A stretch of DNA of 64,000 nucleotides, taken from Chitinophaga sancti (GTDB lineage Bacteria > Bacteroidota > Bacteroidia > Chitinophagales > Chitinophagaceae). The position numbers and the translations under genes were made by a program. This document shows positions 1 through 64,000 of the stretch, piece after piece. The stretch is taken from positions 7,528,001 to 7,592,000 of the forward strand of contig NZ_CP139247.1 in assembly GCF_034087045.1 (NCBI RefSeq). The letters are read 5' to 3'. Below the pieces are notes generated by a model. That model was not told where the DNA came from and searched no databases. It was given only the letters and a program-made list of their open reading frames with translations. How positions within the stretch are numbered: position 1 is the stretch's first letter; the number at the start of each line of letters is the position of its first letter.

Positions 1-1
1 C

Positions 2-988
2 ACCTTTGCAAACTTCGACCTGGTGTATAGCGGTAACTTCACCAAGTGGTTACAGTTCGCCAACTCTCTTCGTCTGCGCTTAGCGATGCACATTGTGAAA
101 GCGGATGCAACTACAGCACAGGCGCAGGCAGAGAAAGCACTGAATCCTTCCAATGGTGGTGTAATCACTGCTAATAGTGGTAACATGAACGTACAATTGG
201 GTGGTAGCTTTACTAATCCGCTGGTGTATATCGACAGGAACTGGGGGGATACCCGTATAGGTGCTGATATTGCCTGTTATCTGAATGGGTACAATGATCC
301 AAGGATCAGCAAGTACCTGGGCATGTCTACCGATTCCAAAATTACTTCGCAATATATTGGTATCCGTTTAGGTGCGGTGACCAGCTCTAATACTAAAGAT
401 GATTATCTCGGGTATTCTGCACTGGGTTCTTCATTTTCACTGGCTACACCTGTGCAGATTATGACAGCTGCGGAAGTATACTTTCTGAGAGCCGAAGCTG
501 CGGTACGTGGTTGGGCAAATGCTGGTGGAAGTGCACAGGAGTTGTATAATGAAGGTATTACTACGTCAATGAACCAGTGGAGTGCAACGATTGGTAGTTA
601 TCTGAGTGATGCTACAAGTACGCCTGCGGCTTATGTAGATCCGAAGAATAGTGCGAATGATAAGGAGGCACAGTCTACTATTACTATTCAGTGGGATGAT
701 GCAGCAAGTACGGAGGTGAAAATGGAGCGTATTATTACACAGAAATGGATTGCGATGTTCCCTGAGGGGCAGGAAGCGTGGACAGAGCATAGGAGAACAG
801 GGTATCCTAAACTGTTCCCTGTGGCGCATAATCAGAGTTCAGGTGTGGTGAGTGATGCGGAAGGTGTGAGAAGGTTGCCTTATCCACAGCAGGAGTATAA
901 TACGAATGCGACGGAGTTGAATAAGGGGATTTCATTGTTAGGTGGGGTTGATAATGCGGCTACGCATATGTGGTGGGATAAGAATTAA
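2..988 (+). CDS. SusD/RagB-like outer-membrane lipoprotein, 3' part
   Basis: The reading frame is open from base 2, so the start and lipoprotein signal lie upstream of the window. The sequence (KWLQFANSLRLRLAMHI near the start, AEVYFLRAEAAVRGW mid-way, EAWTEHRRTGYPKLFP near the end) is typical of the SusD-like 2 subgroup. Such proteins are cell-surface glycan- or nutrient-binding lipoproteins that form the lid of a SusC TonB-dependent transporter. The partner SusC gene is presumably just upstream, outside the window. The gene is followed immediately by a strong terminator hairpin, so it is likely the last gene of its operon. The substrate cannot be inferred from this fragment. It is on the opposite strand from the PUL to its right and probably belongs to a different locus. 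Confidence 0.9.
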   Translation, partial: TFANFDLVYSGNFTKWLQFANSLRLRLAMHIVKADATTAQAQAEKALNPSNGGVITANSGNMNVQLGGSFTNPLVYIDRNWGDTRIGADIACYLNGYNDPRISKYLGMSTDSKITSQYIGIRLGAVTSSNTKDDYLGYSALGSSFSLATPVQIMTAAEVYFLRAEAAVRGWANAGGSAQELYNEGITTSMNQWSATIGSYLSDATSTPAAYVDPKNSANDKEAQSTITIQWDDAASTEVKMERIITQKWIAMFPEGQEAWTEHRRTGYPKLFPVAHNQSSGVVSDAEGVRRLPYPQQEYNTNATELNKGISLLGGVDNAATHMWWDKN

Positions 989-1008
989 GTCGTGTGATGT
1001 ATAAAACT

Positions 1009-1040
1009 AAAAGCCCCGCCTCGGTTGAGGCGGGGCTTTT
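1009..1040 (+). terminator. Rho-independent terminator of the SusD-like gene
   Basis: AAAAGCCCCGCCTC is followed by a GGTT loop, the reverse complement and a T-run. It lies about 20 bp after the SusD-like stop codon and should work in both directions between convergent genes. Confidence 0.85.
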
Positions 1041-1064
1041 AGTTTATAGTTGTTTGCTTTTGTT

Positions 1065-1152
1065 GAGCCGATTAAACCGTTCGCTTCGCGAACGGTTTAA
1101 TCGGCTCGCGTGCTTTATGGTGCTTGCCAGAGGGCAAGCACCATAAAGCACG
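1065..1152. repeat. Two adjacent perfect palindromes with 20-bp stems
   Basis: The first inverted repeat has arms 1065-1084 and 1088-1107 with a 3-nt TTC centre. The second has arms 1109-1128 and 1133-1152 with a 4-nt AGAG centre. Both stems are perfect and unrelated to one another in sequence. They lie between convergent genes, beyond the terminator. They could be extra terminators for the leftward genes, REP-like elements, or cruciform/protein sites. No T-run follows either hairpin. Confidence 0.8.
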
Positions 1153-1189
1153 AAATAGCGCGAAGTACTAATTAGCGAAGTATAAATTG

Positions 1190-2638
1190 CTAGTTGATGA
1201 CTAAGGTTTCAATTGAGTGTGGTAAGCTCTTTACATCTGTACTATTCCCTTTTATCCACAGCTTATAAGCGAATTCTTTATCACTTGTATTCAGCACCAC
1301 TACTACCGTCTTACCATCTTTATTTACAAAAGCAGTCGTTTGGAGATCACTCCTGTTTGAAGATGCGACGATACGCTTTGCACCAGGACGTATGAATTTA
1401 GAAAAATGCCCCATATAGTAATAAGCATTCGTATAAATCAGTTCACCCGTCTTTGTATCTGCATGCACAGGTGCAAAACAGAAATTACCTACGTGATTAG
1501 GACCACCTTTATCATCCAGCAGGATATTCCAGTCAGTCCAGGCGACAGTACCACTATTGAAATCATTCAATAAAGAGTTACCATAACGCTCACCCAGTGC
1601 CCAATCATTGACTTTATCCAGTTTGAACGCTTCTACACAACCTTCTGTGAAGATGAGGTTCTTACCAGGAAATGCTTCTTTTACATTTCGTACATTATCA
1701 AATTCCATGGTACTACCAGTCCACGTTTCATACCAATGGTAACCAATACCCCATACAAACTTTGCAGCTGCAGGGTCTTCAAGAATTGTGCTGGCGCGGT
1801 GATAGATCAGGTCACGGTTATGATCCCAAGCGATGAGTTTCTTCGTGCTCATACCCGCACGTTGTAAGGTGGGACCTAAATAATACTTAATGAAATCTCT
1901 TTCTTCTTCCGCAGTAAAGTTGCAGGATTCCCATATTTGTTTTGCCATCGGTTCATTCTGCACACTTAAACCCCATACCGGAATACCGAGAGATTCGTAT
2001 GCCTTAATGAACTTCACATAGTAATTTGCCCATGCCTGATAGTAACGAGGCAGGAGTTTACCACCATGCAGCATGCTACCATTATCTTTCATGAATGCCG
2101 GAGGGCTCCATGGACTTGCAAAGAGTGTGAGCTTACCACCCGCAGCTGCAATGGCAGCTTTGATAAATGGTACGCGGTAAGTCATATCATGCTTTACATT
2201 GAATGTCTTCAACGCACTATCGCCTTCTTCAATATAGGTATAACTATCGCTGGAAAAATCGCAGCTATGAATATTGGTACGGGCCAATGTATAGCCAATG
2301 CCATTAACGGGATCAAAGTAAGCTTTCAGGAGTTCTGCCTGCTTCTCCTTCGGGAGTTTTGCAAATACTTCTGCAGAAGCATCTGTCAGTGCACCACCAA
2401 TACCAGTCATGGTCTGGAAGGTCTTTGCAGGATCTACGAAAATGCAGGCTTCTGTTTCAAACGGTTGCTTTGCGGAGGTAAAGGATAACTTGTCCGTTGC
2501 TGACATTCTTAACTGTGTACTCGCGGCAGTAGTGTAAACGGTCACTGTTTTGCGGGAAAGGGTATCTCCCGGTTGAGGACCTTTTGCGTAACCGGCGTAA
2601 GTAGCCAGCAACAGCCCTGCCAAAATTGCTCTCTTCAT
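1190..2638 (-). CDS. Glycoside hydrolase family 30 enzyme (beta-1,6-glucanase/glucosidase type)
   Basis: Retaining GH30 (alpha/beta)8-barrel enzyme. The acid/base Glu lies in SVQNEP (about residue 229) and the nucleophile Glu in NLIFTEG (about 332). The start MKRAILAGLLLATYAGYAKG gives a normal Sec signal peptide; an in-frame ATG 11 codons upstream (2671) gives a poorer one. No lipobox is evident, so the protein is probably periplasmic. It is the last gene of the leftward PUL, directly downstream of a second GH30 gene. Family knowledge: GH30 subfamily 3 members cleave beta-1,6-glucan, and others act on glucosylceramide or xylan. With GH16 and SusCD nearby I infer removal of beta-1,6-linked glucose from laminarin or fungal glucan. 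Exact specificity is not readable from sequence. Confidence 0.88.
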   Translation of the reverse strand: MKRAILAGLLLATYAGYAKGPQPGDTLSRKTVTVYTTAASTQLRMSATDKLSFTSAKQPFETEACIFVDPAKTFQTMTGIGGALTDASAEVFAKLPKEKQAELLKAYFDPVNGIGYTLARTNIHSCDFSSDSYTYIEEGDSALKTFNVKHDMTYRVPFIKAAIAAAGGKLTLFASPWSPPAFMKDNGSMLHGGKLLPRYYQAWANYYVKFIKAYESLGIPVWGLSVQNEPMAKQIWESCNFTAEEERDFIKYYLGPTLQRAGMSTKKLIAWDHNRDLIYHRASTILEDPAAAKFVWGIGYHWYETWTGSTMEFDNVRNVKEAFPGKNLIFTEGCVEAFKLDKVNDWALGERYGNSLLNDFNSGTVAWTDWNILLDDKGGPNHVGNFCFAPVHADTKTGELIYTNAYYYMGHFSKFIRPGAKRIVASSNRSDLQTTAFVNKDGKTVVVVLNTSDKEFAYKLWIKGNSTDVKSLPHSIETLVIN

Positions 2639-2672
2639 TGTTTTAATTATTACCAGTTTAAACGTGTTCATC

Positions 2673-4106
2673 TTACCAGATATACGTACCTACGGCACCA
2701 TTTGTCAACGTGGATGTAACGATTTTGCCATTGAACTGGATGTTGAATGATTGGGGAGCGTTGGCATTATTGATCACAATTAATACTCTTTTCCCATCAG
2801 GCGTTTTGAACGCCACATTGTCCAGCTGGCTGGTGACATTGGTAGCAATCCTCGTGGAACCGGGCCTTACGAACTTTGATGCATGTGCAATAATATAATA
2901 AGATACATTCCTTGTAACGTCGGCACTGATAGTGAGTGCTCCCATACAGGTACTGCAACCGCCATCCGTATGTGGATTATAGTTAGGATCGGCGGCCAGA
3001 TTCCATTCCAGCACATTCCTGCTCCAGTTGCGGGTGGCGCCGATGATGAGATTTGTTATATGCCATTGCAGATTAGAAGCAAAATCGCCAGGGGCACCTA
3101 CCCATTGCTCTGTAAAGTAGACATTTTTATCAGGAAATGCATTATGTACCTGTGTCAATGCACTGATATCACCGCCATACAGGTGAAATGCAGAGCCATC
3201 TACATATTGTTTGGCATCTGCATCCTGCAGTACGGTGGCAGGATAGTCAGGTCTGTCAGCGTTGTGATCGTAGGTGATGATCTTCGTCGTGATACCTGCT
3301 GATTTAAATGCGGGACCTAAAGCAGACTTAATAAATGCTGCCTGTTCAGTAGCCTGCATGACCATGCTGGGGTTATTGCCACCATGCAAAGGTTCATTTT
3401 GCGGAGTGATAGCATCGATCGTGATACCTTCCGCTTTCATAGCCTGGATGTATTTTACAAAGTATTGTGCATAGGTAGTGTAGTATTCAGGTTTGAGGCT
3501 ACCCCCTACAAAGCCACCGTTGTCTTTCATCCATACTGGTGCGGACCATGGAGAGCCGAGTATTTTGATATTCGGTGCGATGGCTATGATCTTTTTCAGT
3601 ACGGGTATCAGGTCGGTTTGCTCCTTGCTGATGCTGAACTGGGCAAGGTTTACATCCGTTTGACCGGTAGGCATGTCATCGTATGTGAAAGGTGCTGCAC
3701 TCAGGTCGGAGGCACCGATGCTGATGCGGAGATAACTAACGCCGATGCATCCACTGTCGGTAGCGAACAACTCTTTGAGCAGGGCATCCTGGGTGGTGGA
3801 TGGCAACTTATTAATGAGTGTTGCACTACCACCGGTGAGGCAATAACCGAAACCATCGATAGATTGGTAAGTGGTGCCATCTTCTACCTTAATAGTAGGA
3901 TACACATTGACAGTATCTTTAAATAGCAGACTTACGTTTTGCTTTGACAGCAGTACACTTTTATCAGCTTTGGTGAGCCAGAAAGTGACGTCAGTAGTTA
4001 ATTCACCTACGGGAGGTGGGACGATGATGGTAGTCGTATCATTGCTACCTCCCTTACAACTGGCAAAGCAGAAGAGCAGGGAGAAGCATATATGGTTTAG
4101 TCTCAT
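2673..4106 (-). CDS. GH30 family glycosidase, lipoprotein
   Basis: A 477-residue GH30 enzyme beginning MRLNHICFSLLFCFASCKGG, with a lipobox Cys at about residue 17, so it is lipid-anchored and probably on the cell surface. Catalytic acid/base in TPQNEP (Glu about 238) and nucleophile in VYFTEQWVG (Glu about 333). The barrel motif GSPWSAPVWMKDNG matches its neighbour's FASPWSPPAFMKDNG. The start codon overlaps the stop of the GH16 gene by 4 bp (ATGA), showing translational coupling in one operon. Two different GH30 proteins side by side, one lipid-anchored and one soluble, suggest surface cleavage followed by periplasmic trimming. This division of labour is inference. Confidence 0.9.
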   Translation of the reverse strand: MRLNHICFSLLFCFASCKGGSNDTTTIIVPPPVGELTTDVTFWLTKADKSVLLSKQNVSLLFKDTVNVYPTIKVEDGTTYQSIDGFGYCLTGGSATLINKLPSTTQDALLKELFATDSGCIGVSYLRISIGASDLSAAPFTYDDMPTGQTDVNLAQFSISKEQTDLIPVLKKIIAIAPNIKILGSPWSAPVWMKDNGGFVGGSLKPEYYTTYAQYFVKYIQAMKAEGITIDAITPQNEPLHGGNNPSMVMQATEQAAFIKSALGPAFKSAGITTKIITYDHNADRPDYPATVLQDADAKQYVDGSAFHLYGGDISALTQVHNAFPDKNVYFTEQWVGAPGDFASNLQWHITNLIIGATRNWSRNVLEWNLAADPNYNPHTDGGCSTCMGALTISADVTRNVSYYIIAHASKFVRPGSTRIATNVTSQLDNVAFKTPDGKRVLIVINNANAPQSFNIQFNGKIVTSTLTNGAVGTYIW

Positions 4107-4954
4107 TTACTTTTCATTTTATATACCCTTACATAATCGACTTCCATTGCTACCGGGAAGATGCTGTCATCTACGCCCTGCACTCCACCCCAGTCACCAC
4201 CTACAGCGAGGTTCAGGAGGATGTGGAAGCGTTTGTCGAATGGCCATACAGTGTACCCTTTCCCTTCGTTTACAAACTGGAACACCAGCATGTCATCGAT
4301 ATAACCCCTAAGGGCATATGGTGTCCAGTCTAATCTGTAGAGGTGGAAGGCGGAGGTAACGTTGTCTACCTTTTTCGTACTTGTTTTCTGGGTGTTTATT
4401 TTGAAATAATAAGCTTCTGTGTGGGCACTGATGTGTACATTTCCAGGGTCGTAACCGACATGTTCCATGATGTCGATTTCGCCTGATTTAGGCCAGTCGC
4501 CGTATGCCCAGTCAGTGGGTAGCATCCAGATGGCAGGCCAGGTGCCTTTGCCGGCGGGAAGTTTTGCTTTGATTTCAAAACGGCCATAAAGCCAGTCGCC
4601 TTTGTTGGTGGTAACCATCCTGGCAGATGTGTAGTTCCTGTTTTCTTTTGTTTCTTTCCTGGCAGTGATGCTCAGTACACCGTTTGCCACGCTGGCATTG
4701 TCGGTGGAGTTCGTGTAGTATTCCAGCTCGTTGTTGCCCCAGCCACTGCCGCCCAGGTCGTAGCCCCATTTGTTGGGGTCGGGAGCACCGGTGTAGTCGA
4801 ATTCATCTGCCCAGGTGGGAGTAGATTCGAAGGTCCAGCCACTATCGACGGGGGATGTGGGGGTGACGGGCCCGGTGGAGGTAGTGTCGGTACTACCTTT
4901 GCCGGAGCAGGAGGTAAAGATGAGGAGGAGAAGAGGGAGGTATCTTGCGAGCAT
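4103..4954 (-). CDS. GH16 family beta-glucanase (laminarinase type), lipoprotein
   Basis: The GH16 signature GEIDIME is present (nucleophile Glu about 159, helper Asp 161, acid/base Glu 164 counting from the chosen start). The start at 4954 gives MLARYLPLLLLIFTSCSGKG, a clear lipoprotein signal with Cys about 16; the longer ORF upstream to 5050 has no signal and is rejected. Family role: endo-acting retaining hydrolase of beta-1,3- or mixed-linkage glucans, placed at the cell surface in PULs. The motif contains the extra Met that is usual for laminarinases and absent from lichenases. Position between the PKD lipoprotein and the GH30 genes supports a beta-1,3/1,6-glucan substrate. Confidence 0.92.
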   Translation of the reverse strand: MLARYLPLLLLIFTSCSGKGSTDTTSTGPVTPTSPVDSGWTFESTPTWADEFDYTGAPDPNKWGYDLGGSGWGNNELEYYTNSTDNASVANGVLSITARKETKENRNYTSARMVTTNKGDWLYGRFEIKAKLPAGKGTWPAIWMLPTDWAYGDWPKSGEIDIMEHVGYDPGNVHISAHTEAYYFKINTQKTSTKKVDNVTSAFHLYRLDWTPYALRGYIDDMLVFQFVNEGKGYTVWPFDKRFHILLNLAVGGDWGGVQGVDDSIFPVAMEVDYVRVYKMKSK

Positions 4955-5073
4955 AAGCGTGGATTGAATTTCCTGATTTTGATTGCCGCCTTCGGCGGCG
5001 ATGAAAATCGGGTTTGGCTGTTTTTTTGGAGCTACCTGAGGCAGCTCCAAAAAACAGCTGGTAAGAGTTAGAA

Positions 5074-5895
5074 TTATTGTTCTTCGAGGAATTGAATATT
5101 AGACAGCGTCATTCCGCCAGTACCCAATGTACCACCGGAGCTACCACCTTTTATCACTACCCATACAGTATCAGCTTTGGAAAATTCCATATACCCATTC
5201 TTCCCTTTTCCACCGCCATCACAGCCTATTGTAGCGATGTTGCCATCGAATGGAATGGAACCACAACCGGACCAGGTATTCATCGCTATGTATTTTGTTC
5301 CACCATAATCTTTGCCCTGAACTGGCGCGATGGTGTCACAATATAATTCCAACCAGCTATTTGTAGCACCAGCACCTTTGATATTAGCAGCCACGGTGTA
5401 AGGTGTGTGTGCTTTGACCATTACCATCTGGTAGATTGCACCATTGGTATTGCCGGTGTTGGAGAAATTCAATGTACCATTTGTATTGGTGATGGTGGTT
5501 TGCGTACCCCCTGTATTCAGGATCGTCCAGTCTGTTGCATTCAGCAAATCTTTTGTGGGTGCATCATTGGCAATCGTAAGTTTCTGTGCAGTCGTGGCAT
5601 AACCACCGTTGGTGAATACGGTAAGTTGTACTGTATACTCTCCTGCTTTGGAGAAATGCAGTGTGTCAAATTCCCCTGTGGCAGTCGTTCCATCGCTGAT
5701 CGTCCAGTTCCAGATAAAGCCTCCTTTGGTAGTAGAAGTGACCACTACCCTATTCGGATTTGACGATAAGGGAGTAGCGGAGAAAGAGGCAGTAGGCAAA
5801 GCGCCCAGCTCCTTTGTGGATGATTCCGGCGTACAAGCCGGCATAGCGCAGGACAACATAGCTGCCACTGCCAAAGTACCTATATAGCGTTTCAT
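5074..5895 (-). CDS. PKD-domain surface glycan-binding lipoprotein (SusE/F position)
   Basis: A 273-residue protein with a lipoprotein signal (AMLSCAMPACTPE, Cys about 21). It has a PKD-like Ig fold at about residues 35-110 (FIWNWTISDGTTATGEFD, then GEYTVQLTV) and a C-terminal beta-rich domain of about 150 residues with no motif I can name. It lies between SusD and the GH16 enzyme. Laminarin and other beta-glucan PULs of Bacteroidota typically carry a PKD-containing surface glycan-binding protein here, so that role is inferred from position and architecture. No catalytic residues are visible. Confidence 0.8.
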   Translation of the reverse strand: MKRYIGTLAVAAMLSCAMPACTPESSTKELGALPTASFSATPLSSNPNRVVVTSTTKGGFIWNWTISDGTTATGEFDTLHFSKAGEYTVQLTVFTNGGYATTAQKLTIANDAPTKDLLNATDWTILNTGGTQTTITNTNGTLNFSNTGNTNGAIYQMVMVKAHTPYTVAANIKGAGATNSWLELYCDTIAPVQGKDYGGTKYIAMNTWSGCGSIPFDGNIATIGCDGGGKGKNGYMEFSKADTVWVVIKGGSSGGTLGTGGMTLSNIQFLEEQ

Positions 5896-5913
5896 ATAAA
5901 TCGGTTTGATATG

Positions 5914-7467
5914 TTATTTAGTTCCTCCCCATTCTTTGCTTTGTTCCAGCTTTGTATTTTCCAACTCTAACAATGGAATTGGTAATATTTCATGCTTGCC
6001 AGCAACAAAGCCACGGCCACCAAGCACTGATGGTGCTCTGCCAGTACGTACTAGGTCGAACCAGCGATGACCTTCGCCAGCCAGTTCCAGTCTTCTTTCA
6101 TTGAAGATGTTGTCATCTGTCGCTTCGATAGCAGTAAGACCTACACGGGCACGTACTGCATTCAGCAACTGGTAGGCACGGGTACCGGCGCCACCACCTT
6201 GTCCTGCTTTCACGAGTGCTTCTGCTTCCATGAGGTACGTATCAGCTAAACGGATTTCGTACAGATCCTGTGGAAAGTTCAACTCAATATTACCACCACC
6301 GGTAGTTTTATTGTAGTTAAAACCAATGAGCTTTTGCAGGAAGTAACCGGTGTTTTTATAACCAGGTTCATAGCTGGCAATGCCATTGGCCTGTAAGCTA
6401 TCCAGGTTGGCAACGGTTGCATTATAACGGGGATCGTAGTGAATGGCATCAAACAGTTCCTTTGTCACTACGAGGAAACTCCATCCTGATACGTAATCAG
6501 GTGCACCTGCTTTCAATGCTTTGTAACCTCTTGGGCCCACCATAATGTTCAGCACATTACCTTCTGTACAAGACACGCAATCCCATGAGCCTGCGGAACT
6601 AGCTGTAAATGCTACTTCGAAAACAGACTCGCTGTTAAACTTGGTACCGTTGTCTGACTTCCAGAGATCGGCGAAGTTAGCCAGCAGGTTATAACCATAT
6701 TTTGCATTGGTACTACCAGGCACTGTACCATTTACTTCGGCCAGTTCTGTTGCAGCAGCACTATATTTTTGTTCATAGAGATATACTTTACCTAACAGTG
6801 CGTGTGCAGCACCTTTGGTAGCGCGACCACCTTCGGTAGCAATAGGTACCTGATCAGGCAGATTGGTTTCTGCAATGGCATCCTGCAGGTCTGTTTCAAT
6901 TTGTTTGTACACCTCTTCAGGAGTCGCCTGCAACACGTTGTACATGTCGCTGGTAGAAACAGGTTTGGTGAAGAGTGGTATATTTTTAAACAAACGTACC
7001 AGGTCGAAGTAGAAGAATGCACGAAGGTATTTTGCTTCCGCAGTATAACGGGCTTTGGTCGCTTCGTCCATGGGGACACCCGGGAGCTTTTCCAGCAGTG
7101 TGTTTGCACGGAAGATACCAGAGAAACCTTTCTTCCAGAGCTCATCCTGTGGCCCCTGATCAGGTGTCAGTGTATAATTGGCGAATACCTGGAAAGCGGT
7201 TACGTCATTGGCACCACCACCACCAGCATAGTGATCGTCAGAACCGGCGTTCATGGCGCCAACTTTGGTCACGTAGTTACCACCCTGCCAGCCTACTACA
7301 TCGTAACAAGCTACAAGCCCGTTGAAAGCCTCTGTCTGATCTTTATAATAGTTCGCTTCGAGGTCTGTACCTTTTGGTTTTACTTCAAGGAAACTACTGC
7401 TACAGCCGCTCATTATTTGCAGGCCAATAGCGAATGTCAATATATGTGGAATGTATTTTTTCTTCAT
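5914..7467 (-). CDS. SusD/RagB family nutrient-binding lipoprotein
   Basis: A full-length 517-residue SusD-type protein. The signal MKKKYIPHILTFAIGLQIMSGC puts the lipid Cys at about 22. TPR-rich helical motifs follow (AEAKYLRAFFYFDLVRLFKNIPLF; LPDQVPIATEGGRATKGAAHALLGKVYLYE). The C-terminal FNERRLELAGEGHRWFDLVRTG is diagnostic of the family. It is the extracellular lid that binds glycan for the SusC barrel encoded 24 bp upstream. Substrate is inferred from the linked GH16/GH30 enzymes as beta-glucan oligosaccharide. Confidence 0.96.
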   Translation of the reverse strand: MKKKYIPHILTFAIGLQIMSGCSSSFLEVKPKGTDLEANYYKDQTEAFNGLVACYDVVGWQGGNYVTKVGAMNAGSDDHYAGGGGANDVTAFQVFANYTLTPDQGPQDELWKKGFSGIFRANTLLEKLPGVPMDEATKARYTAEAKYLRAFFYFDLVRLFKNIPLFTKPVSTSDMYNVLQATPEEVYKQIETDLQDAIAETNLPDQVPIATEGGRATKGAAHALLGKVYLYEQKYSAAATELAEVNGTVPGSTNAKYGYNLLANFADLWKSDNGTKFNSESVFEVAFTASSAGSWDCVSCTEGNVLNIMVGPRGYKALKAGAPDYVSGWSFLVVTKELFDAIHYDPRYNATVANLDSLQANGIASYEPGYKNTGYFLQKLIGFNYNKTTGGGNIELNFPQDLYEIRLADTYLMEAEALVKAGQGGGAGTRAYQLLNAVRARVGLTAIEATDDNIFNERRLELAGEGHRWFDLVRTGRAPSVLGGRGFVAGKHEILPIPLLELENTKLEQSKEWGGTK

Positions 7468-7490
7468 TGTAATTTGCTTTTATCAGTTTA

Positions 7491-10400
7491 TCAGAAAGTA
7501 GCGTTCACACCCAGCATGAAGGATCTTGCCTGAGGATAGATACCTCTGTCGATGCTGAATACGCCACCTCCGATTTCAGGATCATAACCGGTGTACTTGG
7601 TGAATGTGAGCAGGTTTTCGCTCATTACATAAATTCTGAATTTCTCGATGCCCACTCTTTTGGTGATCGTGTTAGGAATGGAGTAACCCAGCTGTAAAGA
7701 TTTGATCCTGCAATAGCTACCATTTTCCAGATAGAAATCGGAAGGATTGGTAAAGTTCCTGTTAGGATCAGTAGATATCAGCCTTGGATAATCGTTTGTA
7801 GAACCCTCGCCAGTCCAGCGACCCAGGGCTTTTGTCTGCCAGTTTGCATTCAGGATATCCAGACGACGAAGACCCTGGAAGATCTTGTTGCCAGCGGAAC
7901 CCTGAATGAATAATACGATGTCGATGCCTTTGTAAGCAGCATTGATAGTACCACCGTATGTCCAGGTAGGTGTAGGATTGCCGAGGAACTGACGGTCAGC
8001 TTCTGTGATTGTACCATCACCATCAGTATCTACCCAACGGAAATCACCGGGTTTTGCATCAGGTTGAATTTTACCACCTGCTTTGCTGGTGTAGTTATCT
8101 ACTTCGGACTGGTTCTGGAAGATGCCGTTTGTCTTGAAACCATAGAAGCTATTCAGTGGCTGACCAAGGGCAGTACGGGTAATTGGGTAGCTGGAAGACT
8201 GGAACGTCTGACCACCGGAGAGGTATTTGATACCTGTACCCAGGTTGGTTACTTTGTTAGTCGTATAAGAAACGTTCGCATTTACATTCAGGTCTACTTC
8301 GCCTACCTTTTTGTGATACCCCAGCTCCAGTTCCACACCGGTGTTTTCCATATCAGCCACGTTCGCAGCAGGGTTAGAGATCGCACCAACGTATGAAGGA
8401 ATGCGTGGGTTCTGCAAGATGTCTTTAGTCACCTTTTTATACCAGTCGAAAGCTACCCTGAAGTCGTTGTAAACAGTGGCTTCAAAACCAACGTTTGTCT
8501 GACTGGTAGATTCCCATTTCAGGTCAGGGTTAGAAGGGGCGTTCGGACTGTAACCGATCTGGTAACTACCGGAATTACCGAAGGCATAGTTTCTGCCGCT
8601 ACCGATGGTAGACAGGTAGGCAAAGTCACCGATGTTATCATTACCCACCACACCATAACCACCTCTCAGTTTGAGGAAATTTACGAGATTCTGTTGAGGC
8701 CAGAAGCCTTCTTTAGAGATATTCCAACCCAGAGAGAAGGATGGGAAAGTACCATACTTGTTATTGGCACCGAAGCGGGAAGAACCATCACGACGTACGA
8801 TACCTTCGATGAGGTACTTTTCATCGTAAGCGTAATTGACACGGGCAAAGAGGGAAGAGATCCTATGGTCAGCGCCTTCACTACCGTCGGAAGTACGGTT
8901 GTCGGAAGCTACTTTGAAGTTCATGCTTGCTTCTTCAAAAGTGTTAGCAGGCACGTCGTAGAAAGTAACGGTGGTTGCTCTTGTACGGTTGTCCATATAA
9001 GCGCCCTGACCTAAGAGGATGGTGAAGGAGTTCTTACGGATATCTTTAGTATAAGACGCGGTATTTTCTATATTCCATGCAAATCCTGAATTCTGATTAC
9101 GTGAAAAAGAAGTACGGGAAGAGATGGTAGATGAGTTCAGGTAAGAGATGGGTGTGAAAGTCTCAGATCCCCAGAAGGCGATTTTAGTGCCGAGGGTGGA
9201 GCGGAGTTTCAAGCCTTTAACAGGCACTATTTCCAGGTAGGTATTACCCACAATGTTGTGTGACCAGTTATAGTTACCCAGACGTGTGGAAATATAGGCG
9301 AGCGGGTTTGTGATCTCCTGTCCTACAGCGCTGGAAATACCATAAGGATTACCGTTCTTATCGCGGCGAATACCGGTGTTGGTATAAGGTGCGGCAGCGG
9401 CAACAGCAGGATCCGTAATTACTGCAGGCGTAGTTGGATCCAGGTTGATAGCGGAACTAAGGGGCCCACCGAATTCGCTGTTGGTATTACCTACGCCCAG
9501 GGCTTTGTCGTAAGCATAGCCTACGTTTTCGCCGAGGGTTACGTATTTGGAAAGTTTGTGTGTAGAGTTCAGACGCAGGTTGATGCGTTCATATTTAGAG
9601 ATGTCGGTCGCAACGATACCATCCTGTTTCAGGTAACCGAAAGAGGAATAGAAAGTAGATTTGTCATTACCACCGCTTACACTCACTTCATGGTTTTGGC
9701 GCGCAGCGCTGTTGTTGAAGATGAGGGATTGCCAGTCGGTGCCTTTACCTAAAGAAGCAGGATCAGCGTAGACGATGCCATTGCCGGCAGCTACAGAAGC
9801 TTCATTACGCAGGGTAGCATATTGCGTAGCATTGAGGAGCTTCAGTTTGCGGGCAGGTTCAGAGTTACCATAGTAACCATTGTAGTTCACCTGCAGGGTA
9901 CCGGCTTTACCTTTTTTGGTAGTCACGAGAATTACACCCGCAGCAGCACGGGCACCATAAATAGCCTGGGAAGCGGCATCTTTCAATACTTCGATAGATT
10001 CGATATCGTATTGGTTTAAGTAACCGATACCGCCATTGTCTACCACCACTCCATCAATTACCCAGAGAGGATCGTTGTTATTAAAGGTAGTGAGACCTCT
10101 CACACGTACAGTAGCACTGGAACCTGGCTGACCAGAACCGGCAGCGATGGTAACACCTGAAGTACGGCCCTGGAGGGCACCTTCGAGGCGGGTAACAGGC
10201 TGGCTTTCCAGGTCAGCAGCTCTTACGCTGGAGATGGCGCCGGTGACAACACTTTTCTTTTGTACACCATAACCAACTACCACAGTTTCGGTGAGGGCAG
10301 TCTGTGATATTTTCAGGATAAAGTTCATAGATGACTTAGTCACCGCCCAGTTGACAGGTTCAAAGCCCACCGCGCTCACGATCAGGGTGGAGCCGGGAGG

Positions 10401-10847
10401 AACCTTGATTGAATAGAAACCTGTACCATCGGTCACAGTACCACTTTTGCTATCTTTTATACGGATGCTGGTGCCGGGTAAAGGGTCACCTTTTTCATCC
10501 GTGATACGGCCGGTAAGGGTGATAATGGTATCAGCGTCGGCAGGTTTTATTTCGGGCAGACTTTTGACGATGATGCGGGCGCCATCCACCACATAGGAGA
10601 AGGGCTGGTCTGCGAGTGCCATATCCAGGACTTGTCGTACTGGTACGTTTTTAACCTCAATAGTGACAGGATGAGCAGTAGCCAGCAAATCTTCATCATA
10701 AATGATGGAGATACCCGCCTGACGAGCTACTGATTTTAACACCTTTTTGAGGGGTGCTTTCGTTTCAGACAGGGATATTTGCTGGGATAATCCTTTTGCG
10801 CTGATCTGCAGGCAGGCCACTAGCAACAAAAAGGTAGTCAGTTTCAT
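7491..10847 (-). CDS. SusC-like TonB-dependent outer-membrane transporter with STN domain
   Basis: About 1118 residues from the chosen start MKLTTFLLLVACLQISAKG (signal peptide); the ORF is open upstream to 10949 but that extension is not signal-like. Order of domains: signal (1-19), STN secretin/TonB short N-terminal domain (about 25-95), carboxypeptidase-regulatory-like beta-sandwich (about 108-182), TonB-box-like TETVVVGYG (186-194), plug, then 22-strand barrel to the C-terminus. The STN domain is the signalling module of FecA-type receptors. Its presence, with a FecR/ECF-sigma pair upstream, indicates trans-envelope induction by the imported glycan. Forms a transport pair with the SusD gene downstream. 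Confidence 0.96.
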   Translation of the reverse strand: MKLTTFLLLVACLQISAKGLSQQISLSETKAPLKKVLKSVARQAGISIIYDEDLLATAHPVTIEVKNVPVRQVLDMALADQPFSYVVDGARIIVKSLPEIKPADADTIITLTGRITDEKGDPLPGTSIRIKDSKSGTVTDGTGFYSIKVPPGSTLIVSAVGFEPVNWAVTKSSMNFILKISQTALTETVVVGYGVQKKSVVTGAISSVRAADLESQPVTRLEGALQGRTSGVTIAAGSGQPGSSATVRVRGLTTFNNNDPLWVIDGVVVDNGGIGYLNQYDIESIEVLKDAASQAIYGARAAAGVILVTTKKGKAGTLQVNYNGYYGNSEPARKLKLLNATQYATLRNEASVAAGNGIVYADPASLGKGTDWQSLIFNNSAARQNHEVSVSGGNDKSTFYSSFGYLKQDGIVATDISKYERINLRLNSTHKLSKYVTLGENVGYAYDKALGVGNTNSEFGGPLSSAINLDPTTPAVITDPAVAAAAPYTNTGIRRDKNGNPYGISSAVGQEITNPLAYISTRLGNYNWSHNIVGNTYLEIVPVKGLKLRSTLGTKIAFWGSETFTPISYLNSSTISSRTSFSRNQNSGFAWNIENTASYTKDIRKNSFTILLGQGAYMDNRTRATTVTFYDVPANTFEEASMNFKVASDNRTSDGSEGADHRISSLFARVNYAYDEKYLIEGIVRRDGSSRFGANNKYGTFPSFSLGWNISKEGFWPQQNLVNFLKLRGGYGVVGNDNIGDFAYLSTIGSGRNYAFGNSGSYQIGYSPNAPSNPDLKWESTSQTNVGFEATVYNDFRVAFDWYKKVTKDILQNPRIPSYVGAISNPAANVADMENTGVELELGYHKKVGEVDLNVNANVSYTTNKVTNLGTGIKYLSGGQTFQSSSYPITRTALGQPLNSFYGFKTNGIFQNQSEVDNYTSKAGGKIQPDAKPGDFRWVDTDGDGTITEADRQFLGNPTPTWTYGGTINAAYKGIDIVLFIQGSAGNKIFQGLRRLDILNANWQTKALGRWTGEGSTNDYPRLISTDPNRNFTNPSDFYLENGSYCRIKSLQLGYSIPNTITKRVGIEKFRIYVMSENLLTFTKYTGYDPEIGGGVFSIDRGIYPQARSFMLGVNATF

Positions 10848-11156
10848 AACGAGTAAAATTTGACTTCGGAAAACGTGGATTCCGAAATAATTTTTGGTTG
10901 ATGAGTGCTTCCGGGAATAGGAAGCCCTACCACATAAGTTTAAATCCATACTTTTGTAGTGTTTGGGAATTTGAAATCAATAATTCGTAACGGGATGTTG
11001 TTTTCTTTTTGGGCCCAGACATTATATACCGGGAGTGTTGCAAGCGCTTCCGGTTTTTTTTATGTACGGCCACACATGATTAATTTGTTTCTGCTACTTC
11101 CATAACGTTGTTTTAGGTTTATGAATGACTGGTGTATTTTACGTGGAATACCAGCC

Positions 11157-12290
11157 TTATCTGACAGTTAATTTTCTTCCAACAAGTTCGAATACAGGTC
11201 CATTTGCTTCCAGCATATGGAGGATATCAGTGAGGGGAAGGCTTCGGCTGATACGGCCGCCGAGCAGCTTTTCGTTTCCTTTCTGATTGTAATTAATATC
11301 TATGTCGTACCACCTGGAGAGCTGTCTTAAGATGTCTGACAGGCGGGCGTTGTCGAATTCAAAGAAGCCGGTTTTCCAGGCGATCACTTGTTCTACGTCT
11401 GCTTCGTGGATGGTGATCTGGCCGGTGGACGGGTCCATTACGGCTTGCTGACCGGGGAAGAGGCGTTTGTCGTTCACTTTTACGGCACCCTGTACCAGCG
11501 TGGTGTTTACGCTTTTTTCATCTGAATAGGCCATGATGTCGAAGGTGGTACCGAGTACTTGTACTTCCATGTTATTGACCTGGACGATGAAGGGTTGTTT
11601 GGCGTTGGGAGTGACTTCGAAGTATCCCTGGCCGGAGATGTCCACTCTTCTTTCTTTTCCATTGAAGGAGGTAGGATAGCGGAGGCTGCTGGCGGCATTG
11701 AGCCATACGTGGCTGCCGTCGGGCAGGATTATATTGAATTGACCGCCACGGGGAACGGTCAGGGTGTTGTATACGATGGCGTCGTCGGTAGCTTTTGCGT
11801 CGTATTGCAACTGGCCATTTTTTTGGAGTACGGTGGTGGCGCCCTGGAGGATGGTTTGGTTACCGGCGGAGTCGAGGATGACGGTGGAGCCATTGGAGAG
11901 GGTGAGGATGGCTTTGTTGGTGCCGGGGGCGACGGAGGTAGTTGCGATTTGCGTGTTCGCGGGTTGGGTGGCAGGTTGTGTTAATATTATCAGGAGGAAT
12001 ACGGCGGCGGCGATGGAGGCAGCGCCTGCTACGTAATACCAGAGGGTGCGGACTTTCTTTGTAGAGATGGATTGCAGCAGTTTGGTTTCAATGCGATCGG
12101 AGATTTCAGCGGGGATTTCCGGCTGAGAGTCGAGGGCTTTTTGAAATTCCTGTTGCATGGTTTTCAACAGCGCACGGTGTGAGCCGGAGGCTTGTAGCCA
12201 GGAGTACAGCTCGGCAGTTTCAGCTGCATTACATTGACCGTCAAGGTATTTTGCTAACAGTTTTTCGTAATGTTCCGTGGTTGTTGACAT
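11157..12290 (-). CDS. FecR-family anti-sigma factor
   Basis: The start MSTTTEHYEKLLAKYLDGQC is chosen; the ORF is open upstream to 12482 but that part is translated from a low-complexity G/C-skewed repeat tract. Cytoplasmic N-terminal sigma-binding region (about 1-80), one membrane span (LWYYVAGAASIAAAVFLLII, about 82-102), then a periplasmic FecR domain (VPRGGQFNIILPDGSHVWLNA; GQGYFEV) and a C-terminal STN-like module (FFEFDNARLSDILRQLSRWYDID). It holds the ECF sigma factor encoded just upstream and is released when SusC binds substrate. About 310 bp separate it from the SusC start; that gap has no gene. Confidence 0.94.
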   Translation of the reverse strand: MSTTTEHYEKLLAKYLDGQCNAAETAELYSWLQASGSHRALLKTMQQEFQKALDSQPEIPAEISDRIETKLLQSISTKKVRTLWYYVAGAASIAAAVFLLIILTQPATQPANTQIATTSVAPGTNKAILTLSNGSTVILDSAGNQTILQGATTVLQKNGQLQYDAKATDDAIVYNTLTVPRGGQFNIILPDGSHVWLNAASSLRYPTSFNGKERRVDISGQGYFEVTPNAKQPFIVQVNNMEVQVLGTTFDIMAYSDEKSVNTTLVQGAVKVNDKRLFPGQQAVMDPSTGQITIHEADVEQVIAWKTGFFEFDNARLSDILRQLSRWYDIDINYNQKGNEKLLGGRISRSLPLTDILHMLEANGPVFELVGRKLTVR

Positions 12291-12409
12291 AATTTTATTT
12301 AGGTGTCTGTATATATTATCCGGAAATGATGGTTTAGGGTACCTCGGGGGGGAAATATTTTTTGAGATTTTTTTGGAGGGGATGGTTTGGAGGTGGGGTT
12401 TGGGGATAG

Positions 12410-12549
12410 GGTTTGGGAGGGGAATTTTTAGGGGGAGTATTTTAAGGGTTCTTTGGGGGGAGAGCAGATTTTGGGAAAGCAAGTTTTGGGAGGGCAGGTT
12501 TTAGGAGAGTAGATTTTGGGGGAGTATTTTTAGGAGAGCAGATTTTGGG
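12410..12549. repeat. G-rich tandem repeat, about 15-bp unit, between sigma and anti-sigma genes
   Basis: Units close to AGAGCAGATTTTGGG follow one another at 12461-12475, 12476-12490, 12491-12505, 12506-12520, 12521-12534 (14 bp) and 12535-12549. More degenerate G-run units extend left to about 12350. The last two units overlap the 3' end of the sigma gene and encode its final residues (AQNLLS). Runs of G3-G6 on the plus strand make G-quadruplex formation plausible in the DNA; the transcript carries the C-rich strand. Confidence 0.8.
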
Positions 12550-13123
12550 CTACGTAAACAGCGACCATGATATCGCCATAGCGATGAACATATTCATAAA
12601 TAAAGCGCATACCCAGCACCATGTGTTTTTTTACAGCATTGCGGGAGATGCCGAGTAGTTGGGCAGTTTCGTCATAGCTTTTTCCTTCCTGCCGGCAGAG
12701 TTGGAATACCCGTAACCGTTGTGGTGGCATTTGGGCCAATGCTTCCTGAAAAAGCCTGTCATATTCTTTGGCCCGGACCATTTGTTCTGGTGTGGAGGAA
12801 ACGGGTTCATTAAGTTGTGCGAACAGTTGTTCCCGCATGGCCTGGTCAGTGGCTAGTTTGTCAATTGTTTTAATTACATGGTTACGGGCAATACGGTATA
12901 GATATCCTGAAAAAGACAATTGAGGATTTATACGGTCTCTGATTTCCCAGATTTTCAGAAATACGTCGTGGACGAGGTCTTCTGCCAGCGAAGGTATTTT
13001 GCAAAACCGTAAGAGGTATATGTAAAGAGAAGCGTGATAATGACGGTAGATTGTTGAGAATGCAGCTTCATCTCCCTGCTTCATTTTGATCAGTACTTCT
13101 TCATCTGATGGCATACGATCCAT
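12530..13123 (-). CDS. ECF RNA polymerase sigma-70 factor (FecI-like, PUL regulator)
   Basis: A 197-residue group IV sigma factor. Region 2 is seen as AAFSTIYRHYHASLYIYLLRF and AEDLVHDVFLKIWEIRDRI; region 4 as MPPQRLRVFQLCRQEGKSYDETAQLLGIS with the HTH. It is first in the sigma/FecR/SusC/SusD order and drives the PUL when freed from FecR. The extreme C-terminus is encoded inside the 15-bp G-rich minisatellite, so its last few residues may differ among strains. ATG at 13123 is supported by the normal N-terminus; a downstream Met at residue 4 is an alternative. Confidence 0.95.
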   Translation of the reverse strand: MDRMPSDEEVLIKMKQGDEAAFSTIYRHYHASLYIYLLRFCKIPSLAEDLVHDVFLKIWEIRDRINPQLSFSGYLYRIARNHVIKTIDKLATDQAMREQLFAQLNEPVSSTPEQMVRAKEYDRLFQEALAQMPPQRLRVFQLCRQEGKSYDETAQLLGISRNAVKKHMVLGMRFIYEYVHRYGDIMVAVYVAQNLLS

Positions 13124-13220
13124 AGTTAAAAATCAAATCGTTTTGGCTCCTGCCCCCGGAGGGTGTAAAGCTAAAGAAAAGATGGGGATTGCGGGTAGGG
13201 AAAGATTTTTATATGAATTA

Positions 13221-13253
13221 TTTGCACAATTGAAATAAAAGTACATATATTTG
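13221..13253 (+). promoter_or_regulatory. Bacteroidota-type promoter of tRNA-Asp
   Basis: TTTG at 13221-13224 (-33 element) and TATATTTG at 13246-13253 (-7 element, consensus TAnnTTTG) are separated by 21 bp and end 30 bp before the tRNA. Confidence 0.65.
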
Positions 13254-13283
13254 CACCCCCGACACAGAGAAAACGGGGTGTAA

Positions 13284-13357
13284 GGATCAGTAGTTCAGTT
13301 GGTTAGAATGCCGCCCTGTCACGGCGGAGGTCGCGGGTTCGAGTCCCGTCTGGTCCG
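13284..13357 (+). tRNA. tRNA-Asp (GTC)
   Basis: A complete cloverleaf: acceptor GGATCAG pairs with CTGGTCC with one G-T wobble, D arm GTTC/GAAT, anticodon stem CCGCC/GGCGG, loop CTGTCAC with anticodon GTC, T arm GCGGG/CCCGT, discriminator G. CCA is not encoded. It has the C38 and G73 expected for AspRS recognition. Confidence 0.97.
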
Positions 13358-13362
13358 CAAGG

Positions 13363-13400
13363 AAAAGCAAAACCCGCTCTAAGAGCGGGTTTTGCTTTTT
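13363..13400 (+). terminator. Terminator after tRNA-Asp
   Basis: AAAAGCAAAACCCGCTCT, an AA centre and its reverse complement, ending in TTTTT. The long AT-flanked GC stem should also stop the leftward toxin-antitoxin transcript. Confidence 0.85.
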
Positions 13401-13484
13401 AAATGACTAATAATGAATCTACAAATTGTTTGTATTTAATTTTTTGCGTGTTCGAAATAATATGAATTGATTTTTTGAACCAAT

Positions 13485-14438
13485 TTACAATTGAAAATCT
13501 TCTTCAAAGATCCGTTGTTTTTTATTCCATATTTCCCAATAGTTTTCCTTTTTTTCGCTGCTCAGAAAAGAGCTATTAATTAGTATGTGTACCTCTGAAC
13601 TAAGAGACTTGAATTTTCGATAAGTATTATGTCTCACTTTTTCAGGGATGTTTAAGACAGTTCCCAACGCTTCAAAATCTCTTAATTTTATATGCTTCTT
13701 TTTGCCATTTAGCAATAATGCCATCTCTTCCTGGTCTTTGGGGAAAACGAGGTTAACATTCAGCAGGTCATAAGCAGGACTTAATGCAATGCTATTCTCA
13801 AGATGGAGTATAGAAAAGTTCTTAAGATGCATATCATTATTTCCTGTCAAATAACAGAAAAGCAGTAATTCGAAATATTTCAGTACATCAAGTCCTGAAT
13901 TAGTACAATACTGAAGTATTAGTTTTCCCGCTTTTTCATAAGATCCTTTGTACTTATTTTCTGTTAAAAAACCAGATAGTTGACAGAAGTCCTCAACATG
14001 AATTTTTTTCCCCATCACTCTATCAAAACGCCTGGCAATATAAACAAGATTTCCATCGGTAGCCCTGAGCAACGTATGCTTACATATTAGAATCCCAAAT
14101 ACTTCCGCAAGATGCATGGTAAGGTCTTCCGTTTCTGGCATGGCTTTCAGTTTCTCATGTTGAGGTTTCAATATGTATTCTCCCCATAGTCCCACGATTG
14201 TAAGTCTGCCATTGTTTTTATTCCTTTCTAGTGTAACAGATAACTTAGGTTGCACTCCTGTCAGGGCTATATGCCTGCTAATAGTCTTTTCTGCCAGATC
14301 TTTTAAAAGTTGTTTGTCCAGATTAAGCTCCGGCATTGTTTCAGTACCAAAAAATCGTTTTGCACATTTAATATGATACTCCTTATCCCCAGAATCTTTA
14401 TAGCAGAATAAACAATTGGACATATTATTCAATTTCAT
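13485..14438 (-). CDS. HipT/HipA-type Ser/Thr kinase toxin
   Basis: A 317-residue HipA C-terminal kinase core. A Cys/His cluster at the N-terminus (CLFC, then HIKC) is frequent in Bacteroidota members. The TGVQPKLSV segment (about 60-68) corresponds to the phosphate-binding loop. The catalytic loop GNNDMHLKNFSI (Asp about 202, Asn about 207) and the metal-binding SPAYDLLN (Asp about 224) are intact. In E. coli HipA and HipT phosphorylate aminoacyl-tRNA synthetases and arrest growth. Here the N-terminal HipA domain is a separate upstream gene, as in the HipBST system. The 5' end overlaps that gene by 14 bp, or starts 1 bp after it if MSNCLF is used. Confidence 0.92.
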   Translation of the reverse strand: MKLNNMSNCLFCYKDSGDKEYHIKCAKRFFGTETMPELNLDKQLLKDLAEKTISRHIALTGVQPKLSVTLERNKNNGRLTIVGLWGEYILKPQHEKLKAMPETEDLTMHLAEVFGILICKHTLLRATDGNLVYIARRFDRVMGKKIHVEDFCQLSGFLTENKYKGSYEKAGKLILQYCTNSGLDVLKYFELLLFCYLTGNNDMHLKNFSILHLENSIALSPAYDLLNVNLVFPKDQEEMALLLNGKKKHIKLRDFEALGTVLNIPEKVRHNTYRKFKSLSSEVHILINSSFLSSEKKENYWEIWNKKQRIFEEDFQL

Positions 14439-14754
14439 TTTCAGGTTCTATGCTTACCGCACCGATGGTATCTCTGCATGTAAGTAATAATAATTCAAAG
14501 CGATCATTGCCTTTGACTTTCCAATGATCTTTGGCTATGTCTAATAACCAACCTTCAGGAATTAGTCCATCAAAGAAAGCGAAGAGCGTAAAACTGTGAT
14601 AGGTTTCCTTTTGTAAGGGCATAGTTAAGCTTATTGGCATTGCCAATTCATCAACCAAATAATCTTCATGGTATATAAACTTATAACCACCATCATATTC
14701 TGTAAGCGTACCAGCAAGTATGCTGTTATAATATACTTTTGCTATTTTACTCAT
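14425..14754 (-). CDS. HipS-like protein (free HipA N-terminal subdomain)
   Basis: About 109 residues from MSKIAKVYYNSILAG; an upstream ATG at 14793 would overlap the HTH gene by 47 bp and is less likely. It matches the HipA N-terminal domain (YDGGYKFIYHEDYL; LTMPLQKETYHS; FFDGLIPEGWLLD). In the E. coli O127 HipBST system this small protein, rather than HipB, neutralises the kinase. The chosen start overlaps the end of the HTH gene by 8 bp and its own 3' end overlaps the kinase gene, so all three are translationally coupled. Confidence 0.85.
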   Translation of the reverse strand: MSKIAKVYYNSILAGTLTEYDGGYKFIYHEDYLVDELAMPISLTMPLQKETYHSFTLFAFFDGLIPEGWLLDIAKDHWKVKGNDRFELLLLTCRDTIGAVSIEPENEIE

Positions 14755-14956
14755 TAGATCTTGATTTAGGTGCAGGTACAAGTTCCATCCCAAATAAGTT
14801 AAGTAACTGATTCACCTTGTCCATACGCATCGTTGTCTTTCCCTGTTCAATTTCCCGGATTAGCCGTAATCCCAATCCAGATTTTATGGATAGGTCTTCT
14901 TGTGTTAAACCGTTTTCTTTTCGCTTGGCTTTAATCGTCTTCGACAAGAGAGTCAT
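14747..14956 (-). CDS. hipB: HipB-like Xre-family HTH repressor
   Basis: A 69-residue protein almost entirely made of an HTH_3 domain (KRKENGLTQEDLSIKSGLGLRLIREIEQGKTTMRMDKVNQLLNLFG). First gene of the unit. Its start lies 3 bp from the nearest of three identical-type palindromes (TATACC-N6-GGTATA), which are likely its own operators. By analogy with HipB it represses the operon; in HipBST systems it need not be the antitoxin. Confidence 0.9.
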   Translation of the reverse strand: MTLLSKTIKAKRKENGLTQEDLSIKSGLGLRLIREIEQGKTTMRMDKVNQLLNLFGMELVPAPKSRSNE

Positions 14957-14958
14957 TT

Positions 14959-15056
14959 TATACCTTTTAAGGTATAAAAATACAAAATATTACATTTCTA
15001 TACCCTAAAAGGTATAAAAAATAGAAATGTCGGCAAACTATACCTTAAGGGGTATA
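14959..15056. promoter_or_regulatory. Three HipB-type operators with exact 40-bp spacing
   Basis: TATACC-N6-GGTATA palindromes occur at 14959-14976, 14999-15016 and 15039-15056. Start-to-start distances are exactly 40 bp, close to four helical turns, so bound dimers would lie on one DNA face. The E. coli HipB site is TATCC-N8-GGATA, so the form is comparable though the letters differ. Confidence 0.8.
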
Positions 15057-15319
15057 AATTTCTAAAATATATAATTATAAACAATATTAATACGGCTGTA
15101 TTTCAATTAACTAAACGCAATTTTGTTGGGGAATTGGGCCTGTTTGTTATTCTGGTATTCCATTTATCATGGAAATCGTCTTCTCAAATGTGGATAGCTT
15201 TTTTCATTCTGATTCAAGGCAAAACAATGACAGTGCCCCAATTATTTATCATCAATATCATGTTATGCAATTATTTTCACTAATAAACATATGGATTTCA
15301 GATAAACTCTCCACAAACT
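15057..15319. other. Non-coding spacer with similarity to the flank of the second intron copy
   Basis: No supported gene. The part at about 15145-15319 resembles 59655-59825 in scattered words (TTTTCAT, AAATG, ATAAAC, AGATAAA, CTCCA), so both intron copies seem to sit next to a degenerate shared flank. Confidence 0.4.
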
Positions 15320-15400
15320 GGTTCCGGGTAGAGCGGTTCGTTGCCTCCCCGCTCCCCCACAGTCCCGTGCGAGCAGATTTCCTGTACACGGTTCCTCTAT

Positions 15401-16707
15401 TTACGGTTTCGCCAATTGATAGCTGTGATAGATCTTCGGTTGTACAAGGGGTATCCACTCTGTAGTCAGCTTTGCAATCTTATTCCATGTCCAGACTCGT
15501 TTTCCACCCCGATGGTTGAGCCATTTATGGAGCAGATGTTTTGTTCCGTTGTAATAAGTATGCAGCTTCCTACAGTTGAACGTTATACCGTAGTAAGCAT
15601 AATGGCCACGCAGCTTTTGGTTCAGCTCTTCGATCAGTTCCCTTATCGGTAGCTTATGTCGGTAGCACTTGATCCAGTCGCTTAAGCGTTTCAAAGCCTG
15701 GTTCAGTTTCTTACTGTTTGTTTTGCGCTTCAGGATTGGTTTTCCTTTTCGGCTTTTACTCATGTAATGGGTAAATCCTAAAAAGTCAAACGTTTTAATT
15801 GGATGATTTCCGCCCTTCCTTTCTTCTTCCAGATCAATTAGTCTGGTCTTTTCAGGGTGTAAGGTCAAGCCAAATTTCCCTAGTCGCTTCGGCAGTACAT
15901 CCATCACCCGTAAAGCATCTTCCCTGTTTGTAAAACCCAACAGAAAATCATCCGCTTTGCGGATGATAAAGCTGCCACCTCTCAATAATGGCTGGATCTG
16001 CTCTTTGAACCAGGTGTCCAAAACATAGTGTAAATAAATGTTGCTAAGCAACGGGGATAGGGTTCACCCTGCGGCGTTCCTTCTGTCGGATACATCACCT
16101 GGCCATTTTCAAATATGCCGGCCTTTAACCACTTGTCGATCATTTTCCTTATCACGCCATCTTTTATCTTCAGGTCAAGGAACTCCCGTAAACATTGATG
16201 ATTGATACTGCCAAAGTAGTTTTGCATGTCAGCGTCTATTATATAGCGCATCCGGTTTACACTTATTTCTCTGGATAATTCCTCCAATGCATGATGTTGA
16301 GATTTCCCCGGTCTAAAACCATACGAACATGGATAGAATATTTCCTCGTAGACTGGTGTCAGGACTCGGGTTACCGAAGTCCGAAGTAATTTAACTTCTA
16401 ACGTAGGCAAGCCAAGCGGCCGGTATTTGCCCGCTCCTTTAGGTATAAGTACGCGTCGGATATGGGGCGCACGATAAACACCGCTCTTAAATGCAGTCAA
16501 TAATTGAGGTATTCTTTCTTGTCTTTGCTTATTATAATCGATCCATTTTTCTCCATCTGCTCCGCTTGCCACTTTCTTATTGAGGCTATCGAAGCAGGTA
16601 TTTAACATATCAACATTAATAAACTCATGCAGGTTCGTCAAGGCTTCTCCCGGATATTTCTTTGCCCGTGCCGCTATCTGCATCTCTACTGTTAACACTT
16701 CTTTCAT
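15401..16707 (-). pseudogene. Group II intron reverse transcriptase/maturase, frameshifted
   Basis: The 5' part (16707 to about 16065) encodes RT domains 0-4: ASGADG, KYRPLGLPTLEVKLL, YGFRPGKSQHHALE, IDADMQNYFGSI. At 16064-16066 one base is missing from QGG-TLSPLLSNIYL, and the rest continues in another frame (16051-15401) through RT 5-7 and the maturase X domain, ending IYHSYQLAKP. The catalytic YADD box reads KADD. There is no endonuclease domain. Restoring one G gives a continuous protein of about 435 residues, normal for compact bacterial maturases. With the frameshift and the lost Tyr it is very probably inactive. Confidence 0.88.
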
Positions 16708-16749
16708 GTCTCTGGTACATTTAGTGTTGCTAAGATGTTAGTTCCGTAA

Positions 16750-18440
16750 ACAGACATCCCCCTTCCTTACTCAGTGGCTTTCATAGAGCTGATTTTCCAC
16801 CTTTCTAACAGTACTTCCATATAACTAAGCGACATGTTTTTTTAGTGATTCCAGCTTTCTTTCCAAGTAAGCGATTTTGGCATTTTTCCGCTGTTCCTGA
16901 TATTGTTGCAAATCTAAAGGATTGAACTCTACCTTATTTGTAACCATTTTATAGTAAATAGTTGCTATTTTATTGGCGGTTGCTACAATAGCATACTTGT
17001 TTCCTCCTTTCGCCTTCATCCGTCTAAAATAGTCTCCCAGCCAGTGATCACTTCGCTGAACACCGTTAGCTGCCATCCGGAATGCCTGGCTGGCGGAATT
17101 AGGCTTCTTTTTCATCAACTTACTGCTGATTATTTTTCCGCCCGATTTTTTAGTGTTGGGGCATAAATTCAACCAGGACACAAAATGTTTTTCGCTTTTC
17201 CATTTACTCAAGTCAGTTCCTGTTTCTGACAGTATTTCCAAGGCACAGATGTCACTCATTCCATAAATAGCCAGGACATCGACCCGAAGAATATTTTTCA
17301 AAAATGATCTGGTATTAAATATAGGAGCGTTTTTACTCCTCTTTTTTGCTTTGGACAGAATATCTTCTTTCTTTGTTTCTATCAAAGGGATCTCTCCTTC
17401 ATTTTGTATAGCTGCATACCTCTGTAATTGTGCTTCTATTGCTTTCTCGCATGCTATAATTCGTTGCTGAAAGAATTTGTAACTGATATAATTCTCTTCC
17501 AATGTGAACAACTGCTCCGCGCGCCAGTTGCCTTCTAATGATTTTATTATAACTTCATGACTAGCTTTTATGCGATAATCAAGAAATGGCAAAAAATTCG
17601 CAGCATTTCTTTCTCCGGCAATGATAGCTTCGATGATGGCTGTACCAGACTTACCCACTATATCGCTGATCACTGTATGCAATTTAATATTCATCATCTC
17701 CATGCCTTTTGCATCCGCAATACAAACCGGCTACTTTCCTCGGTAAGGGTTCTCCTGTGACGAACCAATGTTCGCAATGTTTCCTGCTCATTTTCCGGCA
17801 AATAGCTGCTTTTTACTAATCCGCAACTATGCAGTTGTTGTAGCCATTCCGCGTCACTCTGATCCGTTTTTCTACCGGTGACATTGCGTACATGCTGTGC
17901 ATTGACCAAATAAACATCAAATCCATACAGAATCAAATAGTTGAATAAAGGTTTCCAGTAAACCCCTGTGCTTTCCATCGCTATGGTATCTATGCCACAT
18001 TTTTCCAACCAATCAACTATTTCCTTTAGATCACAACTCATCGTTCCAAAGACTCGAACAGACTGTTGATCTCGATCTTTGGGAACTGCCACTGCATGGA
18101 TGGTATCCCCAATGTCAATTCCTGCGGCATTCGGATTAACTACAGGCATTGGTACAAAACCTGGATTTGCTACTTTTTTGGATGTTTTTTTGGCATAGAC
18201 TTTTTACTTTAAGAAGCAAAAGAGCTTTGCCTTCAAGCATAAATAAGTATAATCTTCCATACGGGGTCTAGCCCCAATTTGAAACCTAAAAAGCAAGAAG
18301 AACCAAACTATGAGATGAATTTTATATTCATTGGACTGTCAGGTCTTACTGCAAAGTCTTTTGCTTTTTAAATTTATATTATTCTTGAACATCAGTCGGT
18401 GGGCCGCCCCCAGTTATTTTGCGCGAAACATAAGCTGGTT
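16750..18440 (-). mobile_element. IS110-family insertion sequence inside the intron (approximate ends)
   Basis: The transposase gene (16825-18196) is flanked by short non-coding ends: about 70 bp on its 3' side and about 240 bp on its 5' side up to where intron sequence resumes at 18450. IS110-group elements carry a longer non-coding end upstream of the transposase that makes the bridge RNA; the long side here fits. No terminal inverted repeats are expected for this family and none were found. Confidence 0.65.
16825..18196 (-). pseudogene. IS110-family DEDD/serine transposase with two frameshifts
   Basis: Fragment one (18149-17694) is the DEDD RuvC-like domain: AAGIDIGD, AMESTGVYW, KTDQSDAEW give the acidic residues. 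Fragment two (17703-16825) is the transposase_20 domain: CDICALEILSETG-type HhH region, CPNTKKSGGKI with the likely catalytic Ser, and ATANKIATIYYKMV. The halves join if one base is restored near 17700 (after RMQKA). A better start, ATG at 18196, is out of frame because an A7 run (minus strand) would need eight A; restored it reads MPKKTSKKVANPGFVP before MPVVNPNAAG. Full length would be about 455 residues. Inactive as written. Confidence 0.88.
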
Positions 18441-18445
18441 ATTCG
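18197..18445 (-). ncRNA. Possible bridge-RNA region of the IS110 element
   Basis: This AT-rich stretch upstream of the transposase is where IS110-group elements encode their bridge RNA. It contains a GGGGCTAGACCCC hairpin (18266-18280 region) and no ORF. I cannot fold it or find guide loops by eye; the call rests on family knowledge and position. Confidence 0.3.
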
Positions 18446-18983
18446 TATACTATGAGGATGCTAAGACTGCCTTCGTCCTTCTCCTTATCTTCGATCTCTC
18501 TCGATGCGGATACCTCCTCGTATTACCTTTTCTTAACGCATAGCAAGGTGGTAATACAAACCTTGGATGCCTGGATTATTTCTTATTCGGTAAATCCTTA
18601 AAAAAAACCGACTTCCGTTCGGAGACGTTAGGCTCTCCTGTGTTCCCGTATTACCCCTGTCTGCCTTTGATATGTTCTCAGACACCGGTCGAATCGCCCC
18701 TGCTCGTCAATAACGCAGGTTTGATGTTGCCTTAGCTTTTCGAACAGCTAAAGCTTCAACATCGTGGACAGTTTCGAGGCTATGGTAGCATACCTTCAGC
18801 AGTCACTGTCTACGCTTCGCGCCATCATCTCTGATGACTACGCAAGACTCGCTTCCGGTGGTGGACTAGACCTTGTCGGGCAGGATTGGGCACCTGCCGG
18901 GTAATTTCGAGGCGTTTCATCTATAAATTCCCGCCTCACGGACTTTGCACAACGCAATCGAACTTTGTCCCCTCGCAGCCCGC

Positions 18984-19023
18984 TAAACCCGACTTATTGA
19001 GAGTAATCTCAGAGAGTCGGGTT
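18984..19023. terminator. Terminator hairpin adjoining the intron 5' end
   Basis: AAACCCGACT, then a 20-nt loop that itself pairs (GAGAGTAATCTC), then AGTCGGGTTT followed by CTTCTTTTTTT. Confidence 0.7.
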
Positions 19024-19600
19024 TCTTCTTTTTTTGAAACGCCCATCAGGTCTGCGACGAAGGCGAACATTCTATTCATTTTTAAAGTTCGAGGTTTATT
19101 TGTTTTCTTGTTATAATAGATTCCTTCAGGAAATATTCTGAATTGTAATCTTTTGCTTTTCTACATAATTGCTGGAAGCCCACATAGAGGCAGGTTCTGT
19201 GACACAAATAGTAGCTAATTGAATGTATTTTCAAGGTTCGAGGTGTAAATAATGGTTAATTGCAGATGTTCTAACAATTCTACTTTTTCCAGGCTAAACT
19301 TATGCGCAGAATTCTCGTACAACTATTCATTTTTTCTTCAATAAATCGCTCGTCCAGATTTTCTATTTTTTGTTCAAGTCCTGTTAAAATGATATAGAAC
19401 TGTACTACTTTAGGATCGTCTGATGATGAATACCATTCTCACTCACGTTTAAGACACCATTTTCACCTTCACACCTACCCCAGGCAGAACTAGCGGCTGA
19501 TGAATCAGTGATTAAGAAACTAGCAGAGGCTGTATTCATCAAGGCGCTTACCACTTTTTGTTGCTCATACAATTTTATCAACAAAAACGATAAAAGAATC
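19024..19600. other. Intergenic stretch, mostly empty
   Basis: No intact gene. On the minus strand about 45 open codons at 19285-19425 (SSDDPKVVQFYIILTGLEQ, then ENLDERFIEEK) look protein-like but have no start and end in TAG; probably a remnant of an unknown gene. Confidence 0.4.
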
Positions 19601-19606
19601 CAACAT

Positions 19607-19641
19607 TTTGCAACAATGCTTCATTTTATTCTTTATCTTTA
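19607..19641 (+). promoter_or_regulatory. Candidate promoter of the lanthipeptide precursor gene
   Basis: TTTG at 19607-19610 and TATCTTTA at 19634-19641 (near TAnnTTTG) with 23 bp between them. The first element lies within TTTTGCAACA, which also resembles half of the 21-bp palindromes at 28065 and 28206. Confidence 0.35.
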
Positions 19642-19707
19642 TTATGATTGCAATCAGGGAAATCCGACGCCCGTTAAATGTTGGTGTTAATCATTAAAAT
19701 TTATTTT

Positions 19708-19893
19708 ATGAACCTTAAAAATGATCAAAACTTCAAACTCAGTATTGATGAGTTAAAAATTGAAAGTTTCGTTACGAGCCTCGAAAACGAAATGAATATG
19801 CGCCTGTTTGGTGGATTTGGAAGTGAAGAACATCCAACCCATACAGAACAAACAGATGATGAACATCATTTCTGTACTACTATAATTTGCTAA
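19708..19893 (+). CDS. lanA: Class I lanthipeptide precursor (pinensin-like)
   Basis: 61 residues from ATG 19708. The leader has FKLSIDELKIESF, comparable to the F-x-L-D type recognition box of class I leaders, and ends in a double-glycine-like LFGG site. That suits the C39 peptidase of the exporter encoded at 25408. The predicted 25-residue core begins FGSEEHPTHTEQ and ends FCTTIIC, with one Ser, five Thr and two Cys; at most two (methyl)lanthionine rings plus several dehydro residues can form. The core also holds four His and six Asp/Glu. An ATG at 19678 is in frame but adds an unrelated hydrophobic stretch. It converges on the modification genes. The mature structure cannot be read from sequence. 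Confidence 0.85.
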   Translation: MNLKNDQNFKLSIDELKIESFVTSLENEMNMRLFGGFGSEEHPTHTEQTDDEHHFCTTIIC

Positions 19894-19923
19894 TATAGCA
19901 CAGTGTGCTGTTGCAGGCACACG

Positions 19924-19949
19924 CAGGATGATACTTCAGTATCATCCTG
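19924..19949. terminator. Bidirectional terminator between lanA and the LanC-like gene
   Basis: CAGGATGATACT, TC, AGTATCATCCTG. The right arm overlaps the stop codon of the leftward LanC-like gene (19942). Confidence 0.7.
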
Positions 19950-21855
19950 TTTGTCGTTGGTGCCTGGTCAGGAAACCTGCCATTACCAACTCTTTAATTC
20001 GCGCAATGATGAGTTCTTCGATCTTCTCTTTCTTTTCATTGACAAAATATTGTGATCGCCAGTTATATAGTAATGTTTCAACATCAACAGGCCTTCGACA
20101 TGACTCGAGTAACAATGCAGCAATATTGGAAACCTTAACTTGCAGGAGACCTGTTTCCAAACAATAAATAACATATTGATCATTTCCATACCCGTCTGCT
20201 ATAACATCAATATGCGAAACCGTTACAAGTGTTTGTTGTAACCACTCTGATACCGTAAAACGTAAACTCTCATGAATGAATTCTTTTAGTATTAAGCTGG
20301 TCTGACGAAACCTTAGTGAGCCGTTAAACTGAAGCCATAAATGGGCTATTTGCTGTTCCCGTTTGAACATAATTGATAGTGCTGATGCAGGTTCCTCCTC
20401 AGCATTCAATATATATTCATGCAAATGCCGTTCTACTGAATGAAAATCATCGGACAAGGTTATTATTTTTTCATACGATCTGTAATCCTGAACAGTAATC
20501 TGCTGCAAAGTATTTTCAAAATATTTAGAGAAAACTGTTTTTTTAACAGCATAAATACTGTAATCATTTAATTGCCCGGTAGTATCTGGCATAGAAGGAA
20601 ATAGAATCGAATCTGTTTCATGAATTTTAAGACATCCCAACATCCAATACCCTACACCGGCAAGCCCGCTAAATAAACCAGGATCCGTAATTCTCTGTTG
20701 GAGCTTGCTGTTATAGTTGTGCTGTATTTTATAATATTCAATCGCCGCAATGGCAATTGCACACGATTTTTCATGCAGGGAAGGCTCCTGTAATATAATT
20801 GCACCCTGTTGAAATAATACGGCAATACCTCCATAGCCACTGCAAAGGCTGTAATCTATATGCTGTTGTCTCGTAAAATATGACCAGCTATATTTCATTG
20901 CATCCTGAGCTTGTTCTGCATACTTACTGTTTCCCGTATTTTTAAATGCCGATAACCGGGAGATTCCACACCCTGCAGCACCATGTGCCCAGGAGCTTAT
21001 GCCACTCATGCTGGGTTGAAAAGCGGTTAATGGCCACTGAAGTAATTGCTTATCAAACTGTTGATGGATGGTTTTCATGCGGTCAGTCCCTACTCTAAGG
21101 TCCATCCAGTTTTCAGTCTCCTGATCAAAATAACTCATTTCATAGGATAAAGCCTGCTCTGCAAGATAATGTAACCCTGGCGCGTCAAAATATTTTCCAA
21201 CCTCCATAAGTACAAACGCAATACCTGAAGCACCATGTGAAAAGCCGGTAAGACTATCAAAGCTATTTTTATACAAATCCCATCTAAATCCAGTTTGGGC
21301 AATACAGGTATTACTGATCAGTTGCCGGATAAGTGTATGTATGGTCTCCAGCAATTCGTTGTTTTTACAGCTGGCATATAAATGGCAAATTGCCAGAAGG
21401 TTTCCGGAACGGCCACTTAAAAGGTCATTTGACATACTATTGAATAAATCCTGGCGATAGGCTTTTTCAAGCCGTACAGCCGTTTTAATGTAAATATTAT
21501 CTCCTGTCACCTTATACAACTGAACACACAGATACAAAATACCCACAGCTCCACCATAAAAAGTATAGTATTTGGGAGTTAAGACATCCTGATGTTGTAA
21601 TAATCTATCGGCTGCACTTACAGATAATGCGAGATACCGTGGATCAGGGTGGTATTGATATAGGGAAAGAAAAAAATTGATGATACCGGCACTTCCGTTA
21701 AACAGGTCTATGCTCTCACCTTCCTGTCTTTTAGCATCAGGAGCTGGTGTTATCCAAAAAGAACCACTGGCATCCTGCTGCGCTAACGAAATTAGTTCTT
21801 CGGCAATCCGAAAGACTTCACCGGCTATTATTTGCTGATCAGCAGACATTTTCAT
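19942..21855 (-). CDS. lanC: LanC-like lanthionine cyclase with C-terminal extension
   Basis: 637 residues. Residues about 1-410 form the LanC alpha/alpha-barrel with repeated G-x-x-G signatures (FNGSAGIINF, YGGAVGILYL, SGRSGNLLAI, FSHGASGIAF, SWAHGAAGCG, LCSGYGGIAV, FSGLAGVGYW). NisC binds zinc with Cys, Cys, His; here the first position is Ala (SWAHG, about 290), the second Cys is kept (LCSG, about 338) and the His is Ser (339). His207 of FSHG corresponds to the catalytic His. Residues about 430-637 have no recognised motif and end in a PqqD-like or winged-helix-looking helical part. Expected role: Cys addition to dehydrated Thr/Ser. It overlaps the elimination-domain gene by 17 bp, so both are coupled. 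Confidence 0.85.
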   Translation of the reverse strand: MKMSADQQIIAGEVFRIAEELISLAQQDASGSFWITPAPDAKRQEGESIDLFNGSAGIINFFLSLYQYHPDPRYLALSVSAADRLLQHQDVLTPKYYTFYGGAVGILYLCVQLYKVTGDNIYIKTAVRLEKAYRQDLFNSMSNDLLSGRSGNLLAICHLYASCKNNELLETIHTLIRQLISNTCIAQTGFRWDLYKNSFDSLTGFSHGASGIAFVLMEVGKYFDAPGLHYLAEQALSYEMSYFDQETENWMDLRVGTDRMKTIHQQFDKQLLQWPLTAFQPSMSGISSWAHGAAGCGISRLSAFKNTGNSKYAEQAQDAMKYSWSYFTRQQHIDYSLCSGYGGIAVLFQQGAIILQEPSLHEKSCAIAIAAIEYYKIQHNYNSKLQQRITDPGLFSGLAGVGYWMLGCLKIHETDSILFPSMPDTTGQLNDYSIYAVKKTVFSKYFENTLQQITVQDYRSYEKIITLSDDFHSVERHLHEYILNAEEEPASALSIMFKREQQIAHLWLQFNGSLRFRQTSLILKEFIHESLRFTVSEWLQQTLVTVSHIDVIADGYGNDQYVIYCLETGLLQVKVSNIAALLLESCRRPVDVETLLYNWRSQYFVNEKKEKIEELIIARIKELVMAGFLTRHQRQTG

Positions 21856-22693
21856 AAACGTATTGTAAACAGCGATAGATAATGTAAATGCACCAGGGTT
21901 CTTCTTTATTGGAAATGCCCAACCTATTATGAGTCATGTGCAGTAAACTTCTAATAGCGAAATAAAACTGCGGATCCGTAATGCCGGCTTTGGTGTATTT
22001 GTTAAGTACGAAACGATTTTCAAGAGCAAATTTCTGCAAATTTGCAGGAGCAGAACCTGCCTCCAATGATTGCCATAATGCCTGGGCATTTCTATTAAGA
22101 GATGCTGACTGTTTCCCATATAGTTCATTCATGTGTTCCAATAAGGATGCCAACGAAGCATTTTTCATATTAAGGGTCAAAACCCCTAACCATGCTTCGA
22201 TAAACTGTTCACAAATTTTTTGTACAGTGAAAATATCAGCATCAAGCGCATAAAAAAAAGCTACATGCATTTGAAACGCAGCTGCTAGCGCTGCAGAAGT
22301 GTGCCACCGTGATTGTGATAACATAGAATCCAGGCAATAACCGGATGATAGAAAAAATTGTCTCTCAGCCAGCATAATTGTAGACTCATTACCATATCGG
22401 GAGATTTCGGGTAAGTAAGGAATAAATTCAAGTTTGTAACTATTCTGCATTAAAACATTCTGCTGATACCAATCCTGTTCCAGCATCATTTTTACAGCTG
22501 GAAAATAGGTGGCAGGTGTTTGTAACCTGAATCTTATATGTGCCCCATCTTCGCCATATCTTATAAAAAAATAAGGTACTAATGGATGCAGCTGTGGTTC
22601 TAACTTTTCAACAAACGGCTTTATAAACCCACATAACCATTCCTCCGCAGAACCGGTATAAAAAATATGCGCGGATAACCATGTATACTGCAT
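21839..22693 (-). CDS. lanB: LanB elimination-domain protein (thiopeptide-type biosynthesis domain)
   Basis: 284 residues matching the SpaB C-terminal/thiopeptide-type domain: WLSAHIFYTGSAEEWL at the start, FFIRYGEDGAHIRFRL, and the C-terminal ALENRFVLNKYTKAGI then HMTHNRLGI. In class I dehydratases this domain removes glutamate from glutamylated Ser/Thr. In nisin-type LanB it is fused to the glutamylation domain; here it is a separate protein, as known for split LanB systems including Chitinophaga pinensins. It lies 22 bp downstream of the glutamylation gene. Confidence 0.88.
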   Translation of the reverse strand: MQYTWLSAHIFYTGSAEEWLCGFIKPFVEKLEPQLHPLVPYFFIRYGEDGAHIRFRLQTPATYFPAVKMMLEQDWYQQNVLMQNSYKLEFIPYLPEISRYGNESTIMLAERQFFLSSGYCLDSMLSQSRWHTSAALAAAFQMHVAFFYALDADIFTVQKICEQFIEAWLGVLTLNMKNASLASLLEHMNELYGKQSASLNRNAQALWQSLEAGSAPANLQKFALENRFVLNKYTKAGITDPQFYFAIRSLLHMTHNRLGISNKEEPWCIYIIYRCLQYVYENVC

Positions 22694-22715
22694 ATGCTTG
22701 ACGTATTAATTATAA

Positions 22716-25379
22716 TTAAAACTGATACCAATGAACAAGACATTCAGTTACAGTAGGCTGATCTTTGTGACTTTCCAGATAATTAATATGAGGTAGCATT
22801 TCTTCCATATAAATTATCCCGGAGCGTGAAATCATTTTTTTAAATACGTTTATCAGCAAAGGATTAGCAAAATGTATATATTGAGGTTTATGGTCATCAC
22901 GCATGGGTTTTGATTTTTTTTCACCAACTGGTATGTAAGGCGATTGCAAATAAAGAAATACATGCGCCGGAATGCAGACCTCAATTCTCCATTTATTTAA
23001 CCGCACAAACCAGGCAGCTTCCGTCTCTGTCTTTTGTTGAATGGGAATTTTATCACAGGGCACCACCCATCCGGCCCTACGCATGATCACATCATTGTCA
23101 AATACAATCCGTGGTTTTCTGATAATTTCAACATTGTACAGGGCACCTGGGGGGTGAATCATTTTATCAAGCCATACATTGAAATGCCTCATTAAAATGC
23201 GATATTCATTATTGAAATGAGCCAGTAACTGGTAAAAGTTTGACCTTCTGTAAAAGGACTCAAGGCTAAGATCAAATGTAAATACTCTCTTTTCCCATTT
23301 AGTATGCCATAGAAACAATGAATCATCCCTTATGTCAAATCTTACCTCCAGATCTTTTAAATAAACTTGTCGATTAGCAGGATAATTGTTGTGACCACCA
23401 GGTACCCGCAGTTCCCATGGCAGTAAAGGAGGATGCATATTAGCATTAAAACCAGATCCATCACTTAGTTCCATCAGCACATGATCCTTGTAGAGCGCCT
23501 GATTCCATTCGTTAAACTGATTGTTAATCTGATCATCAAACAGATCAACAAAGCGACCAGCTACCTTACCCATACCGGGCAGAAAATGATTAATAACTCC
23601 TTTGAGACCATTATCGTCATCAAAAAACTGCACAAACATTGCCATTGATCCTTTCCGGGGAATGTCAGGTTTCATTTTATCAGTCAGGTTCACTAAAACA
23701 ACGTCTCCATTTTCATTCTTATCAATCTCAATATTCAGGCGATCTAATAATAACTGCTGAATGCTGTCAGGAAATTCTTGCCTGAAATCAGGTATATTTT
23801 GTTGATGAACCACTTTTTTTTCATAAAAGAAATAAGCATGATAAAAACTGGTCACCGGAATAGCCGCATCATTTTTATAATGTTTCAAAAAGAAATTTCG
23901 CATACGATCTCTTTCAGGTTGTAAGGGATCGGCCAGTGCCAGTATATTTCCCAGTGCATGTACTTTGCATGTAAAATTTTGAAACGCTGTAAGGGGGATT
24001 TGCAGTTTATTGGTTACGGAACTATCTTCAAAAAAAATGCCTGATGGTAAAAATGGTTTGGCTATCAATGGAGGCAATTCAAATTGACCGGATTTTAATT
24101 GCGAGATATATGCCAGTCGTCGTTCTTTTGCCTGTTGTTCATCTTCCTGGCTAATTCCTTCCTGCGCCAGCAATCCCTCAACTGTCGTGTTTAATAAAGA
24201 GGCCCCCTGTTGTAATAAATGATAACGCTGGGATGCATCAGCGTTATTATAGCCATGCCGGCTCTCCCTTAATTGCAATAAAGATGAATGCAAAAGATTT
24301 GCAGCGGGATATTGGATAGGTTGTGATTCAAAAAACTGGCATAATTGCCTGTCCCATTCCGGATGTATACCTGAGGTTCCAGTACCTGCTTCCAGAAAGC
24401 CGGCAGCTATCAGCTTCAACAAATAGGATTTTGTTTGCTGCAGATTGTACCCGGAAATCTGGGACAATTGTCCGGTAAGTAAACCAAGCGAAATATCCTG
24501 CCGCTCTTTGAAAAAATCAAGTAGCCATGCTATCACGACTGAAACGGGCATAGTCTGAAAAGATTCGATATTAGAAACGTTTACCAGAAATTGAACCTTA
24601 TCATTTTTTAACTCGATGGAGTTGTTTAAACTAATCAGCAATAGATCGCATAATACGGGATGATGCAGCATCAACGAACGTATGAACCCATAAAGGTTAT
24701 TATTTAGTCTGGTATTGCTGATTATATTTCCCGGTGCCTGAATTCGCAATTCAGGCATATTTTCATTCATCTCTGCTATCCCTGTACTCGTAAATGTGCT
24801 GAATGGTGATGTTTTAAAGGCCATTCTGGTTAGGTACAGCAAAAGACCGTATTCATTTTTAAATTCTTTATGACGAAATGCGGCTGTATCTTTCTTTTGA
24901 AATGAGGGGATCTGTTCATATAAAGATTGACTTGATAAAACCAATCCTTTTTTCAATAACTCATCATCTGCCAATTGCTGCAAATTTCGACGGTGTTGTT
25001 GAACCGACTTTTGGTAATGCTCCTCCCAGGAATCTGTAAGCTCACATAACCTATTATGATAATGGCTGTATTTCTCAAGTTGGACTATCAGCATGTGCGA
25101 AAATGCCTGCGCATCAATAATCGTCTTATTAATATCTTTCTTATTATTTTGAATATCTCTTTTTAATTTGATAAGCCGTTTTCGAACTTCATCACTATGT
25201 TGTTTGGAAATTTCCTGATACAAAGTGTCACATAAAATTTCACGAAGTGTAGAAAGTCTATCTGTTATATTTTGATAAACAACTATAAATCGCGATAATC
25301 CATGTAATTCCAGCTTTTTAAAGCTGCGATGATGCAGAGAGGCATATCGCATAAAAACAAAAGGGAAAGGTTTAAACAT
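22716..25379 (-). CDS. lanB: LanB glutamylation-domain dehydratase (tRNA-Glu dependent)
   Basis: 887 residues of the lantibiotic dehydratase N-terminal family: RKRLIKLKRDIQ region, YLTRMAFKTSPFSTFTSTGIAEM (the typical FxTSPFSxF box), and a C-terminal half with VLMELSDGSGFNANMHPPLLPWEL and RPGAL-type loops. Family role: transfers glutamate from glutamyl-tRNA to Ser/Thr of the precursor core; elimination is done by the next gene's product. Length is normal for a split N-terminal domain. No signal peptide; cytoplasmic, probably membrane-associated with the exporter. Confidence 0.9.
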   Translation of the reverse strand: MFKPFPFVFMRYASLHHRSFKKLELHGLSRFIVVYQNITDRLSTLREILCDTLYQEISKQHSDEVRKRLIKLKRDIQNNKKDINKTIIDAQAFSHMLIVQLEKYSHYHNRLCELTDSWEEHYQKSVQQHRRNLQQLADDELLKKGLVLSSQSLYEQIPSFQKKDTAAFRHKEFKNEYGLLLYLTRMAFKTSPFSTFTSTGIAEMNENMPELRIQAPGNIISNTRLNNNLYGFIRSLMLHHPVLCDLLLISLNNSIELKNDKVQFLVNVSNIESFQTMPVSVVIAWLLDFFKERQDISLGLLTGQLSQISGYNLQQTKSYLLKLIAAGFLEAGTGTSGIHPEWDRQLCQFFESQPIQYPAANLLHSSLLQLRESRHGYNNADASQRYHLLQQGASLLNTTVEGLLAQEGISQEDEQQAKERRLAYISQLKSGQFELPPLIAKPFLPSGIFFEDSSVTNKLQIPLTAFQNFTCKVHALGNILALADPLQPERDRMRNFFLKHYKNDAAIPVTSFYHAYFFYEKKVVHQQNIPDFRQEFPDSIQQLLLDRLNIEIDKNENGDVVLVNLTDKMKPDIPRKGSMAMFVQFFDDDNGLKGVINHFLPGMGKVAGRFVDLFDDQINNQFNEWNQALYKDHVLMELSDGSGFNANMHPPLLPWELRVPGGHNNYPANRQVYLKDLEVRFDIRDDSLFLWHTKWEKRVFTFDLSLESFYRRSNFYQLLAHFNNEYRILMRHFNVWLDKMIHPPGALYNVEIIRKPRIVFDNDVIMRRAGWVVPCDKIPIQQKTETEAAWFVRLNKWRIEVCIPAHVFLYLQSPYIPVGEKKSKPMRDDHKPQYIHFANPLLINVFKKMISRSGIIYMEEMLPHINYLESHKDQPTVTECLVHWYQF

Positions 25380-25407
25380 AGCATTAATTTAGGCGTACAT
25401 CGGTATA

Positions 25408-27612
25408 TTATTTACCAAGTTCCAACTGATTTTTAATCAGATGATAATACGCACCTGCTTTTGCAATAAGGGTTTCATGGTTACCAGATTCCACTACATT
25501 TCCTTTATCTAAAACCACAATCTGATCAGCATTCCGCACAGTACTTAAGCGGTGTGCAACAACTATGACTGTTTTACCCGGAAAAAATAGATTCAGGTTA
25601 TCAACAATGGCTTTTTCATTGTGTGCATCCAATGAATTGGTAGCCTCGTCTAAGAAGATAAATGAGGGATTCTTATAGATGAGGCGTGCTATGAGCAAAC
25701 GTTGTATCTGTCCTTCACTAAGCCCCAATCCATCACGACCAATAATAGTTTCATACCCGAATGGCAATGAGGTGAAAAAATCGTGTATATTAGCTAACCG
25801 ACAGGCTTCATATAACCGGATTGGATCTTTCTGGTCTACACCAGTGTAAACATTGTTAGCTACTGTATCCATAAAAACATATCCATCCTGCATAACTACA
25901 CCACAATGGCGACGCCACCATTTTGCATTTACGTCTTTCAACACAGTGTCACCCAGCAGAATTTGTCCTTCAACCGGATTATAAAATTTGAGTAACAATT
26001 TTAACAAAGTAGTTTTACCACTTCCACTCATACCAACTATTGCCGTTATCTTTCCGGCAGGCAGCGTCAGCTGAATATTTTTCAGTACAAAAGGAGCACT
26101 CCGCAAACCATATTGAAAACTTATATTATCCAGCTGAATATTAGCATGAGCTATCTGCACTGGCATCAGCTCTAATGCGGTGTGATTGTCTTCTTCCGGT
26201 TCCCTGTTTACCTCATCCATTCTTTGCAAACTAAAAAGTGCATTTTGGGAGGTTCGCATAAATTCGGCCAGTTGTAATACCGGCATGTTCAACTGACCAC
26301 ACATGTAGGTGACAGCCAGCATACTACCCATTGTCATATCACCTTTTATTACCAGCATAGCTGCCAAGCCGGTGATTAACACGTTTTTCATTTCATTAAT
26401 AAAAGAGCCTGTACCCTGCATCCATTGGTCCAGGCGTAAACTTCTTAATTTCAGAGAAATACTTTCTTGTTGTAAAGCCTGCCATTGCATTTTTTTCTCC
26501 TGTTCACTCCCTGTAAGTTTTATCTCCTGCATGGCAGAAAATATTTCCAGCAGGATTTTCTGGCTGGCTGACATTATTCTAAATTTTTCCTGATCAATCA
26601 TGTGTCGTTTACTTTTAAATGAACCGGCCCACCATAAACCAACTATACTACTACTCATAAATAGTAGAAAAATCCAGGGATTATAGTAAAACAGGACTCC
26701 TCCAAGCACAATTAATGTGATTAATGACATAAGTAGCGTGACTACCCAGTTAGTCAAAAAATCCTCTATACGCATATTATCGTTTACCCGCTGCATATTA
26801 TCCGTGGAATTGCGGTTGTCAAAAAAAGATAAAGGAAGGCTTGTAAGTTTAAAAAGAAATACCTCCAATAATTGAAGGCTAATAGTAGCTCCTATTCTGT
26901 ACAACCAGCGTGCACGAATAAAATCGCTGAACATCCGGCCCAAAAACAACATCAATTGCCCCATACATATCATCCAGACGATTGAGAGATTGCTGTTTTT
27001 AATCCCCTTGTCAAAAACTGATTGTGTTAAAAGCGGAATGATTAAAGAACAGATACTGGCAATCAGGACTGTAATTACCACGGGGATGAATTGAGCGCGT
27101 TTCGCATGCAAATAAGGCCATAATGACCATAGTGTAGTACGACCTTCTTCAATAACCTGCTTTTCATAAAATTCCTGTTGGGGCTCCATGAATAATGCTC
27201 TTCCCCGAAGTGAAGAGCGATCTGCTATCCAGTGAGCTTCAAACAGGTCTCTTCCATACCGAATAGGTTTACCAATAGCCGGATCTGCCACAACTGCGTA
27301 GGAGTCATTGATATCAGATAGCACTACAAAATGTTGTTTATCCCAATGCAATATGCATGGTGTAGGTGCTTTCTCTATCAATAAGCTTAATGGTAATTCG
27401 CTTGAAAAAGTTTTAAAGCCAATCTCCTTCGCGGCCTCTATAATACCAGCTACCGAAACACCCTGTCTTGTAATCTTACACAGTCGCCGCAAATGCTGCA
27501 ATGGATAAGATTTGCCATAGTATTCAGCAATCATTTTAAGACAGGTTGGACCACAATCCATAGCATCGGATTGCTTGTAAACAGACAAAGGTTTTCTATT
27601 CGTAAAGAACAT
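25408..27612 (-). CDS. lanT: Peptidase-containing ABC transporter (LanT/PCAT type)
   Basis: 734 residues. C39 peptidase domain (about 1-140) with the Cys of MDCGPTCL (20), His of KQHFVVL (94) and Asp of VVADPA (110). Membrane domain about 165-450 with five or six spans. ABC domain with Walker A GMSGSGKTT, signature LSEGQIQR, Walker B FIFLDEAT and H-loop VVAHRL. It removes the leader after the double-Gly-type site and exports the modified peptide across the inner membrane. First gene of the leftward biosynthetic operon. No HlyD or OMF partner is encoded nearby. Confidence 0.95.
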   Translation of the reverse strand: MFFTNRKPLSVYKQSDAMDCGPTCLKMIAEYYGKSYPLQHLRRLCKITRQGVSVAGIIEAAKEIGFKTFSSELPLSLLIEKAPTPCILHWDKQHFVVLSDINDSYAVVADPAIGKPIRYGRDLFEAHWIADRSSLRGRALFMEPQQEFYEKQVIEEGRTTLWSLWPYLHAKRAQFIPVVITVLIASICSLIIPLLTQSVFDKGIKNSNLSIVWMICMGQLMLFLGRMFSDFIRARWLYRIGATISLQLLEVFLFKLTSLPLSFFDNRNSTDNMQRVNDNMRIEDFLTNWVVTLLMSLITLIVLGGVLFYYNPWIFLLFMSSSIVGLWWAGSFKSKRHMIDQEKFRIMSASQKILLEIFSAMQEIKLTGSEQEKKMQWQALQQESISLKLRSLRLDQWMQGTGSFINEMKNVLITGLAAMLVIKGDMTMGSMLAVTYMCGQLNMPVLQLAEFMRTSQNALFSLQRMDEVNREPEEDNHTALELMPVQIAHANIQLDNISFQYGLRSAPFVLKNIQLTLPAGKITAIVGMSGSGKTTLLKLLLKFYNPVEGQILLGDTVLKDVNAKWWRRHCGVVMQDGYVFMDTVANNVYTGVDQKDPIRLYEACRLANIHDFFTSLPFGYETIIGRDGLGLSEGQIQRLLIARLIYKNPSFIFLDEATNSLDAHNEKAIVDNLNLFFPGKTVIVVAHRLSTVRNADQIVVLDKGNVVESGNHETLIAKAGAYYHLIKNQLELGK

Positions 27613-27707
27613 TTAGCAATAAATTTGGGTATAACAGATGCACGAATCTGTAGTTCCGTCTTCCTGGGTTAAGACGCGATCCACTTAAAATGACATTGGC
27701 AGAAGAA

Positions 27708-28058
27708 TTAAAATATTGAAGGTGGTCCTTTGTTGGCTAAATGGCAGACAATTGGAGATACATAAAATTTATGATAACCAATAAACAGGATGGAATGTAA
27801 TACTACGGCTACATACGGATGCGATAACGCATCATCAAGAAAGATGGAATATTTATGATTACATATTGAGCAAAAGGAATTATTTGAAATACCTGTTCCT
27901 TTTAAAACTACCTTTTGTCCGGATATAGGTTTGGGAATAGCAATTTTATCATCAGCATTTGAATGATGATGCCACAGCTGTACAGGAGTTATAAAAAAAG
28001 AATACAATCCTAAAAGAACAGCCGCGATAATATGCCGGTATGGTTTGAGAGTGATCAA
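27708..28058 (-). CDS. Small membrane protein with CxxCxH motif (paralogue A)
   Basis: 116 residues, probable TTG start at 28058. One N-terminal membrane span (IIAAVLLGLYSFFITPVQLW) followed by HHH, then SFCSICNHKYS and a C-terminal NKGPPSIF. The divergently transcribed gene at 28229 is a clear paralogue sharing LLGLYxF, PVQxWHxH, CxxCxHxYS and NKGPPS. I do not recognise a named family. The His cluster and CxxCxH suggest metal or haem handling. A 21-bp palindrome lies 7 bp upstream of the start. Confidence 0.7.
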   Translation of the reverse strand: MITLKPYRHIIAAVLLGLYSFFITPVQLWHHHSNADDKIAIPKPISGQKVVLKGTGISNNSFCSICNHKYSIFLDDALSHPYVAVVLHSILFIGYHKFYVSPIVCHLANKGPPSIF

Positions 28059-28064
28059 CTAAAC

Positions 28065-28085
28065 ATTTGCAACATTATTGCAAAT
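28065..28085. promoter_or_regulatory. 21-bp palindrome, candidate Fur/Zur-type operator 1
   Basis: ATTTGCAA-N5-TTGCAAAT, perfect 8-bp arms, just upstream of paralogue A. Confidence 0.6.
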
Positions 28086-28205
28086 ATAGCATTTTGAATT
28101 AAAACTCCATCAATTGATTTCCTGATTAATGTATGTGACAACATGTACGTTCAACAAATACTTCCAGCAGATTTCAAATTTGTCAATTAGCTGTTGTAAT
28201 CATAT

Positions 28206-28226
28206 ATTTGCAACATTGTTGTAAAT
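28206..28226. promoter_or_regulatory. 21-bp palindrome, candidate Fur/Zur-type operator 2
   Basis: ATTTGCAA-N5-TTGTAAAT, one mismatch from site 1, immediately upstream of paralogue B. Confidence 0.6.
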
Positions 28227-28228
28227 CA

Positions 28229-28585
28229 TTGCTACTCCTTCTTAGAAAATATCGTCTGCAATTCGCAGTTATATTACTTGGTCTGTATTGCTTCATCGCA
28301 ATGCCGGTTCAGGTCTGGCACAAACATGCCCATCCTGTAACAGGAAAAACCATTATTTCAAATAAGTCCGGAACGGCTATAATTTACACGAGTAAGAATT
28401 ATGTAAAGGATTGTAAAGTTTGTGCTCATCAATATTCAGGGTATTATGATGATCAACAACGGATCCAAATTGATCCTGTAGTATCCTATCTATTCCTGCG
28501 CGCGGTTATTACCCCGTTCCTGTCAGAGCTCCCCTCCTATGGTTTATTAAATAAAGGTCCCCCCTCTTTCGGTATTTCCATATAA
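28229..28585 (+). CDS. Small membrane protein with CxxCxH motif (paralogue B)
   Basis: About 119 residues from TTG at 28229; an upstream in-frame TTG at 28208 lies inside the palindromic operator and is less likely. N-terminal span FAVILLGLYCFIAMPVQVW, then HKHAH, CKVCAHQYS, a second hydrophobic stretch near the end and NKGPPSFG. Paralogous to the divergent gene at 27708. It precedes the TonB-dependent receptor by 100 bp and is probably co-transcribed with it, which fits a helper in metal or metallophore uptake. Function is inference. Confidence 0.7.
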   Translation: MLLLLRKYRLQFAVILLGLYCFIAMPVQVWHKHAHPVTGKTIISNKSGTAIIYTSKNYVKDCKVCAHQYSGYYDDQQRIQIDPVVSYLFLRAVITPFLSELPSYGLLNKGPPSFGISI

Positions 28586-28684
28586 ACCAATTATTGCTTC
28601 AAATTTTCAAAGGACTTCCTCTCCATTATCTGCGAGAAACAAGACCTATGTGAAACCATTATGTACCTATATTAACACACTAAA

Positions 28685-31042
28685 ATGATCCAACGACTAT
28701 TTTCGTTCATCATACTTCTTCTTATTTCAGGAAATATCTTTGCTCAACATGGAAAAATTCAGGGTCGGATCATAGGCCCGGATAAAAATCCATTGGCAGG
28801 TATTTCGATTAAACTGGAACCACACGGATCTGCTACGCAAACGGATGACAATGGTAATTTTGAATTCGGTAACATTCCTCGCGGCAGTTACGCCCTTATT
28901 GCCAGTGGCGTTGGATATCAGGCCAAAAGCAGCCAGGTTCAGATAAGCGATGGGAAGTTAATATTTCTAAGCCTTGAATTAGATATAGCAACGTCTACTT
29001 TGAAGGAAGTAAATATTAGTGCGGCCCAATCATTAGCTACTGCCAAAGTACTTACAAGAATGAATGTTCCCATGAGAGATATTCCTCAAAATATCCAGTC
29101 GGTCAACAGATCAGTCATTGATGACCAGCAGATTTTCCAACTCGACCAGGCTTTTAAAAATGTAGCTGGTATTACTTCCACCGACTATTACGGAGGTTTC
29201 AGTTCAAGGGGATATACATCCGGTGTTGGTGGGATCACTACCAACGGGATAAAAGGATCACCCTATCCCGAAGGACAAATTCCGTTACTTGGTAATATAG
29301 AAAGCATAGAAGTCATTCATGGGCCTAGCGCTATCCTTTTTGGCCCCGGGGGCATGGGCGGTAATATCAACCTGGTTACCAAACAACCTAGAAAAAATAC
29401 AGTTGTAAATGCTTCTGTCGGTGCAGGTTCTTTTGACCTCATCCGGGCACAGGCAGATGTAAGTGGTAGCATTAACAAAAAAAAGAGCCTGTATTTTCTA
29501 GCGGGTGCCGCTTTGCAGAATGGAGGTAGTTTTACACGAGATTTTGACCGGAGAAATATACAGGTATATGGTGCTGTTAAATGGGAAATTGCGCCCCGCA
29601 CTACCTGGCAGATCAATGGCAATTATATAAACGATGATGTAAGCAATAATTATCAACCCCGCGTTCCTATTTATAACAGCCCTGATAAAGACAGCATATT
29701 CCTTGTACCCCACGACTTTAATCCAGGAAAAGACAGCCGTTACAAAGGCAATAATATTCAGGCTCAATCCATCATGGAGCATAGCTTTTCAGACGATTGG
29801 AAAATTGGATTCCTGGTTGCCTATAACGAAGCAAGAGCAAATCGCAGACAATACACAGCCGCTGGCTTTGTAAATAAAATTGATAATACAGTGAGCCGCT
29901 CTTACACGTGGCAAAACATCAACTCTCCACAAACATCGATCAATCTTTATGGTGTTGGAAAGTTAAATACCTGGGGAATTCATCACCAATTTGCGATGGG
30001 TGGAGATGCTGTCCTTACCCGTAATAATTATCCTGATGGCATTACTCAATATTCAGCGTCAAAATTGTCCGTATTTTCTGCTGATGAGCAAACACATTAT
30101 GACAGTACCGGAAATATAGTATATGCTAATACTTCCTTTGAGAAATTCACGTATAATATTCTGGGGGCGTATATATTGGATCAGATTGTGATTTTACCAA
30201 AACTAAAATCCCTTGTAGGATTAAGATATAACAACTATTTCCGCCGTTATCTTGCACTGAAGCAGGATGGTTCCATCTTATACGATGAAAAGCCGGAGCG
30301 TACTGAAAATTTCTCTCCCCGTCTTGGACTTGTCTACCAGCCTGTTAATACCGTCTCAGTTTATGTTGACTATAATGAGGGTTTTTCACCACAATATGGT
30401 AACTACGCTGAAAGCGGTGGCCCTTTTGATCCGGAGACCTCCAAACAGTATGAACTTGGAATAAAAGGGGAATTTTTCCATAGCACACTCCTTCCCTTCG
30501 TGACGGTTTATCAAAGCACTAAGAAAAATGTATTGCAGGCAGCACCACGCGATGGTTTTCCAAATTGGCGCGAAGCCATTGGAGCAGTTCAAAGCCGTGG
30601 TGTTGAACTGGGTGTGACAGGAACCGTATTCTCAAACCTGTTTATCAATTTAAATTATAATTATAACAGTACAAAAATCACCGAAAGCAAGAAACCAGAA
30701 GAGATTGGACAGATTCCTGCCAACTCACCGAAAAACTCATCTAATGGTTGGTTAAAATACTCCTTCCGTAATGGTCGGCTGAAAGGGTTATTCATCGGAG
30801 GTGGATTTCAGAATGTAGCCAACCGCTATTTCAGTGCTAAAAAGGTAGGAGCCACCGTATTGCAAATGCCATCTTATACTTTGTTTGATGCATTGATTGG
30901 ATACCGGTATAAGCAATACAGTCTGCAGGTAAATGGAAACAACCTCGGTGATAAACGATATGCAGTCAGTGGGATTACGAACTCCTACACTCCGGGCATG
31001 CCGCGCAATCTGCTTGCCACCCTTAGTTGTTCATTTCGATAA
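28685..31042 (+). CDS. TonB-dependent siderophore-type receptor
   Basis: 785 residues: signal MIQRLFSFIILLLISGNIFAQ, a carboxypeptidase-regulatory-like beta-sandwich (about 25-105), plug (VPMRDIPQNIQSVNRSVIDDQ; GFSSRGYTSGVGGITTNG; IEVIHGPSAILFGPGGMGGNINLVTKQP) and a 22-strand barrel ending in an aromatic residue (LLATLSCSFR). The DIPQNIQ... and GFSSRG plug motifs are those of FhuA/FpvA-like siderophore receptors rather than SusC. The gene follows paralogue B and precedes an ABC-2 transporter. Likely imports a ferric or other metal chelate. Confidence 0.92.
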   Translation: MIQRLFSFIILLLISGNIFAQHGKIQGRIIGPDKNPLAGISIKLEPHGSATQTDDNGNFEFGNIPRGSYALIASGVGYQAKSSQVQISDGKLIFLSLELDIATSTLKEVNISAAQSLATAKVLTRMNVPMRDIPQNIQSVNRSVIDDQQIFQLDQAFKNVAGITSTDYYGGFSSRGYTSGVGGITTNGIKGSPYPEGQIPLLGNIESIEVIHGPSAILFGPGGMGGNINLVTKQPRKNTVVNASVGAGSFDLIRAQADVSGSINKKKSLYFLAGAALQNGGSFTRDFDRRNIQVYGAVKWEIAPRTTWQINGNYINDDVSNNYQPRVPIYNSPDKDSIFLVPHDFNPGKDSRYKGNNIQAQSIMEHSFSDDWKIGFLVAYNEARANRRQYTAAGFVNKIDNTVSRSYTWQNINSPQTSINLYGVGKLNTWGIHHQFAMGGDAVLTRNNYPDGITQYSASKLSVFSADEQTHYDSTGNIVYANTSFEKFTYNILGAYILDQIVILPKLKSLVGLRYNNYFRRYLALKQDGSILYDEKPERTENFSPRLGLVYQPVNTVSVYVDYNEGFSPQYGNYAESGGPFDPETSKQYELGIKGEFFHSTLLPFVTVYQSTKKNVLQAAPRDGFPNWREAIGAVQSRGVELGVTGTVFSNLFINLNYNYNSTKITESKKPEEIGQIPANSPKNSSNGWLKYSFRNGRLKGLFIGGGFQNVANRYFSAKKVGATVLQMPSYTLFDALIGYRYKQYSLQVNGNNLGDKRYAVSGITNSYTPGMPRNLLATLSCSFR

Positions 31043-31053
31043 ATGGTGCTATC

Positions 31054-32475
31054 ATGATAACAAGAAATTCAGTATTGACAATTATTAAAAAGGAATATCT
31101 CTCTGCCATTCGTGATAAAATTGTTTTGGTACTTGCCTGCATTGCATGGCTTCTAATAGGATTTGGCGCATTTACCGGATGGCTGCATTTGAAAAAAAGT
31201 GAAATACAGAAACAACGGGCAGCCTCCCTGTTTCAGCAAGAATGGGAAGAACAGCATGCTAATCCCCATTCCGCAGCCCATTTTGGAACCTATCTTTTTA
31301 AACCGGGCTCTTTACTGAGCATGTACGATAACGGGTTGAATAATTATCTTGGTAACAGCTACCGGGTGGAGGCACACATTCAACATGAGGTAAATCAGTC
31401 GGAAGCCGAGGCCTCCGATAGTCAACTTAGGTTTGGAGAATTGTCTGTTGCCCTGGTGTTCCAGCTGCTGATACCGCTATTAATTTTACTGATTACTTTC
31501 AACACTATTACCCATGAGCGGGAAGGAAATACACTCCGCGTATTATTGATCCAGGGTATAAGGCCCTCTCAAATTGTGTGGGGAAAAATTCTGGGTATTT
31601 ACACCATTATACTTACTGTAATTTTTCCAGCACTATTATTAATGGCTTCCCCTTTCCTGTTTAAAATGCCAGGCAAAGATATCCTCCTTCGATTCCTGCT
31701 GTTCTCATTAAGTTACCTGTTGTTTTTCTTTATCGTTGTTTGTATAGGTGTTATTATTTCAACATGGAATAAAACATCTAATGGAGCGCTCGTAACAGCG
31801 CTCGGTTGCTGGCTGTTTTGGGCTGTACTAATGCCAAGGGGTGTGGCCCGTCTTATTGATGCTTCTGATCCCTTACCCTCCCGGTATGAACTGAGCCGTA
31901 ATATCACCCGTGGAAATCAGTTGGGCATGGGAAACGATGGCTCCTCGCTTGAACGGTATAAAAAATATATGGAACAAACGCTCAAAAAATATGGCGTTGA
32001 TAGCGCCTCTCAACTTCCTATAAATTTTGATGGCTTGTCAATGCAATATGGGGAAGATTATAATGCAAAGGTATACGAACGTTACGCCGGAAATGTAGAA
32101 TCGATCATTAAAAAGCAACAATTCCATATGGAACAGGTAGGTCTGCTTAATCCATTTATGGCTATACAACAGTTTTCAATGGGAGTAACAGGCACTGATT
32201 ATTTTCATCATCTTTATTTTCATCACCATGCAAAAAAATACCGCGACAATTTTATCCGAACATTAAATATGGAACTTGCCAATAGTGGTTCTAAATATCT
32301 TTCATACAATTACAAAGTAGGTCCTGATTTCTTCAAAAAGATGAAAACCTTCAGCTACACCCCACCGGCCTTTGAAAACGCAATATGCTGGCATATTTGG
32401 GCTATGATATCCTTATTACTTTGGCTGGTCATTTTAATAATAATAATTCCTCTTGTAGCAAAGAGATTAAAATAA
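31054..32475 (+). CDS. ABC-2 type permease (DUF3526-like) 1
   Basis: About 473 residues from ATG 31054 (the ORF is open 9 codons further upstream, inside the receptor's 3' end). Membrane spans at about 15-40, then a long periplasmic loop and five C-terminal half spans (LIPLLILLITFNTITHEREGNTLRVLL; LLLMASPFLF; LLFSLSYLLFFFIVVCIGVII). The HEREGNTLRVLLIQG motif is typical of NosY/ABC-2 permeases. Works with the second permease and the ATPase downstream. Substrate unknown; neighbours suggest peptide export, immunity or metal handling. Confidence 0.85.
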   Translation: MITRNSVLTIIKKEYLSAIRDKIVLVLACIAWLLIGFGAFTGWLHLKKSEIQKQRAASLFQQEWEEQHANPHSAAHFGTYLFKPGSLLSMYDNGLNNYLGNSYRVEAHIQHEVNQSEAEASDSQLRFGELSVALVFQLLIPLLILLITFNTITHEREGNTLRVLLIQGIRPSQIVWGKILGIYTIILTVIFPALLLMASPFLFKMPGKDILLRFLLFSLSYLLFFFIVVCIGVIISTWNKTSNGALVTALGCWLFWAVLMPRGVARLIDASDPLPSRYELSRNITRGNQLGMGNDGSSLERYKKYMEQTLKKYGVDSASQLPINFDGLSMQYGEDYNAKVYERYAGNVESIIKKQQFHMEQVGLLNPFMAIQQFSMGVTGTDYFHHLYFHHHAKKYRDNFIRTLNMELANSGSKYLSYNYKVGPDFFKKMKTFSYTPPAFENAICWHIWAMISLLLWLVILIIIIPLVAKRLK

Positions 32476-32480
32476 TAAAC

Positions 32481-33920
32481 ATGGATCTGTTAAAAACTAT
32501 TTGTCGTCATGAATGGCGCCAGCTATGCAGACAACGCTGGATGCTGAGCGGTCTGATACTGTTTATTTTTATCGCATTGCTCGCAATAGGAGTTGGTAAC
32601 CAGGCGGTGCATTCAAAGTTTACTCAGATTGATAGTATGAAGGTCAGTTTTGATCAGGATATCCGCAATACAATCCAAAAGTTGGGGGACACTTCAACGC
32701 CGAAAGGAAAAGGAGAAGCAAAAAATGCTGGTCTGGCAGCAATGATTAATTACCGGCTTTCACCAACTGCAATAAAAAAACCGCTGCCACTGTCTGCCCT
32801 ATCCCTGGGACTTATGGATGTTCAACCATGGTATCAGCAGATAAAGTTCACCAGAAATTTTAATGATCAGAACTGGGCGCCTATAACAAATCCAATGATG
32901 ATGCTGGCAGGTAATTTCGATTATAGCTTTGTATTAGTGTATTTATTGCCCATGCTAGTCCTTTCTTTCTGCTATTCTATATATTCAGCTGAAGTAGAAG
33001 CAGGCACATTGTCATTGCTTGCTATACAAGGAAGCAATGTAAAACTGGTAATACGGTTAAAGCTATTGTTCCGGTTCCTTTTATTAGGTTCTATCTTGAC
33101 ACTTTTGAATATAATCGGGTTTCTACTTGTAATACATAAGACGGACTACACATTAGGAATGCTAATTGGATGGATGTTGATTACCTGGCTTTATCTATTC
33201 TTTTGGATTGCAATTGCATATCTGGCGCTGTCCCTAAAAAAAGCAGCCATGGTTACAGCACTATATCTGGCTTCCACCTGGCTTCTGCTACTGATTGTTA
33301 TTCCCTCTGTTGTTAATAGTTATATTCAGGTGAAATACCCTTTACCATTACAGGATGAGATTGCATCATTTCGAAGACATCAGTCAGAAGAAATATGGGC
33401 CGGTTCGCCAAAACTATTATCAGATAGTTTTAACAGATATAATCCTCAATATGCATCCAGTATTAATCCAGCAAAGGATACGCTTCCCCATAGTCTCCGT
33501 TATGTAGCAGGATATTACTATTTGCTCGAACGCCGCATGAATAGGAAAATGAAACCTTTTAATCAACAGGTTGATCTGCGAAATCGGACTGCACAAAAAC
33601 TATTGCGATGGAATCCGGTTTTTTTATGCGAATCAGGATTAAATACAATCAGTGGGAATCAACTATACGCTTTCCAGGACTTCAATGAACAGGCAAACAA
33701 ATATCAGTTGCAATGGCAAGGCTTTTTATATCCTTTTCATTTTGCGGAAAAGAGGTTAACATCTGCTGATTTATCTGTCATTCCTGTTTTTAACTACAGG
33801 CCTCCAATAGTATTTGATATCAATGTTATCCTTGCTATAGTATATATTTTCATGCTTTCCTGTATAATACTGGTAATGGCAGTACTCATCGAAAGAAAAC
33901 ATTCTTTTATCAAGCTGTAA
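32481..33920 (+). CDS. ABC-2 type permease (DUF3526-like) 2
   Basis: About 479 residues from ATG 32481, 5 bp after the first permease stop. Same architecture: N-terminal span (SGLILFIFIALLAIGVG), long external domain, then C-terminal spans (LVYLLPMLVLSFCYSIYSAEVEAGTLSLLAIQGSN; LLLLIVIPSVV; VILAIVYIFMLSCIILVM). Pairs with the upstream permease as a heterodimeric membrane part. Confidence 0.85.
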   Translation: MDLLKTICRHEWRQLCRQRWMLSGLILFIFIALLAIGVGNQAVHSKFTQIDSMKVSFDQDIRNTIQKLGDTSTPKGKGEAKNAGLAAMINYRLSPTAIKKPLPLSALSLGLMDVQPWYQQIKFTRNFNDQNWAPITNPMMMLAGNFDYSFVLVYLLPMLVLSFCYSIYSAEVEAGTLSLLAIQGSNVKLVIRLKLLFRFLLLGSILTLLNIIGFLLVIHKTDYTLGMLIGWMLITWLYLFFWIAIAYLALSLKKAAMVTALYLASTWLLLLIVIPSVVNSYIQVKYPLPLQDEIASFRRHQSEEIWAGSPKLLSDSFNRYNPQYASSINPAKDTLPHSLRYVAGYYYLLERRMNRKMKPFNQQVDLRNRTAQKLLRWNPVFLCESGLNTISGNQLYAFQDFNEQANKYQLQWQGFLYPFHFAEKRLTSADLSVIPVFNYRPPIVFDINVILAIVYIFMLSCIILVMAVLIERKHSFIKL

Positions 33921-33932
33921 AAAATATTTGTT

Positions 33933-34637
33933 ATGGTACATGCATTAGAAGCCGTTCAGTTAACTAAAAAGTATAATGAATACACGGCGTTGAATAACCT
34001 TAATCTTCAAATAGAACCCGGAGAGATCTTTTGTTTGTTAGGGCAAAATGGAGCGGGAAAAACAACTACTATAAATTTATTCCTTGGATTTGCAGAAGCT
34101 ACCGCTGGTAGTGCATTAATTAAAGGAATAAAAGTTACTCCCGATACTGCTAAGATAAGGAGACACATTGCTTATATCCCGGAAATAGTTCAACTGTACG
34201 GTAATTTAAGTGGAGTTGAAAATCTTGACTTCTTTAGCAGACTGGCTGGCTTCCGTTACTCAGGCGACTCATTAAAAAGTTTTTTAAATAATGCAGGATT
34301 ACAGGAAAAAGCACACCGGGAAAGACTTTCAACCTATTCTAAAGGTATGCGGCAAAAAGTTGGGATTGCCATTGCGCTGTCTAAGAACGCAGAGATTATA
34401 CTGATGGATGAACCTACCAGTGGCTTAGACCCTAAAGCCACTGATGAATTCACTCAAATATGTAAAGAGTTGGCCAAAGAAGGCAGATCTATTTTGATGG
34501 CAACCCATGATATTTTCAATGCAGTAAATGTAGGTTCCAGAATAGGGATCATGAAACAGGGAAATCTTGTACACGTACTAAATACTAAAGACATTACTGC
34601 CAATGAATTACAGAAACTTTACCTTGAAATGATTTAA
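33933..34637 (+). CDS. ABC transporter ATP-binding protein
   Basis: 234 residues: Walker A LLGQNGAGKTTTIN, Q-loop YIPEIVQLYG, signature YSKGMRQKVGIA, Walker B IILMDEPTSGLDP, H-loop MATHDIF. NosF/CcmA-like. Starts 12 bp after the second permease. Together the three genes form an ABC-2 exporter. Confidence 0.93.
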   Translation: MVHALEAVQLTKKYNEYTALNNLNLQIEPGEIFCLLGQNGAGKTTTINLFLGFAEATAGSALIKGIKVTPDTAKIRRHIAYIPEIVQLYGNLSGVENLDFFSRLAGFRYSGDSLKSFLNNAGLQEKAHRERLSTYSKGMRQKVGIAIALSKNAEIILMDEPTSGLDPKATDEFTQICKELAKEGRSILMATHDIFNAVNVGSRIGIMKQGNLVHVLNTKDITANELQKLYLEMI

Positions 34638-34660
34638 AGAAAAATCCATATAAGTCATTT

Positions 34661-34876
34661 ATGGACAAAACAATGGTGAAATATGAAATCACGAAGATGC
34701 TTTTTATAATTGCAATGGTGATGTACTTGCTTTATTCATCAAAATTAAATGCTCAGTTTCTAAGTAGGAAGCAATCAATTATGGATAATGCAAAAAACCA
34801 GATAAACGATGGATTAAAGGAAGCAAGTAGAATAGGCTGCACTATATTCGCTCATTTTGGCCTAAATACCCCCTAA
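34661..34876 (+). CDS. Small secreted protein of unknown function, possibly truncated
   Basis: 71 residues with a signal-like segment (MLFIIAMVMYLLYSSKLNAQ) and a short hydrophilic tail containing one Cys. It follows the ATPase by 23 bp. No family recognised. It could be the 5' remnant of a longer exported protein. Confidence 0.45.
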   Translation: MDKTMVKYEITKMLFIIAMVMYLLYSSKLNAQFLSRKQSIMDNAKNQINDGLKEASRIGCTIFAHFGLNTP

Positions 34877-34938
34877 ATCAACCCAATCCTACATAATCTG
34901 GTTCGAGGTTACGATACCTGGGGCCGCATAGTAACATC

Positions 34939-34974
34939 AAAAGGCTGTTAAATCATTGATTTTAACAGCCTTTT
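34939..34974. terminator. Terminator of the receptor/ABC operon
   Basis: AAAAGGCTGTTAAA, an 8-nt loop, and the complementary TTTAACAGCCTTTT. The rest of 34877-35114 holds nothing recognisable. Confidence 0.75.
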
Positions 34975-35114
34975 CTGTTTTGAATCCGCTCTTTAATGTT
35001 ACTACTATTTTCTTTGCTTCCGTAAGTACACTTCAAAGCGCTGCTACTTCTTAAATAAGGACTCCCTATTTCTTCAAGAATTTATTTTCATCAATTCTGT
35101 TTATAGATTTCCTC

Positions 35115-35849
35115 TTAAAGCATCGTTAGTAATTGGCTGGTGATAATTCCTGTTAGAATAGCAATAAAAAAGCTAAGGAATGTTCCGATTACTACATATT
35201 CAGTGAGTTTTGTTTCTTTGGGTTCTTTTAAATCACCAAATCTGAATACAGATTTTGCCGCTAGTAAAAAACCAACTCCTTCCCATTTTCCTAATAGGAT
35301 GAAGATCAGAATCAATAGCCTTTCAAGAAACCCAATCCATTCACCTGCATTTTTTAAAGATTCAAGTACGCCAATTGTGTGTGAACTGGAATTGGTACTA
35401 ACACCTGGTGCCCATTTTGAGATTGCAAATTTGGTAATGAGGGATGCTGGTTTTAATACGAATAGAATAGCGGTACTAATTATAAGTGTTCCAGGGGTAG
35501 CTATAGCAATATAACTCCACGATACTTTTTCATGGAAAGACCATACGCAAAATAAAACGACTAAATGCGCGAGTTGATCTATAAAAAACCATGCTCTCTG
35601 GGTAGTGGGCTTTTGATATTGCAATTTTATCGCATCAATAAGTAAGTGCAAAATGCTAATTACTAATGCCACTCCCCACAAACCCAAATCCCAGGTCACT
35701 AATATAATAAGTATAAAATGTATGAATACGTGGACGTATAAATAGGGAGAACGCCATTTCTTTAACTCTTTACTGGCCAACCATTTGCTGCTTTGCAAAA
35801 AAAAGTCGCCAAGAATATGAGCTAAAAAGAATTGAAGTAGCAAGATCAT
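35115..35849 (-). CDS. DUF3307 family membrane protein
   Basis: About 244 residues from ATG 35849 (1 bp after the satD stop); an ATG at 35882 would overlap satD by 32 bp. The family signature LLQFFLAHILGDFFLQSSKW opens the protein, with HVFIHFILIIL and LLIDAIKL spans following, six or more membrane segments in all. Function is unknown, but DUF3307 genes are regularly found beside satD-like genes, as here. Confidence 0.85.
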   Translation of the reverse strand: MILLLQFFLAHILGDFFLQSSKWLASKELKKWRSPYLYVHVFIHFILIILVTWDLGLWGVALVISILHLLIDAIKLQYQKPTTQRAWFFIDQLAHLVVLFCVWSFHEKVSWSYIAIATPGTLIISTAILFVLKPASLITKFAISKWAPGVSTNSSSHTIGVLESLKNAGEWIGFLERLLILIFILLGKWEGVGFLLAAKSVFRFGDLKEPKETKLTEYVVIGTFLSFFIAILTGIITSQLLTML

Positions 35850-35850
35850 A

Positions 35851-36465
35851 TCAATTGATTTTTTCTGTGATGTTTTTTTCATAAAAGGAGACCAAATCCA
35901 TTATTTCATCATAATGTGCTCGTTTCTGTGCCTCACTAATTGTGGATTGTGTTCGTTCCATTTTATCACCGAGTTCTTTTTGTGATAGTGTGCGGTTAGC
36001 AATTGATACTGCCACTATTTGTGCAGTAGCCGTACTCCATTTATCAAGTACTATTGATGCCAGACGAAACATTAAGTTCAGTTCATCATCCAACTGTGTC
36101 CAGGGACTTTTGATAGCAAGATTTTGCTTTAATTTTTTAAGCTCTTCAAATGTTTCTCCCGAATTAATAAATGCTTCTCCATTGGCTTCAGTTATCTTTT
36201 TAGCATCATAGTTTTTGTGCCCTATTCCTATTCCCATTCTCACATCCAATTTCTCTATAGATTTAATACAGGCCTTGATGCGAACTGCAGCTAACAGGGC
36301 ATATTGAGGTTGGGTTATTTCTAACTGAAAGCTATCTCCTCTGTATATCTCCCACGTTTTGGGGGTTTTACCCCACTCTTTCATAAGATCCTTTAAAGGA
36401 TTTAACCAAATAACCGGATCAACTTTCCTCGAATTGATAATATCTCCTGTAATAATACTAGTCAT
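35851..36465 (-). CDS. satD: SatD family protein
   Basis: 204 residues. N-terminal SatD motifs ITGDIINSRK, WEIYRGDSFQLEI and MGIGIGHK (partly cyclase-like alpha/beta fold), and a C-terminal HTH (NRTLSQKELGDKMERTQSTISEAQKRAHYD). SatD was named in the streptococcal secretion and acid-tolerance operon; biochemical role unclear. The HTH suggests DNA binding. Upstream are several ATATCG/CGATAT half sites and a 52-bp palindrome, candidates for autoregulation. Confidence 0.85.
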   Translation of the reverse strand: MTSIITGDIINSRKVDPVIWLNPLKDLMKEWGKTPKTWEIYRGDSFQLEITQPQYALLAAVRIKACIKSIEKLDVRMGIGIGHKNYDAKKITEANGEAFINSGETFEELKKLKQNLAIKSPWTQLDDELNLMFRLASIVLDKWSTATAQIVAVSIANRTLSQKELGDKMERTQSTISEAQKRAHYDEIMDLVSFYEKNITEKIN

Positions 36466-36474
36466 ATTTCAAAT

Positions 36475-36592
36475 ATCGTTTATTGAGCCGATATTTCAAA
36501 ATATCGTCAATTCAACCGATATAATGATTATTGAATGGATTTTATCGGTACTAAAAGCGATAATTTGAATTATCGCTTTTAGTACCGATAAA
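36475..36592. promoter_or_regulatory. satD upstream operator cluster with a 52-bp perfect palindrome
   Basis: A perfect inverted repeat has 25-bp arms 36541-36565 and 36568-36592 around TG. Between it and satD are CGATATTT-CA-AAATATCG (about 36489-36506) and further ATATCG/CGATAT half sites at 36476 and 36517. The large palindrome holds CGATAAT/ATTATCG near its centre and ATCGGTAC/GTACCGAT outside. It could be operator DNA, a terminator for rightward transcription or both. Confidence 0.65.
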
Positions 36593-36777
36593 TGTATTTA
36601 ATTAAGCTTTTACTCCTAAATATCAGTCTCGTCAGAGGTTAAGATAGCTGGAACTCTTTATTCTTATGGCGACACAAGGGCTCTTGCTTTGTCTGACTAT
36701 ACATGGTAGTTATCACATTTGCTTCTAACCCTTTTCCTGATATAATTAACAGGACAATGCCCAATAAAGAACGAACA
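36593..36777. other. Short empty spacer
   Basis: No ORF or structured element seen. Confidence 0.5.
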
Positions 36778-37134
36778 TTATTTCCCGACAATTTTCTTTC
36801 GGTGTACTACTCCCCAATCTGCAAGATTACTGATAGTGGTTTGTAGCGTATTGCCATGTTCCGTAAGTTCATATTGAACCGTTATGGGTTGTGTGTTTAA
36901 AATGGTTCGTTTTACCAACTCATTTAATTCTAATTCCTTTAATTCTTTGCTCAACATTCTGTTGGAAATTCCGTCTACATCATTCAAAATATCGGAAAAC
37001 CGTCTTTTACCATAACAGCAAATAGACGAAATAATAGCAATCTTCCATTTCCCGTTGAGCACGTCCATTGCATCCTGAACAGCTCTCATTCTTTTCTTTT
37101 GTTCCTTTTGGAACTCTTCTATTTTACATCCCAT
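36778..37134 (-). CDS. HxlR family winged-helix regulator
   Basis: 118 residues: AMDVLNGKWKIAIISSICCYGKRRFSDILNDVDGISNRMLSKELKELE is the HxlR signature with the Cys pair near the DNA-binding helix, and YELTEHGNTL forms the wing. Divergent from the SDR gene at 37237 with a 102-bp shared region that contains GTTACT direct repeats. Such pairs usually have the regulator control the adjacent oxidoreductase in response to electrophiles. Confidence 0.92.
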   Translation of the reverse strand: MGCKIEEFQKEQKKRMRAVQDAMDVLNGKWKIAIISSICCYGKRRFSDILNDVDGISNRMLSKELKELELNELVKRTILNTQPITVQYELTEHGNTLQTTISNLADWGVVHRKKIVGK

Positions 37135-37203
37135 TGTTACTTGGTTACACCCATGTTACTGTTACTTTTCAGCACAAAGTTACTAAAAAGAACTTAGGTA
37201 GTC

Positions 37204-37211
37204 TACCTTTG
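37204..37211 (+). promoter_or_regulatory. -7 element for the SDR gene
   Basis: TACCTTTG matches TAnnTTTG 25 bp before the ATG; repeated GTTACT words at 37136-37190 are candidate HxlR sites. Confidence 0.5.
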
Positions 37212-37236
37212 ACACTCAATCAATAAAAACGAAATA

Positions 37237-38001
37237 ATGAATAGATTAAAAAATAAAGTAGCAGTTATTACAGGTGGTAATAGTGGCATTGGATTTGGCA
37301 TTGCCCGGGAATTTAAAAATGAAGGTGCTAAAGGAGTCATTGTCGGCCGAAATCAGGAAACTTTAGATAGTTCTGTGGCTCAACTTGGAGATAATTTTAT
37401 AGCCAAGAATGCCGATGTTACCAACCTTGCCGACCTGGAAAGAGTGTTTAAAGAAACATCTGAAAGATTTGGTAAAATAGATGTAATTGTGGCCAATGCA
37501 GGAGGTGCAGTTACAGGGTCAGCATTTGGTTCTGTAGCAGATATTGGTGAAGCTGACTACGACAAGACAATGGATTTAAATCTGAAAAGTGTTTACTTCA
37601 CTGTTCATAAAGCACTACCTTATATGAATGATGGTAGTTCTATTATTCTTATCGCGTCAAATGCAGCACACCGGGCATATCCGTCCTTTACGCTTTATGG
37701 TGCTGCAAAAGCGGCTGTCATCCATTTTGCAAAGGGATTTTCAAACGACCTTTTAGGTAGAAAAATCAGAGCAAATGTAATATCACCAGGCACAACAGAT
37801 ACACCTGTATTTGACCGGTTTATTCCTGCAGAACAACTTGAAGCTGTAAAAAAATACTGGGCAGATGTAATGCCTATCGGCAGAATTGGGCAACCATCTG
37901 ACATTGGCAAAACAGCTGTTTTCCTGGCTTCTGATGATTCTTCATTTATGCTTGGTGCTGAGCTCCTTGTTGATGGTGGTCTAAGCTATTTGTCTAAATA
38001 A
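37237..38001 (+). CDS. SDR family oxidoreductase
   Basis: 254 residues of classical short-chain dehydrogenase: cofactor loop TGGNSGIG (13-20), NAG at about 88, catalytic Ser (about 141) and YGAAKAA (Tyr about 154, Lys about 158), and a C-terminal FLASDDSSFMLGAELLVDGG. Preference for NADP(H) is not clear. Divergent HxlR regulator upstream suggests inducible expression. Substrate unknown. Confidence 0.93.
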   Translation: MNRLKNKVAVITGGNSGIGFGIAREFKNEGAKGVIVGRNQETLDSSVAQLGDNFIAKNADVTNLADLERVFKETSERFGKIDVIVANAGGAVTGSAFGSVADIGEADYDKTMDLNLKSVYFTVHKALPYMNDGSSIILIASNAAHRAYPSFTLYGAAKAAVIHFAKGFSNDLLGRKIRANVISPGTTDTPVFDRFIPAEQLEAVKKYWADVMPIGRIGQPSDIGKTAVFLASDDSSFMLGAELLVDGGLSYLSK

Positions 38002-38054
38002 TTGCCCCACGCTGGCGCCAGTTTGTAACTCATGCCAATAAAACAATTTTCAAA

Positions 38055-38132
38055 ATGAGTAAATCAGAAAACAAAGTTGCGGGATACGCAATTATCGGCT
38101 TCGGCAACAAAGGAGATGGAGGAAAGTTATAA
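38055..38132 (+). pseudogene. 5' remnant of a gene (MSKSENKVAG...)
   Basis: A 25-codon frame starts at ATG 38055 (MSKSENKVAGYAIIGFGNKG) and stops at 38130. The first residues look like the start of an SDR-type protein, the remainder does not. It overlaps the DUF4241-like fragment in another frame; probably deletion scars. Confidence 0.35.
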
Positions 38133-38298
38133 GAATACGTGGTCGTGGTTGATGAAGGAATTCGATGGGCATACGATTGCATTGCTTAGTTCCGGATGGG
38201 GAGATGGGTTTAATGCGGGTTATATTGGGTATGATAAAGAGGGGAAGATAGGCTGGTTGGTGACGGATTTTGGAATGATTGGAGGAGGCGTAAAATGA
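38100..38298 (+). pseudogene. C-terminal fragment of a DUF4241-like protein
   Basis: About 60 codons read SYKNTWSWLMKEFDGHTI, SSGWGDGFNAGYIGYDKEGK, LVTDFGMI. This matches the end of DUF4241 proteins (GDGxYxxYxGxDxxGxxxxLVTDF). The N-terminal two thirds are missing. ATG at 38077 is out of context, so I treat it as a remnant. Confidence 0.55.
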
Positions 38299-38308
38299 TT
38301 TAAAGAGG

Positions 38309-38340
38309 TTGGAAGCCTGCGCTGTGCGCGGGCTTTTTTT
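38309..38340 (+). terminator. Terminator GC hairpin with T-run
   Basis: AGCCTGCGC, TGT, GCGCGGGCT then T6. The same hairpin plus the trailing word TTTTTTTGGAGTATCA recurs at 39652-39690 on the other side of the zeta-toxin unit. Confidence 0.7.
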
Positions 38341-38428
38341 GGAGTATCAATGCTCAATTGGATTTTTTATATGGTACAGGTTTAGAAAAAAGTAATACAG
38401 TTGTAGTAAATTAATTCAACCAAATATC

Positions 38429-39370
38429 ATGGGTAGATACGCAAGGTTACTCTTAGATATTAATCAGGTGGATCATTTTCTTACTACTGTGTTGGAGTTT
38501 GAACCGGAAGAAGATGAAAGAGATATTGCTTTTAAAATTGTGAGCAGTGAGAAGGCATTGATTGACTATGATAATCCAGGGGTACATACATTGATGTACG
38601 ATAATTATCGTGATCGGAATTATAAAACGGAGGCGGCAAGGTGGGCGCTAAGGAAGCAAATTATTGATGAATTGATAACGATGGTAAGGCTGGATGATGA
38701 TGATGAGATATGTTTGGGGAAAGGTGGTGCTTTGCCTACGACGGGGGTATGGGCAGAAAAGAAGGCGTTTCTTATCATTGGGTTGCCGGCTTCAGGGAAA
38801 TCAGGGATTAGTAATATGATTGCGGATAAAAATCATGCGATCATTATTGATTCGGATTATGCGAAGAGGAAGTTGCCTGAGTTTCATAAATTACCATGGG
38901 GGGCGTCGCTTGTGCATCTTGAATCCAGACAAATCACATCTGGGTTTCGGGATAATCCTAAGAAAATTAAACCATTGCAAACCTTATCAATTGAGAAAGG
39001 TTACAATATCGTTATACCCTCAATAGGTAATAATGCAGAAAAACTCACCAGAACAGCCGAAGACCTAAAAAGGGTAGGTTATGAGGTGCATCTTACACTA
39101 GCCGCTCTGCCTAAACGCCAGGCTACAATTCGGGCTCTCAGGAGATATAACCAGTCAGGACGTTATGTACCGTTAGGTATGATCTTCGACGATTTAGGAA
39201 ATGATCCGAGTTTGACATATTATTTCCTAAGATGCCAGAGGAATGATCTATTTAAAAGTTTCGGAGCTATTTCCACAGATGTCGAATTGGGACAACCATA
39301 TGTTACCGTTAATCTGGAAGGAGATAATCCTGCAGCCATGTTCAGATTCGAAATAATAAACTTAAACTAA
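38429..39370 (+). CDS. Zeta-toxin family kinase
   Basis: 313 residues. The P-loop GLPASGKSGISN (about 118-129) and IIIDSDYAKRKLPEF (catalytic Asp region) match zeta toxins, which phosphorylate UDP-N-acetylglucosamine or related sugars. GYEVHLTLAALPKRQATIRALRRYNQSGRYVP is the typical downstream segment. The first 115 residues (MGRYARLLLDINQVDHFL) form an extra domain not in epsilon/zeta of Firmicutes. Stop codon is 4 bp from a small basic protein gene that is the likely partner. The pair is bracketed by near-identical terminator repeats. Confidence 0.88.
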   Translation: MGRYARLLLDINQVDHFLTTVLEFEPEEDERDIAFKIVSSEKALIDYDNPGVHTLMYDNYRDRNYKTEAARWALRKQIIDELITMVRLDDDDEICLGKGGALPTTGVWAEKKAFLIIGLPASGKSGISNMIADKNHAIIIDSDYAKRKLPEFHKLPWGASLVHLESRQITSGFRDNPKKIKPLQTLSIEKGYNIVIPSIGNNAEKLTRTAEDLKRVGYEVHLTLAALPKRQATIRALRRYNQSGRYVPLGMIFDDLGNDPSLTYYFLRCQRNDLFKSFGAISTDVELGQPYVTVNLEGDNPAAMFRFEIINLN

Positions 39371-39374
39371 TAAT

Positions 39375-39629
39375 ATGTCAAAAGTAGAAAATCATAGAGG
39401 AAAGTTAGGTAATACAAGTAAAAACCGTCCCAAAAGCAAAGAATTTTCTCGTAAAATCTCACAGGTTGCAGCAAAACGTGCTGTGCATAATAATCAATTG
39501 AGTACGCTTGCGTACAAGGAATTAGTGAGAAAGCATTCAGCAGCGATTGCGTTACTTTGCGAGCAAGAGGAAGATACACTTGATTACGTGATTTTAGGGC
39601 TTCAACAAATGAAAGCCGATAAGCTTTAG
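39375..39629 (+). CDS. Small basic protein, candidate zeta antitoxin
   Basis: 84 residues, rich in Lys/Arg in its first half (MSKVENHRGKLGNTSKNRPK) with a helical, more acidic C-terminus (LCEQEEDTLDYVILGLQQMK). Begins 4 bp after the zeta-like gene. No similarity to epsilon antitoxin that I can see. Antitoxin role is inferred from size and operon only. Confidence 0.6.
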   Translation: MSKVENHRGKLGNTSKNRPKSKEFSRKISQVAAKRAVHNNQLSTLAYKELVRKHSAAIALLCEQEEDTLDYVILGLQQMKADKL

Positions 39630-39651
39630 TAAGTCGATTCCATATTTTATA

Positions 39652-39680
39652 GAGCCCGCGCAGTGCGCGGGCCTTTTTTT
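39652..39680 (+). terminator. Terminator of the zeta unit
   Basis: GCCCGCGCAGTGCGCGGGC followed by T7. Confidence 0.75.
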
Positions 39681-39772
39681 GGAGTATCATTGGAACTTCC
39701 ACCTTATGAATATCGTAGCTCATCCATATATAGCATAATATTGGTAGCATCCACCCCATAAATCCAACAACC

Positions 39773-40792
39773 ATGACATTCAAATACTCTTTAGAAAAGC
39801 AGTCCCCAAGAACCTCACCAGGCGGCATTACCCGTGGTGCCTCTGTAAAGGAATTCCCTGCCTCTGTAAATTTAGCTGGTGTGAGCATGCATTTAGAACC
39901 CGGCGCTATGCGGGAATTACACTGGCATGCCAATGCCGCAGAATGGGCTTATGTGATTAAAGGAAATGTACGAACTACGACAATCGATCCCAACGGTCAA
40001 ACATACATCGATCTGTTTGGACCCGGTGATGTGTGGTATTTTCCACGAGGTTATGGGCATGTATTGCAGTGTATTAGTCAGGAGCCCTGTCACTTTATTT
40101 TAATCTTTGATAATGGAGACTTTTCTGAAGACCACACTTTTAGTATCACCGATTTTGTATCCAGTGTACCTCCTGAAATTGCCGCACAGAATCTTGGATT
40201 GACGCTGGATGAAGTAGCTACCCTACCTCAGAAAGAAGTATACTTCGCACCAGGGAAGTTGCCGGATGTGGGCGCTGGACTGGCCGTAGCAAGAGAGCAT
40301 GTGAGTCTGACCTCTCCACATCGATATCCTTTAGGTGCACAGATGCCTAAATTAGTGCCAGGAGCAGGTACACAGCGAGTGGTGACACAGCAGGAGTTTC
40401 CGATTTCCAGAACGATTACAGGGTCTGTTTTTGAAATTGAACCAGGTGGATTAAGAGAGTTGCACTGGCATCCAAATGCTGATGAGTGGCAGTATTTTAT
40501 TCAGGGGAATGCGGAGATGGGGGTGTTTCTCGCGGAGGGACAGTTTGTAAAAGATCAGTTTGAGGCAGGAGATATTGGATATGTACCAATGGGTGCAGGA
40601 CATTATATTAAGAATACAGGAGAGGAGAAATTGATTGTACTATTAGGGTTTAATAGTGGGAATTATGAAGCCATAGATTTGAGTATGTGGTTGAGCGGAA
40701 ATCCAAAAGATATATTAGAAGCCAACTTTGGCACATCAAAAAGTATTGTCGAGAAGTTTCCGAATAAGGAGGCATTTATTATTAGGAAATAA
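39773..40792 (+). CDS. Bicupin oxalate decarboxylase family protein
   Basis: 339 residues with two cupin domains. Metal motifs: ELHWHANAAEWAYVIKG with later GYGHVLQ, and ELHWHPNADEWQYFIQG with GAGHYIKN; each gives the three His and one Glu that bind Mn. The lid segment SEDHTFSITDF matches SENST of Bacillus OxdC, whose Glu is required for decarboxylation rather than oxidation. No signal peptide. Expected reaction: oxalate to formate and CO2. It stands alone, with no frc/oxc genes nearby. Confidence 0.88.
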   Translation: MTFKYSLEKQSPRTSPGGITRGASVKEFPASVNLAGVSMHLEPGAMRELHWHANAAEWAYVIKGNVRTTTIDPNGQTYIDLFGPGDVWYFPRGYGHVLQCISQEPCHFILIFDNGDFSEDHTFSITDFVSSVPPEIAAQNLGLTLDEVATLPQKEVYFAPGKLPDVGAGLAVAREHVSLTSPHRYPLGAQMPKLVPGAGTQRVVTQQEFPISRTITGSVFEIEPGGLRELHWHPNADEWQYFIQGNAEMGVFLAEGQFVKDQFEAGDIGYVPMGAGHYIKNTGEEKLIVLLGFNSGNYEAIDLSMWLSGNPKDILEANFGTSKSIVEKFPNKEAFIIRK

Positions 40793-41433
40793 CTTACGGT
40801 CTGATTGTTTTAGCAACCGCTGTGGCAAATGCATATGGCGGGTTATGACTACTGCCTGGGCTTTTTTTATTGCATTAGGTTCCAATCCGTTATTCAGGCG
40901 AATGGTGGCGATAAAACCACTATCTGTAACGACTTTGGAAACATTATTCAGCGTACGAGGCACAAACCCAAACTCCTGGTAAGGATAGATAGATCAGGTA
41001 TAAGGGGCCGAAAGACGGGACTGGAATGCAGGAGATGCTGATGCCGACGAGTTGATTATGGGGGGTGGGTAGTTCTGTGCGTTGATTATGAATAGGAAGT
41101 TTAGTGGGGCTACCAGAAGAGTGTCTATTGGACATGTGTCAACGGAGGGGGATGATAGGGTTGTTGAAGGATGGAGATGAAATGTGGACAGGTATATTTT
41201 GGAGGATGAGGAGATAGAAAAGAGCAAAAAGGAGTTTGTGGTGGTAAAAAAGGTGTTGACAACAAGATGGCTGAGGCAGTATAGGGCTTTGGTGACAAAT
41301 GCTAGTAGTGGAGCGGTTTTGAGGAGTGATTTGTAGGAGTCTTTGGGAGTATTGTTGGGAGATATTTGAAAAATGTTTTACACATTTTGAAAAAATATTT
41401 GGAGATTTTCATTCAGTTTTTCACATTTGCAGC
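40793..41433. other. 640-bp region without a supported gene
   Basis: Contains short leftward frames (for example 40736-40963, VSKVVTDSGFIATIRLNNG) with no start context and no family match, and a G-rich stretch at 41000-41300. Probably decayed DNA. Confidence 0.5.
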
Positions 41434-41518
41434 GGAGAAATGGCAGAGCGGTCGAATGCGGCGGTCTTGAAAACCGTTGACTGTAACAGGTCCGGGGGTT
41501 CGAATCCCTCTTTCTCCG
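41434..41518 (+). tRNA. tRNA-Ser (TGA)
   Basis: Acceptor GGAGAAA/TTTCTCC, anticodon loop CTTGAAA with TGA, a long variable arm (GACTGTAACAGGTC) typical of class II tRNA, T arm GGGGG/CCCTC, discriminator G; CCA not encoded. Confidence 0.96.
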
Positions 41519-41519
41519 C

Positions 41520-41560
41520 AAGCTTTAAGCCTTCAAGTCGAAAGATTTGGAGGCTTTTTG
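41520..41560 (+). terminator. Terminator of tRNA-Ser (shared hairpin module)
   Basis: A 13-bp stem (with G-T pairs) capped by GAAA: AAGCCTTCAAGTC / GATTTGGAGGCTT. The same module follows the second tRNA-Asp (59385) and, decayed, appears at 44455; a relative is at 60485. Confidence 0.8.
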
Positions 41561-41607
41561 CCTATTTATAGGCCTTAATGATTTCTAATTGAGTACCATG
41601 GTTCTTA

Positions 41608-41850
41608 CTAATCCTCAGGTCTTATATATACTCTCACCTTGATATTTCCATCATCTTTGCTCAAATCATTTTCTATTCCTGCAGGATTTCCGATAAGGCC
41701 TTCTGGGTCATAAACAAAGCATAAAAGTGTTTCACAATCGGGATGCATTTGATATCTGGCAATATCTTCTATTAATTGGCTACCAACTTCTTTAGCAGTT
41801 AAACCTCGTCTTGCTTTCTTCCTTAGCTTTGTAAAAAATAAACATCCTAC
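41608..41850 (-). pseudogene. C-terminal fragment of a DpnII/MboI-like PD-(D/E)XK nuclease
   Basis: About 70 residues (LTAKEVGSQLIEDIARYQ; CETLLCFVYDPEGLIGNPAG; ENDLSKDDGNIKVRVYIRP) match the end of the DpnII-MboI-like REase family. The N-terminal catalytic part is absent, and homology stops at about 41830-41850 where an unrelated response-regulator fragment begins on the other strand. Confidence 0.55.
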
Positions 41851-42013
41851 TGTAAAAGTGATCATGATCTCTGGTGTTGATGCGGCCGCTCAGGATGTAG
41901 CGCTGGAAAATGGTGCTGATGCTTTTCTCAAAAAACCATTTACCAAAACGCAGTTGCACCAGACGGTTACAGATATACTGAATACGGAAGAAGCTGTTAA
42001 TTCGCCTGCCTAA
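41835..42013 (+). pseudogene. C-terminal fragment of a response-regulator receiver domain
   Basis: The plus frame reads KHPTVKVIMISGVDAAAQDV, ENGADAFLKKPFTK and ends at TAA 42011-42013. The conserved beta4 Ser-Gly and the KP of beta5 are present; the phosphorylated Asp and everything upstream are gone. It abuts the nuclease fragment tail to tail... both are deletion remnants. Confidence 0.6.
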
Positions 42014-42295
42014 ACTTGCAATTAATTGTCATCCATTTTGCGGATATGTTGTAACCCGGAGAAGGTACCAGTCATTAAAACTGTCATTTTTATCTTTTAT
42101 AGTGGTCATCTTATTGACCCTACAAAACTACTATGCGCCTTTTCCGGATACTTATGCGTAACAGCTCAAACTTTTTGCGGGAAGCGGCTCCATACCCATT
42201 ACGATATGGTCAGCGACTATGCATTAGAGGGCAGGCTTTGAAGAGGTTCCCTGTAAATGACATAGTCCCATCTCGATTGTTTGTCACCCTACTAA
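42014..42295. other. Spacer without a recognisable gene
   Basis: Nothing supported. Confidence 0.4.
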
Positions 42296-42334
42296 TATAA
42301 CAATGCCGGAGATCTTGTCTCCGGCATTGTTATA
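42296..42334. terminator. Strong bidirectional terminator
   Basis: 17-bp perfect stem TATAACAATGCCGGAGA with a TCTTG loop, 43 bp past the SDR stop. Confidence 0.8.
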
Positions 42335-42376
42335 TTACATATAGCAGTCTATATCGTTTATTCACATTAAATACAA

Positions 42377-43129
42377 TTACAGCGCCACGCCACCAGTCAC
42401 CTCGATCCGCTGTCCATTCACCCATTTGGCATCATCACTGCAAAGGAAAGACACTACACCACCTACATCATCAGGCTGGCCGACACGCCCCAGTGCCGTG
42501 ATACCTTCTACAAATTTGCGCATTTCAGGACTGTCCTCCATAGCAGCACCGCCAAAGATAGCTCCCGGCGCCACCACATTTGCTGTAATGCCTCTTGAAC
42601 CAAGTTCAGCAGCCAGATACCTGGTATATACATCCAGGCCACCCTTCATAATTCCGTAAGCTGAAACTCCCGGGTAGGAGATCCTCGATACAGCAGATGA
42701 AATGTTTACAATTTTTCCGCCATCTTGCAAAAGTGGTAACATTTTTTGAGTGAGGAAGTAAACGCCTTTCAGATGGATGTTCATCATCTCATCAAACTTG
42801 CTTTCTGTGGTCGCCTCAATGGGCGCATTATAACTGGTACCAGCGTTATTTATCAGGAAATCAAAGTGAGTCCTTCCAAATGTGGTGTCCAGTGCATTGC
42901 TTAGTTGTACTCCAAAGGCTTCGAAACTTTTAACGTCCATCGTATTGAGTGGCAGGGCTATAGCCTTACGGCCCAGCATATGAATAGCGGCTATCGTCTC
43001 TTCCGCACTTGTCTTGTTGTTAACATAAGTGATAATGATATCGTTGCCTTTCTGTGCCAGGCTTACTGCAATATTCTGACCGATACCCCTTCCTCCGCCT
43101 GTTATTAACGCAATTTTTGATGTGCTCAT
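42377..43129 (-). CDS. SDR family oxidoreductase
   Basis: 250 residues: TGGGRGIGQ cofactor loop, NNAG at about 91, catalytic Ser of NISSAVS and YGIMKGG (Tyr/Lys), C-terminal WVNGQRIEVTGG. Divergent in feel from the SDR at 37237 (about one third identical by eye). The next gene upstream on the same strand is an AraC-type regulator with an internal stop, which probably once controlled it. Substrate unknown. Confidence 0.92.
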   Translation of the reverse strand: MSTSKIALITGGGRGIGQNIAVSLAQKGNDIIITYVNNKTSAEETIAAIHMLGRKAIALPLNTMDVKSFEAFGVQLSNALDTTFGRTHFDFLINNAGTSYNAPIEATTESKFDEMMNIHLKGVYFLTQKMLPLLQDGGKIVNISSAVSRISYPGVSAYGIMKGGLDVYTRYLAAELGSRGITANVVAPGAIFGGAAMEDSPEMRKFVEGITALGRVGQPDDVGGVVSFLCSDDAKWVNGQRIEVTGGVAL

Positions 43130-43207
43130 TTGTCGTATTTTTTGATTAAAAGACAGTACAAAATTGCGGTAATTGCCAGATGGGGCCTATGTTATCAGCA
43201 ATCCATT

Positions 43208-44251
43208 TTATGTATAATTCAAACTTTTTGCCTGGGAGCGATACGTACCCGGGGGAATAGAGGTTTCATTCTTAAAGAACTTTGCGAAATGCGCAAAGTC
43301 TGAAAATCCAAGGCTATCAGCGATTTCCGCAATAGTCCAGTTTGTTTGACGTAGTAAGATCTGCGCCTACTTCAGGATCCTTCCGGCTATCAATGCAGAT
43401 GTTGTCAGGCCAGTGGTTTCTTTTAATATTTTATTCAGGTGATTGACGTGTATATTGAGCTCGTTAGCATAGTCTGCGGCAGTTCGCAATTTGATTTCCT
43501 GATGAGGATTGTCCAGTGGGAACTGCCTTTCCAGCAGCTCAATAAACAGGGACGTTGTGCGTGCGAAATTGCTGTGATTGGGGTGAGCCATTATCGTTGA
43601 CTGCAACTGTTGTCCAAAATGGATGAGCTCAAGTGTATAAGTACGCAGCAGGTCATATTTGTAAGCATAAGTTGAGGTGATAGCGGTATGCATCTTTTCA
43701 TAGATGCTCTTCACTATTTTCACGTCCCCCTTCTCCAGCGAGAACAAAGGATGTTCAGGTGATTTATAGATCGGCAGTTCGTCCAGCACTACACCACTCC
43801 TGGTTGGATGAAGGAACTCTGGCGTGAACACACAACACATGCCCGACTGCCTTTCCATCGGCAACCAGGTTATAGGGCTTTTGGGTGTCGTAAATATCAA
43901 TGTTGGCTGCGAGAGGCTTCTAATGCCATCAGGGTAGCCAATTTTTGATTGGCCTACCAACAGACTGACTTTATAAAAGGTACGGCATTGATAAGGTTGG
44001 GTCGGCATATCCTGAACGGTCTGCCGGATCTTTGACATGTTAAAGACATTGAAATGGCCGATCTCATCCTGAATACCGGCTGGTAACAAGGCCTTTAGTT
44101 CAAGCGAAGACCCGGAGGCGAAGTGTTTGTCAAGATCATTAAACGATACACTATTCATAGCACAATATGTATAAATCAAATTTAGCCAATTTTTCTGACT
44201 ACCCGTTTTGATCTCTGCAGGCTGTCTTACTATACAAGATCTGTTTAACAA
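43208..44251 (-). pseudogene. AraC family regulator interrupted by one in-frame amber codon
   Basis: The first 294 codons (44251-43367) end RILK-TAG. In the same frame the next 53 codons read AQILLRQTNWTIAEIADSLG, FSDFAHFAKFFKNETSIPPG, TYRSQAKSLNYT and then TAA at 43208, which is exactly the second half of the AraC HTH pair. A C-to-T change of CAG (Gln) to TAG explains it. The 348-codon length restored is normal. Without the second HTH the product would not bind DNA properly. Could be true loss, an assembly error or suppressed. Confidence 0.88.
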
Positions 44252-44430
44252 TCGACTGATATCCGGGAGTGAACTGCGAATTCAATTTGTACCAGGGCAT
44301 TTCAAATTACATTCATGTAAGTCAGAAGTGACAGGCAGAGATACTATTAATATCCAAATAGACTATTGACAAACAATGCAGTGTGTTTCATCAAAAAATG
44401 TCAAAATTTCAAACAAACTATCCGTAAACC

Positions 44431-44495
44431 GGTTCGACTTTGTGCCCCCCGCAAGCTTTAAACCTTCAGGTCAAAAGATCCGGGGGCTTTGTATT
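44431..44495 (+). other. Decayed tRNA 3' end with its terminator module
   Basis: GGTTCGACT followed by CCCCCCGCAAGCTTTAAACC mimics a T loop, acceptor end and the CTTTAAGCCTT module found after tRNA-Ser (41519) and tRNA-Asp (59379). The hairpin (AACCTTCAGGTC / GATCCGGGGGCTTT) is degenerate. No tRNA 5' half remains. Confidence 0.5.
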
Positions 44496-44538
44496 TTGAG
44501 CCGATATTATATCTTTAGGATAATTAAAGTCTGGAATT

Positions 44539-45339
44539 ATGAATTTTAGATCACTGACCATAGCCATTACCATCCTTTTTGCTGCCTGTGATAACAACAA
44601 TCAGCCGAAAGAAGAAAATAGTTTACCCGCATTTATGGAGTATACCGTCCTAAATGTATACCCTCACGACACAACGTCCTATACAGAAGGCCTATTAGTC
44701 CACAACAACGAACTATTTGAAAGTACTGGCCGTGAAGGATTTAGTAAGTTTGCCCAAATAGACCTCACTACCGGTAAGCCAATCAGAGAGCATTATATTG
44801 ACAAATCTATTTTTGGAGAAGGCATCGCGATCTTCGACAACAAAATATTCCAACTTACCTACCGTAGTAATAAGATCTTTGTTTACGATCTGAAGGATTT
44901 TAAAAAAATAGCTGAATACCCATGGCCCGGAGAAGGTTGGGCATTGACGCACGACGGAAAAAGTCTCATAGCCAGTACCGGCACCTCCAATCTGCAATAC
45001 CTGGATCCAAATACACTACAGGTGCAAAAGACACTTAGTGTGACCGATCAGAACGGTCCGGTTACTAACATCAACGAATTGGAATATGTAGATGGGTTTA
45101 TTTACGCCAACCAGTTTCTGACCAATAATATTTTGAAGATTAATGCGGAAAGTGGACGCGTTGTTGCGAAAGCAGACCTGACGGATATCTTTGCGCATGG
45201 TGGCAAGGTATTCAATCCTGATCAGCTGCCTGACCCTCATGAAGACGTATTGAATGGCATCGCTTATGATAGTGCAAGGGCCAGCTTTCTGATAACCGGA
45301 AAACAATGGCCTTATTTATTTGAAGTGAAGTTCAGGTAA
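44539..45339 (+). CDS. Glutaminyl-peptide cyclotransferase (bacterial beta-propeller type), lipoprotein
   Basis: 266 residues with a lipoprotein signal (ITILFAACDNN, Cys about 17). Motifs of the plant/bacterial glutamine cyclotransferase family: SYTEGLLVHNNELFESTG, IFQLTYRSN, GEGWALTHDGKSLIASTGT, INELEYVDGFIYANQFLTNNI, LNGIAYD, FLITGKQWPYLFEV. It converts N-terminal Gln to pyroglutamate on exported proteins. Stands alone; no operon partner evident. Confidence 0.93.
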   Translation: MNFRSLTIAITILFAACDNNNQPKEENSLPAFMEYTVLNVYPHDTTSYTEGLLVHNNELFESTGREGFSKFAQIDLTTGKPIREHYIDKSIFGEGIAIFDNKIFQLTYRSNKIFVYDLKDFKKIAEYPWPGEGWALTHDGKSLIASTGTSNLQYLDPNTLQVQKTLSVTDQNGPVTNINELEYVDGFIYANQFLTNNILKINAESGRVVAKADLTDIFAHGGKVFNPDQLPDPHEDVLNGIAYDSARASFLITGKQWPYLFEVKFR

Positions 45340-45440
45340 ACTCGTCATCATAAAATTGCATATGACTTGCAAGTAATTTGGATACACCTTTACACGGTTT
45401 GGAAACATCGCATTCTCCGTCTTTAGGGAAATTTGCATTC

Positions 45441-46352
45441 ATGCAACAATCAGTAAAATTTAAGAACAGCACATGGCTGGTAGCAGCCAATCTTCATCTG
45501 CCTGAGAATTTTGATGCGCAACATCAATATCCGGCTATTATATGCGTGCATCCGGGAAGTAGTGTAAAGGAGCAAACGGCCGGTCTGTATGCAGAAAAAC
45601 TAGCGCAGGCAGGGTTTGTAGCACTGGCTTTCGATGCTTCTTTTCAAGGGGAGAGTGGCGGCGAACCACGGTATCTTGAAGATCCTGCTACCAGGGTGGA
45701 AGATATCAGGTGTGCGGTGGATTATCTTACCACTATAGCATTTATAGCTAATGATCGTATTGGCGTACTGGGCATTTGTGCAGGTGGTGGCTATGCGGCA
45801 AATGCTGCCTTAACTGAAAAACGGATTAAAGCAGTAGGCACTGTGGTTGCGGCGAATTTTAGCCGTGCTTACCGGGAGTTGAATGCATTACAGATATTGG
45901 AGGCTGTGGGTCAACAACGTACTGCAGAAGCTAACGGAGCAGAACCGCTGATCACGCAATGGACACCGGCATCTATTGAAGAAGCGAAGCAGGCTGGGCC
46001 TGTAGAAGTGGATATGGCAGCAGCCATCGATTATTACAGAACGCCTAGAGGAGAACATCCAAATTCCTGTAATAAGTTGCGGTTTACAGGTATGGGAGCC
46101 GCTATTGCATTTGATGCATTTCATCTTGCAGATCAGTTGCTGACACAGCCGCTTATGGTAATAGTTGGAGATAAAGTCGGTGCATTTGGTTCTTACAGAG
46201 ATGGATTTGAATTGTATAATAAGGCTGCTGCTGTCAATAAAAGTATTCATGTAGTGCAGGGTGCGGGTCATTATGATTTATATGATCAGCCTTTTGCTAC
46301 TACTGAAGCGCTTGGTAAACTGGTGCCGTTCTTTAATAGTGTACTTTTGTAG
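45441..46352 (+). CDS. Alpha/beta hydrolase (dienelactone-hydrolase-like)
   Basis: About 303 residues from MQQSVKFKNSTW (45441); the ORF begins at 45378 but its first 21 codons are not conserved-looking. Oxyanion segment CVHPGSSVKEQT, nucleophile elbow LGICAGGGYAA (Cys in place of Ser, as in dienelactone hydrolases), Asp in VGDKVGAFG region and catalytic His of GAGHYDLYDQP. Probably hydrolyses esters or lactones; substrate unknown. Directly precedes an AraC regulator gene on the same strand, 4 bp apart. Confidence 0.85.
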   Translation: MQQSVKFKNSTWLVAANLHLPENFDAQHQYPAIICVHPGSSVKEQTAGLYAEKLAQAGFVALAFDASFQGESGGEPRYLEDPATRVEDIRCAVDYLTTIAFIANDRIGVLGICAGGGYAANAALTEKRIKAVGTVVAANFSRAYRELNALQILEAVGQQRTAEANGAEPLITQWTPASIEEAKQAGPVEVDMAAAIDYYRTPRGEHPNSCNKLRFTGMGAAIAFDAFHLADQLLTQPLMVIVGDKVGAFGSYRDGFELYNKAAAVNKSIHVVQGAGHYDLYDQPFATTEALGKLVPFFNSVLL

Positions 46353-46356
46353 TAGC

Positions 46357-47268
46357 ATGAAAAGCATACATTCCATATCTGAGTTTCATAGGTTGCTATC
46401 GCTACCAGATCCATTGCATCCACTGATCAGTGTGATTCGGGTGGAAGATATACGACTGACGGCTGATTTCTTTGCTGAGAATTTTCTGTTCGATTTTTAT
46501 AGTGTGTCTTTGAAAAGAAATGTGCAGGGCAAGGTGAAATATGGTCAGCAATATTTTGATTTTGATAAGGGTGTGTTGAGTTGTTTAGCGCCCAAACAGA
46601 TACAGTCGATTAGCGTAGGTGAGCTTGCTATGGATAGTCAGCAAACAGGCACAGGGTATGCGTTGTTGTTTCATCCTGATTTTTTGTTGGGGTCTCCGCT
46701 GTCCGGGAAGATAAAACAATATGGTTTCTTTTCTTATGCGGTGAATGAAGCATTGCATTTGTCGGACAGAGAAGAGAAAGATATCATAAATATTTTCCAC
46801 AAGATCGAACAAGAGTATCAGCATATTGACCGGCATACACAGGATATTCTTATTGCGCAATTGGAGTTGTTATTAAATTATAGCAATCGTTTTTACGAGC
46901 GACAGTTCTTTATTCGCAAAGCGACAAATCATACTTTGCTTACGCAGATGGAAGGATTGTTAGAAGAATATTTCAATAATGAAGAAACGTTAAAAAACGG
47001 CCTTCCCAGTGTGGAATATCTGGCTAATAAGCTGCGTCTTTCACCACACTATCTGAGTGATATGCTTCGGACGCTGACAGGACAAAGTGCTCAGCAGCAT
47101 ATTCAGGATAAACTGATTGAAAAGGCAAAGGAATATCTTAGTACAACGACATTAACGGTTGCAGAGATTGCTTATGAATTGGGGTTTGGATATCCACAAT
47201 CGTTCAATAAATTGTTTAAGAAGAAGACGAGTATGTCTCCATTGGAGTTTCGGTCAAGGTTCAATTAA
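46357..47268 (+). CDS. AraC family transcriptional regulator
   Basis: About 303 residues from MKSIHSISEFHRLL. N-terminal cupin-like sensing domain; C-terminal two-HTH domain (SVEYLANKLRLSPHYLSDMLRTLTGQSAQQHI; LTVAEIAYELGFGYPQSFNKLFKKKTSMSP). Starts 4 bp after the hydrolase stop, so they form one transcription unit. Confidence 0.92.
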   Translation: MKSIHSISEFHRLLSLPDPLHPLISVIRVEDIRLTADFFAENFLFDFYSVSLKRNVQGKVKYGQQYFDFDKGVLSCLAPKQIQSISVGELAMDSQQTGTGYALLFHPDFLLGSPLSGKIKQYGFFSYAVNEALHLSDREEKDIINIFHKIEQEYQHIDRHTQDILIAQLELLLNYSNRFYERQFFIRKATNHTLLTQMEGLLEEYFNNEETLKNGLPSVEYLANKLRLSPHYLSDMLRTLTGQSAQQHIQDKLIEKAKEYLSTTTLTVAEIAYELGFGYPQSFNKLFKKKTSMSPLEFRSRFN

Positions 47269-47290
47269 ATGATACGGGAACTGAATAATT

Positions 47291-47327
47291 TAAAAGGGTG
47301 TATCAGAAATTCTGATACACCCTTTTA
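47291..47327. terminator. Bidirectional terminator between convergent genes
   Basis: 18-bp perfect inverted repeat TAAAAGGGTGTATCAGAA with a one-base centre. Confidence 0.85.
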
Positions 47328-47332
47328 GTATT

Positions 47333-50300
47333 TTATTGTTTAACAAATTTGAATACCTTCGATCCCAGGTGCACGAAATACACGCCAGGACCCAACTGGC
47401 CAACAGCTATAGATCTTCCATAAGCGGATAACTGCAATTGCCCTGAACTATTATATACTTTAATACTAACCGCATTCGTTAGCCCACTTATATAAAGTGT
47501 GTTCACAGCAGGATTTGGATATACTGAAATTCCGGGCTGGCCCTCTTTATGCGCTACGCTGGCCATTGTAGCCGTTGCTGCCAATGATGGCCGAACGAGT
47601 TTCCAATGGCCACTGAGTTGACCTGCATCTGACCATTGCTGTACATTTCCTCCATTCACCGTACTAAAATTGGATACCTCTACCAATTTACCACTATGCT
47701 GTGGTATGATCTTATAATAGTCGTTATCCACAGGTACCATCGAAAACTGTTGATTGGTGCCGGCTACATAACTCCATTGCAGTATATTGGCACCATCTGC
47801 GGTGCTCAGGCCTGACACATCTACTGATTTTCCGGAATTTACACAAATGATCTTATAGACTTCATTACCTAAGTGCGTAAAGGTAAATTGCTGATTCGTA
47901 CCATTCAAAAAGCCCCATTGCTGGATATTGCCACCATCCTGCGTAATCTGACTGTCATCCACATCCATGTACAGTCCGCTGAAACGGTTTTGAAGATAAT
48001 AGGTACCTGCAATGATGTTTACCTTTTTTAATTTGTTTGTGCTCTGGGCGAAATTAATAATTGGATCTGCATTGCCGCCATCAAGGGGGGAATAAATTTC
48101 AAGACTTGATTTTAGAAGATTACCATCTACCATGGCATTGATCTCTTCTGGTGTCATACCAGAACGGTAGAAGAGTAACGTGCGATAATTTGCAGATGGT
48201 GCAGTGGAGCCATTCAGATCAAAGGCAGTGGTCACGAGCTTTTCAGCAATTGAGCCCTGTAATACCTTGTCGATGTATAATAGTGTTTTCCCCATTGCAT
48301 AGTAATGGGTGAGTGTCACTTTATGCCATTGGTTGTCGGTCAGAACTGTAGTACCTGCAATACCTGATGAATAGTCCAGCTTTCCGGCACTATTGATCAC
48401 TAAGGTTTTTAAACCAGTAGTGGTGCTTAGTTCTGCTAACTGCCCGGTGGAAGATGTTTGGATATCAAAAGAGTAGGTAAAGGAGTGAAGCGTTTCCTCA
48501 GGCTTCATCTGAAGCTTGTAGCCAGTCGAGGGGCTTAAGTTTAAATAGGTACCATTTATCTGGTAGGGTTGTGTCTTTCCTGCTTTTAAAGCATCGAACA
48601 AAGAAGGAACGATTGCATATTCAAATTCAAGATGCCCCGCATCATTGGGATGCAGGTCATCATATTTATAACCGGTGGCCCATTTACCTGCTCCATTGTC
48701 AAGTGCACCCAGCAAATTGATACTTGCTACATTCCAGGAATGAATCAGTAAATTCATTTGCTTGATGTAATTGTATTCTGTAGCCGTATAATCTTCACGA
48801 CTGTAACAATTGGTGACGATGGGTTCAATGCCTTGTTGCCTTGCTTTGTTAATGAGCAATTTCATATTGTCTCTGAACTGATCAAAGATCGCCTGACCAC
48901 CGGTGGTGATACCTTCATTTCCTAAAGAGAGGGCGTAAATAACGTATTTGCCGCAGATGGGTAGTAAGTCTTTATCCCACCGGTTGATCACACTAATGGT
49001 GTTGTTGCCAGGAACGGATATGTTCGATACATTCCAGGTTTGACCGGTACCGTTGTTGGCCCTGGTAGTCAGTAACTGAGCGTATAACTGGGCGTATCCC
49101 TGGTTGTTGGTGGCACCTGTGCCTGAGGGAACAGAAGATCCCATGATGGCGATGCGACTGGCGTCTTTTGTGGTGCAATATGGCTCAAAGGTAACAGGGT
49201 TGACCTGGTTGATCTTCAGGATACCCAGGTAGCCAAAGGTGCCTTCAGATCGGGTCATGGTAAGGTTTATCTGACCATTATCGTCAGGCATGATTATATC
49301 TGAGGTGAGGATGGTTTTCGTATTGCCATTGTATCCAGTTCCGCCCAGGTTGGATCCGGAGGTTTGCAGCAGACCGTCGTAGAATGTAGCACCTGTCAGT
49401 GAATATCCTGTTACTCTTTTTTCAGGGTCGTTGCGGGTACCGAAGAAATTAAAAACGTAGCCTTTGGTTTTATCCAGTCCTCTTATTGAAAGACTGGAAG
49501 ACGCAGAGGTGTGAAAGTAATCCTGGGTGGCAGTGGGGATGGCGAGGTCACCTAATAGGCTGGCATCTGGTGATAGCAGGCCTCCATTCTGAATGCCATT
49601 GGAAGAAAATGCGGAAGTGATTTTAACATATGCACCTGTTGATGCATTCACTTTATCTACAAGGTTTACCTGGGTGGCAGTAGTACTGGTATTGGTTACA
49701 TTGTTCCAGTAATTGCCATTGATATCGGGACTGGTGGTGATGTTACCATTGGTTACATCATTGGGACCGAAATCAATATAGGTCGTTTTTAATGCGGTAA
49801 CAGGTAGTTGGACTTCCGCTATTTTGAGGGCGCCGATATAGGCGAAGGTGCCGGTTTCCCTTTTTACGGTAATGGCGATCTGGCCTTTTGTATCGGGCGT
49901 AAGGGTGCTGGTGGCGAGAATGGTGCTGTTGTTACCATTGTAGCCGGTTCCGCCCAGATTCGTACCTGAGGTTTGTAAGGTAGCGCTGTAGGTGGTGTTG
50001 CCGACAAGGGTATAATTCGATTTGCGTACTTCAGGATCATTTCGGGTAGCGAAGAAATAAAAGACATATCCTTTGCTTACATCCAGTCCTTTGATGATAA
50101 AGCTCGCGGTATTATCAGTATAAAAATAATCCTGCGTGGCGGTGTTGATAGCGAGATCATCCAGGAGAGATGCACTGGGTGATAGCAGGCCGCCGTTGTT
50201 AATGCCGTTGGCGCTAAAGCCGGAGGTGATGTTGAGTAATGCACCGGATAATGCATTTTTGTTGGTGACCAGGTATACCGAAGCGGCGGTTGTACTGGTG

Positions 50301-50461
50301 TTGGTGATGTTGTTCCAGTAATAGCCATTTACATCGGGACTGGTGGTGATGTTACCGTTGGTAACATCATTTGGGCCGAAGTCGATGTAATATGTTCTTT
50401 GTGAATAGGTTTTGATTACGAAAGAACATAGGATCAGTAAAAAGTACAGTGACTTTTTCAT
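47333..50461 (-). CDS. T9SS-secreted SGNH hydrolase with ricin-type lectin and duplicated N-terminal modules
   Basis: 1042 residues. Signal peptide MKKSLYFLLILCSFVIKTYSQ. Two tandem modules of about 205 residues (TYYIDFGPNDVTNGNITTSP at about 23 and TYIDFGPNDVTNGNITTSPD at about 230), then an SGNH esterase domain (AIMGSSVPSGTG with Ser, NISVPGNNT with Gly/Asn, DDLHPNDAGH with Asp/His), a LamG/concanavalin-like domain (about 640-780), ricin-B repeats with QQW motifs (about 830-970) and a C-terminal Por-type sorting domain (ISVYPNPAVNTLYI). Exported through the type IX system to the surface or medium; probably deacylates and binds polysaccharide. Stands alone on its strand. Confidence 0.9.
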   Translation of the reverse strand: MKKSLYFLLILCSFVIKTYSQRTYYIDFGPNDVTNGNITTSPDVNGYYWNNITNTSTTAASVYLVTNKNALSGALLNITSGFSANGINNGGLLSPSASLLDDLAINTATQDYFYTDNTASFIIKGLDVSKGYVFYFFATRNDPEVRKSNYTLVGNTTYSATLQTSGTNLGGTGYNGNNSTILATSTLTPDTKGQIAITVKRETGTFAYIGALKIAEVQLPVTALKTTYIDFGPNDVTNGNITTSPDINGNYWNNVTNTSTTATQVNLVDKVNASTGAYVKITSAFSSNGIQNGGLLSPDASLLGDLAIPTATQDYFHTSASSSLSIRGLDKTKGYVFNFFGTRNDPEKRVTGYSLTGATFYDGLLQTSGSNLGGTGYNGNTKTILTSDIIMPDDNGQINLTMTRSEGTFGYLGILKINQVNPVTFEPYCTTKDASRIAIMGSSVPSGTGATNNQGYAQLYAQLLTTRANNGTGQTWNVSNISVPGNNTISVINRWDKDLLPICGKYVIYALSLGNEGITTGGQAIFDQFRDNMKLLINKARQQGIEPIVTNCYSREDYTATEYNYIKQMNLLIHSWNVASINLLGALDNGAGKWATGYKYDDLHPNDAGHLEFEYAIVPSLFDALKAGKTQPYQINGTYLNLSPSTGYKLQMKPEETLHSFTYSFDIQTSSTGQLAELSTTTGLKTLVINSAGKLDYSSGIAGTTVLTDNQWHKVTLTHYYAMGKTLLYIDKVLQGSIAEKLVTTAFDLNGSTAPSANYRTLLFYRSGMTPEEINAMVDGNLLKSSLEIYSPLDGGNADPIINFAQSTNKLKKVNIIAGTYYLQNRFSGLYMDVDDSQITQDGGNIQQWGFLNGTNQQFTFTHLGNEVYKIICVNSGKSVDVSGLSTADGANILQWSYVAGTNQQFSMVPVDNDYYKIIPQHSGKLVEVSNFSTVNGGNVQQWSDAGQLSGHWKLVRPSLAATATMASVAHKEGQPGISVYPNPAVNTLYISGLTNAVSIKVYNSSGQLQLSAYGRSIAVGQLGPGVYFVHLGSKVFKFVKQ

Positions 50462-50725
50462 AGGTTAAGTTTTAGTGAGACGTGGAGCTGTCGGCACCAA
50501 AATAATCAGAATGACGGCGATATGGCCGCAGTAAGAAAAAGATTTTAATTCTGAGGTGTAGGTTGGAGAATATGGGAGGGACTGATAGAAAAAACAGAAA
50601 ATCATATTGATAATCAATATTTAAAACCTCAATTAATTTCATTTACTACTTGTTAGTTATTCGGCAATGAAATAATTTCGGGTAATATTGACTGTGATCG
50701 GTTATAGTAAAAACTACAGTAATAG
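50462..50725. other. Empty spacer
   Basis: AT-rich, no hairpin or ORF of note. Confidence 0.4.
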
Positions 50726-51726
50726 ATGAATAATAATCTTGAAAGTCAAAGCCACTCTTTATATAATGCTATTGCTCAAATAATAGTTAAAGCAAGGGCA
50801 ACTGTTTATAAGAGTACTAATACTATATTATTAAAAACGTATTGGGAAATTGGGAAGCTAATCATTCAGGATGAGCAGGATGGGAAAAACCGTGCAGCCT
50901 ATGGTAAAGGGTTTTGAAAAGTCTCGCGACTAAACTATCCTCAGAATTTGGAAAAGGTTTTGATGAGAGCAACCTCAGAAATATGCGAAATTTCTTTCTT
51001 GCGTTTGAGATTTGGGACGCAGTGCGTCCTGAATTGAGCTGGACGCACTATCGAATCATTAGCAGAGTTGAAAATCAAACACTTAGACTTCAATTAATCA
51101 GTCATGCCATTGAAGGGAATTGGAATAGCCGCACATTACAACGAAATATTGATAGCCAATATTTAGGAAGATTACTTAAACTCCCGGAAAGTAAATCAAC
51201 AGAGACAACACATTTTATAAAGGACCCTTATCTTTTCGAATTTTTAGGATTCCCGTCAGGTACAGTCCCCACAGAAACTAAAATTGAATCTGCCCTTATT
51301 AGTCATTTACAACAATTTTTGATGGAGCTTGGAAAGGGATTTGCATTTGTCGCAAGACAGCAGCATATTGTTACTGATACGTCTGACTTTTACATTGACC
51401 TTGTATTTTACAACTACTACCTTAAATGTTTTATTCTCCTAGACCTAAAGACACACAAACTCACCCATGAAGCCATTGGGCAAATGGATATGTATGTAAG
51501 GATGTATAATGATTTAAAAAAGGGAGATGATGACAATCCAACTATCGGAATCATTTTATGTACTGAAAAGGATGAAACTATTGTAAAGTATTCGGTATTG
51601 GCAGAAAATGAAAAACTATATGCCAGCAGGTATCGGCTTTATCTTCCAGATGAAAGTGAGTTAAAAAGGCTGATCGAGGAGGATAGAGTGAGGTTTGAGC
51701 TAAGTTATACACCAAAAGAAACATAA
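50726..51726 (+). pseudogene. DUF1016 (YhcG-like) PD-(D/E)XK nuclease, frameshifted
   Basis: The 5' frame (50726-50917) encodes LYNAIAQIIVKARATVYKST, LLKTYWEIGKLIIQDEQ, AAYGKG then stops. The next frame continues KSLATKLSSEFGKGFDESNL, WTHYRIISRVEN, KDPYLFEFLG and the nuclease core FYIDLVFYNYYLKCFILLDLK (Asp, then D-L-K). One base missing from the GGG run at 50909-50911 explains the break. Restored length about 333 residues is normal. YhcG-like proteins are linked to restriction or defence contexts, but no partner is nearby. Confidence 0.88.
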
Positions 51727-51769
51727 AAACTGAAAAAGCCGTCAGATGACAGCCATGATATATCAGGAA

Positions 51770-51881
51770 AATATTTTTGTCGCAAACAGACCAGCGTTTA
51801 CACAACATTAGCATTGGCGTTGCTGATCAACCGGGGTTTAATTTCTTCTTTACACCGGCGGAGTTCCTGAAGAGATCTTAA
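51770..51881 (+). pseudogene. Short C-terminal gene remnant
   Basis: Open frame without a start (SQTDQRLHNISIGVADQPGF, FFFTPAEFLKRS) ending at TAA 51879-51881. Protein-like composition, family not recognised. Confidence 0.3.
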
Positions 51882-52471
51882 TCAATATCCAATTGATATT
51901 TGTAGAGCAATGCTTCTAGCTGGAAAAGATTGAACTTTGCTTTCTTCATCTTATTAAATTCAGGTTCGATGGAGAAATTCATTGCGCCCCTGAAGTCAGT
52001 CTTTTCCAGGTTGGTATTGGAAAACCTGGTGAGCGTGAGATCTGATTGGGTGAATTTACATTCGGAGAGGTCGGCATCTGAAAAATCTGCTTCTTTCAGG
52101 CTACATTCTATAAAAGGAGTCTTCTTCAGGTTTCTGCCTAAAAATATAGCGTAGTTCAGGTTACATTTTTCAAATTTAAAAGAGAACTGCAATTTGCTGC
52201 ATAGAGCAAAGTTCACACCGAGCAATTTGCATTCGGTAAAGACAATACTTCTGAACCCGGTATTCTTCACTACTGCCATAGAAAAATCGCAGCCATCAAA
52301 AGTGCAGTCTTCGAAGGTGGTATTGGAGAGATCACAATTACTGAAAATGCATTTGTCGAATTTGCATTTGTAGAACTCCCAATTCTTTAGTGGCGTTTCA
52401 GTAAAGTCTATTGCCATGAATTCCTGTCTTTCGTAAAATTTTTCTTCTTTGTCGTCCCATGTATTTTTCAT
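51878..52471 (-). CDS. Pentapeptide-repeat protein
   Basis: About 197 residues from MKNTWDDKEEKF. Runs of A/C-(D/N)-(L/F)-X-X repeats (FSNCDLSNTTFEDCTFDGCD; LKEADFSDADLSECKFTQSD) separated by one break form a right-handed quadrilateral beta-helix as in Qnr/MfpA. Size and two-block layout resemble Qnr-type gyrase-protecting proteins, but resistance cannot be concluded. Confidence 0.88.
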   Translation of the reverse strand: MKNTWDDKEEKFYERQEFMAIDFTETPLKNWEFYKCKFDKCIFSNCDLSNTTFEDCTFDGCDFSMAVVKNTGFRSIVFTECKLLGVNFALCSKLQFSFKFEKCNLNYAIFLGRNLKKTPFIECSLKEADFSDADLSECKFTQSDLTLTRFSNTNLEKTDFRGAMNFSIEPEFNKMKKAKFNLFQLEALLYKYQLDID

Positions 52472-52657
52472 GGCATTAAGGTAAAACAAAAATCGTCTTT
52501 TTGATCAGAGAAAGGTGCTTTTTTGTTTTTTTGGCAGAGCAGTTTAATAAACGGGTGTGAATGTATTGACTCGTATTTGTTTGAATATATTTCTTGTGAA
52601 CTGACAGTTATTTGTTTGCATATTTCTCTTTTAAATTGATGGGCCCTACGAGCAAAT

Positions 52658-53446
52658 TCAGACCACCTTCGCCCTTTTTTGAATTAGCATGCACCCTGCT
52701 ACAAACACTATTATTGCCAATACACACACGACTAAATATAGGGGTAACCCTAACAAACCTAAATAATCCTGCTGGGCCTTTGGCAGGAATAAGAACAATA
52801 CAAACGTGGTATTACTTACCGCATGTACAATAATCCCGGGTATGACAGATCTTGTTTTATAATACACCCATCCTAAGAATAGCCCTGCAAAGAAAGCAGG
52901 CAAAGACTGCCACGGATTTAGATGTATCAATGCAAAAAACAATGCTGAATATAAGATTGCTTTGCGGGGGGAATAATTTTGCAATAAGCCTTTTAACACA
53001 ATACCACGACAAAGTGTTTCTTCCAATATCGGTGCGACAACGGATATCATGATGATGGAGAAGATATCATTCTTAAAGAGATCATCAAAGAATTCAGCAA
53101 CACTATCAGGCATAGGCACCAGCGAAGATACCCGTTCTAACCCTACCGTTAATGCTATCGTGCTGATGATTAATAATGGAATCAACCAAAGCTGTATCTT
53201 ATTAAAACCCAATTCAAATGATTCAGGCTGTTCTTTCTTACTTAGTCTTGCAGCATACCAGATGGTAGCGATCATAGCCGCTGTATAAGAAATGAGGTTG
53301 ATGAAAGATTTGGTTAACGGGTCTAAAGGAGTTTTAGAAAAACCCACATAAAAGCCACCTATTAATCCGATTATGATCATGAATAATAGCAGCATCAGAA
53401 ACAGCTTCAAAAGGGATTTTAATTCGGGGTATGCTTGATGATCCAT
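52658..53446 (-). CDS. CPBP-family intramembrane metalloprotease
   Basis: 262 residues with about seven membrane spans and the Abi/CPBP motifs EETLCRG (about 140), FALIHLNPW and HAVSNT, which bind metal and form the active site. Family includes CAAX-type proteases and bacteriocin self-immunity proteins. No bacteriocin gene adjoins it. Stands alone. Confidence 0.9.
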   Translation of the reverse strand: MDHQAYPELKSLLKLFLMLLLFMIIIGLIGGFYVGFSKTPLDPLTKSFINLISYTAAMIATIWYAARLSKKEQPESFELGFNKIQLWLIPLLIISTIALTVGLERVSSLVPMPDSVAEFFDDLFKNDIFSIIMISVVAPILEETLCRGIVLKGLLQNYSPRKAILYSALFFALIHLNPWQSLPAFFAGLFLGWVYYKTRSVIPGIIVHAVSNTTFVLFLFLPKAQQDYLGLLGLPLYLVVCVLAIIVFVAGCMLIQKRAKVV

Positions 53447-53502
53447 GCTACTAATATAGTAAAATTTTGAACCCCACGTCAGCCGCGGGGTTCAAAGTAC
53501 AT

Positions 53503-53790
53503 TTAATTGATCAGGGTCAGGACATCGATAGTGATTTCGGCTTTGCCTGCTATGCTTTCCACCAGTTCTTTGAAGTGAGCGGTAGAATTATGAAAATCAA
53601 TAGCTGCCTGAGATTTCCATTCTTCAAGAATGACTATTATGTCAGGATTTGACACATGTGCTGTCACGTCATAGTATATATTTCCGTCTTCGGCCCTTGA
53701 CAGTTCGGCACATTTCAAAATACTGGCTAATACTGCTTCTTTGTTGGCAGGAGTGACTTTAAACTTCGCAACGATTTTTATACTTTTCAT
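53503..53790 (-). CDS. Antibiotic biosynthesis monooxygenase (YgiN-like)
   Basis: 95 residues, ferredoxin-like ABM fold: VAKFKVTPANKEAVLASIL, EDGNIYYDVTAHVSNPDIIVILEEWKS, HFKELVE. Works as a homodimer; likely quinol monooxygenase or related. Divergent from modA. Confidence 0.9.
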   Translation of the reverse strand: MKSIKIVAKFKVTPANKEAVLASILKCAELSRAEDGNIYYDVTAHVSNPDIIVILEEWKSQAAIDFHNSTAHFKELVESIAGKAEITIDVLTLIN

Positions 53791-53870
53791 TCTGCTGATG
53801 TTTCTTTGCGCTTATTGCGCAAAATGTATGCTACAATATAAGATGTCATATTCTTTTTTTCAATGGTAAC

Positions 53871-53887
53871 TATCGATATTAGCGATA
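53871..53887. promoter_or_regulatory. Palindrome upstream of modA
   Basis: TATCG-N7-CGATA, 20 bp before the modA ATG and in the modA/ABM divergent gap. A candidate site for a molybdate regulator; no ModE gene is in the window. Confidence 0.35.
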
Positions 53888-53906
53888 AGTATTTGTAAAT
53901 TTAAGT

Positions 53907-54644
53907 ATGAAACTGAGATTGCTCCTTCTCGTCTGCGCGTTTTTCATTACTGTAGGTGGGCAGGCTCAAAATAAGATAATAGTGGCTGTCGCGGCTAATA
54001 TGCAATATACCATTGAGGCGTTAAAGACGGCCTTTAACAAGGGGAATAAGGCTGAAATTGAGGTGGTATCAGGCGCTTCGGGAAAGTTGGCCCAGCAGAT
54101 CATTGCAGGGGCTCCTTTTGATATTTTTATATCTGCGGATACGGCATTTCCTGCCAGGGTACAGGCTGCTGGTTTGGCAGTGGCACCACCAAGGACTTAT
54201 GCGCAGGGGATCCTTGTGTTATGGACGACCTTACCCGGGGTAACTCCGGATATGCGGTTGCTAAGTGCTGACAGGGTTCATCACATTGCTATTGCGAATC
54301 CGGCAACAGCACCTTATGGGGCAGCGGCCATGGTTATTCTTAAGAAATACCAGCTGATTCACTCAGTGGAGGGGAAACTGGTAACGGGAGAGAGTATTAC
54401 GCAGGCGAGCCAGTTTATTGCTTCGGGAAATGCGGAAGTTGGGTTTACGGCGAAGTCTATTGTGATATCTGATGCGATGAAGGGGAAAGGTAAATGGATG
54501 GAGGTGAAGCGGCAGGATTATCCTCCTTTTAAACAAGCGGCGGTTTTATTGAAGGACAATGCGGCTGCGAGGCAGTTTTATGACTTCCTGTATTCGGCCC
54601 AGGCAAAGAAAATATTTGAGCAATTCGGATATATTGTACAATGA
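53907..54644 (+). CDS. modA: Molybdate ABC transporter substrate-binding protein
   Basis: 245 residues, signal MKLRLLLLVCAFFITVGGQAQ. ModA motifs AAANMQYTIEAL, VSGASGKLAQQIIAGAPFDIFISAD, IANPATAPYGAAA, GNAEVGFTAKS. Binds molybdate or tungstate in the periplasm. Overlaps modB by 4 bp. Confidence 0.96.
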   Translation: MKLRLLLLVCAFFITVGGQAQNKIIVAVAANMQYTIEALKTAFNKGNKAEIEVVSGASGKLAQQIIAGAPFDIFISADTAFPARVQAAGLAVAPPRTYAQGILVLWTTLPGVTPDMRLLSADRVHHIAIANPATAPYGAAAMVILKKYQLIHSVEGKLVTGESITQASQFIASGNAEVGFTAKSIVISDAMKGKGKWMEVKRQDYPPFKQAAVLLKDNAAARQFYDFLYSAQAKKIFEQFGYIVQ

Positions 54645-55303
54645 TAGAGGCAGCACCTATAATTTTGACGTTACAGCTGGCACTGTTTACGACGGTTATT
54701 TTATTCTTTATTGCTATTCCCATAGCGTGGTGGTTGACGCAAAAGCCTTCGATCTTTAAAACGGTGATGGAAGTGGTGGTGAGTATGCCGTTGGTATTGC
54801 CGCCTTCTGTGATTGGGTTTTATTTGTTGATGGCTTTCAGGCCGGAGGCGTTTTTGGCGAAGTATATGCATGTAAGGCTGGCGTTTTCATTTGAGGGATT
54901 GTTGATAGGGTCTTTATTGTATAGTTTGCCTTTTATGGTGCATCCGATACAGTCGGGGTTGGCTTCATTGCCGGAGAGTTTGGGGGAGGCGGCTTATTCG
55001 TTGGGGAAGTCGAAATGGGAGACATTGAGGAGGGTGTTGTTGCCGAATATCAGGTCGTCTTTGTTGACGGGGGTTATTTTGACGTTTGCGCATACGGTGG
55101 GGGAGTTTGGGATTGTGTTGATGGTAGGGGGGAATATTCCGGGGAGGACCAGGACGGCGGCGATTGCGATTTATGATTTAAATGATACGTTTCATTACAG
55201 GGAGGCGAATGTTTATGCGGTGGTGTTGATAGGGATTTCGTTTGTGGTGTTGTTGGGGATGTATCTGGTGAATAGGAGAATGAGGAGGAGTGATTATTTT
55301 TAG
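54641..55303 (+). CDS. modB: Molybdate ABC transporter permease
   Basis: 220 residues, five or six spans, with the permease-ATPase coupling loop SLGEAAYSLGKSKWETLRRVLLPNIRSS and GEFGIVLMVGGNIPGRTRTA. The 3' end (codons for RMRRSDYF) is the first copy of a 52-bp tandem repeat that fills the modB-modC gap. Confidence 0.96.
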   Translation: MIEAAPIILTLQLALFTTVILFFIAIPIAWWLTQKPSIFKTVMEVVVSMPLVLPPSVIGFYLLMAFRPEAFLAKYMHVRLAFSFEGLLIGSLLYSLPFMVHPIQSGLASLPESLGEAAYSLGKSKWETLRRVLLPNIRSSLLTGVILTFAHTVGEFGIVLMVGGNIPGRTRTAAIAIYDLNDTFHYREANVYAVVLIGISFVVLLGMYLVNRRMRRSDYF

Positions 55304-55481
55304 TGGAGGTGTTTATTTAGGGACGATGAGAAGAGTGATTATTTTCAGGTGATGTATAGAGGTATTATTTAGGGAGGATGAGAGGAGTGATTATTTTCAG
55401 GTGAGGTATAGAGGTGTTATTTAGGGAGGATGAGAGGAGTGATTATTTTCAGGTGAGGTATAGAGGTATTATTTATTGAGG
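55280..55481 (+). repeat. 52-bp tandem repeat seeded from the modB 3' end
   Basis: Copies start at 55280 (46 bp, spanning the modB stop), 55326, 55378 and 55430. The last three are near-identical 52-bp units (ATGAGAGGAGTGATTATTTT...). The repeats push modC about 200 bp away from modB. Confidence 0.9.
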
Positions 55482-55510
55482 CGAGGATAGCATAGATCAA
55501 ACATTTTACT

Positions 55511-56416
55511 ATGGTAAAATTATCGTTGCAAAAGCATTTACATACTGCTGATGGAAAGTTGCTTCTTCATCTGGATATGGCATTAAAAAAAGGGGAGTTT
55601 GTAAGTTTATATGGCGCTTCAGGCGTTGGTAAGACGAGTATATTGCGAATGCTGGCGGGGTTTATGCACCCGGATAGTGGGAGTGTTAGTGTGGAGGGAG
55701 CCATGTGGTTTGATAGTAGTCGTAAAATAAATGTGCGTCCGCAGCGAAGGAATGCCGGCATGGTGTTTCAGGATTATGCGTTGTTTCCGAATATGACTGT
55801 GCGGGAAAATATTGCTTTTGCTTTGAAAAAAAACGAGCCTACGGGTATTGTAGATGAATTGCTGGATGTAACAGGGTTGACCAAGCTGGCATCGAGAAAG
55901 CCACAGGGGCTTTCAGGCGGACAAAAGCAACGGGTAGCACTGGCGAGAGCGATTGCACAAAGGCCAGCGCTGTTATTATTGGATGAGCCTTTGTCGGCGA
56001 TTGACAGGGAGCTGCGGCTGTCATTGCAGGAGACTTTGCAGGATGTGCATAGAAGATATCATTTGACGACTATTATGGTGAGTCATGATGTGGAAGAGAT
56101 TGTGAAGTTATCTGATAAGGTGATACATATTGTAAATGGGGGTGGTGTGGAGTATGCTTCACCGGCTGCGTTTTTTGATTTGCGGAAGGGGAATATGGCG
56201 GATGTGCTAAAGGGGAATGTGCTGGACGTGCTGAAGGGGAATCCGGCGGAATCGCTGAAGAAAGATCTGTCTGATGAGCAAGAGGAGAATATGTCTGATG
56301 TGTACCGAGGGAATGTGGTGGACGTGCGAAAGGAAGGCAATCAAACATATGTAACAGTGTTGGTTGAAAATGGTGTTTTGAATGTCGGGGATAAGGTGAA
56401 GTTTGAACGGGAATAA
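55511..56416 (+). CDS. modC: Molybdate ABC transporter ATP-binding protein with expanded linker
   Basis: 301 residues. Walker A GASGVGKTS, signature LSGGQKQRVALARA, Walker B LLLLDEPLSAID, H-loop VSHDVEE. Between the ATPase and the single Mop/TOBE-like tail (YRGNVVDVRKEGNQTYVTVL) are three 8-residue repeats, KGNMADVL, KGNVLDVL, KGNPAESL, encoded by 24-bp DNA repeats at 56186-56257. Shorter than E. coli ModC (352). Energises molybdate uptake. Confidence 0.95.
   Translation: MVKLSLQKHLHTADGKLLLHLDMALKKGEFVSLYGASGVGKTSILRMLAGFMHPDSGSVSVEGAMWFDSSRKINVRPQRRNAGMVFQDYALFPNMTVRENIAFALKKNEPTGIVDELLDVTGLTKLASRKPQGLSGGQKQRVALARAIAQRPALLLLDEPLSAIDRELRLSLQETLQDVHRRYHLTTIMVSHDVEEIVKLSDKVIHIVNGGGVEYASPAAFFDLRKGNMADVLKGNVLDVLKGNPAESLKKDLSDEQEENMSDVYRGNVVDVRKEGNQTYVTVLVENGVLNVGDKVKFERE
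56186..56257 (+). repeat. Three 24-bp tandem repeats inside modC
   Basis: Units 56186-56209, 56210-56233, 56234-56257, each beginning AAGGGGAAT; they resemble the DNA for the start of the Mop domain (GGGAATGTGGTGGACGTG at about 56307). Confidence 0.8.
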
Positions 56417-56499
56417 TAGCTTTTTCAAAAGCTTCAAATTATGTGAAATACCTATTTTGCATATCAATCGGGTTTCTTCATCATCATCTCCTCCTACTG

Positions 56500-57060
56500 T
56501 TTATAATCCGAATACCGTTCCTCCCTCCTGCTATTCAATTTCAGATACATCCTCTTCTGCTGGTTATCCAGGATCACATTGAAATGATTCTACAACTGGT
56601 TTCCCAATAGTGTACAGCTTCCCTGCGGTGTTGCCGGATTAGCAGTATTCGTTACAATATCTTTGAATCGTTCCCCTCCTATTTCCGCGTCCAACCAGAC
56701 AATCATTTTGCCATTAAGCATTTGTAATTCATGTAATTGAGCCCAATTCCTCTTTTGTCAGGTAAAGTTCTCTCCTATCAGCATCGTGCCATCTCTGCCT
56801 GTATCAAATAATGTCCAGTATGTATAGTGCCGCCCGTTATGGTAAAATGAAACTTCCAGCTTCGGCCGGTTTTTGTAGCGATTAAACCAGTCAATTTGCA
56901 TTGCACAAGATCGTGAGGGCTGGGAGGCCGACGGTAGTTTGGGCATTGCCTGGAACTCTTTGCTGTGAGCAGGGGTATTTCTGCCTTTTGTAGTGATTGC
57001 ACGACAGGTGGTAGATATAGCAGCGGCAGGAACGTGGACTTGAGGTGGAGGTAGAATATA
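56500..57060 (-). pseudogene. Decayed aspartyl-protease-like (clan AA) lipoprotein or exported gene
   Basis: One minus frame reads LEVSFYHNGRHYTYWTLFDTG (active-site D-T-G), then after TGA (56758) QLHELQMLNGKMIVWLDAEI and PQGSCTLLGNQL, then TAG (about 56586), then NHFNVILDNQQKRMYLKLN. Retropepsin-like bacterial proteins have just this D-T-G ... LLGNxxxxxFNVxxDxxxxxxYLK pattern. Two in-frame stops without frameshift imply loss of function. The 5' end is not resolved. Confidence 0.6.
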
Positions 57061-57184
57061 GAGGTTTTTGCGGGAATCAGGAATGTTTGGGGAATGAGTG
57101 AGGGACAGGGCTTGCCTGCAAATGTAAAGTATGTTTCTTTTTGATTGGATTCACTTGTATATATTTCGTTTGGCGGGATGGGGA

Positions 57185-57736
57185 TTATTCTCTTTGGGTG
57201 AAGGGGGTATTTTTCGAAGGCATTGTTATATGTGCAATATATATGGAGGCATTTAATACAGGTATTTCCTCTTCCTGTATGTCTATGATTTCTCCTGCTC
57301 CATTTACAATAATTAATGTCCCATTTCCGGGAATGCAAATCTTTTCATCCGCGGTAAAAATGCCGGTACCGATTACCTTTCTGGTGGTGAAATCAATCCT
57401 TACAGCAATGATCATCCCTTCTTTATTATATTTATTTTTTGTAAAGCGGTACCCTTTGATAGCTTTTATGTCCTGACCTCCTGAGGGAATGAGTCGTTTT
57501 GTCAGCCTGTTGACGTGACCGCCATCGCAGGTGAAATCCAGGATGGGGACAATGGCCTTCCTGATGAAGGCGGCGGTAGAACTGGCCATGCCGAAGCGTT
57601 GAGCAGCACGTTTGGTACCGGGGGATTGACACACCTTTTCGGGGAGGCTACGAAGGAAAAAGTCCGTTTTGCGCTTTACACCGATCTTTTTACCTAACCG
57701 GCGGCTGAAGGTGAGGATGCAAGTTTGTTTTGCCAT
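57185..57736 (-). CDS. Conserved hypothetical protein
   Basis: 183 residues starting MAKQTCILTFSRRLGKKIGV. N-terminal basic region with KRAAQRFGMASSTAAFIRKAI, then a beta-rich C-terminus (IAVRIDFTTRKVIGTGIF; GNGTLIIVNGAGEIIDIQ). Comparable short proteins with this opening are widespread in Bacteroidota but I know no function. Stands alone. Confidence 0.6.
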   Translation of the reverse strand: MAKQTCILTFSRRLGKKIGVKRKTDFFLRSLPEKVCQSPGTKRAAQRFGMASSTAAFIRKAIVPILDFTCDGGHVNRLTKRLIPSGGQDIKAIKGYRFTKNKYNKEGMIIAVRIDFTTRKVIGTGIFTADEKICIPGNGTLIIVNGAGEIIDIQEEEIPVLNASIYIAHITMPSKNTPFTQRE

Positions 57737-57884
57737 AGAAATATATATAGTGAGAGATAAAGATAAGGATCCAGCAGGAAGGTGTTTTCAGGCGGAATTA
57801 ACGGGTTTCTAATGGTTGTTTGACTTCTATATTCCATTTTTAACCAGCGAAAGAAGAAGCTATGAAAAATGACTAATAGCGGTC

Positions 57885-58049
57885 AAAGGCGGATTAGATA
57901 TTTTCGAATTCTACAGCAAATATTCCTACATATCGGTTGATATTCTGAAGCAGGATGCTGCTAATCAGCTTGATTTTCAATTTGTGGATCTAAAGAAGGA
58001 AACACCTGTGGTGGGGTATGACGCAGTGGTGTATATGGGTAAAGCGTGA
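57885..58049 (+). pseudogene. C-terminal remnant of an unidentified gene
   Basis: About 54 open codons with no start (GGLDIFEFYSKYSYISVDIL, QLDFQFVDLKKETPVVGYDA, VVYMGKA) ending in TGA 58047-58049. Looks like a protein tail. Confidence 0.4.
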
Positions 58050-58216
58050 TTTTAAGATGGCTGTGCCGATTGTAAGATTTTACTGGTTGGGACAGGTGGC
58101 GGCGTATTTTTTTCCGGGTACGGCTTTGGTGGATCAGGGGTTTGTGGAGATGCCGCCGGTGCAATTGATTGTATTTATTGTGACAAGAGTTGGGTATCTA
58201 TTTGTATCTTTCTTTA

Positions 58217-59002
58217 ATGGAAAAACAAACAACGTTTCAACAATTTGCTGACCGGGTAGTAGATCTGCTATCTGCCGATGATGTTGTGGTAGGGTTGGCA
58301 GCTGGGGGGTCATGGATAGGTGGTCAGCTGGATGAATATTCTGATATTGATTTTGTATTGGTGACGAGGGAGGCAATTGGAGGCAATAAGGAAATGATGA
58401 TGGGGTATGCGGAGCGGTTTGGGCATTTGCTCAATGCGTTTACAGGGGAGCATTTGGGTGAGCCAAGGTTGTTAATTTGTTTGTATGATGCGCCTTTGTT
58501 GCATGTGGATATAAAGTTTGTTACGCTGGAAGAGTTTGGGCAAAGGGTGGAGGATCCGGTGCTTTTATTGGATAAAGGAGGGCGGTTACAGGAGGTACTG
58601 GAACAGACGACTGCGCATTTTCCACATCCTGCGTATCAGTGGATAGAAGACAGGTTTTGGATATGGATACATTATACGTTACTGAAAGTGGGGCGGGGAG
58701 AGTATTTTGAGGCGTTGGAGTCGTTGGGGTATATGCGTAATGTGGTGTTGGGGCCATTAATGCATATAAAAAACGGGAATGAGCCGAGGCGGTTGAGGAG
58801 GGTAGAAACGTTGTGCCGGGCGGAGGAAATAGCGGGATTGCAGGCGACACTGGCGGGGTATGACAGGGAAGAGATATATGCGGCATTGAGGCAGGTGGTG
58901 AAGTTGTATAGGCAGTTGAGGGAGGAGATATATGGTGCGGAGGTGGAGTTGCGAAGGGCGAGTGAGGAGCGGGTGATTGCGTATTTTGATTCGATAGATT
59001 GA
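58217..59002 (+). CDS. Nucleotidyltransferase-domain protein (aminoglycoside-adenylyltransferase-like)
   Basis: About 261 residues from MEKQTTFQQFADRVV. Catalytic core GGSWIGGQLDEYSDIDFVLV (G-S-x9-D-x-D) with a third acidic residue in LLHVDIKFV, then an all-helical C-terminal half. Belongs to the pol-beta nucleotidyltransferase fold group that includes AadE/AadK; substrate and resistance role unproven. Confidence 0.8.
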   Translation: MEKQTTFQQFADRVVDLLSADDVVVGLAAGGSWIGGQLDEYSDIDFVLVTREAIGGNKEMMMGYAERFGHLLNAFTGEHLGEPRLLICLYDAPLLHVDIKFVTLEEFGQRVEDPVLLLDKGGRLQEVLEQTTAHFPHPAYQWIEDRFWIWIHYTLLKVGRGEYFEALESLGYMRNVVLGPLMHIKNGNEPRRLRRVETLCRAEEIAGLQATLAGYDREEIYAALRQVVKLYRQLREEIYGAEVELRRASEERVIAYFDSID

Positions 59003-59010
59003 TAATTAAG

Positions 59011-59040
59011 GACTTCAGATTTTTTCTGAAGTTTTTTTTT
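59011..59040 (+). terminator. Terminator of the nucleotidyltransferase gene
   Basis: ACTTCAGA, loop T-rich, TCTGAAGT then T9. The following bases to 59304 hold no gene. Confidence 0.75.
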
Positions 59041-59304
59041 GTTCTTTTTTTACTGCGTAGAAAGACTGCGCAGCGCGGTGGTAATTTTGTTTTATCAACG
59101 GGAGAGGAAATGAAAGATGGAATCTCCTGGGGATGTAACCCCGAAGCTTAAGTTATCTTTTTGTTGTTTGTTACCTCATTTTTGAAGGTTGTAGCGGAGT
59201 ATTTGTAGCAAAAGGCGCAGATAGCTATGACTGGATAATGTTAGCCCCAAAAGCATCCATTGTATTGTTTATGCCCCCGGGAGGTACCTGAAGTATCTCT
59301 CAAC

Positions 59305-59378
59305 GGACTGGTAGTTCAGTTGGTTAGAATTGTGGATTGTCGATCCATCGGTCGCGGGTTCGAGTCCCGTCCGGTCCG
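59305..59378 (+). tRNA. Divergent tRNA-Asp-like gene (GTC)
   Basis: Acceptor GGACTGG/CCGGTCC, D and T arms identical in key positions to the first tRNA-Asp. The anticodon stem is replaced: GTGGA/TCCAT, loop TTGTCGA. Anticodon is still GTC but position 38 is A (not C), 37 is G and 26 is T. Folds as a cloverleaf with a G-T at 27-43. May be a diverged isodecoder or a decayed or chimeric copy. Confidence 0.8.
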
Positions 59379-59381
59379 CAA

Positions 59382-59423
59382 GCTTTAAAGCCTTCAAGTC
59401 GAAAGATTTGGAGGCTTTTTTGG
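59382..59423 (+). terminator. Terminator of the second tRNA-Asp
   Basis: Same GAAA-capped hairpin module as after tRNA-Ser. Confidence 0.8.
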
Positions 59424-59825
59424 GTTTAGATGATTAATAGAATATATCCAATCCTCAATAGTATTTCATCAATTCACAACAATGCAGTTCTGCAATTTCT
59501 CTTCCTATTTGCGTTTGCGCCTTATACTAAGTAGTTAAATTTAAATGCTAAAAAACTTATCTTTCCCCCAATTTTATAACTACACATGAACCCACAATCT
59601 GTGAAACGCATCGGGGGCAAACTCGCAACACAACCTCTATTTGTCCCCTTCCTGCTTATGGAATTCTATCTCCTTTTCATGGAAACCCGTGGCGATTTTG
59701 CAAATGGCATCCTTTTTTTCATAAGAGAGCAATTCAATTCTTCCCAAAACATTCTGGTTATCATCATATTTTTAGTTAATTATTGCTAATAAACGCATAA
59801 ATCTTAGATAAATCCTCCATAAATA
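59424..59825. other. AT-rich spacer with degenerate intron flank
   Basis: The short frame at 59586-59789 (MNPQSVKRIGGKLATQPLFV) has no known family; its second half is weakly similar to the DNA at about 15145-15319, so it may be intron-flank sequence rather than a gene. Confidence 0.35.
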
Positions 59826-60460
59826 GGTTCCGGGTAGAGCGGTTCGTTGCCTCCCCGCTCCCCCACAGATCCGTACGAGCGGATTTCCCGCATACGGTTC
59901 CTCTATTTACGGTTTCGCTATGAGGATGCTAAGACTGCCTTCGTCTTTCTCCTTATCTTCGATTTCTCTCGATGCGGATACCTCCCGGTATTACCTTTTC
60001 TTAGCGTATCGCGAGGTGGTAATACAAACCTTGGATACCTGGATTGTTTGTTGTTCGGTAAATCCTTTTTTTTTTAAAAAAAACCGACTTCCGTTCGGAG
60101 ACGTTAGGCTCTCCTGCGTTCCCGTATTACCCCAATCTGCCTTTGATATGTTCTCAGACCCCGGTCGAATCGCCCCCACTCGTCTGTAACGCAGGTTTGA
60201 TGTTGCCTTAGCTTTTCGAACAGCTAAAGCTTCAACATCGTGGACAGTTTCGAGGCTCAATAGCATACCTTCAGCAGTCGCTGTCTACGCTTCGTGCCAT
60301 CATCTCTAATGACTACGCAAGACTCGCTTCCGGTGGTTGACTAAACCTTGTCGGGCAGGATTGGTCACCTGTCGGGTAATTTCGAGGCGTTTCATCTATA
60401 AATCCCCGCCTCACGGACTTTGCACAGCGCAATCGAATGTTGTCCCCTCCAGCCCCTAAA
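59826..60460 (-). mobile_element. ORF-less group II intron copy
   Basis: On the minus strand: 5' domains 60460-59918 (matching 18985-18450 with few changes), directly joined to domain V (59900-59868, GAAA loop) and domain VI (CTACCCGGAACC end). The joint keeps the last 12 nt of the maturase gene (GCGAAACCGTAA), so the copy arose by deletion of the ORF. It sits next to a terminator hairpin (60485), like the first copy. Confidence 0.8.
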
Positions 60461-60484
60461 GAAACCTGACGTTTCGAAAAATTT

Positions 60485-60519
60485 AAAGGCCATCAAGTCG
60501 AAAGATTTGATGGCCTTTA
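60485..60519. terminator. Terminator hairpin beside the ORF-less intron
   Basis: AAAGGCCATCAAGTC, GAAA, GATTTGATGGCCTTT; same design as the tRNA terminators. Confidence 0.75.
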
Positions 60520-61019
60520 TAATATTGGGGTACAACTGCAAAAACCTTTCAATTAACTTTATTTATTAATTCCAATCTGTATGCTATTTTTTTTAATGAT
60601 TGGACACTATTTTTTTGAAATTATCTTATTAATTCGGTTTAGCTTTTCTTACTTTTGTTAAGTTAGCATTTAAACGTTGCCGAATGGTTATAAACCTATA
60701 CCTTAGGACCCCTGAGAAGTTTATACATAAAATTTGCAACGAGGCTCTAGCCAGGCTGTATGCGACCCATTAAAATGCATTGTTCAGGTAACTTCGAGGC
60801 GAATTAACATAGTAACCTTTCCACAAGACAAGTTATATGAGTATTAAGTTCTATTATCTATTACGGCATTTATTAACAGATAAGGAGGAATTGTTCTGTC
60901 AAAACTGTTTACAGACATGCCTGATATATTATCATTGCCATAAACGGGGATTATAGTGTCTATTCATAGACAACTTTTATTGGAACCCCATTTAACTGAA
61001 TTTCAAAATTAATTGTAGC
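60520..61019. other. 500-bp leader region of the RHS gene
   Basis: No gene. TACTTTTG at 60650-60657 fits a -7 promoter element and would give a long 5' leader of about 360 nt. AGGTAACTTCGAGGCG at about 60787-60802 resembles a word of the intron 5' region but similarity does not extend. Confidence 0.35.
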
Positions 61020-64000
61020 ATGAAACTCCTCTATACCCTACTATCCTTTACTGTCATTATATCACCTTTTTATGTGAAAGCACAGAATAATTACCCTAAT
61101 GGTTCCTCGCTTCCAACTGCTACGCCGGTTAGTAAACCTGGCGCCACCACGGACGCAAACCAACCTAATTATGTTACCACCTGGGAACCCAATATGCCTA
61201 TTAGCGATACGGCGAATGTTGTTAATAAGGACCGGACAATCAGAGAAGTAAGACAATCTACTACCTATTATGACGGTTTAGGACGTGTAAAACAGGCAGT
61301 CACCAAGGGAGCCTCTTTTGGAGGAAGGGACATGGTGTTACCATATGTATACGATGCTTATGGGCGTGAACAATATATATACATGCCCTATGCCCAAACA
61401 ACCGATAATACCAATGATGGTAAATTTAAAACGAATCCGTTTTCTGCACAGGAAACCTTCTATAAAAACGCTACTCTAAATCCAGGAATGGCAGGTGAAA
61501 GCATTTTTTACAGGACAGTAGAATATGAAGCATCACCGTTGAACAGAGTAGTGAAAAATTACGCTGCCGGCAATAGCTGGAATACTCATGCAACTGAAAA
61601 CAAGCATATGATTAATTCTGTGGCAGACTCTGTACGAATATGGAATATGGATACTGGTATTCCAATAAGCCCGGGGGTCTATGCTGCCGGTCAATTATTT
61701 AAAGAAGTATTCATAGATGAACAGCAAAACCAGATAGTTGTATTCAGGGATAAAGAAAGTAATGTAGTGCTAAAGAAAGTACAGCAATCTACTAATTATA
61801 CTGCCCATGTGGGCTGGTTATGTACTTATTATGTATATAATGACAATAGTCAGGTAGGCTTTGTGATCCCTCCTGTAGCGACCAATTATGCAATGATTAA
61901 TAACTGGAGTAAGGTAAGCGATGTGGCTAAAGAATTGTGCTATCGTTATGTATATGACTATCGTAATCGATTGGTAGTCGAAGAAATACCGGGGCATGGA
62001 GAGGTATATAAAGTATATGATCTTCGTGACCGGCTTGTTTTTACACAGGATGCTGAGCAACGAGCAAAGTCACCTATGGAATGGTATACAGTATTTTACG
62101 ATAATACGAATCGTACTGTTATGACCGCCATTTATAAAAGTAATACTACGAGGGAAGCTTTGCAAACAGCTATGAATTCCGCTACGGCTACTTCGTCTAT
62201 TTCTTACCAGGCCCCTGTGGAAAAAGAGCTGACTTTATATGCTGATGATGGCAGCACAAACTATAATGCAACCGATAATATTTATTTTATGCCTGGCTTT
62301 GAATCCATTACAAATGCATCGTTTGAAGCTACAATAGTCACACCTACTTCTGGAATTTCTACCAGTATGACAACTACCTATTCGTTGCCTGGCATCAATA
62401 TTTCTTCAATAACGCCATTAATTTATATGTATTATGATAATTATAATTATCCAGGTGTATATAAATTGAAGACTGATGATTTTGCAAAGTTGATTGTAGA
62501 AGACAGCCTTTATCCTGAGCCGTTTTCAGGAAACTATAGTACGCTCTCAAATGACCTTCCCACAGGAATGAAAGTTCGTGTGCTTGGTACTGATCAATGG
62601 ATCATGACGACTACTTATTATAATGACAAAAGTAGGCCTATACAAGTAATCAGCAGCAACAGCGTAGGGGGAAAAGATATAACGACCTTTTTATACAGCT
62701 TTGGTGGCAATATCCTGGCAAACTACATGAGGCACCAGGCCCCTAAAAACATTATTCCTGAAATTAGGTTGTTAACCACTCTGACATATGATCATCGGGA
62801 TAGATTAATCAGTGTGACAAAGAAGCTAAATGATGACTCAAGGTTTGAACGGACCATTGCAACTTATACGTATGATGAGCTGAACCGGGTGAGTAAGAAA
62901 CGGTTGGGTATTTCAAATGGTGGTACACCAATAGACTCAATGATACTGACGTACAATGTACGTGGTTGGTTAAATAGTATCAATAAAGATTATGTAGGAA
63001 CGGATGGTAGCCTGAAAAATTGGTTTGGGGAAGAACTGAGTTATGACTATGGATTTACCTCTAATTACTATAATGGTTCTATAGCCGGTAAAAAATGGAA
63101 GACCCGCTCAGATGGTATTCCGCGTTCTTATGGTTATTCTTATGATAAAACAAACCGTTTAACGGCGGCAGATTTTTCACAGCAGGATGTAGCTGGGGCA
63201 GCCTGGGGTAATGTTAAGATGGATTTCTCTGTAAATAACCTGGCGTACGATGCTAATGGAGGCATACAAAGGATGGTACAGCAGGGGATGAATGGTCTTT
63301 CCAAAGAGACAATGGATAATCTGACTTATCAATATGCTAATCATTCTAACAAGTTAGCGGCGGTTACAGACGGAAATACAAAGACTACTACTACATTAGG
63401 CGATTTCATCAATGGTACGAACACAGGAGATGATTACACCTATAACCTGAATGGTAATTTGAATTCAGATGAGAACAGAAATATATCTTCTATTACCTAT
63501 AATTATCTGAATCTACCCGATGTTATAACTGTAAGAGGAAAAGGAACTATTACCTATCAGTATGATGCTTTGGGGAATAAAATCCGTAAGATAGTAGTTA
63601 ATAATGGTAGTGGAACGACGGTAAAAACAGTAACAGATTATTCCGGAGGGTTCACTTATCAGAATGATAGTCTCCGTACCATCGGACAAGAGGAAGGCAG
63701 GATACGTCCATTGTATATTACCGGAAAGCCTGTTAGCTACGCTTTTGATTACTTTGAGAAAGACCATCTAGGGAATATCCGAATGGTATTGACCGATCAG
63801 CCAGATTCCAGTGCATATGCAGCTACGATGGAAACAGAGAATAATACAATAGAAAGTGCTACTTTCAGTAATATCGAAACTACCCGGGTAGAAACACCAG
63901 CAGGGTATAATCAGGCAGGTTCAACAACTATTAACAAATATGTAGCTAAAACAAATAATAGTGGCAATAAAATAGGTCCTTCCATTGTATTGCGGGTAAT
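61020..64000 (+). CDS. DUF6443/RHS-repeat cell-surface protein, 5' part
   Basis: Open from ATG 61020 to the window end (993 codons). Signal MKLLYTLLSFTVIISPFYVK. The DUF6443 segment begins near TWEPNMPISDTANVVNKDRT and QSTTYYDGLGRVKQAVTKGA; YD-type repeats follow (YVYDAYGREQ, YDHRDRLISVTKKL, YTYDELNRVSKKRLG, YQYDALGNKIRKIVV), and FDYFEKDHLGNIRMVLTDQ marks the RHS core end at about 63760. Bacteroidota proteins of this type are large exported shells whose C-terminal variable domain is often a toxin; here that domain lies beyond the window. Confidence 0.9.
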   Translation, partial: MKLLYTLLSFTVIISPFYVKAQNNYPNGSSLPTATPVSKPGATTDANQPNYVTTWEPNMPISDTANVVNKDRTIREVRQSTTYYDGLGRVKQAVTKGASFGGRDMVLPYVYDAYGREQYIYMPYAQTTDNTNDGKFKTNPFSAQETFYKNATLNPGMAGESIFYRTVEYEASPLNRVVKNYAAGNSWNTHATENKHMINSVADSVRIWNMDTGIPISPGVYAAGQLFKEVFIDEQQNQIVVFRDKESNVVLKKVQQSTNYTAHVGWLCTYYVYNDNSQVGFVIPPVATNYAMINNWSKVSDVAKELCYRYVYDYRNRLVVEEIPGHGEVYKVYDLRDRLVFTQDAEQRAKSPMEWYTVFYDNTNRTVMTAIYKSNTTREALQTAMNSATATSSISYQAPVEKELTLYADDGSTNYNATDNIYFMPGFESITNASFEATIVTPTSGISTSMTTTYSLPGINISSITPLIYMYYDNYNYPGVYKLKTDDFAKLIVEDSLYPEPFSGNYSTLSNDLPTGMKVRVLGTDQWIMTTTYYNDKSRPIQVISSNSVGGKDITTFLYSFGGNILANYMRHQAPKNIIPEIRLLTTLTYDHRDRLISVTKKLNDDSRFERTIATYTYDELNRVSKKRLGISNGGTPIDSMILTYNVRGWLNSINKDYVGTDGSLKNWFGEELSYDYGFTSNYYNGSIAGKKWKTRSDGIPRSYGYSYDKTNRLTAADFSQQDVAGAAWGNVKMDFSVNNLAYDANGGIQRMVQQGMNGLSKETMDNLTYQYANHSNKLAAVTDGNTKTTTTLGDFINGTNTGDDYTYNLNGNLNSDENRNISSITYNYLNLPDVITVRGKGTITYQYDALGNKIRKIVVNNGSGTTVKTVTDYSGGFTYQNDSLRTIGQEEGRIRPLYITGKPVSYAFDYFEKDHLGNIRMVLTDQPDSSAYAATMETENNTIESATFSNIETTRVETPAGYNQAGSTTINKYVAKTNNSGNKIGPSIVLRV

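Follow-up and report, generated by a model that had tools for sequence, protein, structure and literature searches.

In class I lanthipeptide pathways, the enzyme that normally works with zinc is LanC, and the question raised by the locus described here is why its LanC-like cyclase carries Ala290, Cys338, and Ser339 at the three positions where zinc-dependent LanC cyclases have the ligands Cys, Cys, and His/Cys. The locus lies in the window, a stretch of 64,000 nucleotides from the genome of the soil bacterium Chitinophaga sancti. A first-pass annotation had described a pinensin-like class I lanthipeptide locus at 19708–27612, composed of a precursor, a split LanB, a C39 ABC exporter, and a LanC with an altered zinc site and extra C-terminal residues. 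Each of these parts is found at its given place, but the range is too short and the parts list incomplete: the locus also takes in genes for a TonB receptor of siderophore type and for an ABC-2 transporter (28685–34637), as well as Zur-box-like operators at 19608, 28067, and 28208. As read from the DNA, the locus comprises the following features.

19608–19624, unstranded: upstream operator, a Zur-box-like palindrome with three mismatches, ending 83 bp 5′ of the precursor start codon
19708–19893, plus strand: pinensin-family precursor, 61 aa, leader ending in LFGG, core FGSEEHPTHTEQTDDEHHFCTTIIC
19923–19950, unstranded: terminator-like hairpin of 12 pairs where the precursor and LanC genes converge
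19942–21855, minus strand: LanC-like cyclase, 637 aa, with Ala290, Cys338, and Ser339, retained Asp144 and His207, and a C-terminal extension of ~220 residues
21839–22693, minus strand: split LanB elimination protein, 284 aa, matching PF14028 and TIGR03891
22716–25379, minus strand: split LanB glutamylation protein, 887 aa, matching PF04738, with a 6ec7 match
25408–27612, minus strand: C39 peptidase-containing ABC exporter, 734 aa, with C39, ABC-membrane, and ATPase domains; predicted to cut after GG and to export
27708–28058, minus strand: m1, small His/CxxC protein without a Pfam match, the first gene on the exporter–enzyme strand
28067–28083, unstranded: operator with one mismatch, directly 5′ of m1 and the exporter–enzyme genes
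28208–28224, unstranded: operator with one mismatch, at the m2 start and before the receptor/transporter genes
28208–28585, plus strand: m2, small His/CxxC protein with an uncertain start codon, 33% identical to its paralog m1
28685–31042, plus strand: siderophore-type TonB-dependent receptor (TIGR01783, 250.2 bits; cut-off, 223.5)
31027–32475, plus strand: ABC-2 permease with DUF3526
32385–33920, plus strand: second ABC-2 permease with DUF3526
33933–34637, plus strand: ABC transporter ATPase

Related loci were collected by a scan that kept 80 loci of 321 confirmed places, from which 31 were taken as relatives and three (L037, L038, and L053) as contrast, and a further 14 (L039–L052) were scanned for precursors only. 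The exporter and the three enzyme genes lie on one strand in identical order in 31/31 related loci, and a homologous precursor is found in all of them; the composition of the cluster is therefore not a matter of chance. The two small genes m1 and m2 are extra to the window, being absent from the loci of the 31 relatives searched (no homolog at 1e-3).

The precursor leader matches the NCBIfam model NF038180, 'pinensin family lanthipeptide' (5e-10, 39.1 bits; cut-off, 24), which bears out the family assignment made earlier; LFGG stands at residues 33–36, and the core has one Ser, five Thr, and two Cys. Within the 25-residue core, which contains the pattern PTHT..TDD..C.T..C, Thr8, His9, Thr10, Thr13, Asp14, Cys20, Thr22, and Cys25 are present in 32/32 precursors (window and 31 relatives) and Asp15 in 31/32. 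A homolog search with the precursor returned six proteins, none bearing the name of a known lanthipeptide. Pinensin, the product of a cluster of the same kind, is reported to have two methyllanthionine rings (PMC13060382), and the window peptide would have two as well, most likely Thr13–Cys20 and Thr22–Cys25. The 25-residue core has a calculated mass of 2913.197 Da, or 2841.155, 2823.144, and 2805.134 Da after loss of 4–6 H2O; the 21-mer that trimming as in pinensin would leave has 2493.033 Da, or 2420.990 and 2402.980 Da after loss of 4 or 5 H2O.

The pinensin cluster is that of Chitinophaga pinensis (BGC0001392), which we compared through its LanC-like protein P0071 alone, where the three positions read Ala, Cys, and Ser as in the window. 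For the whole cluster, the counterpart compared was that of Chitinophaga sp. YR627 (L012), which shares with the window the leader, split LanB, extended zinc-less LanC, C39 exporter, and receptor and transporter genes, but not m1 and m2. Its core SHPTHTVATDDEGHLCTTIICA, reported as identical to pinensin (PMC9248904), has 22 residues, the length reported for pinensin A (PMC10112250). The window core has the same four-residue stretch, followed by EHPTHTEQTDDEHHFCTTIIC, but lacks the Ser at position 1 and the final Ala and has other residues in between. Setting precursor and LanC against pinensin clusters, as the annotation had proposed, thus upholds a core other than pinensin's but takes away the peculiarity of the zinc site, whose loss is common to both.

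The PF05147 match of the window LanC ends at residue 413, leaving the extra residues noted before; besides a weak GH76 match, no other domain was found, and the domain search returned neither a kinase nor a lyase. By eye, the extension looked plausible as a RiPP recognition element, but sequence searches of Pfam and the PDB yielded no firm match (PqqD in 1/18 extensions, 0.037, and in 1/48 whole proteins, 0.13). Among the matches listed, from a sample of 120 of 227 LanC homologs, Ala290 (the YR627 protein included) and Ser/Asn339 each occur in 97/97 distinct clade rows. Position 338 is Cys in 86/98 rows listed, with the window protein counted twice, and otherwise Val, Ser, Leu, or Phe, Val being found in 10/31 related loci. 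A tree of 62 of the 123 rows, with the in-group thinned, places a single loss of the zinc ligands in the common ancestor of the pinensin clade and its nearest kin. A loss special to the window locus is ruled out by Ala290 throughout the clade rows, and the change, being clade-wide, is therefore no sign of the new chemistry that had been suggested for this locus. Asp144 and His207 are retained in 98/98 rows among the matches listed; His207 aligns with the HG motif of LicM2, the His of which is assigned a general-acid role (PMC9934072).

Loss of the zinc ligands has a precedent in ThurKC, a metal-independent cyclase of the class III LanKC type with all three replaced (two of three in the window; all three in 10 relatives). 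In ThurKC, the equivalents of NisC Asp141 and His212 are replaced too (Ser608 and Asp667; PMC10604976), whereas their likely counterparts in the pinensin clade are the invariant Asp144 and His207. In class III LanKC, the cyclase is moreover part of one protein with a kinase and a lyase domain, whereas the window protein has neither and dehydration is assigned to LanB. The enzyme-type combination of the window is that of 'B-Unk' (LanB with a cyclase of undefined triad), for which Table 1 of PMC11251773 gives 14 predicted peptides; in the main text of that paper neither pinensin nor Chitinophaga is named, and apparently no cause of the undefined triad is given.

A possible reason for the missing zinc site is offered by the promoters. 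The palindrome TTGCAACnnnGTTGCAA precedes all three transcription units of the locus, weakly at the precursor, with five strand hits at three places in the window versus 0.46 expected; scans for sigma-70 promoters (1 found; 2.0 expected) and for TANNTTTG promoters (54 matches; 67.6 expected) gave no excess. With at most two mismatches, it is present in 22/32 precursor promoters and 25/32 exporter promoters of the window and its relatives, overlapping the called start codon in four of the latter 25, and at least one pin promoter of each relative has it (31/31); none of 200 scrambled palindromes hit more than one promoter. The 83-bp distance to the precursor in the window is that of most relatives having the site, and in 2/31 relatives (L008 and L009) the precursor site likewise has three mismatches. 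In 7/31 (L010–L016), the precursor site has at least four mismatches, counted as none, and the operator stands at the exporter operon only.

The same palindrome is found before zinc genes. With at most two mismatches, it occurs in the promoters of zigA-like genes in 24/30 relatives (six without it; scrambled mean 0.07, maximum 4); such genes are present in 32/32 genomes, with a locus to examine in 30. In the window genome, where it overlaps the called start of the zigA-like ORF, it also precedes a Fur-family regulator (L168:3903–4313), CobW GTPases/zigA-like genes, and a TonB receptor. A ZIP zinc transporter is another of the genes that the palindrome precedes. Genes without an obvious zinc role adjoin 2/10 close matches in the window genome and 4/15 in five relatives, in which a reversed-pattern control gave five places. 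The Fur-family protein of the window genome has weak PerR matches only. From these neighbors, the palindrome looks like a Zur box, with zinc as the inferred effector. Pinensins are a known family, and the link to Zur appears to be the new element: we found no such link in the literature searched, and no title or abstract start among the matches listed, which cover the key papers in part, ties pinensin or lanthipeptides to Zur.

Presence of the operator goes together with loss of the zinc site. All 33 Bacteroidota loci with a zinc-less LanC that were examined (that of the window, the 31 relatives, and L038) have it, and it is absent from 8/8 related loci with a zinc-type LanC, a contrast that holds even within one genome (L031 versus L228; L033 versus L229). 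On re-alignment, seven of these eight LanCs have Cys, Cys, and His, and that of L229 has Cys, Cys, and Cys; both LanB halves occur only in L149, L228, L229, and L230. The sister clusters L149, L228, and L230 share with the window split LanB, an extended LanC, related leaders, and a C39 exporter, but have Cys, Cys, and His, cores that are longer and, except in L230, rich in Cys, and no operator. A single evolutionary event accounts for the main difference between zinc-type and zinc-less clusters, so the match between operator and zinc site counts as one main contrast. No operator was found near the Aminicenantes locus L037, the zinc-less, extended LanC-like protein of which also lacks the Asp and His.

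Taken jointly, membership in the pinensin family, control by zinc, and a metal-free LanC give the reading we prefer, with a probability of roughly 0.6. A zinc-sensing Fur-family regulator (Zur) would repress the locus, and zinc starvation would open it; a cluster switched on when zinc is short would explain a ring-closing enzyme without zinc. The split LanB would dehydrate Thr residues by glutamylation and then elimination, LanC would close the two methyllanthionine rings without a metal by use of the retained Asp144 and the likely general acid His207, and the exporter would cut after GG and secrete the peptide. As LanC is ordinarily the zinc enzyme of class I, its loss of zinc would free maturation from the metal. 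The product probably has its place in the zinc-starvation response, and its most plausible role would be that of a zinc-binding peptide re-imported via the siderophore-type receptor and the ABC-2 transporter, although we put forward this scavenger role by itself only tentatively.

Two alternatives concern the enzyme. A catalytically dead LanC, with rings that form nonenzymatically or through a different LanC/LanM encoded in the genome, would agree with the eight PF05147 matches of the window genome (some being pieces of one frame) and with the loss of cyclization in zinc-ligand mutants of zinc LanCs (PMC9889658; cited in PMC9934072). It appears improbable, since LanC is, judged from substitutions, under purifying selection similar to LanB (dN/dS 0.12–0.22 in 9/12 pairs computable, all pairs from Sphingobacteriaceae) and the His and Asp persist throughout the rows listed. 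In addition, the zinc-less LanC is the sole LanC-like protein found in 5/31 zinc-less genomes (drafts, completeness not given), with all three ligands gone in four of the five; a zinc-type LanC in trans is thus unsupported as a general answer. Least probable of all, in our estimation, is a zinc or other metal held through different residues: Cys338 is widely kept, but Ala290 is in every row listed, Val replaces Cys338 in the 10 loci mentioned, and no ligand-like residue is among the 16 clade-specific positions listed, aside from Lys196, Asp200, and Tyr242.

The remaining alternatives concern the signal and the product. Control of the operator by iron or some metal other than zinc, through Fur or Mur, might be read from the siderophore-type receptor and from a DtxR-like regulator beside one site, with a gene resembling FeoB by eye further on, but the zigA-like promoters, CobW GTPases, and ZIP transporter behind the operator leave it little chance. 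We also think it unlikely that this is an ordinary pinensin variant, with a real operator but no relation between zinc starvation and the zinc loss, LanC having drifted into a metal-free cyclase like that of class III LanKC; metal-free LanKC cyclase domains are known (PMC10604976) and the Aminicenantes protein is zinc-less with no operator found, but the 33/33 versus 0/8 contrast, even within one genome, speaks against it. A genuine contender, if short of even odds, is a Zur-controlled antimicrobial that harms competitors during zinc starvation, with the receptor and ABC-2 transporter for self-protection or sensing rather than zinc uptake. Zinc control and the metal-free LanC are common to it and the preferred reading. 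ABC-2 transporters often serve in immunity, a point in its favor. A function in the 'perception and import' of the peptide has been suggested for homologous genes of the pinensin cluster (PMC10112250), and pinensin is reported as antifungal and membrane-disturbing (PMC13060382), an action not required of a scavenger and counting against that role. On the other side, the receptor passes a siderophore-receptor model, and core His9, Asp14, and Asp15 are conserved as a metal binder would need.

The Zur-regulated metallophores staphylopine, pseudopaline, and EDDS, which are not ribosomal peptides, provide the proposed likeness, being made under zinc starvation and having dedicated import, with zinc binding by pinensin putative. 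It is possible, though we would not yet lean toward it, that pinensins and their relatives are Zur-controlled ribosomal zinc scavengers: a lanthipeptide zincophore with a zinc-free maturation line, a LanC turned metal-free for that purpose, and its own siderophore-type receptor for re-uptake. On that view, their antifungal effect would be due in part to the starving of, or attack on, neighbors at low zinc. Loss of a conserved catalytic metal site is usually taken as drift or an oddity, and the operator here offers a testable reason, in that an enzyme required at zinc shortage cannot depend on zinc; zinc-free ribosomal proteins are a parallel case. If true, the clade would provide a stand-alone class I metal-free cyclase that keeps the His and Asp and isolates the part of zinc in ring closure, zinc chelation would become a switch for a possibly silent antifungal family, and lanthipeptides would gain a role in metal nutrition.

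The five genes described in the first-pass annotation are all present at the positions assigned to them, and their proposed identities were borne out. The leader of the pinensin-like precursor scores above the cut-off of the curated model for the pinensin family (5e-10; 39.1 bits against 24). The two halves of a split LanB are represented by the 887-aa (PF04738) and 284-aa (PF14028 plus TIGR03891) proteins, and a C39 ABC exporter by the 734-aa one. The LanC-like protein (637 aa) indeed has altered zinc-ligand positions, occupied by Ala290, Cys338, and Ser339. The receptor of the cluster passes a siderophore-receptor model (250.2 bits; cut-off, 223.5), and, judged from gene order, four receptor/transporter genes are probably the counterparts of those that PMC10112250 proposes for pinensin perception and import. 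Two divergent small paralogs (m1 and m2; 33% identity), each with a Zur-box-like operator at its start, lack both a Pfam match and any homolog in the 31 related loci.

Features of the window
7491–13123, minus strand: 1152-aa TonB receptor, FecR, and ECF sigma factor
13485–14438: protein with a HipA C-terminal domain
15401–16707: group II intron-type reverse transcriptase, split across two ORFs
16825–18149: IS110-type transposase, two ORFs
19608: operator, before the precursor
27708–28058, minus strand: m1, with His-rich and CxxC stretches
28067 and 28208: operators in the divergent region serving the exporter-enzyme and receptor genes
28208–28585, plus strand: m2, with His-rich and CxxC stretches
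38429–39370: protein with a Zeta-toxin-like kinase domain

The operators of the window were first spotted by eye; a subsequent whole-window search for TTGCAACATTGTTGCAA-like sites (≤3 mismatches) gave the same three places, all within the cluster, and no other (5 strand hits; 0.46 expected). A LanC-alignment scan yielded 321 confirmed places, from which 80 loci were kept, including a close set of 31 (L006–L036) from Chitinophaga, Pedobacter, a Sphingobacteriaceae MAG, Sphingobacterium, and Sinomicrobium. All 31 share the single-strand gene order exporter, glutamylation, elimination, and LanC, a receptor homolog (often truncated by the stretch end), and a homologous precursor on the opposite strand past LanC, at a distance of 5–527 bp in 29 loci, 1025 bp in L012, and 7260 bp in L011; permeases are present in all except L011. 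L012 belongs to Chitinophaga sp. YR627, the core of which is reported in PMC9248904 to be identical to pinensin. The C. pinensis protein P0071 shares 80% identity with a YR627 protein, P0060, and its ligand positions are Ala, Cys, and Ser, like those of the LanC of L012. The leader match of G006, a genome counted in the window's genus, falls at coordinates identical to those in C. tropicalis (L007), which places the window in Chitinophaga.

Promoters, taken as −300 to +20 bp relative to the called start, were scanned with the form TTGCAACnnnGTTGCAA. At ≤2 mismatches, sites were found in 22/32 precursor and 25/32 exporter promoters, and each of the 31 relatives has a site in at least one of the two; 200 scrambled palindromes gave means of 0.025 and 0.015 promoters, respectively, with a maximum of 1 (maxima of 7 and 5 at 3 mismatches). 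The exporter site of the window lies one gene further upstream, before m1, and the site overlaps the called start in 4 exporter promoters. Among the 25 precursor sites at ≤3 mismatches, 23 are located 80–86 bp ahead of the start codon, and those of L029 and L035 134 and 135 bp ahead. The precursor site of L008, L009, and the window is seen at 3 mismatches only, and the precursor operator is missing in L010–L016 (7/31 relatives).

Outside the cluster, the operator occurs near genes of metal type. The window's own genome has 34 places at ≤2 mismatches, as against 10 for the reversed control, and 8 of the 10 places at 1 mismatch lie at the pinensin-type cluster or the starts of metal-type genes: a zigA-like CobW GTPase (520 bits to NF038288, for which the cut-off is 600), another CobW gene (L170:4948–5934), and alkaline-phosphatase, MerC, and TonB receptor genes. 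Of the remaining two, one lies within an ORF and the other near genes without obvious link. A 2-mismatch site directly precedes a Fur-family gene (PF01475), which adjoins a third CobW gene; NCBIfam does not recognise its product as Zur. Two similar sets of genes near operators elsewhere in this genome (L168 and L170) comprise a CobW GTPase, ABC ATPase, permease, MerC, and alkaline phosphatase, the ABC ATPase and permease of L168 being LolD- and FtsX-like. PMC2770081 links COG0523 GTPases with zinc homeostasis. zigA-like genes were found in 32/32 genomes, and 24 of the 30 loci examined carry a promoter site (scrambled mean, 0.07; maximum, 4), those without being L203, L205, L206, L207, L210, and L218. 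Whole-genome searches of five relatives gave 15 places at ≤1 mismatch, versus 5 in the reversed control, with a perfect copy upstream of paired SCO1 and Fur-family genes (L188), a site upstream of a DtxR-like gene paired with a ZIP zinc transporter gene (L193), four places without clear zinc link (L190, L192, L194, and L195), and the others by TonB receptors or inside pinensin-type loci. In the Hymenobacter relative L038, a zigA-like gene (19052–20230) lies inside the pinensin-type locus. The core of L038 has one Cys only (stretches noted, 12023–12274, 6279–8901, and 19052–20230), and its glutamylation homolog is split over two overlapping frames.

The altered ligand site is a property of the whole clade. 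In a LanC alignment of 121 rows (98 pinensin-clade, of which 97 are distinct, P0006 being the window's own protein, and 23 outgroup), position 290 is Ala in 98/98 pinensin-clade rows, position 338 is Cys (86), Val (6), Ser (3), Leu (2), or Phe (1), and position 339 is Ser (94) or Asn (4); the LanC of locus L026 has Thr at position 339. The outgroup has Cys (22) or Ser (1), Cys (22) or Ala (1), and His (18), Cys (4), or Asn (1), respectively. Asp144, His207, and Arg254 are kept in all 98 pinensin-clade rows; position 144 is Glu in 7/23 outgroup rows. A 62-row tree, built by a quick method and with several long branches, requires two zinc-site losses. The first maps to the branch leading to the pinensin clade together with its closest kin (38 rows; SH-aLRT, 97); the second affects the Aminicenantes protein of L037, from which the catalytic Asp and His are missing too. 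The L037 protein (L037:9207–12040) has ligands Ala, Ser, and Glu, and two Cys-rich precursors adjoin it; no LanB homolog was found in that stretch. Selective constraint on LanC is about equal to that on the LanB half (dN/dS, 0.12–0.22 versus 0.09–0.22; 9/12 pairs computable for each), the exporter being more tightly constrained (0.04–0.06; 11/12 pairs). No other LanC-like protein was found in 5/31 genomes (G308, G311, G314, G316, and G324; drafts), 4 of which have Ala, Val, and Ser at the ligand positions.

In LanCL1, zinc activates the thiol and a conserved His protonates the enolate (PMC9934072); class III enzymes are known to cyclise without a metal (PMC10604976). In sequence alignment, Asp144 and His207 match an Asp and the HG-motif His of the zinc enzyme LicM2. 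If these are the acid-base counterparts, pinensin-clade LanC keeps both, whereas both are replaced in class III ThurKC.

Loci with zinc-type LanC provide a comparison. L149, from a different family of the class, carries the same set of enzymes along with related leaders and Cys-rich cores, and the ligands of its LanC are Cys, Cys, and His; its split-LanB cluster (L149:7740–11155) contains four precursors and a zinc-type extended LanC. The ligands are likewise Cys, Cys, and His in L150–L152, L053, L228, and L230, and Cys, Cys, and Cys in L229. L228 and L229 share genomes with L031 and L033, respectively, and L230 is in the genus of the window. Full split-LanB clusters with exporter are limited to L149, L228, L229, and L230; L152 has the elimination half only, L053 an exporter and no LanB, and L150 and L151 no LanB. 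Zinc-less LanC and operator occur together in 33/33 loci (window, 31 relatives, and L038) and no operator (≤2 mismatches) was found in any of the 8 zinc-type loci, counts that reflect shared ancestry and are not independent trials. Because the density in the window's own genome (34 places per 8.3 Mb) predicts ~0.08 sites per 20-kb stretch, absence at a zinc-type locus is unremarkable alone; the contrast lies in the presence of the operator in zinc-less loci as compared with zinc-type loci. L037 has a zinc-less LanC-like protein, yet no operator.

Across 32 precursors (26 distinct), Thr8, Thr10, Thr13, Thr22, Cys20, and Cys25 of the core are invariant, whereas three carry Glu in place of Thr21 and the Ser varies. 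Pinensins contain two methyllanthionine rings, every Cys being linked to a more N-terminal residue (PMC13060382). From the conservation among the precursors, the rings most likely join Cys25 to Thr22 and Cys20 to Thr13, with Thr8 and Thr10 remaining dehydrobutyrine.

Pinensins, split LanB, and zinc-less LanKC are already known, as are the kinship of pinensin-type LanCs with LanM cyclases (PMC7268733) and the combination of LanB with cyclases of undefined triad (PMC11251773). The literature searched contained neither the family-wide loss of the zinc site in pinensin clusters nor any link to Zur, though Mohr 2015 and Caetano 2020 may mention either. With the parts, conservation, and operator established by observation, we propose that zinc-loaded Zur would repress the three promoters, which would be derepressed in zinc starvation, and that the peptide would then be dehydrated, closed by the putatively metal-free LanC, cleaved, and exported. 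Core His9 and Asp14 (32/32 precursors) and Asp15 (31/32) would suit a metal site, and the peptide may serve in zinc starvation, either in scavenging zinc or in attacking competitors.
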